Positions 1-64,000 of a stretch of 64,000 nt of DNA are shown here, in pieces; position 1 is the stretch's first letter, and every line of letters starts with the position of its first letter. The stretch is from Paeniglutamicibacter terrestris. GTDB taxonomy: Bacteria > Actinomycetota > Actinomycetes > Actinomycetales > Micrococcaceae. The translations under genes were made by a program, and so were the position numbers. The notes under the pieces are model-generated. The model was not told where the DNA came from, made no database searches, and saw only the letters and a list, made by a program, of their open reading frames with translations. The stretch covers positions 1 to 64,000 of the forward strand of contig NZ_JAAWVT010000008.1 of the NCBI RefSeq assembly GCF_012271785.1, given 5' to 3'.

Positions 1-90
1 ACCGCCACCACCGCTGCGCCCGCCACACCCACGACAGCCGCACCCACCGCCACCACCGCTGCGCCCGCCACACCCACGACAGCCGCACCC
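1..90 (+). repeat. Two tandem 45-bp coding repeats
   Basis: Positions 1-45 and 46-90 are identical and in frame, each encoding 15 residues of a Thr/Ala/Pro linker. The array probably continues to the left of the window. Such stalk repeats change length by recombination or replication slippage. Confidence 0.9.
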
Positions 91-516
91 ACCACCGGCA
101 GCCTGTCGATCACTGCTCCGGAAGCACCAGTCAATCTTGGCTCTGGTACCCCCAAATCTGGTGCTGGGACAATCAGCGGGAGCTTAGGGGAAGTCCACGT
201 TACTGACACACGAGAAGCAGGCACTGCTACTGGGTGGATTGCCAGCGTCAGCTCTGCTGGTTTCACCACGCCCACCGGGCTGCGCATTCCGGCCACCGCA
301 CTCAAGTACGATGCCGGTGACATCACGGGACCGGACTCGGCAAAATACCTCCCGAACGATTCGGATCACTTGAGTGGCACTGCTACCCCCGTCGTGACGG
401 CAATCGAGATTACGGGCCCCAATGACGCCATATGGAACCCCACCATCACTCTAACGATTCCGGTTGGCACCCTTGCCGGCGAATACTCGGCTATTCTCAC
501 GCACTCTGTCCTGTAG
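1..516 (+). CDS. C-terminal part of a WxL-like surface protein
   Basis: The open frame enters from the left edge and stops at TAG 514-516. The first 30 codons are a Thr/Ala/Pro-rich linker. A beta-rich domain follows, with VTDTREAGTATGWIASV, a SGTATPVVTA stretch, WNPTITLTIPVG and the ending AGEYSAILTHSVL. That order and the THSV ending are typical of the WxL-like cell-surface domain found in Gram-positive secreted proteins, thought to hold the protein on the cell wall. The Pro/Thr/Ala linker would act as a stalk. The N-terminus and any signal peptide lie outside the window, so the full function cannot be judged. Confidence 0.7.
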   Translation, partial: TATTAAPATPTTAAPTATTAAPATPTTAAPTTGSLSITAPEAPVNLGSGTPKSGAGTISGSLGEVHVTDTREAGTATGWIASVSSAGFTTPTGLRIPATALKYDAGDITGPDSAKYLPNDSDHLSGTATPVVTAIEITGPNDAIWNPTITLTIPVGTLAGEYSAILTHSVL

Positions 517-745
517 AAGCGCCCGGACCTGGGACTGGGTCATCTGCGGCACCTTCGCCATGGGCACAGCCTGCTCCCTGCAGACCGCACACTTCGCTCG
601 GCCAAAAGAGTGAATACGCAGCCGGTACGCAACACCGCCGATTGGACGAACCGGAGACTCCGCATATTTCTCGTCCCAGAGGTCGGAAGGCAGCAATATA
701 ACAGCTCAACCATCTCCGGAGGCGCCTCGCCTCAAATGAGTTCCT
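517..745. other. Gap without a convincing gene
   Basis: No complete gene is supported. The minus strand has an open stretch (696 to 451) rich in plausible residues, including a CAVC pair, but it runs under the end of the WxL-like gene and has no recognisable family. It could be the decayed partner of the broken HTH gene next to it. Confidence 0.4.
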
Positions 746-1257
746 TCATCCGAGCCCAATCGTATGAAGCTTCTCAGCCAGAAAAACAGGATAAATCGAA
801 CACTTCGTGCGCCCAGCCCATCCGGGCACGGGCGTCTGAGTCTTGTGGGACGGCCAACGGATGCTCCCATCCAATATTGTCAGATGGTCCTTGTCGCGGA
901 TCTTGGGCTCCGTAGACATGAGCACTCGGCTGGCCACCGGCGAGGCCATCGCATATTCCCCTAAGACCCGCAGCGAAAGTTCATAGTCCTTCTCGAACAG
1001 AACGGTCTCGAATGTATCCCGAAACGGTGTCGAGAGGAGTACTTTGGCGCTCGGTGCAGGCCCATCAAAAACCAGAGCAGTTATTGCCCATATTGCCAAC
1101 CAAAGGAACCCGTTCTCCCTGCCCGATCCAACTCCACGATGAACTTGCGGGACGTTCCGATGGACTCTGCCAGAGTTTGTTGGCTAAATCTCAGGGATTC
1201 GCGCATGGAACGCATGGTTCTTTCAAGTGTGAACGTGTTCAATTCGAGCAGATTCAT
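746..1257 (-). pseudogene. Frameshifted Xre/HipB-like HTH protein
   Basis: Reading the minus strand from ATG 1257-1255 gives about 45 residues with a clear helix-turn-helix of the HipB type (MRESLRFSQQTLAESIGTSR, then KFIVELDRAGR). That frame ends soon after at a stop (1083-1081). From about 1115 the neighbouring frame continues with ALVFDGPAPSAKVLLSTPF and FEKDYELSLRVLGEYAMAS down to 746. Together the two parts look like one DNA-binding, antitoxin-like protein split by a single frameshift. No intact HipA-type toxin is next to it. I infer an inactivated toxin-antitoxin or regulatory remnant. Confidence 0.5.
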
Positions 1258-1377
1258 TCCTAAAATCTCGCACCCAACGATTACACAAAAAAGTGCGGGA
1301 GATTGTCAATTGGCTAAAGCACTCCCCCGGACCTACACTTTTGGCAGTAAATAGCTCCACCAGAAAGCAGGACCACC

Positions 1378-1680
1378 ATGGCTCAGGATTACGACGAAGT
1401 ACGCCCCGATGTTGCCGAAGCATCCGAGCGCGTCCTCAAGGACGTCCAGAAAATAGAGGCCCCGAACGCCAAGAGCGTCCAAGCCGACCTCGAAGAGACT
1501 GACCTTTCCGAGGGCCAGGAATTGCCCGGCGCCATCGTTCTGGACGAATTGGTCGTCGAAGTGATTCCGCAAGGCGCCGATGAATTCGTGTGCTCAGAAT
1601 GCTTTAGCGTTAGGCATCGCAGTCAGGCCGCTAAGGTGCTGGGCGGCGTGATTATTTGCCGTGAATGCAACGAGCTGTAG
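1378..1680 (+). CDS. DUF4193 zinc-ribbon protein
   Basis: This 100-residue acidic protein starts at ATG after the ribosome binding sequence GCAGGA. Its second half carries LPGAIVLDELVVEVIPQGAD followed by two CxxC pairs (CSEC near residue 74 and CREC near residue 95), which would bind one zinc ion. Size, acidic N-terminus and Cys spacing match the small actinobacterial DUF4193 family, whose role is unknown. The gene is intact although both flanks look decayed. It stands alone with no operon partner. Confidence 0.85.
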   Translation: MAQDYDEVRPDVAEASERVLKDVQKIEAPNAKSVQADLEETDLSEGQELPGAIVLDELVVEVIPQGADEFVCSECFSVRHRSQAAKVLGGVIICRECNEL

Positions 1681-2490
1681 ACCAACGTTACTTACCCGGT
1701 GAGTTGCTGAACGTTAGCTCGGCGAATTTCGTGAAACCGAGGTGGCGTTCGCAGCGGAGCTGGGCCAGTTTCCTTATGGCTATCGAAATAGCAATGAAGT
1801 TCGCGCTCCAGTTGGAACTTTAGGCCAGCGGGCTCTGGAGTTCCAGATACACCGATTCCGCCATCACAGCATTGCGTGAAAACGGGCAAAAATCTCGGGA
1901 CAAAACATCGCGAGTTCATCCCGGCTGGCTGAGCGCCCAACTAACATGTTGGGCGCTGCGCATTCACTGCACCCACGGCTCAAGGACTGTGGACATTTCG
2001 AGTCGCGACCGCTTCCGGGACCTGACCCATCGACGCCCCATGCGCTCTACTTTGCGCAGGTCCCACAACTGATCGCTTGCGAGACACTCCAAATCCTCTT
2101 TGCCCAATCCCGGATTCCCGTGGTTTGTTTTTGCGGTTTTGACGATAAATCTCGCATTCTTGACAGCGATAGATGTCGCAGGAATCACGGGTCCGCTGTC
2201 CCAGAATAAGAGGGTCCGCAGACGGTGCAAACGTGACCCAAATTCGCCTGAAAATTCCACGTGTGTTGCTTCAAACCACCGACCGTTGGCTGGCAACATG
2301 CGCCCCCAGACCCATAACCCTTTCAAGGGAATCTCCGTGACCCGGAGAAGATCGTAAACAACGCGATAGACGATCCCCAAGATCTTCGTTCGCGCCGCCA
2401 GCGACAGTCTCGACCGCAAGATCGAGGCCACCCTCGACACGGAAATCTACCCAGCACCACCGGGGTCGACACCGTAAACCCGCCGGGAAA
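1681..2490. other. 800-bp gap, no confident gene
   Basis: A minus-strand frame (2440 to 1964, 158 codons) is open and includes a plausible stretch around FWDSGPVIPATSIAV, but it has no ribosome binding site, family motif or operon context. A plus-strand frame around 1727-1870 reads for about 48 codons and then stops. I regard this as decayed sequence. Confidence 0.35.
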
Positions 2491-3795
2491 CTAGCTCTTC
2501 CAGAGGACAACAACGTCGCTTGAGTCGGCTTCGGGGTCCTGGGCATCGCTCGTGGGCCAACTCATGTAGTCCCCGGAGCAATAGTCCGTGCCCCCTCCCT
2601 GCAAAGCCAACACCACCGACAGGTCCTTGGAATCGCGGTCGTACACATAGCGTTTGGTGGCGAGGTCTTCGGAATCACCGTAATAAGTCCACGAAATCCG
2701 AGGACCGCATTGGGTTAGCCACGAAATCTCGGCGCCGTCGGGATGTTGGAACCCCTCTGTTTGGCGGGTGCGAGGGTCAACGAGGTAAAGGTTCTCGCCA
2801 TATTCCACCGCGAACCCACGCTCATCGGAGCCCCATAACCGCATGCCGTACTCGTCTCTGGAGTCCTCTGCCTCGCGAAGGATTGCCTCACGCTTTCCTC
2901 CCGGCGCGTAGGAACTGATCGTTCCCGTGTAGCCCTTTTTGCTGTTGTCCGGGACATCGACCGCGGCCAGTACCCTGTCTTCCCACACATTCACATACAT
3001 GAGATTTTTCGGCACTTTCTCATCGGTAAGGGCCGGTTCGAATTCGTCCCGCACGGTGCCGGGGTCTTCAAGGTCCACGGAGTACAGCTTCTCTTCATAG
3101 AAGTCATCCTCCGGGTTGGAGCGTTGAAAGCTCCAATAGACCCTGCCGTCGGCCAATACTGGAGAGCTGAGCATCGTGTACTCAAAGACGTCGTTGGGAC
3201 CCTTCTTCCATGAACGCGTTGCCAGCACGCGGACCTCGGTGCTCCCGGGAGAGACGCTGAGGATTTTCCATCCCCTGCTCGAGGCATTCTCGGAATGGAT
3301 TTCGCTCCAAATAATCCCCGAATCGGTAACCGTCATACCCTCAACTTTTTGCGGCAGATAATCCTTCTTTGACGTTCCCGCGACGGTGAACGGCTCAAGG
3401 ACCCCCGAAACGTAGCGCCCGAGGCGCTGGGATTCCGGATCGATGCCATATTCGGTTTGCGCCAGTTCCTGCTCTTGATCCGATAGGCGAGGTCCGTAGA
3501 GTCCCACTAGCGTTCCGGAGGAGTCCACCGCCTCGGCGTAGAACGCCGTTTTCGAGTTCACGAGGCCACGCGTCGAGGATTCTTCGGTGAAGTCCTCGTC
3601 TTTGGTTGCCACCCGGGCTTGCTTCATACCTTGGACATGGGCGGTGACCTTGGTGCCATCGGCCCACACCAGGGGTACGGGCACCTGTACCGGGGTTGCC
3701 GCTACGCTCGGGGTCTGCACGGCATTCGGCGGGGACAAAGGCATGCAAGCGGTCAACCCAAGAGATATCACGGTGCCGGCCACTCCAAGAGCCAA
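2491..3795 (-). CDS. Secreted lipoprotein, probable beta-propeller
   Basis: About 434 residues. The N-terminus has a lipoprotein signal with lipobox LTAC (Cys 17 counted from the TTG start at 3795). A Pro/Thr/Val-rich spacer follows, then a long region with repeated blocks of the form D-x-G-x-x-x-W or Y-x-V-D (e.g. VLADGRVYWSF, LYSVDLEDPG, GENLYLVDPRTR) that look like propeller blades. No catalytic motif is seen. The basic residues expected in front of the signal peptide lie upstream of TTG 3795 (RRSIQRASRTRG). The true start may therefore be further up, possibly ATT at 3855-3853, since no ATG, GTG or TTG occurs before the stop at 3867-3865. Function unknown. Confidence 0.75.
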   Translation of the reverse strand: MALGVAGTVISLGLTACMPLSPPNAVQTPSVAATPVQVPVPLVWADGTKVTAHVQGMKQARVATKDEDFTEESSTRGLVNSKTAFYAEAVDSSGTLVGLYGPRLSDQEQELAQTEYGIDPESQRLGRYVSGVLEPFTVAGTSKKDYLPQKVEGMTVTDSGIIWSEIHSENASSRGWKILSVSPGSTEVRVLATRSWKKGPNDVFEYTMLSSPVLADGRVYWSFQRSNPEDDFYEEKLYSVDLEDPGTVRDEFEPALTDEKVPKNLMYVNVWEDRVLAAVDVPDNSKKGYTGTISSYAPGGKREAILREAEDSRDEYGMRLWGSDERGFAVEYGENLYLVDPRTRQTEGFQHPDGAEISWLTQCGPRISWTYYGDSEDLATKRYVYDRDSKDLSVVLALQGGGTDYCSGDYMSWPTSDAQDPEADSSDVVVLWKS

Positions 3796-3867
3796 GAGGC
3801 CCCGGGTCCGCGACGCGCGCTGGATGCTACGCCGTGGATTCGAAGAAGGATTAATGATGAGTCCCTA

Positions 3868-4285
3868 TCAGGTTTATCAAGCATGTGGACTGGTTTTCGA
3901 ATAATCCTAGTTCATAGGCTGAGGGATACCGGGGTTGTCCGCGGCTATGCGCCGTATCTGAATCGTTTCTTCTCAGGACGTGTTTTCTGAATCGAATGTT
4001 CTGGCGCGGCTGATGCATGCCTGTTGTGCGAGGGAGCATTCAGTCGCGCAGCATCTCGAACGAGACGGTATTTGTGAGGGACAGGAGGGATCCGGATTAG
4101 CGACGCAACGCCCATCGGAGAGCCCGAATTTGACGTTCAACAGGAACTCGTTAACGAACAGATGCCTTCGCTGCGTTCACAGTCCATCCCTAGTCGAATA
4201 AACCCAAAGATTTTTGAGTCAAAATCACTGGCTGGGACATTTGGGATACACGTGGGTGAGCACTTTGAGCAACGATTCGACGTTA
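3868..4285. other. Gap, nothing recognised
   Basis: No frame of convincing length or composition on either strand. It probably contains the promoter of the lipoprotein gene on its left side. Confidence 0.4.
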
Positions 4286-4708
4286 CAACTTGACGCTCTG
4301 GTGTTTGCCCGGCGTGCATAAGCGGGATGTATTCGCCAATGTCACCTCCGGCAGCCGAATGGCGATCGTGCGGCCCGGGGTGAAGTAGCTGCTCGAGTAC
4401 GCCGAGGCCGTGGACACCGTGGTGGTCTGGCAGGTCGACCAGCAAGGCTGCTCCCTTATTGATGTGTTGAACGCCGTGACCCTGCTGCGTGAACGCGGGG
4501 TCACCGTGCGCTCCTTCTCGGACGGGATCGACCTGTTAACCTCGACCGGTCAGATGATGCTGACCGACTATGTGCCACCTTCCGCAGTACGAGCGCGAAC
4601 CGATTGGTGAGCAAGTCAACGCCGTATCGCCGCGGCCGGCCAATCCGGAACCCATTTTGGCTGACCGCGGCGATACAGCAGATCCTTCAAGAACCGGCGA
4701 TCCCCTGA
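4286..4708 (+). pseudogene. Decayed serine recombinase (resolvase)
   Basis: Pieces of a Tn3-type resolvase can be read across frames: LDAL, then KRDVFANVTSGSRMAIVRPG, LLEYAEAVDTVVVWQVDQ, SLIDVLNAVTLLRERGVTV, SFSDGIDLLTSTGQMML, YERE.IGE.VN and finally AAAGQSGTHFG in another frame. An in-frame TAG (about 4387) interrupts it, and at least two frameshifts are needed. The N-terminal catalytic serine region is missing. It marks an old mobile element. Confidence 0.75.
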
Positions 4709-4859
4709 TCCCTTTGGAAAGGACTCGACTTCTGAACGGCACTTGCCCTTAGAGATCGATCTCCGCGAGCGTCCTCAACCTGCCCCGTACCCGAGAGCCC
4801 GGGAGGCCGATCACACGCTTAGCGCCAATCGCTGTACTGCTCTTCCCAGTGGCCGTATC

Positions 4860-4903
4860 AGTGCTTCGACTTGGATGGCAAAGGACATCTAAGTCGAAGC
4901 ACT
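4860..4903. repeat. Long inverted repeat
   Basis: Arms 4860-4872 and 4891-4903 (AGTGCTTCGACTT and its complement) pair perfectly and are extended inward by GATG/CATC. No T-run follows on either strand, so it may be an old element end or a recombination site rather than a terminator. It lies between the recombinase remnant and terC. Confidence 0.6.
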
Positions 4904-4985
4904 AGCAGGTTCCGTTTCACAATTCTCCCTGCGAGGACACGCATGAATGCTCCCTACGTGGTTTAAGAGATTTCGACGTGCTATC

Positions 4986-6008
4986 TCATTTGGAGTTCTG
5001 CTCTAAGGCGGGGGAATCGCTCGGCGTATCTACATCTGGTGGCGTTTGGCTGCCACGAGTCTTCAGCAGGCTCGCGACCGTGGCCACAGCAACCGTCGCT
5101 CCAATGAACAACAGGGAGAACGAGATCGGGATCTCGGGGACCCACAAGAGAGGCTCCCCACCGTTGATGAAGGCAAGTTCATTGACGTGCAAAGCGTGGA
5201 AGACGAGTTTGACACCGATGAAGGCCAGGATGACAGCAAGGCCTTGTGACAGGTAGACCAGTCGCTCCAACAGGCCACCAATGAGGAAGTACAACTGACG
5301 CAGCCCCATCAGGGCGAAGACATTGGCTGTAAAGACGATGTAAGCCTCGCTGGTGAGCCCGTAGATGGCGGGGATGGAGTCGACAGCGAAGATCAAGTCG
5401 ACGAAACCAATAGCGATGATAGTCAGCAGCATCGGAGTGATGAAGCGCTTGCCGCCCAGCTTTACGACGAGCTTGTCCGCGTGATATTCATCAGTCACCG
5501 AGAAGCGGCGGCGCACCCACCGCATCATCCGCCCATTGGCGGGATCTACCTCGTGGTTTGAGAACGCCTGTTTGTAGGCCAGGAAGAGCAGCAGTGCGCC
5601 AAAGATGTAGAAGCTCCAGGAGAGGTTCTCAATCAAAGTCGCTCCGAGCGCAATGAAGATGCCACGCAAGACCAGCGCAATGATGATGCCCACCATCAGC
5701 ACCTTTTGCTGGTAGATCCTCGGTACGGCAAACGCACTCATGACCAGCAGGAAGACAAAGAGATTGTCGATCGACAGTGCCTTTTCGGTGAGGTACCCCG
5801 CGAAGTATTCGCTTCCATAGGTCCATCCGGAGAACACGCCGATACCGACACCGAACAGCAGTGCAAGGCTGATGTAGAAGACCGACCAGCGGGCGGACTC
5901 ACCGATGGAAGGTTCGTGCGGTTTACGCACGTGGGCAAAGAACTCGTAAATGAAGAAAGCGATCGTCACAGCAATAGTGATGATCCAGATCAGGGGTGAT
6001 ACCTGCAT
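4986..6008 (-). CDS. terC: TerC-family metal transport membrane protein
   Basis: 340 residues with about nine membrane segments. TerC hallmarks are present: ALSIDNLFVFLLVM with the acidic pair in the first half and GFVDLIFAVDSIPAIYG in the second, the conserved Asp/Glu-in-membrane motifs. TerC proteins such as Alx, MeeF and MeeY handle manganese, exporting it or loading it onto secreted enzymes; here the substrate is inferred. ATG 6008 is preceded by AGGAG at good spacing. The frame stays open further upstream, but that stretch is the riboswitch-like leader and is not coding. The gene is probably single, controlled by the leader. Confidence 0.9.
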   Translation of the reverse strand: MQVSPLIWIITIAVTIAFFIYEFFAHVRKPHEPSIGESARWSVFYISLALLFGVGIGVFSGWTYGSEYFAGYLTEKALSIDNLFVFLLVMSAFAVPRIYQQKVLMVGIIIALVLRGIFIALGATLIENLSWSFYIFGALLLFLAYKQAFSNHEVDPANGRMMRWVRRRFSVTDEYHADKLVVKLGGKRFITPMLLTIIAIGFVDLIFAVDSIPAIYGLTSEAYIVFTANVFALMGLRQLYFLIGGLLERLVYLSQGLAVILAFIGVKLVFHALHVNELAFINGGEPLLWVPEIPISFSLLFIGATVAVATVASLLKTRGSQTPPDVDTPSDSPALEQNSK

Positions 6009-6025
6009 GTGGGTACTCCTAAGGT

Positions 6026-6146
6026 CTTGGCGTGGTTGCGACGCCAAGGTCTCCTCCGCTCTGAACACCTCAGAACCGGCGGCCCGGAATGCACCAGTGC
6101 AAACGTATTGACGGACCGACCGCGGACGGGAGTACTCCCCTTGATG
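6026..6146 (-). promoter_or_regulatory. Probable yybP-ykoY manganese riboswitch
   Basis: Read on the minus strand, the terC leader holds AGGGGAGTAC (6140-6131), TCCGTCAATACG in the middle and GGAGACCTT (6054-6046). These match in order the conserved blocks of the yybP-ykoY aptamer (GGGGAGUA, UCAAYA, GAGACC). Immediately after comes an 8-bp hairpin (6048-6041 with 6033-6026, CTTGGCGT/ACGCCAAG) ending about 7 bases before the ribosome binding site. It could be the expression platform. This riboswitch class senses Mn2+ and often precedes TerC genes. Confidence 0.7.
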
Positions 6147-6302
6147 AAAAAATCCTATCAAACCCAGAACCGGCGGCTGATCCCGAGAACGTCAATCTCA
6201 GAACCTACACACCGTCTTCACAGGAATTACGCAGCATGTTGCCGCCCAACAGATTCCTCGGCTCCCACCACCATTCCCTTGCAGTCCAGAGCCCCAACAA
6301 CG

Positions 6303-6339
6303 TGGCGCCGGGCTCAACGACATCGTGAGCCCGGCGCCA
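6303..6339. terminator. Hairpin between terC leader and abgT
   Basis: Arms 6303-6316 and 6326-6339 (TGGCGCCGGGCTCA and complement) form a perfect 14-bp GC-rich stem just past the abgT stop codon. There is no clear T-run, so it is a terminator by position and stability only. Confidence 0.6.
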
Positions 6340-6367
6340 GATTGCACTCGGTCAATTTCCTCCTGCG

Positions 6368-7924
6368 CTACCGCACGGGGGCACCGGGGCCCAGCGGAAT
6401 ACCCAAGGCCCACCATGCGAGGAACAAGCCAAGCCACACGACGAACATGATCAGCGCACACGGCAACGTGAAGGAAATGAGCGTGCCAATGCCCGCCTTC
6501 TTATTCAACGTCTGGAGGTAACCCACACAAAGAACGAAGCTGGTGCTCATTGGCGTGATCGAATTGGTGCACGAATCGGCAATGCGATACAGCGCCATCG
6601 TGGTGGCAGGATTTGTCCCGAGCAGCATCATCATCGGGATAATAACCGGCGCGACCAACGCCCACAATGCTTGGCCGGAGGTGATCAACAAGTTCAGGAC
6701 CGCAATGCACACCACAACAATCAGGAACAACGCCACACTACTGATGCCCAGGCCTTGAATGGCATCGGAGCCCACCACCGCCACCACGGTGCTGATCTTC
6801 GTGAACTTGAACAACGCCAAGAATTGGGAGACGGCAAAAAACAAGACGATCAGTGGCGCAATCGAACGAACACCATCGGCCATGAATCGAGGGATATCGG
6901 AGGCGGATTCAAGCTGCTGCGACCCGGCGGCGAAGGCCGTGCCCAGAACCAAAAAGAACATCGACAAGAAGAACGCGATGCCGTCTAGGAACGGCGATTC
7001 CAAGAATTCCCCGCCCTCGCCACGCAACGGTGATCCCGACGGGATGATGGCCGCGGCCAACAACGCGAGGAAGACCATCGCCGAGATGCCGGTAGCGCGC
7101 AGCCCACGGCGCTCCTGCTGGTCCGTGAGCACGGCGCTGGACCCCATGACCGATGACGCGGCAGCATCGGCCTGGTCAACGTCAACCACCAAGGTGTGCT
7201 CGCGCTTCTTCAGAATGAGCTCGGTGACCAAGGTAATCGTAATGGCCAACACCAGCGCGGAGACCGTTGTGAAGTACATATTGTCCGTGGCTCGCACCGT
7301 GACATTCGGGTCGATGATGTGGGCGGCTTCGGTGGCAACCTTCGCGAAGACCACATCGCCCGGAGCGATCAAAGGATTAGCGTCCCCGGCGGCATTGATC
7401 GATACGAACGCCACGATCATCCCGAGCATTGGAGATCGTCCCACAGCCTTGAAAGCCACGGCTCCCAGCGGAATCAATACTACGTAGGCGGAGTCGGAGA
7501 GGAACTTCGACAGTGCGCCGCCGAGGGCCACGGCAAACACCACGGAGCGCGGCGAAACATTGCTCAGGGCACGCCGGGCAATGACTTCAAAGAGTCCTGA
7601 CCTATCGGCGACCGCAACGCCCAACATCACGATCAACACCGTGCCCAGCGGACCAAAGGTGACAAATGATTCCTCCGCGCCGGACAACAGCGAACGGATG
7701 GCATCAACGCTCAACGCGTTGTTGACCCCAACCATCTCTCCGGATGCGGGATCTTCGACCTGCACACCGGTGCCTGACAAGATCCAGCTGGCCACGGCCA
7801 GAACGCCAAAGAGGATCCAGAACAGCCAGAACGGATGCGGGAGTGCATTTCCGGCCCGCTCAACCCCGGCAAGCAGGCGGAGCCCGAGTGACTCACTGCG
7901 GCCTCGAGTTTTGGTGATGGTCAT
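6368..7924 (-). CDS. abgT: AbgT-family transporter
   Basis: 518 residues with about a dozen hydrophobic helices. The start MTITKTRGR at ATG 7924 has GGAGG seven bases upstream. The N-terminus VERAGNALPHPFWLFWIL is the signature opening of the AbgT family. FLSDSAYVVLIPLGAVAFK, NAAGDANPLIAPGDVVFAKV and the late NSITPMSTSFVLCVGYLQ match the two conserved re-entrant regions. Family members import p-aminobenzoyl-glutamate or export sulfonamide-like antimetabolites using the ion gradient; which applies here is unknown. The DUF5937/ArsR-like gene lies upstream in the same direction, about 255 bp away. Confidence 0.9.
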   Translation of the reverse strand: MTITKTRGRSESLGLRLLAGVERAGNALPHPFWLFWILFGVLAVASWILSGTGVQVEDPASGEMVGVNNALSVDAIRSLLSGAEESFVTFGPLGTVLIVMLGVAVADRSGLFEVIARRALSNVSPRSVVFAVALGGALSKFLSDSAYVVLIPLGAVAFKAVGRSPMLGMIVAFVSINAAGDANPLIAPGDVVFAKVATEAAHIIDPNVTVRATDNMYFTTVSALVLAITITLVTELILKKREHTLVVDVDQADAAASSVMGSSAVLTDQQERRGLRATGISAMVFLALLAAAIIPSGSPLRGEGGEFLESPFLDGIAFFLSMFFLVLGTAFAAGSQQLESASDIPRFMADGVRSIAPLIVLFFAVSQFLALFKFTKISTVVAVVGSDAIQGLGISSVALFLIVVVCIAVLNLLITSGQALWALVAPVIIPMMMLLGTNPATTMALYRIADSCTNSITPMSTSFVLCVGYLQTLNKKAGIGTLISFTLPCALIMFVVWLGLFLAWWALGIPLGPGAPVR

Positions 7925-8179
7925 GGGTCCTCCAGTAGTGCGGTAGCCCTGAGCCATGAAGTGCCCAGTAGCGTGGAATCGAAAAACCCCACCGGTGATT
8001 TGTATTACAAACAGCGCAAGATCGGGCCATGATTAACCAATTCTTGACAATCGTTCCTGAGGTTTCGGGAGTGTTGCGGAAACCTTCCAGCTGCCCGACC
8101 AGGGACAACCAGGTCGGGGCGCGGCAAGAAACCTACACGGTTTACCTCACTGGGGATTCTTCCAATGGCCGTGCAGAAG

Positions 8180-9268
8180 TCACCTGGTCAGGGTGGCCAG
8201 CAGGTCCGGGCCCATCCTGAGCACCGTGGCCGTATCAATGCGGTGGTAGACCATTTTTCCGTGGCGATCCGAAACCACCAAACCCGCTTCGCGCAGCACC
8301 CGTAGGGATCGGGAGATCTGCGCCGCAGGCTGACCGAGTCGGCCCGCGAGTTCAGAGGTCGTCATGGGCTCGGCCGAGATATGCCGGAAAAGCTCCATTC
8401 GGGAGTCGGCACTCAGTGCGCTGAGTCTGTCACGGACTTGTTGGATCTGCAGGAGTTCTTCCTGCGGGGTCTGCGCCGGAAAATGGATGATGACCGGGTA
8501 CCCGGCATTGTCCTTGACCGTGAGGTGATTGCCGATCCAACGCGAAGGGACCAGCATCAGCTGACGCTTGGCCAGCTGCACTCGGCGCTGCTGTAGCTTG
8601 TCGAAACGGACCTCGGAAGTTCCGTGGAATGCCTTGGCCGTGACGCTGAGCGAGGCGATCGTCTCGATGGGGTCAGCTCGGTTCAACTTGCCTGAAAGCT
8701 GTGCTGCGGCTCGACCGATGGTGAGGGAGAGAGCTACCCATTCCTTGCCGAAGAACGAATTCCAGCACTCCGAGCAAAAACTAATGATCCTCTCTCTGAA
8801 CGCTTCGGGATCCTCGAGCAGCTGTTGTGCCAGCTCGAAGCGGCCCAATGATCGCGACCGGCACGTCTCCAGGAACTCCCGACGAATTTTCTGATCTTGT
8901 AGAAGTTCGGAGGCTGCCGGGAGGTCTTTGCTGAATCCACGGACAGCTTCGGCCGCCATGGAGACGAATACATCAATCGGTAGGGCTGCCATGCCGGCAA
9001 GTTCACGTTCAAAGGTTGGGTTTGATTCGCTGCGAACAGGAAAGAAGAAGCGTGCGCGGAACCGGGCCCAGAGCGGCGATAGCGCGTCGAACTCCGCGAT
9101 CGTTCGTTCATCCAGGTTGCGTGCAATGGCCTGAACTTCTGCGGACGAATCGAAGTGATGATCCGGCTCGGCCCATACATGGAGTATCGCCATCAATTCG
9201 GCCAGTGGGGAAACCACGACGCGCAGGTTGTTGGTGTCGAAGCCAGCAAATCTAAGTTCAATCGCCAT
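8180..9268 (-). CDS. DUF5937/ArsR-type transcriptional regulator
   Basis: 362 residues. The N-terminal part (about residues 1-260, starting MAIELRFAGFDTNNLRVVVS) resembles DUF5937, a probable ligand-sensing domain. The C-terminal 90 residues are a winged helix of ArsR type (LSADSRMELFRHISAEPMTT, SELAGRLGQPAAQISRSLRV, EAGLVVSDRHGKMVYHRI). No metal-binding cysteines are seen, so it probably senses an organic compound. It is divergent from the CocE-type hydrolase, and the shared 160-bp gap holds a symmetric CAATTG array. I infer that it controls the hydrolase and itself. Confidence 0.85.
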   Translation of the reverse strand: MAIELRFAGFDTNNLRVVVSPLAELMAILHVWAEPDHHFDSSAEVQAIARNLDERTIAEFDALSPLWARFRARFFFPVRSESNPTFERELAGMAALPIDVFVSMAAEAVRGFSKDLPAASELLQDQKIRREFLETCRSRSLGRFELAQQLLEDPEAFRERIISFCSECWNSFFGKEWVALSLTIGRAAAQLSGKLNRADPIETIASLSVTAKAFHGTSEVRFDKLQQRRVQLAKRQLMLVPSRWIGNHLTVKDNAGYPVIIHFPAQTPQEELLQIQQVRDRLSALSADSRMELFRHISAEPMTTSELAGRLGQPAAQISRSLRVLREAGLVVSDRHGKMVYHRIDTATVLRMGPDLLATLTR

Positions 9269-9300
9269 GCTTCATCCTTGCCGTCCGGAACCGATCAGAA

Positions 9301-9324
9301 CAATTGGCTCAATTGCGCCAATTG
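9301..9324. promoter_or_regulatory. Probable operator: three CAATTG at 9-bp steps
   Basis: CAATTG occurs at 9301-9306, 9310-9315 and 9319-9324, and the whole is an inverted repeat (CAATTGGC...GCCAATTG). It lies midway between the divergent regulator and hydrolase starts, the place expected for an ArsR-type operator. Confidence 0.6.
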
Positions 9325-9428
9325 TCGCACGGAGCACCGGTTCACTGCATAACTTCAAGGTGGAAGGCTTTGCCAGAACAATCGAGAGAAACACCGGGAA
9401 GATGAAAAACCGGGGAATGGGGTAACAG

Positions 9429-11291
9429 TTGACTAGTCACATTGACGAGAAATCCTTGATTTCGGAAGTTGCAGCCGATGGCCAGGAATTCATGGTTGAG
9501 ATGAGTGACGGATGCCGACTCGCCACCGACGTATATCTGGGGACCAGTCCCGAACAGTCCCGACCCGTACTGTTAGAGCGCACACCCTATGGCAAGCGTT
9601 CGAGCCGAGATTCAGACCAGTCAATTCATGACCAACCGACGCCGTTGCCCTCTGAGATCGCCGAGTTCTTCCTGAATCGAGGCTATATCGTGATTCGTCA
9701 GGATTGCCGCGGTCGCGGTAACTCCGAGGGTGAGTTCGTCAAGTACCTCAACGAAGGGCAGGATGGGGCGGATACCATCGCCTGGATCAAAGCGCAGCCT
9801 TGGTGTGATGGGCGTGTGCTCATGAATGGCGTTTCCTACTCGGCCCATGTGCAAACTGCGGCAGCAGCCTTAGCTCCGGCCGGTCTGGCCGCCATGTTCA
9901 TGGACTCCGGCGGATTCTCCTCGGCCTACGAGGTCGGCATGCGCATGGGTGGGGCCTTTGAACTCAAGCAGGCGACCTGGGCTTTTCGCCATGCGGTGCG
10001 AAGTCCGGCAGCGGCTGAGAACCCCGTCACTGCCTCCGGCTTGGCTGCAGTAGACATTGCAGACTGGTTCCATCAAACGCCGTGGCGACGTGGCAGTTCC
10101 CCGGTGAGCCTGGCACCCGACTATGAAGAATACCTACTGCAGCAGTGGGCTCATGATGATTTTGATGATTACTGGGCACAGCCTGCCATCTATGCTCGCG
10201 GTTCCTACGACAAGTTTCCCGATGTTCCAAGTTTTCACATCTCCAGCTGGTACGACCCGTACATAGACTCAGCCGTGGAGAATTTTCAACAGCTAGGGAA
10301 ACGCAAGACCAGTCCCTCGTACCTCATGCTGGGACCCTGGACTCATGGGAAACGCTGCCAAAGCTACGCAGGTGACGTCGACTTTGGGCCAGCGGCCTAT
10401 TTTGACGGCAATATTGCTCCGTCCTATCTGGATTTCAGGACTGATTGGATGGACGAAGTATTGGGAAAGCACCCGGGCGCCGAGCAACGGGCCCCTGTCA
10501 CCTACTTCTTAATGGGGGGCGGCAGCGGCAAGGCTACGGAACAAGGCCGGCTGGATCATGGCGGCCGCTGGGAACGGGCCACCTCGTGGCCTCCGGAAAA
10601 TGCTCAAAAGACCACTCTGTACTGCTCGCCGGATGGTTCGTTACTGCCGGAGCGCATGGCACAGGAATCAGCGATCACCTATGCCTTTGATCCGAACAAC
10701 CCGGTTCCGACCATCGGCGGCCAGGTCACTAGCGGCGAACCGGTCATGCGCGGCGGGGCCTACAACCAAGTGCCCAGCGACGAAGTTTTTGGAGCGAGCA
10801 AGCCGCACCTACCGCTCAGCGCCCGCCCCGACGTCCTGGTGTTCCGCACTTTACCTCTGCAGGAGCAAGTCAGTATCGCGGGTGAAGTAAGCGTCGAGAT
10901 CTTCTTATCGTCCTCGGTCAAGGACACCGACCTGACCATCAAGCTGATCGACGAGTATCCGCCCAGCGTTGACTTCCCCCAGGGCTTCGCCATGAATCTC
11001 ACTGAAGGAATTCGGCGGGTGCGTTACCGCAATTCCTACACCGAACCCGAACTCATGGAGCCACATCAGGTATATCGCGTCACGGTCACGGCACCTGCCA
11101 CCGCAAATCTCTTTGCCGCGGGCCACCGCATCCGCCTCGATGTTTCATCAAGCAATTTTCCGCGCTTTGATGTGAACTCTAATACCGGCGGCACGATTGC
11201 GACTGACAGGATCAAGATCGTGGCCGAAAATACGATTCATATGTCCACCGATCATCCGACGTCACTGTCCCTGCAGGTTCTACCCGGCTAG
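9429..11291 (+). CDS. CocE/NonD-family X-Pro peptidase-like hydrolase
   Basis: 620 residues. The N-terminal part has DGCRLATDVYLG, RTPYGKRSSR and QDCRGRGNSEG, followed by the nucleophile loop GVSYSAH (Ser 136). This is the alpha/beta hydrolase order of the CocE/NonD family (cocaine esterase, glutaryl-7-ACA acylase, Xaa-Pro dipeptidyl peptidase). The C-terminal 200 residues form the jelly-roll domain, with the usual ending AAGHRIRLDVSSSNFPRFDVN. The family loop is normally GxSYxG; the last Gly is Ala here. The substrate is unknown; an ester or amide is expected. TTG 9429 is taken as start because GGGG precedes it; ATG 9493 with AGGA upstream is an alternative. Probably controlled by the divergent regulator. 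Confidence 0.85.
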   Translation: MTSHIDEKSLISEVAADGQEFMVEMSDGCRLATDVYLGTSPEQSRPVLLERTPYGKRSSRDSDQSIHDQPTPLPSEIAEFFLNRGYIVIRQDCRGRGNSEGEFVKYLNEGQDGADTIAWIKAQPWCDGRVLMNGVSYSAHVQTAAAALAPAGLAAMFMDSGGFSSAYEVGMRMGGAFELKQATWAFRHAVRSPAAAENPVTASGLAAVDIADWFHQTPWRRGSSPVSLAPDYEEYLLQQWAHDDFDDYWAQPAIYARGSYDKFPDVPSFHISSWYDPYIDSAVENFQQLGKRKTSPSYLMLGPWTHGKRCQSYAGDVDFGPAAYFDGNIAPSYLDFRTDWMDEVLGKHPGAEQRAPVTYFLMGGGSGKATEQGRLDHGGRWERATSWPPENAQKTTLYCSPDGSLLPERMAQESAITYAFDPNNPVPTIGGQVTSGEPVMRGGAYNQVPSDEVFGASKPHLPLSARPDVLVFRTLPLQEQVSIAGEVSVEIFLSSSVKDTDLTIKLIDEYPPSVDFPQGFAMNLTEGIRRVRYRNSYTEPELMEPHQVYRVTVTAPATANLFAAGHRIRLDVSSSNFPRFDVNSNTGGTIATDRIKIVAENTIHMSTDHPTSLSLQVLPG

Positions 11292-11424
11292 AGCGCACTG
11301 GTTCCTGGGCGCCAACTCGTGGTGGGAGATGTATCGCCGATCGGTGCGATTTTCGACGACCCCGAGCCGGCGGTCATGGTCCCAGGAGGCGTTGCCTCCG
11401 CAGTCAAGAACAGGAAGACAATTA

Positions 11425-11874
11425 CTAGGCGCTGCCCACCCACTGAACCTCGCCGTCGGCGAAGAACTGTTCCTTCCAGACCGGAACGTGCGCCTTCACG
11501 GTTTCCACTAGATCGCGGCAGGCTTCAAAGGCCGCTCCGCGGTGGGCTGATGCGGCAGCGGCTACCAGTGCTGCATCGCCGATGTGCAGCTCCCCCACCC
11601 GGTGCGCGGCCCAGAGCCGGGTCCCGGGGTGGCGCGCTGCAACCTCGGTGACCAGCTCCAGCATGCGAGCCGGGGCGCTGGGGTGGGCACTGTAATTCAG
11701 CTGGGTGACGGCACGGCCGCCGTCGTGGTTGCGCACGATGCCACCAAAGGTGACCACCGCGCCGGTGTGATCCGATTCCACGGCATCCCAGGCAACATCC
11801 ACGGCCAGCGGTGTTTCGCTGATCCCGGCGAACACTACTTCCCCGGGAACCGATGGTTGGTTAGTGGTGGGCAT
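11425..11874 (-). CDS. moaE: Molybdopterin synthase catalytic subunit MoaE
   Basis: 149 residues from ATG 11874, which overlaps the end of mogA by 14 bp. MoaE marks are GAVVTFGGIVRNHDGGRAVT near the start, HRVGELHIGDAALV in the middle, and the late lysine-containing active site KAHVPVWKEQFFADG. With MoaD it inserts the dithiolene sulfurs into precursor Z. It is the last gene of the minus-strand MoCo operon; its partner MoaD is on the plus strand at 17.5 kb. Confidence 0.93.
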   Translation of the reverse strand: MPTTNQPSVPGEVVFAGISETPLAVDVAWDAVESDHTGAVVTFGGIVRNHDGGRAVTQLNYSAHPSAPARMLELVTEVAARHPGTRLWAAHRVGELHIGDAALVAAAASAHRGAAFEACRDLVETVKAHVPVWKEQFFADGEVQWVGSA

Positions 11875-12364
11875 GGCGGCCCTCCAGCTGATCACAGATG
11901 TGCTCCAGAATCGGTGTGAGCACTGTCAGTCCATCCATGACCCCGGAGGGCGAGCCGGGCAGGTTCACGATGAAGGTGTCCCCGGAGATTCCCGCATGAC
12001 CGCGGCTCAGTGCTGCCAGCGGCGTCTTTTCCCGGCCGGTGGCGCGCAGCGCCTCCATGATGCCGGGCACCAAACGATCAAGCAGCGGTTCGGTTTCTTC
12101 CGGGGTGGTGTCATCGGGGGTCAGCCCGGTGCCGCCGGAAGTGATGATGACCCGCGGGCGGGCCAACAGCAGACCCTGCAGCGCCGCGCCGACCGAGGGG
12201 CCGTCGGGAACCACGATGGCGGGGATGACATCAAAGTTTTGTTCCTGAAGCCAGTCGGCGATCACCGGGGCGCTGGCATCCTCATAGATGCCCAGTGCGG
12301 CACGGGTGGACGAGATCAGGATGGCTGCCTTACGAGGGGCACCCAGGGGTTCGCAGGCACTCAT
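11861..12364 (-). CDS. mogA: Molybdopterin adenylyltransferase MogA/MoaB
   Basis: 167 residues starting ATG 12364, with AAGGAG upstream and a 4-bp ATGA overlap with the moaC stop. The family motif [17 protein letters not shown] lies in the middle and [13 protein letters not shown] near the end, the MPT-binding loop. It adenylylates molybdopterin before MoeA inserts molybdenum. The overlapping starts and stops suggest translational coupling. Confidence 0.92.
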
Positions 12365-12888
12365 GCGCGCAGTTCTCCTTCGGGGTTGGGACGTAGTTCT
12401 GGGGTGATATCCCACGAGCCGGATTTTCCGCCGGACTTGGCGAGCACACGCATGTCGGTAATCACCGCATGCTTATCAACGGCCTTGATCATGTCATAGA
12501 GGGCCAAGGCCGCGGTGCTCACGGCGGTGAGGGCTTCCATCTCGACCCCCGTCACCCCGCGGGTCTTGACCGTGGCGATGATCCGCACGCTATCGGTGGA
12601 CGATAGGTCAAAGTCGATGACCACTCTGGAGATGGGCAAGGGGTGGCACAGCGGGATCAGTTCGGAAGTTTTTTTGGCTCCCATAATTCCTGCAATGCGG
12701 GCCACGGCGAGTGCGTCTCCCTTGGGCATTCCCGCAGTGGCGATCAGGGCCAGGACCTCGGGGGTGGTTTTGAGGCTGGCTTCGGCTGTAGCTTCACGGC
12801 TGGTCTCGGCCTTGTTGCTGACATCCACCATGTGGGCGCTGCCATCGGAGCGAACGTGGGATAGCTCGGGTGTGGGTTCCTGGCTCAT
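12361..12888 (-). CDS. moaC: Cyclic pyranopterin monophosphate synthase MoaC
   Basis: 175 residues. The motifs [34 protein letters not shown] and [14 protein letters not shown] are diagnostic; the His in CHPLP and the lysine of DMIKAVDK are active-site positions. With MoaA it converts GTP to precursor Z. It starts at ATG 12888, overlapping the moeA stop by 4 bp. Confidence 0.95.
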
Positions 12889-14141
12889 GAGCCGTCTCCA
12901 ATGATCAGTGCCTGCACATCGCTTCCCGCGGGCAGGGCGGTGGTGTCTTCGTTGATGAGGATGAACGAGTTGCTGGCGGCCAGGGCGGCGAGCAGATGGG
13001 AGGAGGCCCCTCCCAGCGGGGTGAAGGTGCCATTGGAGTAGGTGCCGCGACGTACCTGTAGCTTGCCGGGCATCGAGGTCACCTCTTCGGTGAGTCTTGC
13101 CGTCAGTTGCTGGCGCTCGGGCAGCGAGAGGATCTCGGCGAGCGCGGGGCGCAGGAACATCTCGTAACTGACGTAGGCGCTGACCGGGTTGCCGGGGAAG
13201 GCAATGAACGCCACCGGTGCGTGCCCAGGCAACCCCAGGGTCCCTGCTCCCTGAGGCCCTCCCGGCTGCATGGCCACCGAGCCGAATTCGATGCCGTGAT
13301 TGATGAGCACCTCCTTGACCACGTCGAAGGCTCCTTGAGAGATCCCCCCACTGCTGAGCACCAATGAGTAGGCGCGCTCGCCGGCTTCCAAGGCGTGGCC
13401 GAGGGAGGCCACGAAGCTTTCGGGGGAATCGTCAAGGACCCCCACGGTGCTCACGGCGCATCCTGCGGCTTCCAAGGCGGTGGCCAGCAGGGTGGTGTTG
13501 GCGTCGTGGATCTGCCCGGGGGCAAGTTCTCCGCCCGGTGCCACCAGTTCGTCCCCGGTGGATAGCAGCAGCACCTCCGGGCGCCTCAGCACCGTCACCT
13601 CGCCGATCCCCAGTCCCGCGAGCAGCCCCAGGGATGTGGGTCCCAGCAGCGTGCCGGCGCCTAGCACCGGGTCCCCGGCAGCGATGTCGCTGCCGATGGT
13701 GCGGATGTAGGTGCCGGGCTCGGCCATGGCCGGCAACCGAACGCGGAAGCCGGAGGTAGTCTCGGCCGTGCTGGGGAACGTGTTGGGGTTCGCGGCCTCG
13801 ATGGGGATTACGGTGTTGGCTCCCCCCGGGACGGGGGCACCGGTCATAATCGGTGCCGCGGTGCCGGGTTCCAGGGCCGGTGCCCCAACGCCTGCGGCAA
13901 TGGGTGCCACCACGCGCAGCGGCTCGGACCCGAGGTCCGCGGTGTTCACCGCGTACCCGTCCATTTGCGAGTTGTCCCAAGGTGGCAGAAAACGCGGGGC
14001 AGTCAACGGGGCGGCCAGCGTCCGGCCCAAGGCACGGTCCAGGACAAGGGTCTCGGTGCCCGGGTTGGTGAAGGCCGTATCGACGATGTCCTTGATGCCT
14101 GCCCGGTGTTCGGCGACACTGCGGCGGAAGGGAGAGGTCAT
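12885..14141 (-). CDS. moeA: Molybdopterin molybdenumtransferase MoeA
   Basis: 418 residues from ATG 14141, chosen because AGGA sits eight bases upstream; ATG 14150 in the same frame is possible. Domain marks are [59 protein letters not shown] and [16 protein letters not shown], the usual MoeA order with a C-terminal barrel ending at [10 protein letters not shown]. It inserts molybdate into adenylylated MPT. First gene of the minus-strand MoCo operon. Confidence 0.95.
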
Positions 14142-14204
14142 GTCAACCATCCTAGGGCTCAACCGGCAACGGATACCCATTGGCGGCAGTGCTGCGACGA
14201 GGAG

Positions 14205-14798
14205 CTAGGCCTCGCTGGCCGGAGTTTTCTTCAGGCACCGGTAGCGCACCAGCATGACCCCTGTCTCAAAGCTTCGCGGTGGTTCCACCAGCTCGAAGGC
14301 GCTGGCGTCCACTCCCTTGGGGAAGAGCTTCTTCCCCGTGCCCAACACCACTGGATACACCCACAGGTTCAGCTGGTCCACCAGCCTCGCGGTGAAGAGC
14401 GACTGCAACAGGTCCGCACTCCCCCAGGTGTGGACCTGCCGGTGGGCGGCCAGCAGGATCGGGAGTGCTGCGGCGGCATCCACGAGTTGTGTGGTGTTCT
14501 CCCACGTGTGCTTCGGGGTGCCTCGGGAAGCTAGGTACTTGGGCACCGCGTCGAAGGCAACCCCGATGTCGTCCGTCTTCCCCGGCCAATAGCTGGCAAA
14601 GAGCTCATAGGTGATCCGACCCAGCAAGAGGGCATCGGATTGCTGCACGTCGGCAATGATCTGTGCACCGGCTTCGGCCGTCCGATAGGGAGTTTCCCAT
14701 CCCGGGTATTGAAATCCCTCGTCCTGGTCGCTTGGACCGCCGTTGGCCTGGATCACCCCGTCCATCGTGATGTGCATGTTCACGTGCAGCTCACCCAT
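14205..14798 (-). CDS. DHFR/RibD C-terminal-like reductase
   Basis: 197 residues. The protein follows the RibD_C/DHFR-like pattern: an opening beta strand LHVNMHITMDGVIQANG, then DALLLGRITYELFASYW, then VHTWGSADLLQSL and the late strand LWVYPVVLGTGKKLF. These stand-alone proteins are common in actinobacteria; most have no known substrate and are predicted NADPH-binding reductases. It lies 64 bp upstream of moeA in the same direction. It is likely unrelated to cofactor synthesis, though read-through is possible. Confidence 0.88.
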   Translation of the reverse strand: MGELHVNMHITMDGVIQANGGPSDQDEGFQYPGWETPYRTAEAGAQIIADVQQSDALLLGRITYELFASYWPGKTDDIGVAFDAVPKYLASRGTPKHTWENTTQLVDAAAALPILLAAHRQVHTWGSADLLQSLFTARLVDQLNLWVYPVVLGTGKKLFPKGVDASAFELVEPPRSFETGVMLVRYRCLKKTPASEA

Positions 14799-15243
14799 GA
14801 CGCGCTTCTTCCCTCACATTGGAACCGTCGGCAATGAATGCGCCGGCCGTTTGATGCAGCAAGTGTAGGCTCCATGCTGATCTCAGGAAACGGTTGTCCC
14901 GGCAGTTCCAACTAATACCGGGAGTGTGGATGTTGCCGCACTGACGCTGTGGGCCGGCCGCGCACGTCCCTCAACCATGTCGTGGGCCGCCCGGAGGAGT
15001 TCGTGCCGCGTCCGCACGGCGGACTCGCTCGAGGTTTTCATCGCCGGCCACACGATCGTGAACGCTGGAGGCCGCCATAGAGTCGGCCTTCAGGCTCTCC
15101 CCCGGGAGTATCGTTTCGATCGGATCCAATCTCCGATGTGCGCTACCAACAAGAACGTCGGGACCGCACAAGGGTGGGATCCCGATGGTCTCGCCGCCAA
15201 CTTTGTCCATGGCCGGGTGATGCTTCCGTCGAGGCCTTGGGTA
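14799..15243. other. Gap, nothing recognised
   Basis: The plus strand has a very long open frame beginning at 14926, but its composition and the real genes opposite show it is a shadow. No RNA gene or clear hairpin seen. Confidence 0.4.
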
Positions 15244-15456
15244 TCAGCTGCTCTGCGCGCCATCGCCTCTGGGGTCAAAGAGCTCATCGATTCTGCACCC
15301 GAAAACCTCGGCCAAGCGGAAGGCCAGCGGCAAGGACGGGTCGAACCGGCCGCGCTCGATGGAGATCACCGTTTGGCGGGAAACGCCGAGCGCATCGGCG
15401 AGGTGCTGCTGCGACCAGCCACGTTCCTGCCGGCGTTCGTTAAGCGAGTTCTTCAC
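15244..15456 (-). CDS. Small Xre-family HTH regulator
   Basis: 70 residues from GTG 15456, two bases after the upstream stop. Almost the whole protein is one HTH: SLNERRQERGWSQQHLADAL, GVSRQTVISIERGRFDPSLP, LAFRLAEVFGCRIDELF. This is the short YozG/YgzD-like type that usually sits with a small membrane protein gene, as here. It probably represses its own operon through the palindromes at 15961-15997. Confidence 0.9.
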   Translation of the reverse strand: MKNSLNERRQERGWSQQHLADALGVSRQTVISIERGRFDPSLPLAFRLAEVFGCRIDELFDPRGDGAQSS

Positions 15457-15458
15457 TC

Positions 15459-15932
15459 TCAGCCACGCTTCTTCGCCATGAGGTACCGGACGAACGTACT
15501 GAAGAAGCCGACCACCAAGACCCCGCTGAGAGCCCAAAGCACGTCGAGCTCGAACCCCGTGATGGAGATGATCGCTAGGACCAAGCCGGTCAGCATGATG
15601 GTGTCGCGAAAGGCACCAGCCATGGCAGCATCAAGCCAAGTCGATTCGATCGATTCATCTGGCTTGTCGATTGCTCCCCGCAGGCTCGACCTGTCGACGA
15701 CGAGAGCCCAGACCAAGCCCATGAGCCCCCAAGACATCACTAGGGCGAACACTCCAGCGACTGGCACCGCATGCTCGCCGTGGGCCACTCCCGTCCAGAG
15801 GGTGATGGCACCGACACCGATGGCCAGCAGCAACCCGGCCGGGACGGCGACGGCCAGGGCAGGAAGGCGTCCGCCGGCGAAGCGGGTACGGCCCCAACGC
15901 GTGCGACTGTCGGTTCCGGGTTCAACACTCAT
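15459..15932 (-). CDS. Four-helix membrane protein paired with Xre regulator
   Basis: 157 residues from ATG 15932 with AAGGAG upstream. After a basic N-terminus (TRWGRTRFAGGR) there are four hydrophobic segments, at about residues 25-50, 55-80, 110-128 and 130-150, with a short charged loop DKPDESIESTW between the second and third. It has no catalytic motif. The pairing with a tiny Xre repressor is common in Gram-positives; the role is unknown. Confidence 0.8.
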   Translation of the reverse strand: MSVEPGTDSRTRWGRTRFAGGRLPALAVAVPAGLLLAIGVGAITLWTGVAHGEHAVPVAGVFALVMSWGLMGLVWALVVDRSSLRGAIDKPDESIESTWLDAAMAGAFRDTIMLTGLVLAIISITGFELDVLWALSGVLVVGFFSTFVRYLMAKKRG

Positions 15933-15960
15933 GGACACTCCTTAAGTAAAGCGTGCTTGA

Positions 15961-15997
15961 CTTGTAAAACAAGCTTGACATGTAAAGTCCACTTTAC
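15961..15997. promoter_or_regulatory. Tandem palindromes upstream of the Xre operon
   Basis: CTTGTAAAACAAG (15961-15973) and GTAAAGTCCACTTTAC (15982-15997) are two adjacent perfect inverted repeats, about 30-65 bp upstream of ATG 15932. The half-site GTAAA recurs in both. They are good candidates for binding by the 70-residue HTH protein. Confidence 0.55.
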
Positions 15998-16369
15998 GCA
16001 ATCCCTCGTTTCAGAAATGGGCGGCATAGAATGCGACTCGGCGTTACGGCTCTTCGGACGTGCGCTTGCCGTGGCTTGGCGCATGGCCGAGGAAGTCGCC
16101 TCTCGCCCGCTGGCCCAGCGCTTCGGCCCGGATTGCGCGGCGCAGATCCAGCGACTCGACTACCAAACCTCGGTGCTCTGAGTGCGAGATGCCAATATTG
16201 CAGGCCGCGCACAGGGCTTGTTCAATGCCCCGCGCGGCCTTATTTCGCGCATTCTGGGATGGCCATCACCGGCGGGCGTTTCCTCGGACCCAGTCGAAAT
16301 GAGTCGAAGTCCGCCAACGGCCGAGCAATACAAGGGGCAATGCCCAGCAAGGTGGACTACCCTCAATAT
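15998..16369. other. Gap upstream of moaA
   Basis: No gene is supported, although plus-strand frames stay open through it and join moaA. Conservation with MoaA begins only about residue 30 after ATG 16370, so the upstream frame is not coding. No molybdenum-cofactor riboswitch fold was recognised by eye. Confidence 0.4.
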
Positions 16370-17473
16370 ATGGCGACGAACAGTGATACACCACGGAACA
16401 CCGTCAGCCTGCCCATGCCCACCATCCTGACACCGGCACCCGCAGACTCCCCCGGACTCAGCGACACGTTCGGACGGCAAGCCACCGACCTGCGCATCTC
16501 GCTGATCGATAAGTGCAACCTGCGCTGCACCTACTGCATGCCCGCCGACGGTCTGGCCTGGCTAGCCAAATCCAAACTGTTGACGCTTGAGGAAATCACC
16601 CGGATCGTCCGCATCGGTGTCCGCGACCTAGGAGTGCGCGAACTGCGCCTCACCGGCGGGGAACCGCTGGTCCGCGTGGATCTGGCCCAAATCATTGCAG
16701 GCGTCCGCGCCGAACACCCCGAGCTACCCATCTCCCTGACCACCAACGGGGTGGGTCTAGCCAAGAAGGCTGAGGCGCTCGCCGAGGCCGGGCTAACTCG
16801 TATCAATGTTTCCCTCGATACCCTGCACGCGGAGACCTTTGCCAAGCTCACCCGTCGCGACCACATCGATTCGGTGTTCGCCGGCATCGATGCCGCGCTG
16901 GCAGCTGGTCTCACCCCGGTGAAGATCAATGCGGTGTTGATGCGAGGAATCAATGACGAGCAGGCTCCCGAGTTGCTCGCCTGGGCGTTGGAGCGCGGGC
17001 TAGAACTGCGCTTCATTGAACAGATGCCGTTGGATGCTGACCACACGTGGCGCAAGAACAATATGGTCACCGCCGCGGATTTGCGTGCCTACCTGGAAAC
17101 TCGTTTCCGTCTCTCCACCGATACTAAGCCGCGTGACGGTGCACCCGCCGAGCGTTTCTTGGTGGCCGCCAACGAAGAACCGGAAAAAATCCTTGGTGCG
17201 GTAGGCATCATCGCCTCGGTGTCCGAACCCTTCTGCGCCGATTGCAAGCGAACTCGTATCACCGCCGAGGGCAAGGTGATGAGTTGCCTCTTCTCCCGCG
17301 AGGAAACAGATCTCTTGGCTCTGCTGCGCGACGGCTCGGATGATCACGCTATCTCCGAACGCTGGCGGGCAGCCATGTGGGCCAAGCCCCGCGCCCACGG
17401 AATGGACCACACCGGGCTGGGTTCAAAGGACTTTGTACAATCGGACCGCTCCATGAGCGCCATCGGAGGATAA
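16370..17473 (+). CDS. moaA: GTP 3',8-cyclase MoaA
   Basis: 367 residues, radical SAM. The first iron-sulfur cluster motif is CNLRCTYC (Cys 49, 53, 56), and the SAM-binding LRLTGGEPLVR follows. The C-terminal cluster uses Cys 289, 292 and 306 (CADCKRTRITAEGKVMSC), and the protein ends in Gly-Gly as MoaA requires. With MoaC it makes precursor Z from GTP. ATG 16370 lacks a ribosome binding site; TACCCT six bases upstream could be a -10 box for a leaderless transcript. The stop overlaps the moaD start. Confidence 0.94.
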   Translation: MATNSDTPRNTVSLPMPTILTPAPADSPGLSDTFGRQATDLRISLIDKCNLRCTYCMPADGLAWLAKSKLLTLEEITRIVRIGVRDLGVRELRLTGGEPLVRVDLAQIIAGVRAEHPELPISLTTNGVGLAKKAEALAEAGLTRINVSLDTLHAETFAKLTRRDHIDSVFAGIDAALAAGLTPVKINAVLMRGINDEQAPELLAWALERGLELRFIEQMPLDADHTWRKNNMVTAADLRAYLETRFRLSTDTKPRDGAPAERFLVAANEEPEKILGAVGIIASVSEPFCADCKRTRITAEGKVMSCLFSREETDLLALLRDGSDDHAISERWRAAMWAKPRAHGMDHTGLGSKDFVQSDRSMSAIGG

Positions 17474-17766
17474 TGCTGATTCGATACTTTGCCGCGGCCG
17501 CCCAGGCCGCCGGCACCAGCGAGGAACATCTGAACATCGATGAGGGCGCAACCACCACCCTCGGCGACGTCTTGGGAATCCTCACCGCTCGCGAATCAGC
17601 TGCACCCCCGATCTCCGATGGACCGCTGCTGCGCAAGGCCACGAGCTTGGGCACGGTGTTGACCCGGTGCAGTTTTCTGATCAACGGCACCAGCGAACAG
17701 GACCAAGGCCGGGAATTGGCTCCCGGGGACATTTTGGATGTGTTGCCGCCCTTCGCCGGCGGCTAG
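17473..17766 (+). CDS. moaD: Molybdopterin synthase sulfur carrier MoaD
   Basis: 97 residues with a ubiquitin-like fold pattern: MLIRYFAAAAQAAGTSEEHL at the start, CSFLINGTSEQ in the middle, and LAPGDILDVLPPFAGG at the end, with the essential terminal Gly-Gly that is adenylylated and thiocarboxylated. It starts at ATG 17473 inside the TAATG overlap with the moaA stop, with GGAGG upstream. It partners MoaE, encoded on the other strand at 11.4 kb. Confidence 0.92.
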   Translation: MLIRYFAAAAQAAGTSEEHLNIDEGATTTLGDVLGILTARESAAPPISDGPLLRKATSLGTVLTRCSFLINGTSEQDQGRELAPGDILDVLPPFAGG

Positions 17767-18101
17767 CGGCTGCGAAAAACACCACAAGAACGCTTGGTGC
17801 CTTTCGGTGGATCTCAAAGGCGTCAGCGCGGTACCTGAAGATTCTCCCCAGCATGTTTGACGCCTCTGCGCCAACGCCAATGGTTCTGACGCCCCGGCCG
17901 CCACCCGCCCATGCCCGCAGAAGTATTGCTCTTCTCGGGATGCAGGGACCGAACGACGTTGGCGTTATGACTTAAGGCCGAGAATCCGATCACGCGTGTC
18001 GATCTTGCAGAGCTCGAGGCAAGCGAGCCGAAGGAAAGCAAAAGCACGTGGTGTGATTCCTTAACGTGCGCTCGACCGTGGCGTTCGGCGACATATTTCT
18101 C
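17767..18101. other. Gap between convergent moaD and ubiB-like genes
   Basis: No coding frame, RNA gene or strong terminator hairpin was found. Confidence 0.4.
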
Positions 18102-19814
18102 TCAGCGGGAGCGACGTCCCACCCACAGCCCGTGCAGCAATGGCAGTACCGAAGCCAGCATCAAAACGTTTCCCAATGCCAGGTCATCAACACGCACCAG
18201 TGAGCCCGCGATCAACAGGGCACCAAAAACCACTGCGGAGGCGGCGCGTTGTGCGGTGCGCTCACGGCGCACCATCTTTTTCTCTAGACGAGGATTGGCC
18301 ACCGAGAGCAAGCCATCCTCGATCTTGGTGAGCAACCCATCAAGACGTCGAGGCAAGAGCAGGGCGGCCGACGCGGCATCGATGACCTGTTGGGCCACGT
18401 CGCGCACGATGTTGCCGCGCTCATCCCGTAGCAGTTGCGCGGCGTAGGGTTCCACCGAATCCCACAGGTTGAACCGGTCATTCAGCGAGCTGCATACCCC
18501 GGAGGTCAACGACATGGCGCGGATGATCAGCAGGAAGTTCTCCGGCAACTGGAACGGGAGCGAACGCACCACGTCTCCGAATTCATCACCAAAATCCTTG
18601 AATTCCCGGGGATCCACCTCGCGCAGTTCGGCGAAACCCTTTCCACCAAATCTGGCAAACAGGTGCGTCATGGCACGTTCGAGTTCGACGGTGTCGGCCG
18701 AGGGCACCAACACTCCCACTTCACTGATCGCCCGCACCAAGCCCTTGCCGTCACGTGCTGCCGCAGCGATCAACAGTTTGCGCAGGCCGCTGCGGGTACT
18801 GGAGGCAACCTCACCCATCATCCCGAAGTCAATGAACGTCAAGGTCCACGGATGCGTGGCAGTTGGATCGGTATTAGGCGTGACAAAGATGTTGCCGGGA
18901 TGGGGATCTGCGTGGAAAAAGCCGTTGCTAAAGAGTTGGTCAAACATGACCGAGGCGAACACCGGGGCAACATCTGCCGGATCGATACCCGCAGCTTTTA
19001 ATGCTCGGGCGTCGGTGATCTTGATGGCCGTGACGTCCTGCAGGGTGAGCACGCGGCGGGTAGAACGCTCCCAGACGATTTGTGGAACAGCTACCCGCTC
19101 GTCGTGGGCAAAGTCGGAGGCAAAACGCTCGGCATTTGCCGCCTCATGCAGGTAGTCGATCTCCTCGAGGCTGGTCTGCGCGAATTCTTCGACGAGCGCT
19201 GGCATATCCGCACGTTTGGAAACGATGCTCACGTGGCTAAGCCAGCCCGCCACCTTGCGCAGTGCCGCGAGATCCACCGCAACAATCTTTTCGATACCCG
19301 GTCGCTGGACCTTGAGAACGACGGCTTGAAGCCCGGTGTCGTCAGCATCGATTCCCTGAAGCTGCGCCCTGTGTGCCTGGCCCAGCGATGCCGCAGCGAT
19401 CGGCGTTTGCTCGACCCACGCGAATACCGTCTCCAGCGGCGCACCCAGTTCGGACTCGGCCAGGGCCCGGATCGCGGGGAACGGGACCGGTGGCACCTCA
19501 TCTTGCAAACCCTCGAGTTCGGCGGTGATTTCCGGCGGGAGCACATCAAGGCGTGAGGAGAGGAACTGCCCCACCTTGATCATCAGTCCACCCAAGTCCA
19601 GCGCGAGGGCATGGAAGCGCTGGGCAAATCGTCGCATGCGCTGGGTGCGGGTGCGTTCGGCCAGCTTGGAGAGGCCGATGCGAGGAAAAGCCAACTCAAA
19701 AAGCCACGTCACAGCCAAGTGCCAGGCAGCGAAGCGAAGGATGCGGCGATACCTGGCACGAGTTGCCCGTGCACTGGGCGTCGGGTCAGTGCGCTCCGGA
19801 GAAACTGCTGGCAC
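18102..19814 (-). CDS. ABC1/UbiB-family atypical kinase
   Basis: 570 residues. The motif LGGLMIKVGQFLSSR near residue 80 is the KxGQ signature of the ABC1/UbiB/AarF family. AAASLGQAHRAQL replaces the usual glycine-rich loop, and the kinase core shows NGFFHADPHPGNIFV and FIDFGMMGEV. The C-terminal 50 residues are two hydrophobic helices that would anchor it to the membrane. UbiB-like proteins support quinone biosynthesis or lipid homeostasis, probably as ATPases or kinases. The GTG start lies 5 bp after the padR-like stop, so the two genes are co-transcribed. Confidence 0.9.
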   Translation of the reverse strand: MPAVSPERTDPTPSARATRARYRRILRFAAWHLAVTWLFELAFPRIGLSKLAERTRTQRMRRFAQRFHALALDLGGLMIKVGQFLSSRLDVLPPEITAELEGLQDEVPPVPFPAIRALAESELGAPLETVFAWVEQTPIAAASLGQAHRAQLQGIDADDTGLQAVVLKVQRPGIEKIVAVDLAALRKVAGWLSHVSIVSKRADMPALVEEFAQTSLEEIDYLHEAANAERFASDFAHDERVAVPQIVWERSTRRVLTLQDVTAIKITDARALKAAGIDPADVAPVFASVMFDQLFSNGFFHADPHPGNIFVTPNTDPTATHPWTLTFIDFGMMGEVASSTRSGLRKLLIAAAARDGKGLVRAISEVGVLVPSADTVELERAMTHLFARFGGKGFAELREVDPREFKDFGDEFGDVVRSLPFQLPENFLLIIRAMSLTSGVCSSLNDRFNLWDSVEPYAAQLLRDERGNIVRDVAQQVIDAASAALLLPRRLDGLLTKIEDGLLSVANPRLEKKMVRRERTAQRAASAVVFGALLIAGSLVRVDDLALGNVLMLASVLPLLHGLWVGRRSR

Positions 19815-19819
19815 CGGTG

Positions 19820-20362
19820 TCAGTCCTGGGCGAGGATTGCGTACAGTCGGCGTCGTGCATCATCGAGCACGGCAACGGCTTCTTTCACTTGTTCCGGCGA
19901 ACCTGTGCGACCCACCTGCGTGGCTGCCTGCGCTAGCTCGACGCCTGCCTTGGGCAGCGCGGAGAAAGCCGCACCAGGCGACGGTGCCATGGTTTCCCAC
20001 GGCGCCGATGGACCGATCTCGGCCGCTTCTGCCCTGCCCGCTTCGGTGAGCGAGTAGATCTTGCGGCCATTGGCTTCCTCGACACTGATGAAACCTTCAT
20101 CGGCCAGCAGCTGCAGGGTCGGGTAAACGGAACCCGCGCTGGGCTTCCAGTTGCCCGAGCTGCGTTCCTCGATCTCGCGGATGACCTGATATCCGTGCAT
20201 CGGACGTTCGGCGAGCAGGGCCAATATGGCAGAGCGCACTTCGCCTCGTCCCGCGCGGGTGCCTGGACGTTTTTCGAACCGTGAACGCAGCTCCTCGACG
20301 GCCTGCCACATGGAATCAAAGTTGTTGCCGGTAAATCCACCGGCCTGATAGGAATTACGCAT
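19820..20362 (-). CDS. PadR-family transcriptional regulator
   Basis: 180 residues from ATG 20362 with GGGAG upstream. The winged helix is typical of PadR: ILALLAERPMHGYQVIREIE, SSGNWKPSAGSVYPTLQLL and GFISVEEANGRKIYSLTEAG. The C-terminal half (about residues 125-178) is the helical dimerisation and effector part. The N-terminus has a Gly/Asn-rich extension. First gene of a two-gene operon with the UbiB-like kinase, which it probably regulates along with itself. Confidence 0.88.
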   Translation of the reverse strand: MRNSYQAGGFTGNNFDSMWQAVEELRSRFEKRPGTRAGRGEVRSAILALLAERPMHGYQVIREIEERSSGNWKPSAGSVYPTLQLLADEGFISVEEANGRKIYSLTEAGRAEAAEIGPSAPWETMAPSPGAAFSALPKAGVELAQAATQVGRTGSPEQVKEAVAVLDDARRRLYAILAQD

Positions 20363-20382
20363 TTTGCTCTCCCGAATCAATC

Positions 20383-20420
20383 GTGAACGATGTGCAGCGA
20401 TAGTCAACGATATATCGCCC
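20383..20420. promoter_or_regulatory. Direct repeats and palindrome upstream of padR
   Basis: GTGAACGAT (20383-20391) and GTCAACGAT (20403-20411) are spaced exactly 20 bp apart, two turns of the helix, and the second runs into CGATATATCG (20409-20418). They lie just upstream of the padR start, where an autoregulatory operator would be expected. Confidence 0.45.
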
Positions 20421-20675
20421 ATTTGAGCAAAAACAAGAGTTTCGGCGCTTCTGCCAGCAGATACACAGCAAAGAATCGCCGCCCATAGAACCTCGCAACG
20501 GTTCACCGGGGCGCCCGGTCGCGCAGCTACGACGACCGGCACTCAAGCATGTGATTCACAACGCATTCACCTCGAGCCGAGTGTGCCCGCGTTCACATGC
20601 CTGGAAGTTGGGCGTAAGGTTTTGACCGTTGTACTACGCATCACACTTTCGCATCTAGTTGCTCAAGGATCCTTC

Positions 20676-22151
20676 ATGACTGAAAAGTCCACCCACGTGG
20701 AGCCGGAGGGCATCGCCAATGGCGATAACCCACCGCTCGAGCGGGCCCTCTCAAACCGCCACATCCAGCTCATGGCCATCGGCGGCGCCATCGGCACCGG
20801 CCTGTTCATGGGTTCGGGAAAGACCATCTCCGTAGCCGGCCCCTCGGTCATTTTCGTCTACATGATCATCGGCTTCATGCTCTTCTTCGTCATGCGCGCC
20901 ATGGGCGAATTGCTACTCAGCAACCTGAAGTACAAGAACTTCGGTGACTTCGCCGGCGACATCCTGGGCCCGTGGGCCTCGTTCTTCACCGGCTGGACCT
21001 ACTGGTTCTGCTGGATCGTTACCGGCATCGCCGACGTGGTCGCCATTGCCCACTACGTGGCCTTCTGGTGGCCAAATCTTCCGCTATGGATTCCGGCCAT
21101 CCTCTGCATCCTGATCCTGCTCGGCTTGAATCTTCCCACGGTTCGCGCCTTTGGTGAGACCGAATTCTGGTTCGCACTAATCAAGATCATTGCCATTATG
21201 GCTTTGATCATTGTCGGCCTGGTCATGATCATCATGCAGTTCGAAACCGAGGGTGCTACCGCTTCCTTCACCAACCTCTGGGATCACGGCGGCATGTTCC
21301 CGACCGGCTTCATGGGCTTTGTTGCAGGCTTCCAGATCGCTGTGTTCGCCTTCGTGGGGATCGAATTGGTCGGTACCGCGGCCGCGGAAACCAAGGCACC
21401 GGAGAAGAACCTTCCCCGAGCCATCAACTCCATCCCGATTCGTGTGCTGCTCTTCTACGTGGGTGCCCTGATCATTCTCATGGCCGTTCGTCCCTGGACC
21501 AGTTACACCGCGGATGAGTCTCCGTTTGTGGGCATGTTTGCGCTGGCTGGTCTGGTCGGCGCGGCAGGCGTCATCAACTTCGTGGTGCTCACCTCCGCGA
21601 CCTCGAGTGCTAACTCCGGCATCTATTCCACCTCGCGCATGGTCTACGGGCTGGCCCGCGAGGGAGATGCCCCCAAGGGGTTCGGCAAGCTCTCCAGCCG
21701 CAAGGTGCCCAAGAACGCGCTGATCTTCTCCTGCATGTTCCTGCTCGCCGGCGTGGCACTGCTCTATGCGGAAGGCTCCGTGGCCGAGGCCTTCACCCTA
21801 GTCACCACGATCTCGGCACTGTGCTTCATGTTCGTCTGGTCAATCATCCTGATCAGCTACATCGTCTACCGCCGTCGTCGCCCGCAGCTGCACGAGGCGA
21901 GCACGTTCAAGATGCCCGGCGGAACCTTCATGCCCTACGTGGTGCTGGCCTTCTTCGGCTTCATCATCTGGGCATTGACCACCCAACCCGACACCATGGC
22001 GGCCCTGCTCTTCACCCCGCTCTGGTTTGTTGCCCTGGGCATTGGCTACTTGGTATTGCGCCGCAACCCGGAGCACGCAGCCATTCGTGCCGAGCACGAT
22101 GCCAAGGTCGCGCAGGAACACGCTGAACGCAAGGCACGTATCAACGCCTAG
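20676..22151 (+). CDS. cycA: D-serine/D-alanine/glycine permease CycA
   Basis: 491 residues, twelve membrane helices of the APC superfamily. Conservation with CycA is strong from LSNRHIQLMAIGGAIGTGLF through SGKTISVAGPSVIFVYMI, ELLLSNLKYKNFGDFAGD and GTAAAETKAPEKNLPRAINS. It imports D-alanine, D-serine and glycine by proton symport. ATG 20676 follows AAGGA. A strong terminator follows the gene. The next transport gene on this strand is far off, so it is monocistronic. Confidence 0.9.
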   Translation: MTEKSTHVEPEGIANGDNPPLERALSNRHIQLMAIGGAIGTGLFMGSGKTISVAGPSVIFVYMIIGFMLFFVMRAMGELLLSNLKYKNFGDFAGDILGPWASFFTGWTYWFCWIVTGIADVVAIAHYVAFWWPNLPLWIPAILCILILLGLNLPTVRAFGETEFWFALIKIIAIMALIIVGLVMIIMQFETEGATASFTNLWDHGGMFPTGFMGFVAGFQIAVFAFVGIELVGTAAAETKAPEKNLPRAINSIPIRVLLFYVGALIILMAVRPWTSYTADESPFVGMFALAGLVGAAGVINFVVLTSATSSANSGIYSTSRMVYGLAREGDAPKGFGKLSSRKVPKNALIFSCMFLLAGVALLYAEGSVAEAFTLVTTISALCFMFVWSIILISYIVYRRRRPQLHEASTFKMPGGTFMPYVVLAFFGFIIWALTTQPDTMAALLFTPLWFVALGIGYLVLRRNPEHAAIRAEHDAKVAQEHAERKARINA

Positions 22152-22168
22152 CCAATTCAGTTTCACCG

Positions 22169-22236
22169 GCCACCGGCCGGGTTTCACGAGCCCCTGGATG
22201 ATCAGGGAATCGTGACACGCGGCCGGTGGTCTTTTT
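22169..22236 (+). terminator. Terminator of cycA
   Basis: Arms 22170-22178 (CCACCGGCC) and 22221-22229 (GGCCGGTGG) are followed by TCTTTTTT. The loop is long (about 42 bases) and partly structured, but the T-run supports intrinsic termination. Confidence 0.75.
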
Positions 22237-22278
22237 TGTGCCCTCTTGCCACTCCAGCGGCGCGTTGGCGCTTGAGCT

Positions 22279-22890
22279 TCAGAGCACCGAGAAGCCGGCG
22301 GGATAACTCGCTCGTCCCGTGGCGGCCAGCAAAAGCGGCCCGGCTAACCCTCCGGAGATCGCCAGATCGGAGACGATTGCCAGCGCCTGCGCCGCCGCGG
22401 AATCTGGAACCTCGGCGATGACCCCGAGTGCAACACAAAGATCCGTGGTGTGGACCGTCAATTCGAAGGTGCGTGTGGGCAGGTAGTCGCACAATTGCAT
22501 GCCGCCGACGATCGTGGTGATCAGCTCCGTACCGTCACGGGATTCCAGCAGCGGGATCACTCGGGCGGTCAGCTCCGCCACGCTGGCCGCCGGGTCGGAG
22601 CCCAGGGCTCGGCCAGCTTCGTGTCCACGCGCGGCGACGGCCGCCGCGTCAGCCGTTCGTGCCGCGCGGAAGTACTCGGCCGAGGACGTCACCTCAATAC
22701 TGGTGGCAGGCTGCTCCAGATATGTCTCAACGGTCAGCAGGGCTCGGCTGGTGTGGCCCACCAGCGCGCGGATATCCCACTCCCCCAGCCCCGGTTTTTC
22801 CCATTGCTCACGAGCCAGGCCGCTGATGCGCTCAAACCAGAGCGCCGCATCGGTGAACGCCCGGCACTGTTCATCCCATGTCAATTCCAT
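22279..22890 (-). CDS. Mycothiol-dependent maleylpyruvate isomerase-fold protein
   Basis: 203 residues from ATG 22890. The opening ELTWDEQCRAFTDAALWFER and the metal-site helix GEWDIRALVGHTSRALL match the DinB-like N-terminal domain of mycothiol-dependent enzymes (MDMPI_N). Later comes RTFELTVHTTDLCVALG, with the second His-containing helix of the family. The precise substrate is not predictable; members act as thiol-S-transferases or isomerases. No partner genes. Confidence 0.8.
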   Translation of the reverse strand: MELTWDEQCRAFTDAALWFERISGLAREQWEKPGLGEWDIRALVGHTSRALLTVETYLEQPATSIEVTSSAEYFRAARTADAAAVAARGHEAGRALGSDPAASVAELTARVIPLLESRDGTELITTIVGGMQLCDYLPTRTFELTVHTTDLCVALGVIAEVPDSAAAQALAIVSDLAISGGLAGPLLLAATGRASYPAGFSVL

Positions 22891-22956
22891 GCGCCCCAGT
22901 GTAGTTCGCGAAGTGACCACCACAACCGGTGCGATCGGGGTCAATATTGTGGGTAC

Positions 22957-23010
22957 AAAAAACCTGGGGGCCGTGGGCAGCAGTTTTCACTGCTGCCCAC
23001 GGCCCCCAGG
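22957..23010 (-). terminator. Very strong terminator of the sodium:alanine symporter gene
   Basis: A perfect 22-bp stem (22963-22984 with 22989-23010) and a 4-base loop. On the minus strand it is followed directly by TTTTTTG (22962-22956), a classic intrinsic terminator 46 bp past the stop codon. Confidence 0.95.
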
Positions 23011-23056
23011 TGTACTGGCATCTCCGCCTCAGCGGGACCCCAGTGTGCGCTTGGTA

Positions 23057-24568
23057 CTAAACCGGATCGACTTCGCGTGCACGCTCGGCCTTGCGGCCCA
23101 TGTGGCTGGATCCCAGAACGTCGCCAGCCTTCCAGTCGTCCCATCCCGGGCGATCCTTCATGAACGCCTCGATGTCTTCCTTGGTGGCTTCAAGCTGCGG
23201 ATCGTGCTTGAGGTACCACTTGGTTTCGCGGGCGATCATTCCGGAGAGAATCAGCAGACCGACGAGGTTTGGCAGCGCCATCAGACCATTCATCATGTCG
23301 GAGAAGTTCCACACGGCGGTCAGCTCGGTGGTGCAACCCACGTAAACGACCAGCGAGAAGACTACACGGAACGGCATTACGGCACGGCGACCGATGAGTC
23401 GCTCGATGTTGCGCTCACCGTAGTAGCACCAGCCCAGAATGGTGGAGAAGGCGAACATCACCAGTCCAATGGTTACGATCCAGTGTCCCCATTGCCCCGG
23501 CAGGCCGAAGGTGAAGGCATAGCCGGTCATCAGGGAGGCCTTGATCTGTTCCCCGGTTTCCGGATCGATGTAGTTCCAGGCACCGGTGGTGATGATGACC
23601 AGACCCGTGCAGGAGACCACGATGATGGTATCGATGAACGTCTGGGTCATGGAGACCAGTCCCTGACGTACCGGGTGGGTGGTCTGTGCGGCGGCGGCGG
23701 CGATGGCAGCGGAGCCCATGCCCGATTCGTTGGAGAAGATGCCGCGGGCCACGCCGAACTGTACGGCGATGATGATGGCCGATCCGGCGAAACCGCCGAT
23801 CGCGGAGGTGCCGGTGAAGGCCTGGGTGAAGATCTGGCCAAGCGCCGCGGGAATCTGGCCCACGTTGGCGATCAGGATGTAGATGGCAGCAACCACGTAG
23901 AAGACGATCATGACCGGAACAAAGCCGGCGGTGACCTTACCGATGGACTTGATGCCACCCACCAGCACGATCATCGACAGGATGGTCAGCACCAGGCCGG
24001 TGGTCCAGGTCGGAACGCTGAAGGAGTTATCCAGGTTGGCAGCGATCGAGTTGCCCTGGGTCATGTTGCCAATGCCGAAGCAGGCAAGGGTTGCAGCGAT
24101 GGCAAAGAACAGCGCGAGGAACTTCCCCAGCGGGCCCTTGATGCCACGTTCCAGGTAGTACTGCGGGCCGCCGGACTTCTCGCCGGCGGCATCAGTACCG
24201 CGGTAGCGAACACCGAGGTAGGCCTCGGAGTACTTTGCTGCCATGCCCACCAGACCGGTGACCCACATCCAGAACAGTGCGCCCGGGCCGCCGATGCCAA
24301 TGGCCGTAGCAACACCAACGATGTTGCCGGTGCCAACCGTTGCGGCCAGTGCCGTGGTCAGCGCCTGGAACTGGGAGATGTCCCCCTCGGACCCCGGGTC
24401 CTTGCGCTTGAGCAATCCCAAACGCAGGGCGGCACCCAGTTTGAGGAATTGCAGTCCGCCGAGGCGGAAGGTCAGGTACAGCCCGGTGCCCAGCAGCAGC
24501 GGAATCAGCATGAAAGGTCCCCAGATGACGCTACTGATGTCTCCGAAGAGTGTTGCGAGGTCGTCCAT
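23057..24568 (-). CDS. Alanine/glycine:cation symporter (AGCS family)
   Basis: 503 residues, about eleven membrane helices. AGCS hallmarks are TTALAATVGTGNIVGVATAI, GGPGALFWMWVTGLVGMAAK, KYSEAYLGVRYR and the late GWCYYGERNIERLIG. It imports D/L-alanine or glycine with sodium. ATG 24568 is preferred over in-frame ATGs at 24574 and 24583 because GGGAG lies eight bases upstream of it. The gene is monocistronic. Together with cycA at 20.7 kb the region holds two independent small-amino-acid importers. Confidence 0.92.
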   Translation of the reverse strand: MDDLATLFGDISSVIWGPFMLIPLLLGTGLYLTFRLGGLQFLKLGAALRLGLLKRKDPGSEGDISQFQALTTALAATVGTGNIVGVATAIGIGGPGALFWMWVTGLVGMAAKYSEAYLGVRYRGTDAAGEKSGGPQYYLERGIKGPLGKFLALFFAIAATLACFGIGNMTQGNSIAANLDNSFSVPTWTTGLVLTILSMIVLVGGIKSIGKVTAGFVPVMIVFYVVAAIYILIANVGQIPAALGQIFTQAFTGTSAIGGFAGSAIIIAVQFGVARGIFSNESGMGSAAIAAAAAQTTHPVRQGLVSMTQTFIDTIIVVSCTGLVIITTGAWNYIDPETGEQIKASLMTGYAFTFGLPGQWGHWIVTIGLVMFAFSTILGWCYYGERNIERLIGRRAVMPFRVVFSLVVYVGCTTELTAVWNFSDMMNGLMALPNLVGLLILSGMIARETKWYLKHDPQLEATKEDIEAFMKDRPGWDDWKAGDVLGSSHMGRKAERAREVDPV

Positions 24569-24747
24569 GTGCATGGCTCCCATGTCGTCTTGTGCGAGTG
24601 GATGAATGTGAAAGTGATGAGCTTCACAATTTATCCATCATAGGCGCTATTCAATAAGCCCCAGTCAAATGCGCGTTACATCCAGATGAATCAAGACAAT
24701 GGGGCGCTTTTCGGCGTCAAACGACCGAAAATGTCGCGGAAAATGAG

Positions 24748-24793
24748 AAAAGGATCGCTTTTTGCTTACCAAGAAGCAAAAAGCGATCCTTTT
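24748..24793 (-). terminator. Terminator of the telA operon
   Basis: Perfect 20-bp arms 24748-24767 and 24774-24793 with a 6-base loop. The T- and A-rich ends serve as the U-run in the minus-strand transcript. It lies 76 bp past the operon end. Confidence 0.85.
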
Positions 24794-24868
24794 GACCAAA
24801 GGCAGGAAAGCCTGCGGATCAGTACGTAATCAGGACTCGAAAAACTGGCGCTTTCGGTCCGTTTTCTC

Positions 24869-25681
24869 TTACTTGATCCCGAAGTCGAAGCCACCTGGTT
24901 GGTGGTGCCCGAACCGCTCCCTGAGGAAGTTGCCCGTGCTACTCAAGTCCGCCGACGATTGGTTGTGCCGGGTGGAGTGCAACGTCTCGGACTGTCCCTG
25001 AAGCAGACCAAGTTGCTCAACGAATTCCTCATTGGGGGTTCGCCCGTTTGGTTGCCGGTTGTCCACCATGCTCGGCGGTACGGCCAAGAATCCCTGAAGA
25101 ACATTTGGTAGGTACTCACGCACCATGGCTTCGAGTTCATATTCGAAGCGCGCATCGCCAGAGGGCTGCCGGGCTTCCGCGTCGATGACCGAGTCCAGCA
25201 TCTGGCATGTTTCCAGAATGGTGACATACGTATCAGCAGGAAGACGGTGCTTGTTCTGTTTGGCCTGCGCGCTCACCCATGTCAGAGCGGTCGACAATTC
25301 GTTCGAAGTTCCCGCAAGTGGCGCTGCCGCCGGGGATGCTTGGTAGAACTGGACGGGCGGCGCTGGAGCGGCCACTGGCGCTGGAGCCTGGATGGCCTCA
25401 CCACTGCGCAGTTTCCGAACCCGTCTGGGGAGCCAGAGATCGCGAAGCATGTAGGACCGCACGGCCGACAAGACCATGGATCCGAGACCGAGCATGGCGC
25501 CGCTGCCATTGGGAAGAGAAAAAGCACCGATAAAGAGGGCCGCGTAGAGCGCCCCCTCAAGCATGACCTTTTTGTTCTTGGCGCCCATGCCGATGATGAG
25601 CACGTAAAAAGCAGCGAGAAGCCAAAATACGAAGGCAAGAACCACTTTGAGGATGTTGCCTCGAGTGAAGCGCGACAGCAT
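24869..25681 (-). CDS. Membrane protein partner of TelA
   Basis: 270 residues. Two or three hydrophobic segments lie in the first 85 residues (VVLAFVFWLLAAFYVLIIG, LEGALYAALFIGAFSLP), then the basic stretch LRDLWLPRRVRKLRSG and an Ala/Pro-rich linker (about 95-125). A soluble helical domain follows (about 130-245) with AQAKQNKHRLPADTYVTI and a conserved-looking EYELEAMVREYLPNVLQGF. It overlaps the telA stop by one base (TAATG), so it is translationally coupled. The pattern resembles XpaC/YceG partners of TelA-type toxic anion resistance proteins. No enzymatic motif. Confidence 0.8.
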   Translation of the reverse strand: MLSRFTRGNILKVVLAFVFWLLAAFYVLIIGMGAKNKKVMLEGALYAALFIGAFSLPNGSGAMLGLGSMVLSAVRSYMLRDLWLPRRVRKLRSGEAIQAPAPVAAPAPPVQFYQASPAAAPLAGTSNELSTALTWVSAQAKQNKHRLPADTYVTILETCQMLDSVIDAEARQPSGDARFEYELEAMVREYLPNVLQGFLAVPPSMVDNRQPNGRTPNEEFVEQLGLLQGQSETLHSTRHNQSSADLSSTGNFLRERFGHHQPGGFDFGIK

Positions 25682-26907
25682 TATGCGCCCCGTGGGTGCG
25701 TAGTGGCGGCGTCAAAGGCATGACTCCGCTCCAACTGAAGTCGAGCCTGCCCCATCTGACCTTCAAGGACCTGCACCGTCTGTTTCATCGACTGTGCTGC
25801 TTCGACCTTAAACCTATCGATCTCGTCCATGGCCTGGAAAACATTATCGAATGCTTCTTGCAACTTGGTGGAGTCGATCGAGGCTTGGGCAGAAGTCTTG
25901 TGAATTGCTGCGCCCTGGGAGCGAAGGAGTTCCGAGGTAGAGACGATCAAGTCCGAGGTAGTTGAATTGAGTGCATCAATTTGCGCCAGCACGATCTTTT
26001 GCTGAGCCAGAGCCTGCGCAACGATCACCGCCACTCGAAGCGCCGCGAGTGTAGTGTCCAGTGCCCGATCTACACCCTTGATCAGTTCGGAGTTGTTCTT
26101 CTTGACCACATCAAGAGCTAGGTACCCCTGAATGGACACCGCCATCTGGGTCAAGAGGTCTTGGTGGCGCTGACGAACGTAGAAGAGTGCATCTGCTTCA
26201 AGTGTTGTGGCATCGTCCGATTTGCCCGTATTGCGTAGCTCTACGATCCGCTGCTCCAAACCGTTTCCAAGATGGCTCGCGAGCACGGCGTAGTTCGCCA
26301 ACTGCCCCATCGCCGCCCAGAGAGCATCGCGTTCGGTCTGGATGGCGGCGTTGTCCTGACGGAGATCGTCCTGCCCACCCTTGAGTGCCTTGGTGATGGC
26401 GTCAAGCTGGTCCTGTGCCGACTCGTACCTCATGAAGTAGCGCTGGATGGCGTTGCCTCCGGGAAGGAACCGCAAGATGCGCTTCGCACCGGTCAAATCA
26501 TGGCGCTTGGGGTCTAGCTCGGTGACGATCTGTCGCAGTTCTGCCAGAGTGTTGCCGGTGCGCGATGCGGGGTCGGCGCCGGTGGCTGCTAGAGCGGCTG
26601 CAGGCCTCTTCAACATGCGGTTGGATGCGGAGCTTGCCTGCTGCATCGTGCCCTCGCCCAGACGGGTCAACTGCGCTAGCTTGGTCTGAAACTCCGGGCT
26701 CTGGAGCGGCGTGGCCAGCAGGTCATCAAGAAAAGTTTTGGCATTCTCGGCGTGCTTCTGCTGTGCGTCGGCATCCACCAGGATCATGCCACCGACCTTC
26801 TCCGGGGCGTGAACCACAACCTCTACTATTGGTTTCGGCGGCTCGAGCTCAAGTGGATTTCCTACCTGCGGGGACGAGGTCGCGCCGAGGTCGAGTGGGT
26901 TCAGCAT
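25681..26907 (-). CDS. telA: TelA-family toxic anion resistance protein
   Basis: 408 residues from ATG 26907 with GGAG upstream. It is largely alpha-helical and coiled-coil. The TelA core includes LRFLPGGNAIQRYFMRYESA, QLDAITKALKGGQDDLRQDN, the region around LNNGLEQRI-like LGNGLEQRIVELR, and QALAQQKIVLAQIDALNSTT. TelA proteins are linked to tellurite, antibiotic or envelope-stress resistance; the biochemical role is unclear. First gene of a two-gene operon. Confidence 0.88.
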   Translation of the reverse strand: MLNPLDLGATSSPQVGNPLELEPPKPIVEVVVHAPEKVGGMILVDADAQQKHAENAKTFLDDLLATPLQSPEFQTKLAQLTRLGEGTMQQASSASNRMLKRPAAALAATGADPASRTGNTLAELRQIVTELDPKRHDLTGAKRILRFLPGGNAIQRYFMRYESAQDQLDAITKALKGGQDDLRQDNAAIQTERDALWAAMGQLANYAVLASHLGNGLEQRIVELRNTGKSDDATTLEADALFYVRQRHQDLLTQMAVSIQGYLALDVVKKNNSELIKGVDRALDTTLAALRVAVIVAQALAQQKIVLAQIDALNSTTSDLIVSTSELLRSQGAAIHKTSAQASIDSTKLQEAFDNVFQAMDEIDRFKVEAAQSMKQTVQVLEGQMGQARLQLERSHAFDAATTHPRGA

Positions 26908-27273
26908 GAAGTACTCCTTGGAAGGCTCTGGGGCAAGTTGCAGTCTACTAGGGATTACTTGTAGCTAACCGTAAATGACCTGTTTTGGACGCGGTAATCA
27001 CATTTAAATCGATCTCATCCGCCACGCCACAATCCTTCTGAATAAACCAAATCTGCCCCTGTTTTCGGGCCATTTACGGGATTGAGAATCGAGCAAACGT
27101 TTGCGGTCTAGCCCTCAAACATCCCGCTGTCATGGCATGTCTTGTTCGCGGTGTTCCGTAGCAACAGCATCCGCGAGAACCAGAAGCCACGTCCCGAATC
27201 AGACCACGAAGCCATGGTCAGAATCTTGCATTGAAGGAACCTTGGAAAATACTGAAAGTTCTTGGAAATAGAG
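26908..27273. other. Gap upstream of telA
   Basis: No gene supported. It must hold the telA promoter. AT-rich compared with the surroundings. Confidence 0.4.
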
Positions 27274-27317
27274 AAAAGGACCGTTTTTGCTTTCAACAAA
27301 GCAAAAACGGTCCTTTT
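27274..27317 (-). terminator. Terminator of the M16 peptidase gene
   Basis: Perfect 20-bp arms (27274-27293, 27298-27317) with loop CAAC and A/T-rich ends, 19 bp past the stop codon. The sequence is nearly the same as the telA terminator. Confidence 0.9.
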
Positions 27318-27335
27318 GGCCAGAGGCCGAAAAGC

Positions 27336-28739
27336 TTACATTCCGAAGTCGGAGGGCTTATCAAACGGGCCCACCACGGTGATGGTGCGCGGACGGGCGG
27401 CCAACAGTGCCGCCAGTTCCTGAACCTGCGCCGGGGTGACAGCCTTGACGCGGTCAAGCGACTCATCAATGTCGTGGAATACACCAGTGACCAGCTCTGC
27501 GCGGCCCAGGCGCGACATGCGCGATCCCGGATCCTCCAGGGCCAGTACCAGTCCGCCCGAGAGCTGGCCAACGGCCTTGCGCAGCTCCTCGTCGGTGATG
27601 CCGTCGGCGGCCAGCTTGTCCAACTCTTCGCCGAGCAGCTTGATAACGCGTTCGGTCTTCGCCGGGGCGCAACCTGCATACATGCCGAAGTAGCCGGCGT
27701 CCGAGTACGCGGCGGAGAACGAGTAGGTGGAGTACACCAGACCGCGCTTCTCGCGAATTTCTTGGAAGAGGCGTGAGGACATGCCGCCACCGAGGACGGC
27801 GTTCAGCACGCTCATCACGTGGCGACGCTCATCGGTGGCCACGATGCCGGGGCAACCCATGATGATGTTGACCTGCTCCACGGGGCGGCGAATCACGTCG
27901 ATGCGCTGCACTCCGGTGATCTCTACCGGGACAGTGGAACGACGCGGTACCGGTGAGGCACCCTCGGTCAGATCCCAGCCCGCGGTGCGCAGGGCTTCAA
28001 GGACTTGGGCGCAGACCTCGTCGTGGTCCAAGGAGCCTGCAGCGGTGATGACCAGTTCATCGGGGGTGTAGAAGCGCTGGTAGTGCTCCCAGACGGCGTC
28101 GCGGCCGATTCCGGTGATGGCCTCGGGGGTACCGCCAATGGGACGACCCAGGGCGTGTTCGCCCAGGACGGCTTCGACAAAGCGCTCGTGCGCAACGTCT
28201 CCGGCATCATCCGCGTCCATCGCGATCTCTTCGAGGATCACGTCGCGTTCCTGCTCGAGCTCGTTGGGATCGAGCACCGCGGAGGTGACCATGTCGGCAA
28301 TGACGTCGATGGCCAGCGGCAGATCCGTATCCAGCACGCGAGCAAAGTAGCAGGTGGATTCTTTGGCCGTAGCGGCGTTAGATTCTCCTCCAACTTCGTC
28401 AAAGGCTGAGGCAATTTCTAGCGCCGTGCGGCGCTTGGTGCCCTTGAATAGCAGGTGTTCAAGGAAGTGAGTGGAGCCGTGTTGGCCTTCCTGCTCATCA
28501 CGAGATCCAACGCCGACCCAGAAACCAATGGTGGCCGAACGTTGACCGGGCATGGCCTCGGTCAAGACGCGAACGCCACCGGGCAGTACGGAGCGGCGCA
28601 CCAGCGCCCCACCGGCCTGTCCATGGATGATTGTGGGGTCGCCCGTCTCGATGGGGGCGGGGGCACCGGCTGCGCCGCGCTCCGCTGCTAAGGCAGGGGA
28701 TATTCCAACGCCGTCGAGCGGCAGGGGAATCATGGCCAC
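27336..28739 (-). CDS. M16-family zinc metallopeptidase
   Basis: 467 residues. The inverted zinc site is HFLEH (His 91, Glu 94, His 95), with the downstream glutamate in LEQERDVILEEIAM. The second half is the M16 C-terminal domain, with GGGMSSRLFQEIREKRGLVY, the R/Y motif found in processing peptidases. It has no signal peptide and is probably cytoplasmic. It follows pnp as in many actinobacteria. GTG 28739 is chosen because AGGA lies about eight bases upstream; ATG 28733 is possible. Its own terminator follows. Confidence 0.93.
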   Translation of the reverse strand: MAMIPLPLDGVGISPALAAERGAAGAPAPIETGDPTIIHGQAGGALVRRSVLPGGVRVLTEAMPGQRSATIGFWVGVGSRDEQEGQHGSTHFLEHLLFKGTKRRTALEIASAFDEVGGESNAATAKESTCYFARVLDTDLPLAIDVIADMVTSAVLDPNELEQERDVILEEIAMDADDAGDVAHERFVEAVLGEHALGRPIGGTPEAITGIGRDAVWEHYQRFYTPDELVITAAGSLDHDEVCAQVLEALRTAGWDLTEGASPVPRRSTVPVEITGVQRIDVIRRPVEQVNIIMGCPGIVATDERRHVMSVLNAVLGGGMSSRLFQEIREKRGLVYSTYSFSAAYSDAGYFGMYAGCAPAKTERVIKLLGEELDKLAADGITDEELRKAVGQLSGGLVLALEDPGSRMSRLGRAELVTGVFHDIDESLDRVKAVTPAQVQELAALLAARPRTITVVGPFDKPSDFGM

Positions 28740-28905
28740 TGAGCATTTCCTAACTGTCCACCAAATATTGGGTGGTCCGCGCCTGGTGGAGCGCGAAACA
28801 CATTCGTCCATTCTTCCACAGTGCCATGAGGAAGTAGCAGAGCTATGAGTGGACTCTCATTTGAGCACCGCTCCTAGCAGCGCACTCCCCCACGCTGGGC
28901 GAAGA

Positions 28906-28945
28906 AAAAAGTCCCGGCCCACCTTTCGGTGGGCCGGGACTTTTT
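28906..28945. terminator. Terminator of pnp
   Basis: Arms 28906-28923 and 28928-28945 form an 18-bp stem around loop TTTC. A/T runs lie at both ends (TTTTTT on the minus strand), so it could work in both directions. It lies 23 bp past the pnp stop, so the peptidase downstream needs its own promoter or read-through. Confidence 0.95.
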
Positions 28946-28967
28946 AGCCTAGAAGACTAGGAACTGA

Positions 28968-31196
28968 TTACTCAGCAGCTTCGACGAGTTCTTCGTCAGC
29001 AACCACCGGGGCGAGTGAAAGCTTTCCGCGATCATCAACCTTGGTGATTTCAACCTGAAGCTTCTGGCCCACGGAGACAACGTCTTCAACGTCGTCCACG
29101 CGCTTGCCACCGGCGAGCTTACGCAGCTCGGAGATGTGCAGCAGGCCATCCTTGCCCGGGGTCAGCGAAACGAACGCACCGAAGGTGGTCAGCTTCACGA
29201 CGGTGCCGAGGTAACGCTCGCCGATCTCAGGAACCTGAGGGTTGGCGATGGCGTTCACTGCGGAGCGTGCGGCTTCTGCCGACTCTCCGTTGGTGGCGCC
29301 GATGAGGACGGTTCCGTCGTCCTCGATGGAGATATCCGCTCCGGTATCTTCCTGGATCTGGTTGATCATCTTGCCCTTCGGGCCGATGAGTTCGCCGATC
29401 TTGTCAACCGGAATCTTCACCGAGATGATGCGCGGTGCGAAGGTGGAGAGCTCATCCGGGGTATCAATGGCCTGGTTCAGGACATTGAGGATGTGCAGAC
29501 GAGCTTCGCGAGCCTGGGTCAGCGCGGCGGCCAGGACCGAGGCAGGGATGCCGTCGAGCTTGGTGTCGAGCTGGATGGCGGTGATGAACTCCGAGGTACC
29601 TGCAACCTTGAAGTCCATGTCGCCCATGGCATCTTCGGCGCCGAGGATGTCGGTCAGGGCCGCGTAGCGGGTCTGGCCGTCAACTTCGTCAGATACCAGG
29701 CCCATGGCGATGCCGGCAACGGCAGCGCGCAACGGGACACCGGCGTTGAGCAGCGACAGGGTCGATGCGCAAACAGAACCCATAGAGGTTGAGCCGTTAG
29801 AGCTCAAGGCCTCGGAGACCTGGCGGATGGCGTACGGGAATTCTTCACGCGACGGCAGTACCGGCACGAGGGCGCGTTCTGCCAGGGCGCCGTGACCGAT
29901 TTCGCGGCGCTTGGGCGAGCCCACGCGGCCGGTTTCACCGGTGGAGTACGGCGGGAAGTTGTAGTTGTGCATGTAGCGCTTGCGCGTTACCGGGCTCAAC
30001 GAGTCAATCTGCTGTTCCATCTTCAGCATGTTCAAGGTGGTGACGCCCATGATCTGGGTTTCGCCGCGCTCGAAGATTGCCGAACCGTGAACGCGAGGAA
30101 GAACCTCGACCTCGGCGGTGAGCTTACGGATGTCGGAGAGGCCGCGGCCGTCCATACGAACCTGCTCGGTCAGGATGCGCTGGCGCACAACCTGCTTGGT
30201 GACGGCACCAAAGGCCTTGGAGATTTCTCCGGCGCGGGAAGCGAATTCGCTGCCCTCGGCGGTGAGCGCTGCAACAACTTCGTCCTTGAAGGCCGAGGCT
30301 GCGTTGTCGCGCTCCTGCTTGGCGGCGATCTGGTAGATGCCGGCAAGCTTGGTAGCGGCCTTGGCCTCTACAGCTGCATAAGCGTCTGCCTCGTAGTCGC
30401 GGAAGACCGGGAACTCAACGGTCGGCTTGGCGGCGCGAGCTGCCAAGTCTGCCTGAGCCTCGCACAGGGCCTTGATGAACGGCTTTGCAGCCTCAAGACC
30501 TTCTGCAACAACCTCTTCGGTCGGGGCGGTGTGGCCCTGTTCCTTGATGAGGGTCCAGGCGTTGTCGGTAGCTTCTGCTTCAACCATCATGATGGCGACG
30601 TCGTCGCCTGCAACGCGGCCGGCAACGACCATGTTGAACACGGAGCTTTCCAGCTGGCTGTGCTTCGGGAAGGCAACCCACTGGGCACCGTTTCCGTCGT
30701 TAACCAGTGCAACGCGAACGCCACCGATCGGGCCGGAGAACGGAAGACCCGAGAGCTGAGTCGACATCGAGGAGGCGTTGATGGCCACCACGTCGTAGAG
30801 CTCGTCCGGGTTGATGGCCAAAACGGTGACCACGATCTGGACCTCGTTGCGCAGGCCCTTGACGAAGGCCGGACGCAGCGGGCGGTCCATCAGGCGGCAA
30901 GCCAGGATGGCTTCGGTCGACGGGCGACCTTCGCGGCGGAAGAAGCTGCCCGGGATACGGCCGGCAGCGTACATACGCTCCTCGACATCCACGGTCAGCG
31001 GGAAGAAGTCGAAGCCTTCACGCGGGTGCTTGCCGGCGCTGGTGGCCGAGAGCAGTGCGGTGTCTTCGTCGATGTAAACCATGGCCGCACCTGCGGCCTG
31101 CTGGGCCAGACGGCCGGTTTCGAAGCGGATGACGCGCTTGCCGTAACGGCCGTTGTCAATCACTGCCTCGGCGAACTGAATTTCGGGACCCTCCAT
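28968..31196 (-). CDS. pnp: Polyribonucleotide nucleotidyltransferase
   Basis: 742 residues: two RNase PH domains, a KH domain ([20 protein letters not shown]) and a C-terminal S1 domain ([20 protein letters not shown]). Catalytic-domain motifs include [20 protein letters not shown] and [21 protein letters not shown]. It degrades RNA by phosphorolysis. MEGPEIQF at ATG 31196 is the real start (GAAAGGAC upstream); the longer open frame to 31250 is not. The rpsO gene that commonly precedes pnp is absent. Confidence 0.97.
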
Positions 31197-31837
31197 GGGG
31201 CGTGTCCTTTCGATCAATATCCGCAGCACACGGCGAACAAGAAACACCACGGTGCAACCTGGTCTTCGATCGAGACTCGCGCTCTTCGTAGAGGAAGAGC
31301 GAAAGCCACTACCGAGGACCGCAATTGTCTTCCGGTGAGTCAGGTGCGCGAGGTGCGCGGATATTTCGTCTTGTTTCTGTGCTGGTCATGCGAAATTGCA
31401 AACCATACGTATACCAGCCTACCGGGTTAACGGAATCGGCGCAGTGACGGCGCGGACTCCCGGTTGGTCGGAGTCTCATAGCATGTAAAGGAGCATCAAC
31501 TGCCCCAGCCAAACGCCCGTCGCCGGTGAGCGAACCGCACAGTGAACCGTCGCTACTTTCGCTGCAGGGTGCACGATCGGAGCTCGTGCGTTGTGTCACT
31601 TCCTGTGCGTTCACTATCGCGACATGACAGAAATAGCAGTTCACGATAACCGGCCAGCTGTTGAAGCGGGTCTTGCAGATAAGGCTCCTTCGACGCGACA
31701 CCCGAGCCCAAACAAACCGGCAGTCGAAAAGGTTGAAGTTTCGCGTTTTCCAGATTCTCGCACACCCCGCCCGACATAGTGCGGTGAAGGTAACCCAAAC
31801 TCTACATTTGGGGGCATATCATCGCATCTGGTCGGGT
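31197..31837. other. Leader of pnp and island junction
   Basis: The right-hand neighbour rpsO is not here. A small hairpin (31280-31287 with 31294-31301, CGCTCTTC/GAAGAGCG) lies in the pnp leader and could be an RNase III target of the type known from pnp autoregulation. From about 31400 to 31837 no gene is convincing; this is where conserved order gives way to the island. Confidence 0.4.
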
Positions 31838-32389
31838 ATGGCCCGCGTCTCCACCAACCACCAAGACCTCGGCTCCCAGCAGGTGGGGCTCCAGGGCCTC
31901 GGCGTGCCCAAGGACCTGGTCTATGTCGATCACGGACTCACCGATCGCAACCGAGAAGGCCCGGGGTTGAACCAGACCCTGGCCGCGTGCCGGGCCGGCG
32001 ACACGGTGGTGGACACCAAGCTCGACCGCCTCGCCGGCTCCCTGGCCGATGCACGGGACATCGTTGAGGACCTTACCAAGCGCAAGATCAAACTCAGCCT
32101 CGGCTGAAACGTCCACGACCCCACCGACCCGGTGGGTCGGCTGCTTTTCAATGTCCTGGCGATGGTGGCAGAGTTCGAGTCCGACCTCTATTCGCGAGAG
32201 AACCAAGGAAGGCATGCAGATCGCCAAGGCTAAGGGGCGGCTCCGCGGCAAGCAACCCAAGCTCTCCTCCGTCCAGGAAAACACCTCGTCGCACTCCACC
32301 GCGGCGGCAAACACACCAGCGCCGAAATCGCCGAGCGCTTTAGGGTGGCGCGCAGCACCGTCTACCGCATCGCGCAACGAACGACATAG
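31838..32389 (+). pseudogene. Decayed serine recombinase at island edge
   Basis: From ATG 31838 the frame reads MARVSTNHQDLGSQQVGLQG, a resolvase N-terminus (the YARVST motif with catalytic Ser). It continues through DTKLDRLAGSLADARDIVED to an in-frame TGA (32105-32107). The same frame then resumes with GRLLFNVLAMVAEFESDLYS. Frameshifts lead into KEGMQIAKAKGRLRGKQPK and finally the HTH tail SAEIAERFRVARSTVYRIAQ, ending at TAG 32387-32389. At least one nonsense and two frameshift changes, so inactive. Confidence 0.85.
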
Positions 32390-32514
32390 AGAGCAGCCAT
32401 CCACCCTGTATGCGAAAATATTTTCGTATACATTTTACGATAAGTTGCGGATTCATTCGTACAAAGCTAATCAGCAAATATATGATCATAAACATTTGGT
32501 TGGAAGGACAAACA

Positions 32515-33531
32515 GTGGCAGTGGAACCCAATTCCAGGCATGACAGTGACGATGTTAAATTATTGCTACGGCCCGGGCATGAAATCACTATTACACCGCA
32601 GCTTCGGCTGCGGCGTGCGTTCAAAAATGCCGCATCACTGTTCGATGAGCAATCACAATGGTTTCTAAATCATCATCCCGAGATTCAACGATATTCAAAT
32701 TCGGAAGGCACGGAACGTCGACTTTCAGTGATCATGCCTGCAGCGCCTGAGGATTGGGTACTGCACATCGGCGAAGTCTTCAATCATCTTTCGAGCGCAA
32801 AAGACAATCTATTCCTCGAGATAGTTCGTAAATTTAGCGAGTATTCGGACAGTAAAATTCAAAAGCAACTGGGGGGCACCTATTGGCCAGTGTGCCGATC
32901 TGCCCCTGAGTGGGAAAAGACGAAGGAAATGTTCCCCTTCATACCAGCGTGGGTCCTAGATCGGATCGAAGTCTTTCAACCGTTTAGGGACCGACCTGAC
33001 GAGCTCACCTCCCCTGATGATAACTGGATGAGTTTGGGGGCATCAGCATGGGCAAGGAGCATGAATAATTCCGACAAACACTCCGAGCCGGTGCATGTCA
33101 CTTTGAACCACTACCTGAATGAACCATTGCGAGTTATTGGGACTCTGCCAAATCCAATCGAGGTCGTGCAACGCTTTGACGACACAGAACCATTGTCCGA
33201 AATACCCATGGCCAGAGTTTCCTCTCCGCCGTCAAAGGGTGTCCATCTGCACGTCGATTCAGTCGGGTTTCTGTTTATGATTCGCAAGAACCTGAAATCA
33301 CAGTGGGCCCCGATGAATCAGAGCATTTGGAACGTAATCGTCGAAAACCAAGTTACCCTGAATACTGTGTACTACGGTCACAAAACGGCCCTTGAACGCG
33401 CAATCCCATGGGCCCACGATGATGGCGTGCATCTCTCAGATGCAACCTACTCGTGGACCCGCCGCGGAAAAAGACGCTTACATCAAAGACCCAATATTTT
33501 TTCGGCCGCGATTCGAGATGGTTACGTATAA
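32515..33531 (+). CDS. Unknown island protein, possible HEPN-like family
   Basis: 338 residues from GTG 32515, which follows GGAAGGA at good spacing; earlier in-frame ATGs lack this. The pattern GEVFNHLSSAKDNLF, then a proline/tryptophan block (GTYWPVCRSAPEW), IEVFQPFRD and later NNSDKHSEP recalls a widespread accessory-genome family reading HNLRSALDHL...QPY...NxDKHR. Its helical N-terminus looks HEPN-like, but I cannot show nuclease residues. Codon use is more AT-rich than the core genes, a sign of transfer. Confidence 0.6.
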   Translation: MAVEPNSRHDSDDVKLLLRPGHEITITPQLRLRRAFKNAASLFDEQSQWFLNHHPEIQRYSNSEGTERRLSVIMPAAPEDWVLHIGEVFNHLSSAKDNLFLEIVRKFSEYSDSKIQKQLGGTYWPVCRSAPEWEKTKEMFPFIPAWVLDRIEVFQPFRDRPDELTSPDDNWMSLGASAWARSMNNSDKHSEPVHVTLNHYLNEPLRVIGTLPNPIEVVQRFDDTEPLSEIPMARVSSPPSKGVHLHVDSVGFLFMIRKNLKSQWAPMNQSIWNVIVENQVTLNTVYYGHKTALERAIPWAHDDGVHLSDATYSWTRRGKRRLHQRPNIFSAAIRDGYV

Positions 33532-33903
33532 GTAGAACTTGCATCTCATACCGTCTGGTGGGAAACAAAGGATTATAGGGACGCAAAGTGTAGCTCTCGG
33601 ATTTAGCAAATTTTTTGAGACAGACACCCCTGCGTGGAACAGCTGATGGATGAGCAAATCACTCAGACAGCAGCTCGCAGGATTGCTGACGAACCGTATC
33701 AAGTAGGGCTTCAAGTTCTTCGATGAATCAGGAACAGGGCCTACCCTGTCACTGGACATTTGCCTTATCTGACGCCCGATTGAGGTATACCCCTACCGGA
33801 CTTTCTTGGACAGCTCGGAATAGATCTCGGAGGTCTTCGAGTTCGCTGCTGCGTAGCCCCCAATGGCCTGTGGGCGATGTGGCCTAGGCACTATGTTTGA
33901 AGC
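33532..33903. other. Gap between two unknown island genes
   Basis: No gene, hairpin or repeat worth reporting. It probably contains the promoter of the next gene. Confidence 0.4.
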
Positions 33904-35013
33904 ATGGAACCAAACGAGCCTTTCAGCATCGGCATTGCCGTGCCGTTGATCCCCATCGATGTGAACAACGCTGCAGCACTAGAGCGGGAGCTTTCCGAGC
34001 ACTATTTCAGGATCAGCCCCGCCGAGTATTTTGAACGCCGACTCTGGGAGATCATCAAGACCGCGGATACAGCCCGCCAGGAGGTGCACGATTGGCATAC
34101 CGACGACCCGACGAACTTGTTCAACCAATACGCCGCACTGATCAACAAGGAAATCGACCTTGACAACCCTCCGGGTGACACGCTCGACCCAACGACCATG
34201 GCTTCAATCGAGTCGTACACCTTAATGCAGCACGTCATCGAAACCGCGTTGCGCCTGTATGTGGCAGCGAAAAGCCGCAAGATCGGGACCAGCCCGTTGC
34301 AGACGTTGCTGAACATGCGGACCTCTGACCAACTCCGTCAGCCAATTAAGGAGCTACTTCGAGATGACGCCGCGCAGACCGTCAAGGCAACGATCTTCCC
34401 CCCCCCCCCCCCAGAGCTCCAGCCGGCGGATGAGCCCGCCGACGTCGATCCGATGGATGACCACATTCTTTTCATGGCCGAGTGGTTGAAGCGTTTCGCA
34501 CGCTTCTATTCCGATGACCATTTCGGCGGCGCCCAAGGGAATAACCAACTCAAACACGGTGCCGCCGTGGCCCCAAGGGCAGACATCGAATATACCTATC
34601 ACGCCGAGATTCTGCCAAGGGAATCATTAACCAATGATGAGTGGGACGCCGGAACTCCACTCATCAATGGCCCATCAGTCTCCTACATGGAGCTCATCAA
34701 GCAGAAAGGGCACGAGCCCGGCATCCGGTTACGCACGGATAATTCCGACCCAGCAACCAACCTGGCCATAGCCGGTGTAGGCATCAGCATCATCCGGTCG
34801 CTTTGGATTATTGCCGGTGCAGTGGCAAAGCCTCTTCACCCGATCGACTACCTTTTTGATTTCTCGCCGCTGCCGGATGAGGTGTTTTCCAAGTCAAAGC
34901 GGCCACCACGCTCCATCGTACGCGTGCTGCGGGCCCCAGTCCGCAAGGCGGGGGCACAGCACGGGGCAAAAAGAAAAGGTGGCCCGACTCCGAGAAGGGG
35001 CCGCACCGAATAA
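33904..35013 (+). CDS. Unknown protein with 15-C tract in the gene
   Basis: 369 residues. The N-terminal helical part (about 30-165) includes the stretch MQHVIETALRLYVAAKSRKI. A proline run at about 166-170 is encoded by a 15-base C tract. The C-terminal part (about 185-330) has EWLKRFARFYSD, NNQLKHGAAVAP (an N-x-x-K-H-G motif common in HEPN-like unknown proteins) and a hydrophobic stretch LAIAGVGISIIRSLWIIAG. The tail is very basic (KSKRPPRS...RKGGPTPRRGRTE), perhaps for nucleic acid binding. No family is certain. Loss or gain of one C would truncate the protein after about residue 170. Confidence 0.65.
   Translation: MEPNEPFSIGIAVPLIPIDVNNAAALERELSEHYFRISPAEYFERRLWEIIKTADTARQEVHDWHTDDPTNLFNQYAALINKEIDLDNPPGDTLDPTTMASIESYTLMQHVIETALRLYVAAKSRKIGTSPLQTLLNMRTSDQLRQPIKELLRDDAAQTVKATIFPPPPPELQPADEPADVDPMDDHILFMAEWLKRFARFYSDDHFGGAQGNNQLKHGAAVAPRADIEYTYHAEILPRESLTNDEWDAGTPLINGPSVSYMELIKQKGHEPGIRLRTDNSDPATNLAIAGVGISIIRSLWIIAGAVAKPLHPIDYLFDFSPLPDEVFSKSKRPPRSIVRVLRAPVRKAGAQHGAKRKGGPTPRRGRTE
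34398..34412 (+). repeat. Homopolymer of 15 C
   Basis: Fifteen consecutive C inside a coding region, giving Phe-Pro5-Glu in the present reading. Runs this long are prone to slippage and could switch the gene on and off. It could also be a sequencing length error. Confidence 0.9.
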
Positions 35014-35238
35014 GCGGGCGGTACGACTTTCCTGATAGCGAGTGCACGTCCCAGCAAAGACTGCTCACTCCTTCGTTGCGACCAAACTGATTGAGACACA
35101 TTGAAGCGATGCGCTGCACGGATCAATCAAGCCAGCCAGGCAAAGTTCCCACTACTCGCTGCCCTGTCAACCAAAGGATCGTTTTTGTGCGATTGAGCGA
35201 CCAGCAGGAAACTGCTGATACGAACTAGGCTTGCGCAT

Positions 35239-36885
35239 ATGAGCGATGCATTACCTCCCGAAACTACGATTGCTACCTGGACTATCCCTCGCGTTAGCGG
35301 AGACCCACTGACGATCGACTCTGCAGTTGGCGAAGTCATCACTGTCGTTGGGGCGAATGGAGCAGGAAAGTCTGCGCTCGCTACATATATTGCGGGGCAA
35401 ACGCCCACAGGCAAACTTCACCGAGTCCTCGCGCAGCGCAAAATTTGGTTTGCAGCCTCCGGCCCAAACATTAGCGCTTCCGGGCGCGAGCAGATGGTTA
35501 ACAATCTCAATTACTGGAACACCGCTATCGATTCCCGCTTTCTGGATCATGCCGACGGACAGCGAACTGATATCACCCTTTTCGACTTGCTCGGAAAAAT
35601 TGCCGCTGAGGATCAGCGCATCGCTGAGCTGGTCCTAACTGAACGCCGTACACCGGAAGAAATCGAGGCGATCATTGGCACCCGTCTCTTTGACGTCCTC
35701 AACTCCGTGCTCGAAAAGGCCGGCCTTGTTATCCGCGTGAAAATCACCGACAAGCAGACGTTCATGGCCGTCCATCGTGAGCTAGGCAACGAATATCCGA
35801 TCGCACAAATGTCGGATGGTGAAAGGAGCGCTTTGCTTCTGGCCGCGGAGGTCTTGGTAGCACCGGACAACTGCATCATTTTGCTGGACGAGCCTGAGCG
35901 CCATCTGCACCGCTCCATCTCTGCCGGGCTGGTCGAGGCACTGATCGACTCGCGAACGGACTGCGCGTTCGTCGTCTTGACCCATGACCTCGACCTGGCG
36001 CTAGGCCTTAGCGCTCGCCCCGGCAAGGTACTAGCGGCTTTGGGGGTTAATTGGTCTGAGAATACGATAGCCGGTTGGGACATCAACGAGTTCTCTACGG
36101 AGGCTGATCTGACCGAGAACGCCCGACGAGCCATACTCGGTGGGCGGAAACGCATATTATTCATCGAAGGAACAACTGACAGCCTCGATTACGCGCTATA
36201 CAGCCTTCTGTTTCCGGCGTGGACACTCTCCGCCAGTGGCAACTGCGAATGGGTCATCCGCAGCGTTGAAGGAATCAAAAAGACGCAAAGTCACCACTGG
36301 GTTGATGCTGCAGGGATAGTCGACGGTGACGGTCGCTCACAACAAGAACGCGATGCACTGATAACGAAGGGCATTCACCCAATCAAGGTAAGTGAAGTCG
36401 AGAGTCTTTACTACATGCCAGCCGTTCTTACTGCTGTGGCCACCAAATTCACCCAATTAGATGGCAAAGATACGGAACAACGCGTGTGCGCAGCCAAAGC
36501 GGCCGGCATCGCTGCGCTCGCTTCGAATCAAGGCTTACATCGCATAGCCAAAAAGCTGGCCACGGACGAGGTCTCGCGAAAACTCGTCACGGCTGTCCCC
36601 TCTGAGATTACAGATCCCAAGATTACCTTCAACCTGCCATCCCCATATGCGGAAATCAGAGCCAGGTTGGACGAGCTTCATGCTGGAGATAATTACGAAG
36701 AACTTGTCCGAATAGCCTCGATTCGCGATTCCGCGTTCCGTGACAGAGTGGCCGCTGCATTAGGTGCTCAATCTAAAGAGCAGTATCAAAGTGTCGCGCG
36801 GCGTGCTATCGCAGAAAGCCCCGCACTAATCGCTGAGTTACGACTCGAAGTCGCGGACCAGCTCTTCGACAGATCCGATCATTGA
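35239..36885 (+). CDS. Single-chain ATPase-TOPRIM protein, PARIS/OLD-like
   Basis: 548 residues. The N-terminal ABC-type ATPase has Walker A GANGAGKS (38-45), a signature SDGERSALLL (from 192), Walker B CIILLDEPERHLH (D217, E218) and a switch His in VVLTHD (249). From about 300 a TOPRIM-like DUF4435 domain follows: FIEGTTDSLDYAL (E310), GIVDGDG (D362, D364) and a later VSEVESLYYMP (E388) in the place of the family's S-x-E-N-Y block. AriA ATPase plus AriB (DUF4435) make the PARIS anti-phage system, and fused forms exist; OLD nucleases have the same order. It sits alone 5.8 kb upstream of a type I RM operon. Defence role is inferred. Confidence 0.75.
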   Translation: MSDALPPETTIATWTIPRVSGDPLTIDSAVGEVITVVGANGAGKSALATYIAGQTPTGKLHRVLAQRKIWFAASGPNISASGREQMVNNLNYWNTAIDSRFLDHADGQRTDITLFDLLGKIAAEDQRIAELVLTERRTPEEIEAIIGTRLFDVLNSVLEKAGLVIRVKITDKQTFMAVHRELGNEYPIAQMSDGERSALLLAAEVLVAPDNCIILLDEPERHLHRSISAGLVEALIDSRTDCAFVVLTHDLDLALGLSARPGKVLAALGVNWSENTIAGWDINEFSTEADLTENARRAILGGRKRILFIEGTTDSLDYALYSLLFPAWTLSASGNCEWVIRSVEGIKKTQSHHWVDAAGIVDGDGRSQQERDALITKGIHPIKVSEVESLYYMPAVLTAVATKFTQLDGKDTEQRVCAAKAAGIAALASNQGLHRIAKKLATDEVSRKLVTAVPSEITDPKITFNLPSPYAEIRARLDELHAGDNYEELVRIASIRDSAFRDRVAAALGAQSKEQYQSVARRAIAESPALIAELRLEVADQLFDRSDH

Positions 36886-37179
36886 TCATTTACGCGTTAG
36901 GTACTGGATAGCGAACCTGGAATCATGCGGCCGTTATGTCAGAGGCTTGATTGCCGCGAAGGTTCAGGTCGAATCGCCTATAAACGCACATATGACATCA
37001 CTACTGAGGATTCCGCAGAACCGCATTTTCGTCGCTTGCACGAGCCTTCGTCCCCGCCGGAACAGAACATTGGATCACAGCAAAAGATCCTTCGATCTGG
37101 GTGCTTTACTCATCAGCCTGGCACATAGGGACACGACAGAATGTGGTACGAAATATTCGAGGCGCGCTAAGGTCAAGCA

Positions 37180-38424
37180 ATGACAGCATTCTTTGCCAGC
37201 CTTGGAATCGGCGCGTTCGGTTCACTGCTCCTCTATTTGGTGTTCAGGTTATTGAAGAGCGATTGGCCAACCAATTATTCGGATATGAAGAATGTCGTGG
37301 ATTCCGCGTCTCAACGCAATGCATGGGTATATGTGCTGCTGCGGTTCGTGCCGATGTATGTAGTTTCGGTATTGGTCATATCGCTCTCGGAGGCTACAGG
37401 AGGTCAGAGAATCGTTGCCCTCGTGGCCTGCGCCGTGTTGCATGTTTTGTTGACCAACTTTCGCCCTCAGATATTGCGGAAAGCCTTTCGTCCGTCGCGA
37501 AATCGCCCACGGTACTTGGTCGCATTCGGATCATCGCTCACATCCATTCTTTTGGCAACATTCTTTGCTGCACGCACTTGGGTTTACTGGATTCCGGTGC
37601 TCCCCAACCCTGGTGAGTTGGTTCAAGCCATTTGGACGAGCATATTCGTGGGCATGGTCGTGGTGTTACTTCGGACCGTGGGATCTTTCGAAGATAACCC
37701 GAAAAAACGCATTGAGCGAGCCAAGCACGACTTGGGAGACGAGCTCCAGCGAGTAATCGAGATTGAAGCTCGCGATAACGAGGTTTCCGTCGAGTTCATC
37801 AGGGCCATCATCCTCACCGAATGTATCCAGAGACCAAGGTGGATACGGAGATTGGAACGTGCTAAGGGCCTGATTTCCGGCCCTGGAACGTATGGGGTGG
37901 CGCAGGTTACGTCTCCTGAACCCATCTCTGACGAGCTATCGATCAAGGTGCTCTGTGCAAACTATGCAGGCTATTATCCTGCAGGGCATGACTCTAATGG
38001 GTACAACCACACGTTACTCAGAGTGCGATTTGAGGATCATAATCCCGATCCAGTGTTTGTGGAGCAGGCAACAGAAATCTATAACAGCCTGTTTCCGGAC
38101 CTTCTGGACACCTCCCAGACTTGGGCTAATGATGGCCGAAAGTTGATTGAAGTTCTGTCTCTTAACCGCCGAGGTAGTAAATGGATCATCAAAATGAGTC
38201 TTGGCCCGGCTTGGCAAGGTTTGCAAATGACCACGCTAACCAGAAATCACCTTGAGAAATCCTCCAACATCGAGATAAGTCCTGACAATAGGTTTCGTCG
38301 TTTTGCCGAAGTATCGTTGCCCGTTGATGTCCTACGGGTCGAGTTCGACACGGTCGATGTGGCGATGTCCAACGACGAGCCCGATTCTTTGGTCATAGAC
38401 CTCGACGATCCATACTTGGACTAG
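37180..38424 (+). CDS. Membrane protein with possible lysozyme-like domain
   Basis: 414 residues from ATG 37180 with AAGG upstream. Four or five membrane helices lie in residues 1-170 (e.g. LGIGAFGSLLLYLVFRLL, ILLATFFAARTWVYWI, IFVGMVVVLLRTVG). A charged soluble domain begins at about 180. Residues about 200-250 read VEFIRAIILTECIQRP followed by GPGTYGVAQVTSPEP. This resembles the catalytic-Glu and GxYGxxQ pattern of soluble lytic transglycosylases, but the similarity is short. The rest is unrecognised. Convergent with the DUF2130 gene. Confidence 0.6.
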   Translation: MTAFFASLGIGAFGSLLLYLVFRLLKSDWPTNYSDMKNVVDSASQRNAWVYVLLRFVPMYVVSVLVISLSEATGGQRIVALVACAVLHVLLTNFRPQILRKAFRPSRNRPRYLVAFGSSLTSILLATFFAARTWVYWIPVLPNPGELVQAIWTSIFVGMVVVLLRTVGSFEDNPKKRIERAKHDLGDELQRVIEIEARDNEVSVEFIRAIILTECIQRPRWIRRLERAKGLISGPGTYGVAQVTSPEPISDELSIKVLCANYAGYYPAGHDSNGYNHTLLRVRFEDHNPDPVFVEQATEIYNSLFPDLLDTSQTWANDGRKLIEVLSLNRRGSKWIIKMSLGPAWQGLQMTTLTRNHLEKSSNIEISPDNRFRRFAEVSLPVDVLRVEFDTVDVAMSNDEPDSLVIDLDDPYLD

Positions 38425-38441
38425 TGCACATGTCAACGAAA

Positions 38442-38495
38442 TTCCTTTAGGTAGGTGGACCTTGCCAACATGGCATTGTCACCTACCTAAAGGAA
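38442..38495. terminator. Bidirectional terminator-like hairpin
   Basis: Arms 38442-38457 (TTCCTTTAGGTAGGTG) and 38480-38495 pair perfectly, and an inner TGCCA/TGGCA stem adds length. It lies between two convergent genes, each ending within 50 bp. Only weak T-runs flank it. Confidence 0.7.
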
Positions 38496-38539
38496 GGTTC
38501 TGCACGTCTTACGAGAAATCCGAGTTGATCAGCACCATA

Positions 38540-40021
38540 CTATTTTTCTTCTTCGCTCACCACGATCGGATTGTCGGTTACTGCTTGGGGCACGTCCGGG
38601 GCCTCTGAGAACTTCGCAGCCATCGTGGCGTTCCCGCGGGTAAGGCGCTTGATCGTGAGGTCATCGGCCTTACTATTGGCTAACCGAAGATTGTTTTCGG
38701 AGCCAATCAGCGATTCCTTGACCTTGCCCAGCACCACAATCGTTTTATCGATGTTGTCGATCGCGTCTTTGAATTTTCGCGCAGCGAGGTCGTAGTTCCT
38801 GGCGAATCCCGTTTTGAAGGTGTCTAGAGCGGTCTCAAAATTGGTGATATCAATATTCTGCTCCCTGACACGGGCGAGCTCAGACTTGTATTCCAGCGAA
38901 TTCAGCGCTGCGTTCCGGAGCAGGGTGATGATCGGAATGAACAGCTGCGGGCGCACGACGTACATCTTTGGGTACCGATGGGACACATCCACAATTCCAC
39001 CGTTATACAGCTCACTGTCGGACTCCAGAAGGGACACGAGAACTGCATATTCGCAGCCTTTTTCCTTCCGGTCTTTATCCAGTTCTTTGAGGAAGTCCTC
39101 GTTCTTCTTCTTGGAGGCAGTTTCGTCACCTTCGTTTTTCATCTCAAACATGACCGAGATGAATTCCGTGCCTGCCTCATCCGCCTCGCGGAATATGTAG
39201 TCTCCCTTGCTCCCGCTTCGAGCGTCATTGTCCTTCTCGAAGAAAGCATTTGGAAAGCCTAGAGAGCGGACGCGGTTGAATTCGATCTCACAGTGCTGCT
39301 CAAGCGTCTCCCCGACCAATTTGGTTGAGAGCTTCGCCTTCAGATCCTTGTAATAGGCGATCATTTCGTCTCGAGCCTTGAGCTCAGCGGAATGTGTGTC
39401 CTTCACTGTCGACTCACGCAATTGCTGCTCGGTCTCCTTGGCCTGCAGATCGCGCGCGAGCTCGTCCCTCTGCTTTTCAATCACACTGACTGCTTCGTTG
39501 ACGGCGAGCTGCTTCGCAACCTCGCGAGACTTCAGCTCTTCATTGAGGCGTCCGATTTCGGCAACTTTTTCCGCAGTCTCTGTCTGAAGCTTGTTGGTGA
39601 GGGTCGCCTCAGCTAGCTCAATTGCAGACTGTTTCGCGTCTCGCACTTCCTGGAGCTGATCGGCCAGCACCTTCTGCTTAGTTTCTGTCGCGTCTAGATC
39701 ACGGACAAGGGCATCTCGTTCCTTTTCAAGAATCCGCACAGCTTCGTTAACCGCTAGCTGCTCCGCCTTATCGCGAGCCTTAAGCTGCTCGTGCAGGCGA
39801 ATGATCTCGGCGTTTTGCACGGCTGCTTCTTTCTCAAGAACTGCCGCGAGCTTTGTCTCTGCGAGCTCGACCGCATTTTGCTTTTCTTTTTCCGACAGCT
39901 CCAGTCGTTCGTGGAGCGCCTGCTCAAACTCACCGTCATGCAATTGCTTCAAGATGTCGGCGTAGCCGGACTCATCGATTTTGAACGCCTTGTGGCAGTT
40001 GGGGCAGATGATCTCGTTCAT
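38540..40021 (-). CDS. DUF2130 coiled-coil protein
   Basis: 493 residues from ATG 40021. The start [19 protein letters not shown] is the DUF2130 opening with a CxxCH metal-site half. A long coiled coil (about 30-230) follows, containing an internal duplication: [20 protein letters not shown] and [20 protein letters not shown] about 85 residues apart. Then comes the conserved domain, with [30 protein letters not shown] and [11 protein letters not shown], whose D...E-x-K spacing suggests a PD-(D/E)xK nuclease fold. The biological role is unknown. Confidence 0.82.
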
Positions 40022-40472
40022 GGGGACAACCTTTCATTGAGTTCATGCATGGTTTGCCGGGTGAAGTAAACGCTCGGCGGCCCAAGGAACGGACGTTCCC
40101 GGGCATTTTGGACAGCACGGAGTAGATTTATGATCTGTTTTTGATTCCTCGATTAACGAGGAATCAGCTATACCTTGGAGAATTTGAACCATCGAGCTGA
40201 CGAGCCCCGACGCTCGGATTCCGGTGCGTGGCCAAAACTTCCATGGAATCGTCCTCCGATGTGCCGGTACGGAAAATTGAACTCGAGACTCATCGTCAGC
40301 TCCGATTGAAGTGACTATTTCGGATGGACCCAACTGGGACGACCCCTGTAGGGATATTCAAGAACGATTGTTCTCGGCCACGCAGTCCTCAGCCTGGATG
40401 GCTGGAGTACCGGATGTGCTGGTACACAACGGATACTCTGACCTTTTGCCAGAGCCACCTGCGAAATTTGGC
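40022..40472. other. Gap upstream of the DUF2130 gene
   Basis: No gene supported. A perfect 9-bp hairpin (40143-40151 with 40157-40165, GATTCCTCG/CGAGGAATC, loop ATTAA) lies 122 bp from the DUF2130 start and could be regulatory. Confidence 0.45.
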
Positions 40473-41234
40473 CTAGCGCTTTTCCTCGATAGTCAGGGTC
40501 CATCCATCAAAGTTGGCTGCCTTGACATCTACGTAGTAGCTTCCTGCTTTCTTGTGCACCGCAGTACTCGCCTTCTCAGCCTTGTCGAGCATCAACAGGG
40601 GAAGCCCACCGTCGGTCATGAGATCGACTCCTTCTTCTTCCAGATAGACGCTGCCAAGTGAGAAGTCACCGCCGCCGGTGAAGTTATAGCTCATCCGGGC
40701 ATCTGCGCCAGTCAGTTCGAAGATCTCGCTCGCTTGACCGTTGGTGCCTTTGAGGGAGACTACCTTTGTCCATTTCTTGGCCTGTTCCACGGGTGCAGCT
40801 GCAGCCTCGTCGGCGGGCTTTTCGGCCGGCTCCTCTGCCTGCACCTGTTGAACTGGCGCTAGGCTGCTTGCATTATCGGCGGCGCCACCGGCGTCGGGGC
40901 CGGTAATCGCTCCAATAACGATGACGATCCCGGTGACGATCCAGGCGATCACCTTGTTCTTGTCGTAACCGGCCAGGGTTGCACCGGACTTGTCACGCTG
41001 CTTACCGGTTAGCACGAGGATGAGGTCGACAAGGACCCAGATGCCGAAACCGCCGAGGGTGAACAGCTTCAGCAATCCGGTCCCGATCTTGCCGAGGTAA
41101 AACCGGTCGACACCGAAGACGCCGAGGAAGAGTGCGAATAGCCACGTGGCAATGAACGACTTACCTGGTGCTGGCGGTGCGTATCCCTGCATTGGCTGCT
41201 GAGGAAAGGCCTGGTACGAATTGGTGGTGCTCAT
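40473..41234 (-). CDS. TM2-domain membrane protein
   Basis: 253 residues from ATG 41234 with AAGGAGG upstream. Residues 1-22 are Gln/Pro-rich. A TM2 domain (about 25-75) has its usual two helices joined by a D-R-F turn (FALFLGVFGVDRFYLGK, FTLGGFGIWVLVDLILVL). A third helix at 90-108 is followed by an Ala/Pro/Glu linker and a beta-rich outer domain (150-253) that begins KWTKVVSLKG and ends FDGWTLTIEEKR. Third gene of a run of membrane/secreted proteins. Confidence 0.8.
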   Translation of the reverse strand: MSTTNSYQAFPQQPMQGYAPPAPGKSFIATWLFALFLGVFGVDRFYLGKIGTGLLKLFTLGGFGIWVLVDLILVLTGKQRDKSGATLAGYDKNKVIAWIVTGIVIVIGAITGPDAGGAADNASSLAPVQQVQAEEPAEKPADEAAAAPVEQAKKWTKVVSLKGTNGQASEIFELTGADARMSYNFTGGGDFSLGSVYLEEEGVDLMTDGGLPLLMLDKAEKASTAVHKKAGSYYVDVKAANFDGWTLTIEEKR

Positions 41235-41324
41235 GGTGTCCTCCTTGCCGCTGTTGCGGCGCTCTAATGATGATCTGGATGAAATGTGAAACGGTATGTG
41301 GCCACATGGCCAGGTCGCATGGAC

Positions 41325-41945
41325 CTAGTTTTTCTTCCAGCTACCACAACGAGATGACTTGAAGTCTTGGCCTTTGGAAAGCTTCACGGTGGGCCTACCA
41401 CCACCGGGGATGTCGTTCTCGATGATGTCTCCGCCGTTACTGCCAGAGCTGTAGATAGCCCAATAGCAGGTACTGCCCACATCGGCGGTTGCGCGATAGC
41501 TACCAGGTTTGATGTCATCATCAACCGACCAGGTGCCGTCACTAACCGTGTTTGCAGCAGCCTCGGTCTCAGCGGTGCCAACGGCTTTCTCCCGCGTCTT
41601 CACCGCGGCCTCTGCATCGGAGACTTTGGATTCCTTCTCACCCACTGCGCTCTCGCGTTTTTCCAGCGCGCTCTCGCGGTCAGCAATTTCGGATACCAAG
41701 GTGTCGTGCTTCGTGGTCAACTCGGATAGCTCACGTTGATACGTATCTCGGTCGGTTGCAGCCACTTGCACGTGGCTCACCGCAGTGGCGTACTCCTCAC
41801 TCGCGGTTGGGTCGATCATCGCCATTCCTGCAGAGATTCCCCCGATGACCAGCCCGGCCGCCAAGACTGCGGCGAGCGTAATCTTGCCGCTTTTACTCAT
41901 TGGGGGCTTGGTTTCTTTGACTGTTGAATCGCTTACCGTATTCAT
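41325..41945 (-). CDS. Membrane-anchored coiled-coil protein
   Basis: 206 residues from ATG 41945, overlapping the upstream stop by 4 bp (ATGA). One membrane helix (about 20-45, ITLAAVLAAGLVIGGISAGM) is followed by a coiled coil (about 60-125, with repeated EKRESAVGEKE). The outer domain (about 135-206) reads GTWSVDDDIKPGSYRATADV, then CYWA and a late Cys in SSRCGSW; two cysteines may form a disulfide. That domain occurs in many actinobacterial secreted proteins of unknown role. Confidence 0.78.
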   Translation of the reverse strand: MNTVSDSTVKETKPPMSKSGKITLAAVLAAGLVIGGISAGMAMIDPTASEEYATAVSHVQVAATDRDTYQRELSELTTKHDTLVSEIADRESALEKRESAVGEKESKVSDAEAAVKTREKAVGTAETEAAANTVSDGTWSVDDDIKPGSYRATADVGSTCYWAIYSSGSNGGDIIENDIPGGGRPTVKLSKGQDFKSSRCGSWKKN

Positions 41946-42442
41946 GGCTGTTCCTGACTTTCCACAATGATGTTCAATCCGTTGTCCGGGTGGTAACTCC
42001 AACTGGCCGAGTAGCCTGACCACGTGGTTTCCTGTCGGCCATCTAGTGACCTGGTCGTACTCATACGGGCCTTCACGCTTTCGGGCATATCCAACCCATC
42101 CAGTACGCAGACGATCTCCGAATATGGCGCACCGGCTGTCTCCTTACCGCGAGTTTGGAGTTCTACGCTTTTGCCCTCATCCATGACCATGACGCCAGCG
42201 CTGTCGGTGAACTCGCAGTTCTGGACGGCGTTGGTGATGGCTACCGATGTGGAATCGGTGGAAGACTCAACAGTGGAACTCGAATTGATGCTTAGGCCGA
42301 TACCTAGGCCAGCCGCGATGCCGATGGCCAAACCTGCAATGCCGACGAGCCACGGATTCTTGTGTTTCGCCGCGCCGTTCGGGATGCCGGCGTGGACACC
42401 GGCGGTTGTTTGGTCTGGATGAGTTTGTGTTTGTTCCTGCAT
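41942..42442 (-). CDS. Single-span membrane protein of unknown role
   Basis: 166 residues from ATG 42442 with GGAGG upstream. A polar, Gln/Thr-rich start precedes one long helix (about 30-52, WLVGIAGLAIGIAAGLGIGL). The outer domain carries two cysteines, QNCEFT and IVCVLDG, spaced like a disulfide, and the ending NGLNIIVESQEQP. No known family. First gene of the three-gene operon; divergent from the RM operon. Confidence 0.75.
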   Translation of the reverse strand: MQEQTQTHPDQTTAGVHAGIPNGAAKHKNPWLVGIAGLAIGIAAGLGIGLSINSSSTVESSTDSTSVAITNAVQNCEFTDSAGVMVMDEGKSVELQTRGKETAGAPYSEIVCVLDGLDMPESVKARMSTTRSLDGRQETTWSGYSASWSYHPDNGLNIIVESQEQP

Positions 42443-42588
42443 GTCGATTCCTCCTTGAAAGCTGCGGTGAAGTAGCGGGCAGGTGGGTTGGCCCCAAGCC
42501 ATTCCCACCTGCCCTAGCGCCGGGTCTCCCCCAAGCACCGGGCATATTTCAAAGCTAGAGATCCCTGCCTAAACACTCAAAGTTCTTC

Positions 42589-42608
42589 TTGATAACTAGG
42601 GTTATCAA
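42589..42608. promoter_or_regulatory. Palindromic operator upstream of the RM operon
   Basis: TTGATAAC (42589-42596) and GTTATCAA (42601-42608) are separated by 4 bp, a perfect 8+8 inverted repeat. It lies 73 bp before the first RM-operon gene and between divergent units. A dimeric HTH protein could bind; the HTH at the start of the first RM gene is one candidate. Confidence 0.55.
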
Positions 42609-42680
42609 AGAATCATGAACTATTTGTTTCAACTGACGTAGGGTGGATCTAAACCACACGAGACGCGAAAGGAACGACGA

Positions 42681-44681
42681 ATGGGACACGCCGGTAACGC
42701 AGACCTCAAGCTCTCTCTTGTCGATATCTCTCGGTTGGCCATGGTGCAGCGTCCGGTGGTCTCCATGTGGCGCATCCGCCACAGCACATCGGCCACGCAG
42801 TTCCCGGATCCGGTGGAAGTGCGCAACAAGCAGGAACTGTTTCATGCCGACGACATCGTTGAATGGCTGCAGGAGACCGGATTGGGAAACAATCCAACGG
42901 TGGCAGAAGACGTAGCGGCATTCGCCAGCAGAGCACGCGAAAACTTTGATCTCGTCACCGCGTTGCTCGTGGTTCGGGCTCTCTGCGGGACCCAGCTCGC
43001 CGACATGCATCCCGAGGATGTCATCGATTTCGCCGACGAGCTTGATCCGGACGATGAATGTCTCTTCTCCGAGATCGAGTCCGGCGCCTCTTCTCTTGAA
43101 CCCTTACTGACCTACACCGACCAATTGGTCGATGCCACGTTCAGTGCCTCGGCAGCATTCGAGAAACTCATGGAAGACCGCTCACGGTTTGAACGAACGG
43201 ATGCCCTCTTCGATCCGCGAGTCCTCGGTTTGGTGGCGCTCGCGGCCCGATCACTGACCGACGGGCAGGCTTCGTTTTCAGATGCAACTCCCGGTGGCAG
43301 CGACCTGTTATTGGCGATCGCTGACAGCTTCGATGAGGCTACGTCCGTGACCTTGAAAACTGCTTCACCAACCCCAGCTCCCTCCCGATTGGCCATACGA
43401 CGCCTCAAGGTTCATGCTTTCAGCCGGGAAAATCTCCATATCGGCGCCCCAACTGTCGCTTTTCCCGGGCAAATTGTGGTTGCCCATTTTCCGGCAGCGA
43501 ATTACTCGAGCATGACCGATAAGCAGATCATGACCGCCGTTGACAATATTGCTCTGGAGTTAGACGGCACCCAGGCTGCGATCGTGTTGGCTCCGGCGCG
43601 GTTGCTGACCGATGCGCTAGAGGCCAGGACACCTGCTCGCATCCGTGACACGCTGCTCCGATCGGGAAAGCTCCGTGCAGCTATCCGCTTGCCGGCCGGT
43701 CTTTTGAAGTCTCGCCCGAGGCAGCCCTTGGCTCTCTGGGTGTTGGGCAAGGAACGAATTAACACACCCATTGCCGATCGCTGGACCACGATTGCTGATC
43801 TTTCGGCACTCACACTCGATGATTCCAGCAGCCAAGACGTAGTTGCCGACCTCATGGCATCCATGCAAAGCCGGGATACTTTGAAAGCCCGTGCTTTTCG
43901 ATTTACTCGCTTGGTCAGGACAAGTGTGCTTCTGGCAGGAGACGGAAACCTCTGCACAATTCCGCTGAAGCCCAATGTGCTCCAAGCACAAAGTTCAGGC
44001 CATACAGAGTTGTTGGTGAATGCCGAAGCCGCAATTGAGGCCCTGAACAGCACGTCCCATGGCTACCTTTTGGATATCCAGCTTGATCTGGGAGCAGCAG
44101 TGGCGGTGTCGCCTGCAACCCTCGGAGAATTGCTAGAAACCAAACATCTCAGGTTGCTCGCCGGTTCACGGCTCCACGCCCACGACACGACCAATTCCAA
44201 CGGGTTCACTGTCATCGGACTGCCTGAACTTCAAAACGGCACCAGCACGCGCCATATCGACAAATTGCAGCTGGCATCCCAGTACCCACAGGCGCACCTG
44301 ACCGAACCGGGCGACGTGGTCTTTTCGACCATTGGAAAACCCTCAGCTTGGGTGGATCGACGGGGCCTGAGCATCGTGGAATTTCCTGCCCGCATCCTTC
44401 GAATCAATCACGCCACCCGCGCTGGCTTGATACCGTCGGTTCTTGCGGCCGATATCACCTCGGGACAGGGTGGATCATGGCGTCGGTGGCATGTGAAACG
44501 ATTCCATGAAGAGCATCTGAAAAACACCAAGACCGCACTCGAGCAGATCGAGAGCAGTCGACAACAAGCACTCGATCGTGCAGCACGGCTCGAACAGCTT
44601 TCCAATCTACTTGCCCAGGGTTCGGCAACAGCCGCCCTGCGCATCAACAGCACCACGTCCACTCTGGAAGGGAACAACTAG
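42681..44681 (+). CDS. HTH-degenerate methylase-TRD-like protein
   Basis: 666 residues from ATG 42681 with AAAGGA upstream. Residues 10-65 form an AlpA/MerR-like HTH (LVDISRLAMVQRPVVSMWRI, then FHADDIVEWL) found at the start of many actinobacterial N6 methylases. Residues about 150-400 follow an HsdM-like fold but lack the catalytic blocks: ATPGGSDLLLAIAD (202-215) stands where DPACGxGG should be and FPAANYSS (270-277) where NPPF should be. From about 460 a specificity-subunit-like part follows, with HLTEPGDVVFSTIGKPSAW and a terminal coiled coil. Its stop overlaps the hsdM start by one base. I infer a non-catalytic regulatory or specificity subunit. Confidence 0.7.
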   Translation: MGHAGNADLKLSLVDISRLAMVQRPVVSMWRIRHSTSATQFPDPVEVRNKQELFHADDIVEWLQETGLGNNPTVAEDVAAFASRARENFDLVTALLVVRALCGTQLADMHPEDVIDFADELDPDDECLFSEIESGASSLEPLLTYTDQLVDATFSASAAFEKLMEDRSRFERTDALFDPRVLGLVALAARSLTDGQASFSDATPGGSDLLLAIADSFDEATSVTLKTASPTPAPSRLAIRRLKVHAFSRENLHIGAPTVAFPGQIVVAHFPAANYSSMTDKQIMTAVDNIALELDGTQAAIVLAPARLLTDALEARTPARIRDTLLRSGKLRAAIRLPAGLLKSRPRQPLALWVLGKERINTPIADRWTTIADLSALTLDDSSSQDVVADLMASMQSRDTLKARAFRFTRLVRTSVLLAGDGNLCTIPLKPNVLQAQSSGHTELLVNAEAAIEALNSTSHGYLLDIQLDLGAAVAVSPATLGELLETKHLRLLAGSRLHAHDTTNSNGFTVIGLPELQNGTSTRHIDKLQLASQYPQAHLTEPGDVVFSTIGKPSAWVDRRGLSIVEFPARILRINHATRAGLIPSVLAADITSGQGGSWRRWHVKRFHEEHLKNTKTALEQIESSRQQALDRAARLEQLSNLLAQGSATAALRINSTTSTLEGNN

Positions 44682-46291
44682 TGCCTCCGAAGAAAAAGGT
44701 TGAGACAGCACCCTCAACCATGAAGGAACTCAAGGACACGCTCTGGAAGGCCGCCGACAAGCTCCGCGGTTCCATGGACGCGTCCCAGTACAAAGACGTC
44801 ATCCTCGGCCTGGTTTTCCTGAAGTATGTCTCCGACGCCTTCGAGGAGCGCCGTGAACAGCTCAGCGAAGAACTCGCTGCCGACGGCATGAACGAAGTCC
44901 AGATCGGCCAGCTCATCGATGACACCGACGAGTACACCGGTCGAGGCGTGTTCTGGGTTCCGGGCAATGCACGCTGGGGCTACCTTGCGGAAAACGCCAA
45001 GGGCCTTCCCGCCATGGACGGTGAAGCACCGAAGAACATTGGCGAGCTCATCGATGCCGCTATGGATGCCGTCATGGCATCAAACCCAACGCTCGCGGCC
45101 ACCTTGCCACGCATCTTCAACCGGGACTCAGTTGATCAGCGTCGCCTCGGTGAACTGCTCGACCTGCTCAACACCGCCCGCTTCACCGGCCAAGGATCCG
45201 GACGCGCGCGAGATCTCCTCGGTGAGGTCTATGAATACTTCCTGGAGAAGTTCGCCCGCGCGGAAGGCAAACGCGGCGGAGAGTTCTACACCCCCGCCGG
45301 CGTGGTCCGCGTGCTAGTTGAGGTCCTCGAACCGACTAGCGGACGCGTCTATGACCCGGCGTGCGGATCGGGCGGCATGTTCGTGCAAACCGAAAAGTTC
45401 TTGGACTCCCACAACGCTGATCGCACCGCGATTTCCGTTTACGGTCAGGAATTGAACGAACGCACTTGGCGCATGGCGAAGATGAACTTGGCCATCCACG
45501 GTCTCAACGCAAATCTGGGCCCACGTTGGCAGGACACTTTTGCCCGGGATGTACACCCGGACATGGAAGCCGACTACATCATGGCCAACCCGCCTTTCAA
45601 CATCAAAGACTGGGCAAGGAACGAGTCCGACCCGCGTTGGCGATACGGTGTTCCACCGGCGAACAACGCCAACTACGCGTGGATCCAGCACATCATTTCC
45701 AAGCTTGCCCCGAGCGGAACCGCAGGCGTGGTCATGGCCAACGGTTCAATGTCCTCGAACTCCGGCGGCGAGGGACAGATCCGTGCCCAACTTGTCGAAG
45801 CCGATCTGGTCTCCTGCTTGGTTGCTCTTCCGACTCAGCTTTTCCGTTCGACTGGCATCCCCGTATGTACGTGGTTCTTCGCCAAAGACAAGACCGCAGG
45901 CGAATATGGCTCGGTGGACCGCACCGGACAGGTGCTATTCGTCGACGCCCGGAACCTGGGCCACATGGTGGACCGCGCTGAGCGTGCGTTGAGCGACGAG
46001 GACATCGCGAAGATTGCTCAGACGTTCCACGAATGGCGCGGCAGTGCGTCCGCCGAAGGCAATACCTATGTGGACGAGGCCGGATTCTGCTACTCGGCTT
46101 CACTGACAGAAATCAAGGAGGCTGACTATGCACTCACGCCCGGTCGCTATGTCGGTGCCGCTGATATCGAAGACGACGGCGAGCCGCTCGAAGAGAAGAT
46201 TTCACGTCTCAAACAAGAACTGTTTGAGCAGTTCGAGGAGTCCGACCGGCTAGCAGCGGTTGTTCGGCAGCAGCTGGGGCGAGTTTCGTGA
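44681..46291 (+). CDS. hsdM: Type I RM DNA methyltransferase subunit HsdM
   Basis: 536 residues. The HsdM N-terminal helical domain spans about 15-165 (ELKDTLWKAADKLRGSMDAS, LGLVFLKYVSDAFEERR). The N6-adenine methylase core has motif I DPACGSGGMF at residue 225 and motif IV NPPF at 303. It methylates adenine in the target sequence as part of HsdM2S. GTG start within TAGTG. The stop overlaps hsdS by 4 bp. Confidence 0.96.
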   Translation: MPPKKKVETAPSTMKELKDTLWKAADKLRGSMDASQYKDVILGLVFLKYVSDAFEERREQLSEELAADGMNEVQIGQLIDDTDEYTGRGVFWVPGNARWGYLAENAKGLPAMDGEAPKNIGELIDAAMDAVMASNPTLAATLPRIFNRDSVDQRRLGELLDLLNTARFTGQGSGRARDLLGEVYEYFLEKFARAEGKRGGEFYTPAGVVRVLVEVLEPTSGRVYDPACGSGGMFVQTEKFLDSHNADRTAISVYGQELNERTWRMAKMNLAIHGLNANLGPRWQDTFARDVHPDMEADYIMANPPFNIKDWARNESDPRWRYGVPPANNANYAWIQHIISKLAPSGTAGVVMANGSMSSNSGGEGQIRAQLVEADLVSCLVALPTQLFRSTGIPVCTWFFAKDKTAGEYGSVDRTGQVLFVDARNLGHMVDRAERALSDEDIAKIAQTFHEWRGSASAEGNTYVDEAGFCYSASLTEIKEADYALTPGRYVGAADIEDDGEPLEEKISRLKQELFEQFEESDRLAAVVRQQLGRVS

Positions 46292-47508
46292 GCACTCAAG
46301 AATGGCGTCAAAGCACACTGGCAGAAGTACTCGGAAGCAACGGTTCAATAAAAACCGGCCCCTTTGGGACGATGCTCAAGGCTAGTGAATATTCCGAATC
46401 AGGTGTACCCGTTATCTCCGTTGGCGAAGTCGGCTACGGCACTTTAAAACTCCGCAAAGACACCCCTCGAGTATCGCCAACGACAACGTCGCGGTTAGGT
46501 GAGTATGTTCTGGAAACGAACGATATTGTTTTCGGTCGTAAGGGCGCCGTAGACAGAAGCTCGATCGTCCGTTCCTCCGAAAACGGCTGGTTCCTCGGTT
46601 CCGATGGCATTCGTGTGCGTCTTCCCTCAACAGTTAATGCTGGATTTATTGCCTATCAGTTCCAGCTCGAAACCATTCGTACCTGGTTACTGCAACATGC
46701 CTCTGGATCAACTATGTTGTCGCTAAACCAAGGCACCCTTGAACGAATACCGCTTCTCGTTCCTACACTTGCAAAGCAACACGCCATCGCAGACGTTTTG
46801 TGCGCTCTCGACGACAAAATCGCAGCCAATACCAAGCTCGCGACGACTTCTTCATTGCTCGCCCAGTCGGTGTTCGCTGCGGCGGCAGATAACCACGGAG
46901 TTGAAGTTGGCCTATCTGAATCCAGCAGTCTGCTCAGCCGTGGGATAACACCCAAGTACTCGGATGATGAGGAATCCATGGTTGTGCTGAATCAGAAATG
47001 TGTCCGATATCAACGAGTCGGCCTCGGACCGGCACGCCGAACTATTCTCTCGAAAGTCCGTCAAGACAAGGAGCTCCACCTAGACGACGTTCTCGTGAAC
47101 TCCACCGGTCAAGGGACTCTTGGACGAGTCGCCCGTTGGACTCTCGACGGGAGAGTTACGGTCGACTCGCACATCACCATCGTCAGGTTCAATCCAGAAG
47201 TAATCGATCCGGTATGCGGCGGCTTCGCAGTCCTCCGTAACGAGGAGAAGATTACCGCCATGGCGGAAGGGAGCACTGGTCAAACTGAACTTTCTCGGGT
47301 TGAGCTCGGAAAGCTTAAACTCATGCTCCCACCCAGCGAACAGCAGCGGGCGCTCGGACAACATCTTGCAAAGATGACCACCATGGAAAATGCGTATCTG
47401 CTGGAGAACCAAGCGCTAGCCGCCACTCGCGACGCACTACTTCCACAGCTCATGTCAGGCAAACTCCGCGTCAAGGACGCCGAACAGATCGTTTCAGCAG
47501 CGGTCTAG
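46288..47508 (+). CDS. hsdS: Type I RM specificity subunit HsdS
   Basis: 406 residues from GTG 46288, overlapping hsdM by 4 bp. It has two target-recognition domains (about 1-150 and 205-340), each ending in the conserved helix start (LERIPLLVPTLAKQHAIADV and LGKLKLMLPPSEQQRALGQH). Coiled-coil spacers follow them. This sets the DNA sequence recognised by the complex; the sequence itself cannot be predicted. The two spacers are of similar length, consistent with an ordinary bipartite site. Confidence 0.92.
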   Translation: MSTQEWRQSTLAEVLGSNGSIKTGPFGTMLKASEYSESGVPVISVGEVGYGTLKLRKDTPRVSPTTTSRLGEYVLETNDIVFGRKGAVDRSSIVRSSENGWFLGSDGIRVRLPSTVNAGFIAYQFQLETIRTWLLQHASGSTMLSLNQGTLERIPLLVPTLAKQHAIADVLCALDDKIAANTKLATTSSLLAQSVFAAAADNHGVEVGLSESSSLLSRGITPKYSDDEESMVVLNQKCVRYQRVGLGPARRTILSKVRQDKELHLDDVLVNSTGQGTLGRVARWTLDGRVTVDSHITIVRFNPEVIDPVCGGFAVLRNEEKITAMAEGSTGQTELSRVELGKLKLMLPPSEQQRALGQHLAKMTTMENAYLLENQALAATRDALLPQLMSGKLRVKDAEQIVSAAV

Positions 47509-47512
47509 TGCT

Positions 47513-47549
47513 GTGGCATTTGTGCAACACTTTGTTTCACAAATGCCAC
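47513..47549. repeat. Inverted repeat between hsdS and hsdR
   Basis: GTGGCATTTGTG (47513-47524) and its complement (47538-47549) form a 12-bp stem 5 bp after the hsdS stop. No T-run follows, so it may be a partial terminator or processing site that lowers hsdR expression relative to hsdM/hsdS. Confidence 0.65.
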
Positions 47550-47608
47550 GGCTCAACAAACAAACGATAGATTCAGGTCAGGAACAAGTTCTGGGGGAAT
47601 GAAAACCG

Positions 47609-50600
47609 TTGAAAATGCAGACCAGCTTCACCGAAGCCGACTGGGAAGCGCTCGCACTCGAACAGCTGGGTGAGGAGAATTGGCGACCGTTGCACGGGGA
47701 TGCGATTGCACCGGGCACTGACGAGCGCGATTCCTGGGACGAGTTGCTCATTCGGCCGCGCTTGTTGGCTGCACTACGACGGTTGAACCCTGGCATCCCG
47801 GGGCAGTATCTGCAGCAGGCTGCGGTGGAAATCGCGGCACCCGGTTCGCAGGATGCGATCACCGAAAACCACCGTATGCACAAGAAGTTTGTCGAAGGGC
47901 ACCGGATCTCTTACTTGGATCCGGACGGCACCGAGCAGAACCCCACGCTCCGGATCATCGGAGCCGAGGAGACTGACAATGATTGGCTCGCCGTCAGTCA
48001 GGTCACCCTGATCCAGGGCGACTACCACCGTCGCTTCGATATCGTTCTGTACTGCAACGGAATGCCCGTGAGCATCATGGAACTAAAGAAGGCCGGAACC
48101 AAGACCGCCGACGTCGCAGCAGCACACGCCCAACTGCAGACCTACCTGCGTGAATTCCCGTTGGCCTTCCGCTTCTGCGTCTTTACCTTTGCCTCTGATG
48201 GCTTGGAAGCAAAGTACGGTACCCCGTTCACCCCGCTGAACCATTTCTCCCCGTGGAATGTCGATGACGACGGAATCCCCGTCCCAGTGGGCCACAGCAT
48301 AAACGGCGATGCGGTGCTGCCCATCGAGACAGCCATTGCCGGGCTCTACAACCCCACCCGCTTTCTGCAGCTGCTGCGCTCCTACACTGCGTTCGACGCC
48401 GGAGCTGAGGGCCTACTCAAGCGCATCGCCAAGCCGCACCAGTACTTTGCCGTCACCAAGGCACTGGGATCCACCATCGACGCCGTGCGCACCAATGGCA
48501 AGGCAGGCGTTGTCTGGCACACCCAGGGCTCAGGAAAATCCATGGAAATGGAGCTCTACACCGCCGCCGTCATGCGCCACCCGGCGCTGAAGAACCCGAC
48601 GGTCGTACTGATCACCGACCGCAACGAACTGGATGGGCAGCTCTACTCCGGATTTGCCCGCTCCCAGCTGCTGCCGGACACCCCGAAGCAGATTCGCCGC
48701 CGCTCCGAACTCCGCTCCGAGCTATCCGGCCGGGTCACCGGAGGCATCTACTTCACCACCTTGCAGAAGTTCGGCCGGACCAAGGATGAAAAGGACTCCG
48801 GCACCGAGCACCCACTGCTGAGTGACCGCAAGAACATCATCGTCATCGTCGACGAGGCGCACCGCAGCCACTACGACGATCTCGACGGCTACGCGCGTCA
48901 CTTGCGCGACGCCCTACCCAATGCCACACTCATTGCATTCACCGGCACCCCAATCTCCTTCGCGGACCGCAACACCCGCGACGTGTTTGGCGAATACATC
49001 GACGTCTACGACCTCTCGCGCGCCGTCGATGACGGCGCGACTGTACCCGTCTACTTCGAGCCTCGCCTGATCAGGGTGCAGCTCGCCGATGGCCGATCGT
49101 TGGAAGACTTGGACGCCGACGCCGATGAAGCAACAGCCGGCTTAGATGACACTGAACGTGCTCGGATCGAGCAATCGGTGGCAGTGGTCAATGCCGTCTA
49201 TGGCGCACCGGATCGACTAGCGGAGCTGGCCAAGGACTTGGTCGCGCACTGGGAAGTCCGCCGGGACACCGTTGCGCCGTTCATTGCCGACGCCACCGGG
49301 GACCCCACCTTCGGCAAAGCCATGATCGTTGGAGGGACACGGGAAATCTGTGCAAACCTCTATTCGGCCATCGTGGCCTTGCGCCCCGAGTGGCACTCGG
49401 ACGAGCTCGACAAGGGCAAGATCAAGGTGGTGTATTCGGGAACGCCTTCCGATACCTCGCCAGTTATCAACCATGTCCGTCGTGACTCGGCCAACAATTC
49501 CATCAAGGAGAGGCTCAAGGATCCGGGCGATGAGCTTGAACTGGTGATCGTCAAGGACATGATGCTCACCGGATTCGATGCTCCTCCCCTACATACTCTG
49601 TACCTTGACCGGCCGTTGAAGGGTGCACTGCTGATGCAGACGCTCGCCCGCGTCAACCGCACCTTCCGTGGAAAATCCGACGGACTGCTGGTGGCCTATG
49701 CGCCCCTGGCAGAAAACCTCGCCAAGGCGCTGAACGAATACTCACAGAGCGACCAGACACAAAAGCCTGTCGGCAAGAACATTGATGAGGCAGTGGCCCT
49801 TGCCGTAGAGCTGGTGACCCAAGCCCGTGAGCTGTTAGTCGGCCATGACTGGCGCGCGGTGCTGGGTAAGCCCGGGCCAAAGGCGTTCCTGAATGCCGTC
49901 ACCGGAGCGGTGAACTACCTGCGTGCCCCAGAATCACCGGGCAACGCGACCTCCGCGGACGGTGCCCAGCCGCTGGCCGTGCGGTATCGCCAGGTTGCTG
50001 GCCAGTTGGCCCGTGCGTGGGCACTGTGCACCGGTTCCGGCAAACTCGAGGAACTGCGCCCAGAGATCCAAGTGTATGAGGAAATTCGAGTGTGGATGGG
50101 CAAATTCGATGCCCAGGACCGGCAGGCCCGGGGCGAGCCCGTGCCCGAAGAGATCCAGCGCATGCTTGGACAGCTGATTGCCACGGCAACGGATGCCACC
50201 GGGGAAGTCTTGGACATCTACGAGGCCGCAGGCATGCCCAAACCCTCGCTCAGCGACCTCACTCCGGAGTTCATCGCCAAGACCCAGAAAGCACGGAACC
50301 CGCAGCTGGCCATCGAGGCGCTGCGCAAGCTCATAGCCGATGAATCGAAGCGCACCACTAAGAACAACGTCATCCGGCAGCGCGCCTTCTCCGCTCGCAT
50401 TACCGAGCTGATGAACAAGTACACCAACCAACAGCTGACTTCAGCGGAGGTCATCGCCGAGCTCGTTGAACTCGCCAAGGAAGTCGCAGCGGAGGCTGAC
50501 CGAGGACAACAGTTCACCCCGCCACTGGACGAAGACGAGCTCGCCTTCTATGACGCTGTTGCGGTGAACCAGTCGGCCGTCGAGGCGCAAGGGCCGGGCA

Positions 50601-50806
50601 TGCTCGCGGAAATCGCTCGGCAGCTGGTCATTGTCATGCGCCGCGATGTCCGAACCGACTGGACGGTGCGCGAGGACGTCCGAGCCAAACTGCGTTCTTC
50701 GGTCAAGCGGCTCTTGATTATCAACGGCTACCCGCCGGACAAGCAGCCCGAGGCCATCAAGCTGGTCATTGAACAGATGGAAGCGATGGCCCAAAGGGCC
50801 GTGTAG
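47609..50806 (+). CDS. hsdR: Type I RM restriction subunit HsdR
   Basis: 1065 residues. The N-terminal nuclease part has FDIVLYCNGMPVSIMELKK, with the D...E-x-K site (E158, K160). The motor has Walker A QGSGKS (306-311) and DEAH (415-418). Later helicase motifs include TLIAFTGTPISF and the VKDMMLTGFDAPPLHTLYLD block. It is the ATP-dependent translocase and nuclease. TTG 47609 is taken as the start; ATG 47615 is possible. All motifs are intact, so the system is probably active. Confidence 0.95.
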   Translation: MKMQTSFTEADWEALALEQLGEENWRPLHGDAIAPGTDERDSWDELLIRPRLLAALRRLNPGIPGQYLQQAAVEIAAPGSQDAITENHRMHKKFVEGHRISYLDPDGTEQNPTLRIIGAEETDNDWLAVSQVTLIQGDYHRRFDIVLYCNGMPVSIMELKKAGTKTADVAAAHAQLQTYLREFPLAFRFCVFTFASDGLEAKYGTPFTPLNHFSPWNVDDDGIPVPVGHSINGDAVLPIETAIAGLYNPTRFLQLLRSYTAFDAGAEGLLKRIAKPHQYFAVTKALGSTIDAVRTNGKAGVVWHTQGSGKSMEMELYTAAVMRHPALKNPTVVLITDRNELDGQLYSGFARSQLLPDTPKQIRRRSELRSELSGRVTGGIYFTTLQKFGRTKDEKDSGTEHPLLSDRKNIIVIVDEAHRSHYDDLDGYARHLRDALPNATLIAFTGTPISFADRNTRDVFGEYIDVYDLSRAVDDGATVPVYFEPRLIRVQLADGRSLEDLDADADEATAGLDDTERARIEQSVAVVNAVYGAPDRLAELAKDLVAHWEVRRDTVAPFIADATGDPTFGKAMIVGGTREICANLYSAIVALRPEWHSDELDKGKIKVVYSGTPSDTSPVINHVRRDSANNSIKERLKDPGDELELVIVKDMMLTGFDAPPLHTLYLDRPLKGALLMQTLARVNRTFRGKSDGLLVAYAPLAENLAKALNEYSQSDQTQKPVGKNIDEAVALAVELVTQARELLVGHDWRAVLGKPGPKAFLNAVTGAVNYLRAPESPGNATSADGAQPLAVRYRQVAGQLARAWALCTGSGKLEELRPEIQVYEEIRVWMGKFDAQDRQARGEPVPEEIQRMLGQLIATATDATGEVLDIYEAAGMPKPSLSDLTPEFIAKTQKARNPQLAIEALRKLIADESKRTTKNNVIRQRAFSARITELMNKYTNQQLTSAEVIAELVELAKEVAAEADRGQQFTPPLDEDELAFYDAVAVNQSAVEAQGPGMLAEIARQLVIVMRRDVRTDWTVREDVRAKLRSSVKRLLIINGYPPDKQPEAIKLVIEQMEAMAQRAV

Positions 50807-50926
50807 AAATCAAGCAGCTGTTTTCGGTACCAGGTCACGCCATCTGGCGTACTTTCAGCCTTCCGGCCTTCGGGACCGTTTCAATTGTTATGCCCGGGAT
50901 AAGAATTCGGCCTGAAAGGCGGAACT

Positions 50927-51835
50927 TTGGCAAAAGAACATCACCCAGCTGGGCCATTTGACGGCTCGGACGTACTCGTCATAACCGCGCATGCAATAGC
51001 TTCGAAAGCCATTACCGCGTTCTATGAAGCAAACCAACGAGACCGCGCAACAAAAGCCGCAACGGCCCACGCGGCAATCGGCCAAGCTCGAGAAGCGTTG
51101 CTGTCCGTTGGGGGCGCGCCTGCAGAGATCAAGCGAGACATCATTGCCTGGGTCGGGCTTCAGGGCAGCCAAACCTTCATCATCTCTGACATCTCCACTC
51201 CTGAAAAGACTGTCGTCGGCCAACAGAATCGGATCAAGGCTGAGGCTTCCGACTCACGGAAGTCTGCCCAGAACCAGCCATCGCGGCATGCCAAAGAACA
51301 AAGAAAAGGCCTTGCACAAGGCCAAATCGCGATTGGAAAAGCCAATCCAAAAGTCAAAGCACGACAAACCGGCGAAACCATTTCCAAGGTTCAGATCAAA
51401 GGTCGGGGCACGACTCGAACCGTTTCCACACCAGTCGTTGAGCCACTCAAATCCACTGGAAACAATCCATTCATGCCGGTTACGAGAAGACGACCAGCAA
51501 GAGTTACAAATGCAGGCTCCTCGACCCCGAATGCCCAAGCAGTTGGAGACTTCGAGAACGTCAAACGCAAGCTGATGGATCTCCGCGCCCAGCTGAAACA
51601 TACGGCAAGTGAATATCACGCCAGACAAATCTTGAAAGAACGCGCACAGTTACTCAAGAACGATATTGCCAGATTCCGTGCCAAACATGTTGCTAACAGC
51701 GGTTCGCCGGAAAACCGCAAGAACTACATGGAGCTGGAACGTCTCTTCGGACAATGCCGATGGCGACCTCCACGCAAGGGCAACAGTGGTTCAGTCTTGT
51801 CGGGCGGACTCCCTTCACACGGCACCCGCTACTGA
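50927..51835 (+). CDS. Unknown basic protein downstream of hsdR
   Basis: 302 residues from TTG 50927, preceded by AAAGGCGG. The first 100 residues are helical (ITAHAIASKAITAFYEANQR, AATAHAAIGQAREALLS). The middle is a long, very basic and probably disordered stretch (about 105-215), and the end (about 220-275) looks coiled-coil. No family is recognised. It lies 120 bp after hsdR in the same direction and could be transcribed with it. Confidence is limited by the unusual composition. Confidence 0.5.
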   Translation: MAKEHHPAGPFDGSDVLVITAHAIASKAITAFYEANQRDRATKAATAHAAIGQAREALLSVGGAPAEIKRDIIAWVGLQGSQTFIISDISTPEKTVVGQQNRIKAEASDSRKSAQNQPSRHAKEQRKGLAQGQIAIGKANPKVKARQTGETISKVQIKGRGTTRTVSTPVVEPLKSTGNNPFMPVTRRRPARVTNAGSSTPNAQAVGDFENVKRKLMDLRAQLKHTASEYHARQILKERAQLLKNDIARFRAKHVANSGSPENRKNYMELERLFGQCRWRPPRKGNSGSVLSGGLPSHGTRY

Positions 51836-52473
51836 ACTCCGGTCCAGCCACCCCCGGGCAACCGCCGGCACGCTGCATTGGCGACGCCACAAAAGTAGAG
51901 GGCAACTATCGAGGGGTGGCCCCTTGCACACACGATGCACGACAACGCCTGCATTCCTTCATTTGGGGCCTCCCGAATGAGGGCGTAGGACGCGGCTAAA
52001 TGCGTCGTATTCGAGCCATGTGTGCGAGATGTAGTTGGCGAGGAACGAGCTGACTCGTCGCCGCGCTGCCCACGATGCAGGACTACTGCTCCACCGGGTG
52101 CCGTCACTACAGGCGTTGTCATGCCCCACCTCTGGTTGATGGCCGGCCGAGCAGCTGCTTCATCTATGTTCACAAGTACTCGCTAATGAATCCTGGCAGC
52201 CCGCCGTGCGGCAACAATGGTCAATTCTACGAAGTGCAGGACACCTTCGAGGTTATGTCCATGAGAATCTCTCATTCCGATGTCCTAACGAGATGTCAGA
52301 AGGTCGACTCTCAAAATCGAGCACAGTGATGAATTTGCCTCCGCGCACACGGCTTAACGAATATGTGACGGCCCATTCTTAATTGAAAGGCGATTCAACA
52401 CTGCGGATTCACTCCGGCGTGGGGTAGTAGTGGATCATGGACCCAGCAATCACACCCGAAATGGAGAACCTGA
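51836..52473. other. 640-bp gap, no confident gene
   Basis: Open frames on both strands are short and of unlikely composition. The last 60 bp before the EcsC-family gene must hold its promoter. Confidence 0.4.
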
Positions 52474-53484
52474 ATGAGTATCTACACCGACCCACTCGTC
52501 GAAGAAGGTACCCCGATGAGTGAGTACGAGGGGAAGGTGTGGAATTCGCTCAATGACCATTGGGAGCGCCGCAGCAACCGTCGAGGTCTACCGAATTGGG
52601 CTAGCACCGCACTCAATCGCACCGGAGAAGTCGCGGGAAGCGCTGCGAACCGCGTTGCCGATGCAGTGCCAGAGGTAGTCAAAGGTCCAATCCGTCGCGC
52701 AGGAGAGGCGGTCTCCGATAAGGCCGCGCGACCGGCGGTTGGTGCCGTGACTTCGATGCTGGAATTGGTGAACGATTGGGCCCTCGAGCTAAATGACCCG
52801 AAAAGCGTCGAGAAGCTCGCTCGCAAACAAGGCTTCGAGCTCAATCACTTCACCGAATTACGGGAGCAGGATCTGAAGGTCTGCGACAGGATACTGACGT
52901 TCAATACCCTTACCTGGCGGACCGCTGGCGCGGTCGAAGGTGGCGCAATGGGATTGTTGGCCATGGTTCCCGTGGCCGGTATCCCAGTCGCGTTAACAGC
53001 CGATATTCTCGTTATCCAAGTCTTGAGCACATCGATCGCATCGCGCATCGCATACTCCTACGGCTACGACGCCAAAGATCATGACGAGCAGGCCTTCATC
53101 CAACGTCTGGTGCAGCGTTCCTTCATGGCACAGGCGGCCAAGGTCAAACCGTTGCGCGACGCCGCACGTGCGGCCGACGCAATCAAGGGACGCATTAGGT
53201 GGTCAAACAAGCTCCGCCAAGACCACCACCTTGTGGCTGCTCTCGAGAAGCTGCTGAAGCACCTAGGCACCGGCTCCACAGTACCGGTGAAACACGTCGC
53301 CAAGGCAGTGCCACTTGTGGGTATCCTTATTGGCGCCGGCGTGAATTCCACAATACTTGGCAATGTGGCCGCCGATGCTCGTCGATATTGCCAGACCCGA
53401 TTCCTTTGTGAAAAGTATGGGCTGCCGCTGCCAGCTGCCCTCGCAACGAATCAGGACGAGGATCCTTTGATCGACGCCGTGTAA
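52474..53484 (+). CDS. EcsC-family protein
   Basis: 336 residues from ATG 52474 with GGAGAA upstream. The EcsC-family core spans about residues 100-330, with RTAGAVEGGAMGLLAMVPVA, VALTADILVIQVLSTSIASR, IAYSYGYDAKD and the late KAVPLVGILIGAGVNSTILG. Two glycine-rich hydrophobic stretches suggest membrane association. EcsC-type proteins are of unknown function; some are linked to ABC-exporter loci, but none lies next to it here. It lies at the right side of the island. Confidence 0.82.
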   Translation: MSIYTDPLVEEGTPMSEYEGKVWNSLNDHWERRSNRRGLPNWASTALNRTGEVAGSAANRVADAVPEVVKGPIRRAGEAVSDKAARPAVGAVTSMLELVNDWALELNDPKSVEKLARKQGFELNHFTELREQDLKVCDRILTFNTLTWRTAGAVEGGAMGLLAMVPVAGIPVALTADILVIQVLSTSIASRIAYSYGYDAKDHDEQAFIQRLVQRSFMAQAAKVKPLRDAARAADAIKGRIRWSNKLRQDHHLVAALEKLLKHLGTGSTVPVKHVAKAVPLVGILIGAGVNSTILGNVAADARRYCQTRFLCEKYGLPLPAALATNQDEDPLIDAV

Positions 53485-53512
53485 GTGATATCCCGTGATT
53501 CCATGGGCTGCC

Positions 53513-53995
53513 CTAGCGTGCCAGACGGGGCAGCACCTCGGTGGCATCGCCATCCGATTGGCATGACGGAACAGCAAAATTTCCGTCAGTGATCTGCAAC
53601 TTGACCTGTTCAAGCTCAATTTGGAGCTGGTCAACGGTGGCACGGTACTTTTTAAGGTCCGCTTTACGACGTATGACAACGAAGATACTGATAATAACGG
53701 CAATAATTGCTAGCGGGAATAACGCCAGTATGGACATTCCGGACGTCGTCAGGAAGTCAAGTGCGATGGGAAGCGCATGCTTAACCGCTAGGAAATCGTT
53801 CACCTCGCCCACCACTGCTCGAAGAGATAAATCCAACGGGACCAAATACTCCCCCACCACCGGAGTCTCGGCAAACGACGGAGCTGTCAGCGAGGGTGGA
53901 TCCCCGGCAGACCAGCGCGAATCACCAATAGTGCTCAGGACGCAGATCCCAGCGCCAGCGTTGAGTGCCAAAAAAGGCATGACCGAAGCAACCAC
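53513..53995 (-). CDS. Small membrane protein, unknown
   Basis: 160 residues if GTG 53995 is used. It has one N-terminal hydrophobic stretch (VMPFLALNAGAGICVL) and one clear helix at about 85-108 (LALFPLAIIAVIISIFVVI). A basic turn and a short coiled coil follow (KKYRATVDQLQIELEQVKLQ). No ribosome binding site is obvious, so the start is uncertain. Convergent with the EcsC-family gene. Confidence 0.5.
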   Translation of the reverse strand: MVASVMPFLALNAGAGICVLSTIGDSRWSAGDPPSLTAPSFAETPVVGEYLVPLDLSLRAVVGEVNDFLAVKHALPIALDFLTTSGMSILALFPLAIIAVIISIFVVIRRKADLKKYRATVDQLQIELEQVKLQITDGNFAVPSCQSDGDATEVLPRLAR

Positions 53996-54195
53996 GGTTC
54001 AGTGAATGCTGCGCCAGCGGAGGGCCCCTAACACGATCAAAACTATGGCGGCGATGACCCAAGAATAGTTGTGTAATTGTTCGAGGATCAAACTGCCAAG
54101 TAGTTCCGTGAGGTTTCCACACCTTGCTGTTAGAGCCACCATTTGCTCTAGACCGAAGTGATCTTATCCCGGCCATCCCCGAAAGACGGCGGAGG

Positions 54196-54363
54196 TTACA
54201 GGTAGGGAGCTATGAGCTCAGCAGTCGTCAGTGAATCGTATTTTGCGCCAGCATGGCCAGCACTTATGCGTTCCCGCAACGGCGGACGTGCATCACGCAG
54301 CTGATCTAGGATCGGCATCAGATCCTCAATGAGCAGCGCGCCCGGCTCTTCGTCATCGCCCCC
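54196..54363 (-). pseudogene. C-terminal remnant of an unknown gene
   Basis: The minus strand reads GALLIEDLMPILDQLRDARP, then LRERISAGHAGAKYDSLTTA and ends ELIAPYL at TAA 54198-54196. Composition looks coding, but the frame is cut by a stop in the upstream direction at about 54370, exactly where the permease remnant on the other strand begins. I infer a gene truncated by a rearrangement. Confidence 0.4.
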
Positions 54364-54394
54364 CCTTTATATGGCGACGCCTAGACATCGACAA

Positions 54395-54934
54395 TGGGGC
54401 GCGGACCTCCGTCCAGAACTACCAGGGCATCGGCCCGACCCCGGATTCATCTCCGTGTTCGCCGTCCTGTCCATGCTCAGCGTCATGCTGACCTTTCTGC
54501 TCGGAGTCACCCACCTCTGGTTCTCCATGAGCCGCGACGGGCTCCTGCCAGGCTGGTTCGCCAAGACCGACCGCCATGGAACAGGACAGCGCGTCACCCG
54601 AATCGCCGGCATCGCTTCGGCATTCCTGGCCGGCGCCTTCCCGATAGAGGCCGTCGCGGACCTGACCAACATCGGCATCCTTGCAGCCTTCGTGGTGGCT
54701 TGCCTCGCCGTCATCATCTTCCGGCTCCACTTCATGCCGGTCATCCCGGCATTCGGCCTGCTGGCCTCCGGGTTCCTGATGCTGCAACTGCTTTGGGAGA
54801 CATGGCTCCGCTTCGCCGTCTGGCTGGTGGTCAGCCTCGCCATCTACTTCCTTCTACGTCCGCAAGCATCGCTCATGATCCCGGACAGTCCGCGGTACGA
54901 TGACGGCATGGTGTTCCTTCACTGGACGAACTAA
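54395..54934 (+). pseudogene. Truncated amino-acid permease (first copy)
   Basis: The C-terminal half of an APC/CAT-family transporter: SVMLTFLLGVTHLWFSMSRD, GLLPGWFAKTDRHGTGQRVT, three further helices (e.g. IGILAAFVVACLAVIIF, LRFAVWLVVSLAIYFLL) and an ending at TAA 54934. The N-terminal half is missing. Compared with the second copy at 55.8-56.4 kb, about 48 bp is deleted after GGATTC (near 54445). Not a working transporter. Confidence 0.75.
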
Positions 54935-54993
54935 TTCTTGGTCTGGTGGCCTAATTCATCGCTAACGAAAAATCCATGGCTTCGAGGCATCCT

Positions 54994-55591
54994 CTATTCA
55001 TGAAATCCTGCAGGGAAGGAGTGGATGCTCCCCGACGTGGGAAACTGAGGCGCAGGTAGTTTGCGCATCATCTCGTTCAGTTTTTGAACTCTTTCAGGAC
55101 GCGAATACCTGTAGTTAACATTGAAGGCATTGACCTGTTGCTGGAGATCTGCGCGTTGGAGAAACAACCGATAAAGCCGACTTTCGTCGCCACCGTAACG
55201 AATTCTTGCCCTAAGGCTATGGATCTCCGACAGGAGAGAATTATATTGCCTTAGCTGCTCGTCATAATATGGACTGTAATCATCTACTACCGAATTTTGG
55301 CGCTCGGCCGGTGGTTGGTTCAACGTTTTCGGTTGCAGCTTGTTCTTTAGGTCTTGGAGCCCCTTGAATGACTCCTCGTCTATGTTTAAGATAGCCCACC
55401 TCCACTTGGTTCAAGCAGTCAGCTCGATGTCTAGTAGCCACACCACATGCGTCCAGCATCTGTCCAAGTTCAGGTGAAATCAATAGTCGCCAAGGACGCG
55501 GCTTGAAATGGGCACGGCCTATTCGAAATGGTTGGCCAGCAAAGCCCTCCGACCAATGCCCTGACGCTCCACTGCGAGAGCCCCCCATCAT
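54994..55591 (-). pseudogene. Probable frameshifted small gene
   Basis: Two minus-strand frames join well near 55385-55410. The first carries HFKPRPWRLLISPELGQMLD and RADCLNQVEVGYL; the second continues NIDEESFKGLQDLKNKLQP, DEQLRQYNSLLSEIHSLRAR and ends at 54994. Reading the second frame alone gives a 109-residue ORF from TTG 55323. One frameshift would restore a protein of about 190 residues. No family is recognised. Confidence 0.45.
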
Positions 55592-55824
55592 CGGCGGGTC
55601 AACTTATGGCGTTCCCGTGTTCTTGCAGGAAACGGGTCAAGGCACATTGAGCCCGGCCCCGAGAAACTTACCTTTGTCCGCTGGCGTCACACCGGAAAAG
55701 ATGGGATGACTTCTGAGGAAGTCACCGAGCATAAACATGTTGAGCGCGAACAAATTCCCCGGCACTCTGTGTATGGAACCAAGAAATCTCAATCGACCCT
55801 CGAGATGCACCTGACAAAGTACTT

Positions 55825-56400
55825 GGAACTGTAGCAAGAGATTTCGATCGGCATCGGTACCGGAAGCATGATTGGCCTGGGCATCTTCTAGCTCAACACC
55901 CAGAACTACAACCCGTTCATGCCCAGCGGATTCGGACCCGTCATGGCCGGAGCCGCAACGGTGTTCTTCGCGGTCTTCGGCTACGACGCCATGAGCACCG
56001 AAGCCGAGGAATCCACCGACGGCTAAAACACACGCCAAAGGCCATCATCTTCTTCCTAGTCATCGCCATGCTCCTCCACGTCGCTGCCACTCTGGTACTC
56101 ACCGGCATGCAGATCTATCGGGACATCGCACCGACCACCGGATTCGCCTCGGCATTCAACGGCGTGGGGCTTCCGGTCATCGCCACGATCATCTCCGTAT
56201 TTACCGTCCTGTCCATCCTTACCGTGATGCTCACGTTCCTGCTCGGAGTAACCGCGTCTGGTTCCCCATGAGCCGCGACGGGCCCCTGCCGGACTGGTTT
56301 GCCAGACCGACCGCTAGGGCACCCCGCAGTGTGTCACCTGGATCGCCTGCATCGCCGGCGCTTTCCTGGCTACTGACGCCCAAAACCCTTGCCTGTCCGG
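55825..56400 (+). pseudogene. Decayed amino-acid permease (second copy)
   Basis: Fragments of the same APC/CAT transporter: an N-terminal IGTGSMIGLGIF followed by a stop, then GFGPVMAGAATVFFAVFGYD, AMSTEAEESTDG followed by TAA (56024-56026), AIIFFLVIAMLLHVAATLVL, and VLSILTVMLTFLLGV. A frameshift then leads to the SRDGPLPDWF region. Two nonsense changes and at least one frameshift. Its overlapping part is closely similar to the first copy at 54.4 kb. Confidence 0.8.
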
Positions 56401-56691
56401 CCACGGCAGATCTGCTATCTGGCTCGAATGCGCATCGCCACCACCGAAACCGCAGTGGGCGGCACCTGTGTTCACACCCCCACTTGATCCGGCGTTTTTG
56501 AGAATTCGTGAGCCAAAGGGATTTCAGGGCCGGATCCCTTCAGCGCCAGTAAGTTAGAGTGGCAGATTCATCCACAGTCGGAACCAGCATCAGTGAGGCT
56601 CGAAAGATTGCGCACAAGGGAAAACGACACGGACAAAAACCCGGCCCAAAAGGTCTCTCCGAATCCGTCAAATACCCAGATCCCGGGACTC

Positions 56692-57987
56692 ATGAAACGA
56701 CCCCCACGAGTCGGCAGCGGAGTCCCCGTTCTCCTCGGAACGCAAATGTTGTTCAACATTGGCTTCTACGCGGTGGTCCCCTTTATGGCTCTGGTCCTCA
56801 CCGAGGATTTCGGCTTGGCCGGTGCTGCAGTCGGGCTCATCCTTGGCGTGCGCACCTTCGCCCAACAGGGACTTTTCATCGTAGGAGGAACCCTCGCTGA
56901 CCGATTCGGCCCTCGGTCGATCATCCTCGTGGGTTGCGCTGTTCGGGCTCTGGGGTTCTTCACGCTGGCGGCATCACTATTCACCGGTTTCCCAATCGTG
57001 TGGCTGTTCATTGTCGGTACCCTGCTCACCGGTTTCGGCGGCGCGCTTTTTTCCCCTGGACTCAGCGTTCTGGTGGCCGCGGCGGAAACCACACGGCGGG
57101 ACGATTCGCATCCGGCTGAGCAACGAGTCACGCTCTTTGCTTGGCTGAGCATTACCGGTGAAATTGGCGCCGTCGTCGGCCCCCTCGTCGGCGCTGCGCT
57201 GTGGGGCTGGGGCTTTGCCACGGTTGCCGGACTCGGAGCCGCCTTTTTCCTCGGCATTGGTGTGCTGCTCTGGCGGACACTCGGCAATACCCCTCGCCCG
57301 GCGACATCGCACACGCAATCCACGGAAACATCCCGTCGGTCGTGGGGCAGCCTTAGGGATCGCCGCTTCATCGCGTTCGCCAGCCTTCATGCGGTGGACC
57401 TGCTGGCCTACAACCAGCTGTACCTGGCGATCCCCCTCGAACTCGGACGTGCAGAAGTCGCCACCCAATTCCTTGGGCTGGTCTTCGCCTGGGTCTCAGT
57501 CTTAGCTCTCGCGCTGCAGTTGCCGATCTCGTGGCTGGCCGCACGCGTGGGCGCCCCAGCAGCTCTTCGCATGGGCTACATTCTCGGTGCACTGGGTTTT
57601 TGCACGCTCGGGGCTCCCGGTATGTTTTCCCCGGGTCACAAGATCGGCCCCGCCATTATCTTGGCCGCGGTGACGTTACTTGCGCTGGGGCATATGACGG
57701 CTCATCCCACGGCGCTCGGACTCATCCCCCGGATTGCCGGAGCGAGACCGGTGGGTTCCTATTATGGTCTGCTGGCCACCTGCGGCGGCATTGCCGTCCT
57801 CCTGGGCAATCTCCTGATCGGAGGGCTTCTGAACGAACCCTCGTCCCCAGGGCCCGCCAGCATCTTGCCATGGCTGGTCCTCATCGTTCCTCTGCTGCTT
57901 GCGGCATTCTTTGCCCCCGGAGTTGTTCGAGGCCTGCTCACAAGGTCCGAAAAGTCCATGGCTCCCACAGAGATTCAATCTCGGTGA
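56692..57987 (+). CDS. MFS exporter (MdtH-like)
   Basis: 431 residues, twelve membrane helices. The loop 2-3 motif GGTLADRFGPR is the MFS signature, and GLILGVRTFAQQGLFI and VGTLLTGFGGALFSPGLSVL match the DHA1/MdtH type. ATG 56692 is preferred: the MFS fold starts right after it. The frame is open up to GTG 56593. A long charged loop joins the two halves (about 205-235). It would export a small molecule. The next gene, 300 bp on, starts an iron-box-controlled importer, so it may export the matching chelator. Confidence 0.85.
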   Translation: MKRPPRVGSGVPVLLGTQMLFNIGFYAVVPFMALVLTEDFGLAGAAVGLILGVRTFAQQGLFIVGGTLADRFGPRSIILVGCAVRALGFFTLAASLFTGFPIVWLFIVGTLLTGFGGALFSPGLSVLVAAAETTRRDDSHPAEQRVTLFAWLSITGEIGAVVGPLVGAALWGWGFATVAGLGAAFFLGIGVLLWRTLGNTPRPATSHTQSTETSRRSWGSLRDRRFIAFASLHAVDLLAYNQLYLAIPLELGRAEVATQFLGLVFAWVSVLALALQLPISWLAARVGAPAALRMGYILGALGFCTLGAPGMFSPGHKIGPAIILAAVTLLALGHMTAHPTALGLIPRIAGARPVGSYYGLLATCGGIAVLLGNLLIGGLLNEPSSPGPASILPWLVLIVPLLLAAFFAPGVVRGLLTRSEKSMAPTEIQSR

Positions 57988-58215
57988 CGCAAGGCCGGTC
58001 CCGTTTGTGTCTGACCTGCAGCGCCGGCCGCGGCCACTTTCTCGGTATCAGCAAAACGCATGCTTTCTGGCGTTGACCTGAAGGTTCGTCGCCTCCGTCA
58101 TCTTGCTAATCTTTTTCGTGCCATGCGGCCGACCCTCCACCCGCCAACGCACGACGATCCACCATCCGATTGACCGCTTCCCCGAGCGACTTTCATTCCA
58201 TCACTGCAGTCAGAG

Positions 58216-58234
58216 TTAGGGTATGCTTACCAAG
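58216..58234. promoter_or_regulatory. IdeR/DtxR-like iron box
   Basis: TTAGGGTATGCTTACCAAG matches the 19-bp DtxR/IdeR consensus (TTAGGTTAGGCTAACCTAA) at most positions, including both TTAGG and ACC half-site cores. It contains TATGCT, a plausible -10 element, about 50-70 bp upstream of the substrate-binding protein start. Iron-bound IdeR would block transcription there. Confidence 0.6.
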
Positions 58235-58242
58235 GCTTTTTG

Positions 58243-58261
58243 TGATTAAGGGGCCTAATCA
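58243..58261. promoter_or_regulatory. Second palindrome downstream of the iron box
   Basis: TGATTA (58243-58248) and TAATCA (58256-58261) flank a GC-rich 7-bp centre, a 19-bp inverted repeat 24 bp before the start codon. It could be a second regulator site or a leader structure. Confidence 0.45.
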
Positions 58262-58284
58262 TCACGTAATCTCAAAGGATCTTC

Positions 58285-59829
58285 ATGAAATTGGGACGCC
58301 TCCACACCGCGACTGCGGCCGTCTTACTCACCGCCGTACTTGCTTCATGCGGCGCCTCGAATCAGAATCCCGCCGCCGATGCAGCGGTCGACTCCGAGGC
58401 TCGTCTGGTCGTCGCCAACTTCCGTGCCCCGGTGTCCAACTGGGCCATGGAGAGCGACGACGCCTACGTGTTGTCCATCGCGGGCTGCCTGGAGACGTTG
58501 GCCAGTTATGACCAGGTGGACAAGAAGGTTCAACCCATGCTGGCCGAGTCGTGGAAGCAGACTTCACCCACCGAGTGGGAGTTTAACCTTCGTGACGGCG
58601 TGAAGTTCCAGGACGGCACCGCGTTTGATGCCAAGGCGGTCGAGAATTCACTAAACCATGTGCTGAAGGCCACCGCACCGGCCCGTGCGGTGAATCCCAA
58701 GACCATCTCCAAGGTCAAGGCCGTGGACGCAGAGACCGTGCGGATCACGACTCCCGCAGCGGATCCATTACTGCCCTACCGTATGGCCAGCGTGAATGCC
58801 GGAGTCCTGGCTCCGGCCGCCTACACCGCCAAGGGAATCGACCCCTTCGGACACTGCACCGGCCCATTCGCCCCGGTGTCGGCCAAGGCCGGACAGTCAC
58901 TGAGCATGGATCGGAACGCCAACTACTGGGGCGGCGAGGTGAAGCTGGCCGGAGGCGAAATCCGCTACATCACCGATGGAACGACGCGCTCCACCCAGGT
59001 CCAGACCGGGGAATCCGACATTGCCATGTCCATCCCGGCCACCAACATTGCCACGCTTGAAGCCGATCCGTCGGTGGAACTGGCCAAGGCCGACTCCCCT
59101 CGCACAGCAACGCTTTACCTGAACAACTCACGGGCCCCCTTCGAAGACCGGCAGCTACGTCAGGCCGTCACCAAGGCGCTTGACCTGCCGGCCATCGCCG
59201 CCAGCGTCTATGAGGGCATTGCGGAGCCGGCGACCGGACCGTTTGCCCCGAGCGAGCCATGGGCCAACAGCGAGTTGGGTGTCCCCGCGGTCAACCTGGA
59301 CGAGGCCAAGGCCTTGGTCCAGAAGTCTGGATATACCCAGGACAAGCCGCTGGAGATCATCGCCATCGTCGAGCGCGCCGAGTTCGCCTCGGTCGGCGCG
59401 ATCATCCAGGAACAGCTCAAGCAGATCGGGTTGCAGGCCAACGTCGTGACCAAGGCCTATGGCGCGGTGGAACCGGATCTGCTGAAGGGCGACTACGACA
59501 TGGTGCTCAGCCAGCGCAACCGGATGATCGACATTGCCGATCCCGTTGGCTTCTTGCAGGCCGACTACAGTTGCGCCGGTGGATACAACCTGAGCCACTA
59601 CTGCAACAAGGATTTTGACGCCCTGGTCACCCAGGCCGCTGGCGAGTCCGACGCAGCTGCTCGCCACACCCTCTACCGCCAGGCCGGCGACATCCTAGCT
59701 CAGGATGCTGTCAACGTTTGGCTGGTCAACGAGCAGGCCATCGACGCCGTGGGCGAATCGGTGCAGGGCTACGTGCAGGATCCCCTGACACGTTATGTCT
59801 TCACCAAGGACCTGGCAAAGACTAAGTAA
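58285..59829 (+). CDS. ABC substrate-binding lipoprotein, peptide/nickel type
   Basis: 514 residues from ATG 58285 with AAAGGA upstream. The signal peptide has lipobox LASC (Cys 22). The rest is an SBP_bac_5 (DppA/NikA/CntA-type) protein: MLAESWKQTSPTEWEFNLRD, GVKFQDGTAFDAKAVENSLN, PFEDRQLRQAVTKALDLPAI. The late region SCAGGYNLSHYCNKDFD has a two-Cys pattern that may form a disulfide. Substrate: a short peptide, nickel or a metal-chelate; the iron box favours a metal-chelate. First gene of a four-gene operon. Confidence 0.88.
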   Translation: MKLGRLHTATAAVLLTAVLASCGASNQNPAADAAVDSEARLVVANFRAPVSNWAMESDDAYVLSIAGCLETLASYDQVDKKVQPMLAESWKQTSPTEWEFNLRDGVKFQDGTAFDAKAVENSLNHVLKATAPARAVNPKTISKVKAVDAETVRITTPAADPLLPYRMASVNAGVLAPAAYTAKGIDPFGHCTGPFAPVSAKAGQSLSMDRNANYWGGEVKLAGGEIRYITDGTTRSTQVQTGESDIAMSIPATNIATLEADPSVELAKADSPRTATLYLNNSRAPFEDRQLRQAVTKALDLPAIAASVYEGIAEPATGPFAPSEPWANSELGVPAVNLDEAKALVQKSGYTQDKPLEIIAIVERAEFASVGAIIQEQLKQIGLQANVVTKAYGAVEPDLLKGDYDMVLSQRNRMIDIADPVGFLQADYSCAGGYNLSHYCNKDFDALVTQAAGESDAAARHTLYRQAGDILAQDAVNVWLVNEQAIDAVGESVQGYVQDPLTRYVFTKDLAKTK

Positions 59830-59830
59830 C

Positions 59831-60784
59831 GTGCCTGTCCTGACCATACTGCTGCGCCGGCTCATCGGGCTCGGCGCAGCAGTCCTGCTCTCCTCCTTCG
59901 CCGTTTTCCTGGTTCCCTTTGTTGCCCCCGGGGACCCGGTGCGCAACCTGCTGCGTGCCCGGATGGACGCCGGCGCGGCGGATGAGCAGACGGTTCAGGC
60001 TTATGCCGAGCAATTCGGTTTGCATGACCCCCTGCTGGTGCAGTTCGGACGCTGGCTGGCCCGCTTCTTCACCGGAGACATGGGGATTTCCTATATCAGC
60101 GGCACTCCCGTCATCGATCAGGTGTTGCCGGCCATCGGTATCACGCTGCTGATCGCCGGGATCTCGATCCTCGTGGCCATGGCCGTCTCCATCGTCCTGG
60201 GAGTCATTGCCGCGACCCGTGCCGAGCGCTGGCCCGACAAACTCATCACCTCCATCACCCATGCGCTGATCGCCATTCCCGAATACGCCATCGCGCCACT
60301 GCTGGTGCTCCTTTTTGCCGTGAAGCTCGCGCTGTTGCCCTCCGCGGGCTTCAATTCGCCGGCCGCCCTGGTGCTTCCGGTCTTTGTGCTGTGCCTGCGC
60401 CCCATCAGCTTCTTCACCGTTGCCGTGCGTTCGGGCATCTTGCAGTCGCTGGGCTCCGAGCATGTGTTGGCCGCTCGGGCGCGCGGTCTCAGCCGCACCC
60501 GCGCGCTGCTGCGCCACGTCATCCCGCACGGTCTGCTTCCGTTGTGGACCATGACCGGCGTCTGGTTTGCCGGGCTGCTGGGAGGTTCGGTGATCATCGA
60601 GGTCATCTTCGCCATCCCCGGAATGGGCCGACTCATCTTTGATGCCATTATCAATGCCGACATTCCGGTGGCCCAGGGCGGCGTGGTCATCGTGGTGATC
60701 TGCGCGGTGCTGGTCACCAGCGCCGTGGACCTGGTGCAGCAGTTCAGCGACCCGAACGTACGTGTTGGAGCACGCCATGACTAA
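59831..60784 (+). CDS. ABC permease, DppB-type
   Basis: 317 residues from GTG 59831, one base after the upstream stop. A first helix is followed by a periplasmic loop with DPLLVQFGRWLARFFTGDMG, characteristic of DppB/OppB permeases. The EAA coupling motif lies at EHVLAARARGLSRTRALLRH, and the ending is DLVQQFSDPNVR. Six membrane helices. It forms the importer channel with the next gene; the two overlap by 8 bp. Confidence 0.9.
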   Translation: MPVLTILLRRLIGLGAAVLLSSFAVFLVPFVAPGDPVRNLLRARMDAGAADEQTVQAYAEQFGLHDPLLVQFGRWLARFFTGDMGISYISGTPVIDQVLPAIGITLLIAGISILVAMAVSIVLGVIAATRAERWPDKLITSITHALIAIPEYAIAPLLVLLFAVKLALLPSAGFNSPAALVLPVFVLCLRPISFFTVAVRSGILQSLGSEHVLAARARGLSRTRALLRHVIPHGLLPLWTMTGVWFAGLLGGSVIIEVIFAIPGMGRLIFDAIINADIPVAQGGVVIVVICAVLVTSAVDLVQQFSDPNVRVGARHD

Positions 60785-61628
60785 GAAATCCCTGTCCTTC
60801 GTGTTACTCAGTCCCCCGGCACTCGTGCTCTTTTTGGTACTGGTGCTCACCGTGCTGGCACCCTGGGTCGCCCCCAGTGATCCCAATGCGCAGGATTTGG
60901 CCCAACGTTTGCAGTCTCCGAGCTGGGGACACCTGCTAGGCACCGATTCACTCGGCCGGGACATCTTGAGTCGGGTCTTACACGGTGGCCGTTTCTCCCT
61001 GTCCGTGGCGCTGCTGACCACGCTGTTTTCATTGTCAGTGGGCACCGTGTTGGGATTGCTCAGCGCGCTGCGCGGCGGCTGGCTGGACGAGTTCTTCCTG
61101 CGCGCCAACGACCTCTTGCTGGCCCTGCCGGAAATCGTGGTGGCCCTGTTGGTGATTGCGATCATGGGGCCCGGATTCTCCTCAATGGTGCTGGCGGTAG
61201 GTGTGGTGTCGTGGACCCCGACCGCCCGGTTGGTCCGCTCGTTGGCCGTCCAGGTGCTCTCCACCGGATATGTGGAGGCCTCCCGCCACGTGGGCAGTTC
61301 GCGCTGGTTCATCCTCCGTCACCATGTGTTGCCTTTTCTCGCCGGTCCGGTGCTGGCGCAAACCGCCCTGCGCTTCGGGCTGCTGCTGGTGCTGCTCGGC
61401 TCGCTGTCCTATCTGGGCATCGGTGTCCAGCCGCCGCAGTCGGACTGGGGATCCATGCTCGCCGAGGCCCAGCCCCATGCGATCCGTTCCCCCTGGGGCC
61501 TAATCGCCCCGGGTGCCGCCATCTTCATGGTCAGCTTCTGCGTGACCTTGGTGGGCAACCGACTCACCCAGTGGTTCAACGGCCACGATGTGCTTGAGCC
61601 AGCCGGACAGGAGCAAGCCCGTGGCTAG
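60777..61628 (+). CDS. ABC permease, DppC-type
   Basis: 283 residues from ATG 60777 with GGAG upstream, overlapping the DppB-type gene by 8 bp. It has the DppC opening (NAQDLAQRLQSPSWGHLLGT, DSLGRDILSRVLHGGRFSL), the EAA motif in YVEASRHVGSSRWFILRHHV, and LSYLGIGVQPPQSDWGSML, which is typical of the family. It pairs with DppB and contacts the ATPase. Confidence 0.92.
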   Translation: MTKKSLSFVLLSPPALVLFLVLVLTVLAPWVAPSDPNAQDLAQRLQSPSWGHLLGTDSLGRDILSRVLHGGRFSLSVALLTTLFSLSVGTVLGLLSALRGGWLDEFFLRANDLLLALPEIVVALLVIAIMGPGFSSMVLAVGVVSWTPTARLVRSLAVQVLSTGYVEASRHVGSSRWFILRHHVLPFLAGPVLAQTALRFGLLLVLLGSLSYLGIGVQPPQSDWGSMLAEAQPHAIRSPWGLIAPGAAIFMVSFCVTLVGNRLTQWFNGHDVLEPAGQEQARG

Positions 61629-63180
61629 CGAATTAGACGTCAAGGACCTGTCGGTCTTCACCGGAACCAACGTCCTGCTGGATGCGATCAGCTGCTCGAT
61701 TCGCGCCGGCGAACTTGTCGCGGTGGTGGGCCGTTCTGGATCCGGCAAAACCATGTTGACCAAGGCCATCATGGGCCTGCTTCCCTCCGGGGTGCAGGCC
61801 ACTGGCCAGATCCTGCTTGACGGGCAGCGACTGGATACTCTCGGCGAACGCGACATGGACGCGGTGCGCGGTAAAAAGATCGGCATGCTCTTCCAGCAGC
61901 CCAAACGAGTCATGAATCCGCGGATGACTGTCGGCGCCCATCTACTCGAGGCCATGGGGGCCACCGGATTCCGCAAGCCAAAGAATGCCCAAAAGCGCAT
62001 CGAGTCCCTGCTGCAGGAAGTCGGTTTGTCCCCGGCCGCCGAGATATCCCGGATGCGCCCAGACCAGTTGTCCGGAGGCATGGCCCAACGGGTCATGCTG
62101 GCCATCGCCCTGGCCGCGGATCCCGCCTACATCCTGGCCGATGAACCCACTTCTTCCTTAGATTCCATTCTTAAGGCCGAGATCTTGGACCTGCTGCGAC
62201 GCCGGCAACTCGAACGCGGGTTGGGTATCCTGCTCATCACCCACGACATCGCCAGCGTTCAACACATTGCGGACCGGGTCATCGTTATCAGCGACGGTGC
62301 CATCGTCGACCAATGCCCGACCTCGGCGATGTTTTCCGCGCCCCGGCACGAGAAGACGCGAGAGCTCATCTCCGCCACGGCTTCCGTCATCAGGGAAGTC
62401 CAGGAGATCACCACGCACTGTGTCTTGCGGGCCGATTCCGTGGGCAAGAACTACACCCGCCGCGCCAAGGGCGCAGCCGCGCTGAATCCCACCAGTTTGA
62501 GCCTGCATGCCGGTGAGGTCCTCGGCGTCGTCGGGCGTTCGGGCTCGGGCAAGAGCACCTTCGCGCGACTGCTTGCCGGCCTCGAACGACCCACCCATGG
62601 AAACATCACCGGACTCACGGAAGGGTCACAACCGACCGGAGTGCAGATCATTCCGCAGGAACCCTTTGGTTCCTTTGACCCCGCACTCGATCTGCGCACG
62701 AGCCTGATGGCAGCCGTCCACCGGGTCCCGGATAGCGAGGCCGCTGAGCTCATCGAGGAAGCCGTCGATCGAGTGGGGCTGCCGGTCCGACTCCTTGACC
62801 GCTTGCCGACACAGTGCTCCGGCGGCCAGCTGCAGCGCATGGCCATTGCCCGGGCGCTATTGGTGAAGCCCGACGTGCTGATCTGTGATGAATCAACCTC
62901 GGCGTTGGATTCTGTGGCCCAACGCCACATTCTCGATTTGCTGCTGCAACTACGCGAGGACATGGGCATCTCCCTGGTGGTGATCTCCCACGACATGGAC
63001 GTCATCCGGTACGTCAGCGACCGCGTTGCCGTGTTTTACGCGGGGAACCTCGTCGAGATAAAACCGTTGACCCAATTCCTTACGGCACCCGAGCACCCAC
63101 ACAGCCAACAGCTGGTCCGGGCGTTGGACAAGGGAAACAGTTACTCGGGCCTCGCCCTCGACAAAACTCAGGCCGTCTAG
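61621..63180 (+). CDS. Fused double ABC ATPase (DppD-DppF)
   Basis: 519 residues from GTG 61621 with AGGAG upstream, overlapping the permease stop by 8 bp. Two complete ATPase domains are present: domain 1 (1-255) with GRSGSGKT, LSGGMAQR and LADEPTSSLD, and domain 2 (270-510) with GRSGSGKS, CSGGQLQR and CDESTSALD, plus H-loops in LITHD and VISHD. Both sites look competent, though domain 2 has CDES where DEP is usual. Most systems of this type use two separate proteins. Confidence 0.92.
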   Translation: MASELDVKDLSVFTGTNVLLDAISCSIRAGELVAVVGRSGSGKTMLTKAIMGLLPSGVQATGQILLDGQRLDTLGERDMDAVRGKKIGMLFQQPKRVMNPRMTVGAHLLEAMGATGFRKPKNAQKRIESLLQEVGLSPAAEISRMRPDQLSGGMAQRVMLAIALAADPAYILADEPTSSLDSILKAEILDLLRRRQLERGLGILLITHDIASVQHIADRVIVISDGAIVDQCPTSAMFSAPRHEKTRELISATASVIREVQEITTHCVLRADSVGKNYTRRAKGAAALNPTSLSLHAGEVLGVVGRSGSGKSTFARLLAGLERPTHGNITGLTEGSQPTGVQIIPQEPFGSFDPALDLRTSLMAAVHRVPDSEAAELIEEAVDRVGLPVRLLDRLPTQCSGGQLQRMAIARALLVKPDVLICDESTSALDSVAQRHILDLLLQLREDMGISLVVISHDMDVIRYVSDRVAVFYAGNLVEIKPLTQFLTAPEHPHSQQLVRALDKGNSYSGLALDKTQAV

Positions 63181-63425
63181 TTCGAACATTTCGAGTGGTG
63201 TCTGCGACTTCATCGGCGTCGGTGCCTTCTGTCTGACCGGTCAGGTGGCCCACGGCGTTCTGTGATCGCCTGCCACCGATTGGTAGCCGATATGCGAGCT
63301 GGCTGACGCCAACACACAACAACAGGCCGCCGGCTTGATAAGCCCAAAGTCACCGACAAGAAAAAGTAGGCTCCGGCGATGGCCAAGTCGCCGTCAATGG
63401 TGGGATTTAGCAACTGCCGCATGAA

Positions 63426-63470
63426 CGATTGGAGGGATGAAACCGTTTCCCGGTTCCATCCCTCCAATCG
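63426..63470. terminator. Hairpin between convergent genes
   Basis: Arms 63426-63439 and 63457-63470 (CGATTGGAGGGATG and complement) form a 14-bp stem, with an inner AACCG/CGGTT stem. It lies between the ABC operon and the peptidase gene, both ending nearby. No clear T-run. Confidence 0.7.
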
Positions 63471-63488
63471 TTCGACCGCTTTCTTCGC

Positions 63489-64000
63489 TTAGCTGCGCGG
63501 AAGCGCTCCGGGAAGCGGCGGCACGACCGGCGGCAGCTGGCGCTCCGGACCGGCCTTGCGACGCTGGTTACCAAAATCGTCAATCTTTTCAGTGAAGGGT
63601 TGCACGTCTCCCGTGCAGAGCTTCCCGACTGCTGGCATTCGCTTGGTCAACAGGTAGCTGTCCATGGCATTCGTGACACACTTCGAGGTGCCGTATGCGG
63701 TGTGGCCCCAACTATCACTGCTCAGAAGCCGGCTGTTAGGCATCAACTTCGCGACCTTCTGGGCCCCAGAGTAGTTCGTCGCCGGATCCCAGTAGTTTCC
63801 CACCACCAACATCGGGTTCTTGGTCCGGCGCGTGAAGGGACCCATGTAGGAATCCTCGTCCTTAGCAGTCCACGTGGTGCTGGCACACGGGGCCGAAGCC
63901 CACGTCCACAGTTGGCCGAACCCTGGCGCGGTCTTGCTTGCCGCAGCTGCGTAGCGTGACCAGTTTTCTGCCTTCGCAGGATTCCTTGAATCGGTGCACA
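63489..64000 (-). CDS. C-terminal part of a TAP-type secreted peptidase
   Basis: The frame enters from the right edge and runs about 170 residues to TAA 63491-63489. It reads CTDSRNPAK near the window edge. Then come PMLVVGNYWDPATNYSGAQK (catalytic Asp region) and SWGHTAYGTSKCVTNAM (catalytic His), with ending cysteines as in the TAP C-terminal domain of tripeptidyl aminopeptidases such as SlpD/SlpE. The N-terminus, signal peptide and nucleophile lie outside the window. The tail PPVVPPLPGALPRS is Pro-rich. Confidence 0.85.
   Translation of the reverse strand, partial: CTDSRNPAKAENWSRYAAAASKTAPGFGQLWTWASAPCASTTWTAKDEDSYMGPFTRRTKNPMLVVGNYWDPATNYSGAQKVAKLMPNSRLLSSDSWGHTAYGTSKCVTNAMDSYLLTKRMPAVGKLCTGDVQPFTEKIDDFGNQRRKAGPERQLPPVVPPLPGALPRS

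Follow-up and report, generated by a model that had tools for sequence, protein, structure and literature searches.

The gene that leads a type I restriction–modification (RM) operon in Paeniglutamicibacter terrestris, which we call X, quite probably encodes a dedicated regulator of that operon, descended, as sequence comparison suggests, from an HTH–N6-adenine methyltransferase that lost catalysis. Comparison of the window (the whole 64,000-nucleotide stretch of DNA that was analysed) with its relatives reveals an HTH, a dead HsdM-like fold and a half-S-like tail in the protein, a near-constant linkage of the gene to hsdM, a palindrome that tracks X and -10-like elements at a fixed spacing on both sides of it. 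In many actinobacteria X travels with this one conserved promoter palindrome, and a regulator built into the defence system is therefore its probable role. The features of the locus are collected in Table 1. The M, S and R genes have clear Pfam assignments, and the stop of X shares one base with the GTG start of hsdM (TAGTG), which confirms the claim, made in an earlier sequence-only reading, that X is built into the operon.

Table 1. Features of the X locus in the window.
Feature	Position	Strand	Remarks
TM2-domain protein, divergent	40473..41234	-	homologues at at least 21/88 loci
Z2, hydrophobic N-terminal stretch (by eye), coiled-coil-like part	41325..41945	-	homologues at at least 48/88 loci; C-terminal domain type GTW..G...GTYRA
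Z1, small protein, one hydrophobic stretch (by eye)	41942..42442	-	homologues left of the operator at at least 26/88 loci
TAGCTT, mirror -10-like element of the divergent transcript	42552..42557	-	from the row alignment on the operator
Putative operator, palindrome TGATAACTAGGGTTATCA	42590..42607	.	TGATAA-N6-TTATCA upstream of X
TAGGGT, -10-like element of the X operon	42639..42644	+	starts 49 bp from the operator start
Gene X, HTH – dead HsdM-like methylase – TRD/half-HsdS-like tail	42681..44681	+	666 aa
Winged HTH of X	42702..42899	+	residues ~8-73; predicted recognition helix ~24-33, RPVVSMWRIR
hsdM	44681..46291	+	536 aa, GTG start; DPACGSGG and NPPF intact
hsdS	46288..47508	+	Pfam
hsdR	47609..50806	+	start TTG 47609 or ATG 47615; Pfam

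No Pfam or NCBIfam family matches X above threshold, the N6_Mtase family of Pfam reaching E 0.21 at residues 296–361. In the AlphaFold2 model (mean pLDDT 86.1, pTM 0.60), residues 78–429 are HsdM-like and match the type I M protein 3khk with Z 22.6 (rmsd 4.7 over 322 residues); the N6_Mtase fold is thus present by structure match, weak as the Pfam match is. The protein also resembles chain A of PacII M1M2S (Z 21.9), and its TRD-like part (~480–600) is followed by a long helix (610–649). Residues 78–653 track 7eew_A, an intact methyltransferase of Vibrio vulnificus, end to end, the rmsd of 24.9 implying that the domains are placed differently. The winged HTH, at ~10–66 of the model, is predicted confidently (pLDDT 91.7), and its nearest solved folds are, weakly, of the MerR/BldC/excisionase type (the best Foldseek E is 0.025, and no match reaches 0.001). 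The sequence-only reading of an N-terminal HTH, a methylase-like fold with both catalytic blocks replaced and a specificity-like tail is borne out, the blocks themselves being placed by a profile alignment to a single HsdM sequence with a weak score (E 0.14). In that alignment, DATPGGSDLL of X falls on DPACGSGGMF of HsdM, and AHFPAANYSS on ANPPFNIK.

Homologues with intact motifs were looked for as counter-evidence to the loss of catalysis, and an NPPY/F-type motif at the motif IV position was found in none of the 94 nonduplicate X rows. Canonical motif I (DPxxGxG) occurs in three of them, all distant, in the form DPAAGAG, and is absent from the window's X. By its motifs X does not qualify as an HsdM, which is recognised by the SAM motif I together with NPPY/F, though it has kept the HsdM fold. 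An intact enzyme with its motifs elsewhere in the chain was considered and rejected, none being found; the SPPW of two loci (L085 and L091), a few residues beyond the motif IV position, was not counted as a motif. The methylase-like part shows dN/dS of 0.11–0.42 in nine pairs (simple Nei–Gojobori estimates, with high synonymous change in some), purifying selection that marks X as a real gene and indicates that the dead methylase body has a job. Within the TRD, residues G544, D545, V558 and D559 are invariant. PADLOC 2.0.0 (2023) recognises only the HTH, besides weak type I methylase matches: its PDC-M06B model, from the PDC sets that we take to be candidate embedded defences, covers only residues 12–83 (E 3e-4; 4/50 homologues) and does not match the protein as a whole.

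X is found in many actinobacteria. A match was present in 16 of 99 relatives, own genome counted, and a survey by profile scan of genome contigs, with the best 80 of 127 relatives retained, gave 79 loci; a class-wide search of 394 genomes added more full-length copies amid many HTH-only matches. The families include Micrococcaceae, Microbacteriaceae, Cellulomonadaceae, Promicromonosporaceae, Nocardiaceae, Dermacoccaceae, Pseudonocardiaceae and others, and the best 80 of 127 relatives alone represent at least about two dozen named genera. The scan of viral contigs with the X alignment found no relative. Two duplicates (L117, equal to L076, and L118, equal to L078) are left out of all counts. 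An Arthrobacter-like X–M locus (L064) is present under the title Sporosarcina beigongshangi (Bacillota), by contamination or transfer, and a phage-labelled record (L169, MT835479, positions 9001–16910), which may be a bacterial contig, holds the whole X-M-S-R locus.

The sequence-only reading had X upstream of hsdM, and this stands for 88 of the 92 survey loci, where hsdM follows on the same strand, 78 times no more than 200 bp from where the X alignment ends. True gaps are seen at L109 (3.1 kb), L114 (2.4 kb) and L129 (777 bp), the remaining larger distances being due to X alignments that end early; by eye, the 2.4–3.1 kb interval of the former two includes an amidase-like reading frame. In the other four, no downstream hsdM was found: one runs into a contig end (L093), in another the stretch stops inside X (L131), L078, from Mumia, has X and lacks the RM genes, and L110 has the later part of hsdR after the first part of X. 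In a Mumia stretch (L266, 6970–9021), X has its operator, and M, S and R were not matched in the 18 kb fetched. Seen from hsdM, all 16 copies of at least 68% identity in close relatives adjoin X, or a piece of X at contig or assembly breaks, and three copies of 52–57% identity are without it. Of 35 class-level hsdM matches, 16 are accompanied by X (including the own genome and a divergent sister in genome G354) and 17 lack a full X; of the other two, one begins at a contig end (G303) and one lies outside the comparison (G153). An absolute linkage of hsdM to X would therefore be too strong a statement. Ahead of some X-less hsdM genes, C-terminal scraps of X are recognisable by profile (L238, E 3.5e-5; L240, E 9e-4) or apparent by eye (L253 and L255), which suggests that X was lost from these four loci. 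The gene also diverges faster than its neighbour: over the same 75 loci, the median identity to the window's protein is 37.5% for X vs. 80.5% for M.

The palindrome, the paired promoter elements and the divergent genes had all been absent from the sequence-only reading. After removal of two duplicates from 95, the region before X was compared in 93 rows, of which 50 have the palindrome exactly, 28 with one mismatch, 10 with two and 3 with three; the first three classes make up 88 rows, and the two nonmatching rows (L109 and L114) have a palindrome with a 5-bp spacer instead. Shuffled upstream regions gave no match with up to one mismatch and 6 in 1900 with two, and outside the regions before X the survey loci (79, from the best of 127 relatives; 1.2 Mb) contain 12 matches with up to two. 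One locus, L069, is out of the operator count, its HTH match being under the cut, and its upstream region was unmasked in this background count. In the own 4.34-Mb genome, the exact pattern TGATAAN6TTATCA occurs once, with 2 near matches at one mismatch and 39 at two, and the reversed pattern totals 25. Among viral sequences, at least 120 stretches match the operator pattern, and we draw nothing from them.

As far as these comparisons reach, the palindrome tracks X, not hsdM. It stays with X in L078 (one mismatch) and L110 (exact), where no hsdM was found, and also accompanies X on two plasmids (L167, exact; L168, one mismatch) and in the phage-labelled L169 (one mismatch). Conversely, no palindrome with up to one mismatch was found in the 1.5 kb before hsdM at 17 loci without a full X (17 of 20 were scanned, L248, L254 and L258 being left out), and a single match with two mismatches was seen, at L238. 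The hsdM genes of the X-less L238 and L239 are ~70% identical to the window's, above several that have X (60–65%). At the sister loci L123 and L125, the operator reads GTTAA-N6-TTAAC and the helix region has SRQAV in place of QRPVV; this covariation is one evolutionary event, and a family-level search for further helix/operator pairs matched 2 of 22 genomes, both among the known ones.

Our promoter reading draws on the actinobacterial -10 consensus and on the positions of activator sites. With the rows aligned on the operator, TANNNT starts at +49..51 in 79 of 88 (control mean 0.86, maximum 5), and the mirror-image element, ANNNTA, begins at -39..-37 in 53 (the control has a mean of 0.49 and reaches 4 at most); only 48 of 88 have -10-like elements on both sides. 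Between the operator and these elements, no position reached the information cut used across the 88 rows, and no conserved -35 was found; a -35 matching 4–5 of 6 bases occurs in 16 of 79 promoters vs. 4 of 79 in the control, so some X promoters may not need an activator. Transcription starts are predicted near 42651 (+) and at about 42545 (-); by arithmetic, the operator centre is ~53–54 bp from each of the two, a layout that fits a bidirectional promoter arranged around one operator in the middle. Leftward from it, at 38540–42442 of the window, are Z1, Z2, the TM2 protein and then a DUF2130 protein, with DUF2130 homologues at at least 4 of 88 loci; other lineages carry DUF3892, RNase H-like or coiled-coil genes on the divergent side. 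As 13 of the 88 loci have less than 2.5 kb to the left of the operator, all counts of divergent genes are lower bounds.

On this evidence, X is the likely ligand of the palindromic operator. A dimer of X would bind TGATAA-N6-TTATCA through its two HTHs, and the bound protein would set how X-hsdM-hsdS(-hsdR) and the divergent gene or genes are transcribed. The sign of this regulation, activator or repressor, we infer from the spacing only: with the operator ~53–54 bp upstream on both sides at a near-invariant distance, the intervening sequence variable and no conserved -35, activation is mildly favoured, and we hold contact with RNA polymerase and positive autoregulation, as in C proteins, to be somewhat likelier than simple blocking, with a smaller share left for other modes. 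A repressor is the nearest of the three options offered by the sequence-only reading, since X has a matching operator; the geometry leaves repression itself unsettled and leans, if anything, toward activation. The methylase-like and TRD-like body might, as a guess, make binding respond to the RM system, for example to free HsdM/HsdS or to unmodified DNA. We regard it as a tentative idea, on the doubtful side, that X is an operator-anchored sensor whose dead body can still attach to unmodified DNA or to the modification machinery, both promoters then following the modification state of the cell. If true, a pseudoenzyme would read the epigenetic state and set its own defence, for example when a new host is entered or during infection. 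Type I M–S complexes also bind DNA, and the body of X may for that reason act outside transcription.

The retained HsdM fold and tail, the invariant TRD residues, the purifying selection and the near-constant presence of hsdM next door could also be what one would see if X were a decoy or modulatory subunit, another option of the sequence-only reading: its HsdM-like fold and half-S tail would pair with HsdM/HsdS, and the catalytically poor complex so formed would tune methylation or restriction, with the HTH secondary; here the usual type I stoichiometry (M2S) is assumed. Such a role is compatible with regulation and may exist beside it, though we think it rather improbable: it leaves unexplained why a palindrome comes with X and was not found, at up to one mismatch, before the 17 X-less hsdM genes scanned and why the promoter spacing is kept, and a fixed subunit would be expected to drift less than X has done (38% vs. 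81% for M, medians over 75 loci). The third option of the sequence-only reading, a second specificity module whose tail directs the enzyme to another target, has the TRD-like and helix regions in its favour. This is very hard to uphold, as the tail is not hypervariable: between the window and L022 it is 69% identical, near the rest of X, and HsdS of the same pair only 27% over the matched part.

The link between X and the palindrome being drawn from comparison, an unrelated host regulator might bind the site, and X would merely lie within the operon so regulated. Against this, which we consider unlikely, the palindrome accompanies X in many families, on the plasmids L167 and L168 and in the hsdM-less L078 and L110, and at up to one mismatch it was not found at the 17 X-less relatives of hsdM. 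Regulation by X itself is the reading that we carry forward.

A likely ancestral stock for X is provided by the solitary HTH–N6-methyltransferases of actinomycetes, with which X has in common the HTH, the N6_Mtase-type fold and the tail, in the order of that superfamily. The class search yielded 39 such other proteins, all of which the X profile matches over the HTH plus further stretches. Most keep motif I as DPxCGxG, and 18 have [NDS]PP[YFW] at motif IV by pattern (NPPF/DPPF/SPPF-type). No HsdM match was found in the stretch fetched for 37 of them; L204 and L208 have another M-like gene, of 25–30% identity, in the 5.5–7 kb fetched. In a tree of 81 proteins (a quick search with SH-aLRT support and no bootstrap), X forms a single clade (99); 33 of the 39 form a separate one (100), and of the other six, three are placed next to the HsdM outgroup and three close to Y. 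Y is a plasmid form (L166, L267, L268, L269, L270, L271 and L272) from Corynebacterium, Mycolicibacterium, Gordonia and Dietzia, an HTH-methylase with EPPF at motif IV (DPPL in L271); an NYN-domain gene precedes it in 7/7, and in 5/7 it leads a type I RM locus, with hsdM downstream. Y groups on the X side of the tree with modest support (84) and is a likely intermediate toward X. In X, a methyltransferase fold has clearly become a probable regulator, and likely intermediates, the EPPF variants beside hsdM, persist. The divergent sister in G354 (L237), also beside hsdM, has DLSAGAG and YPPF instead of the motifs. Two of the Y loci, L166 and L267, have in common the palindrome ACGTGAATGACATTCACGT, adjoining a TTGACA; as a clear perfect palindrome is common to these two only, we build nothing on Y-type operators.

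We found no description of gene X in an open-access library that does not cover bioRxiv. The closest functional precedent is RptR, described in 2025 as a dedicated repressor of gammaproteobacteria. It is a 79-aa helical protein whose gene leads a type I RM locus; it acts through palindromes to repress its own promoter, its TAGCTA repeats lie over the -10 box, and it is conserved with its site (PMC12255303). X likewise leads a type I RM locus and keeps a palindrome with the gene, and regulation of its own promoter would be predicted; it differs in its 666 residues, in the palindrome and its position, and in the methylase fold, which RptR, as there described, does not have. Mechanistically, the closest precedents are the C (controller) proteins and M.SsoII. 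The former are dedicated HTH dimers at an operator controlling their own type II RM genes (PMC3978073); small Xre-family proteins, they have no methylase or TRD parts in that account, whereas X is 666 aa long and its HTH is nearest, weakly, to MerR/BldC/excisionase-type folds. M.SsoII and M.Ecl18kI are methyltransferases whose N-terminal regulatory region binds a quasi-palindrome between the RM genes, with two protein molecules to each DNA; for M.SsoII, the methylase bodies are proposed to lie on the DNA flanking the regulatory site, and the complex competes with RNA polymerase (PMC3978073). The likeness lies in the predicted N-terminal HTH of X and the palindrome in its promoter region, and this precedent shows how an X-like protein can repress; M.SsoII is, however, a catalytically active type II cytosine-C5 enzyme, and X has a type I-associated N6-type fold with both motifs altered. 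PacII M1M2S, a type I enzyme with two different M subunits, M1 and M2, that is described as modifying both m6A and m4C with them (PMC9613975), matches X structurally in chain A, but X has lost both motifs and carries an HTH. By the features compared, X belongs to none of RptR, the C proteins and M.SsoII. The timing of methylation relative to restriction in type I RM systems is poorly understood, and X would offer a different, actinobacterial solution to it, with a ready-made operator.

A minor observation concerns the distal end of the operon. The end of hsdS and the start of hsdR are separated by 100 bp containing a 20-bp hairpin, and hsdR may thus be partly uncoupled from the operon. The hairpin, at 47510–47552 of the window, has no counterpart found at L022, the third locus checked; at L023 (12678–12722) a hairpin occupies the same place with a sequence unlike the window's, the two having stems of 20–21 bp and a 3-nt loop. 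Such a hairpin perhaps attenuates hsdR.
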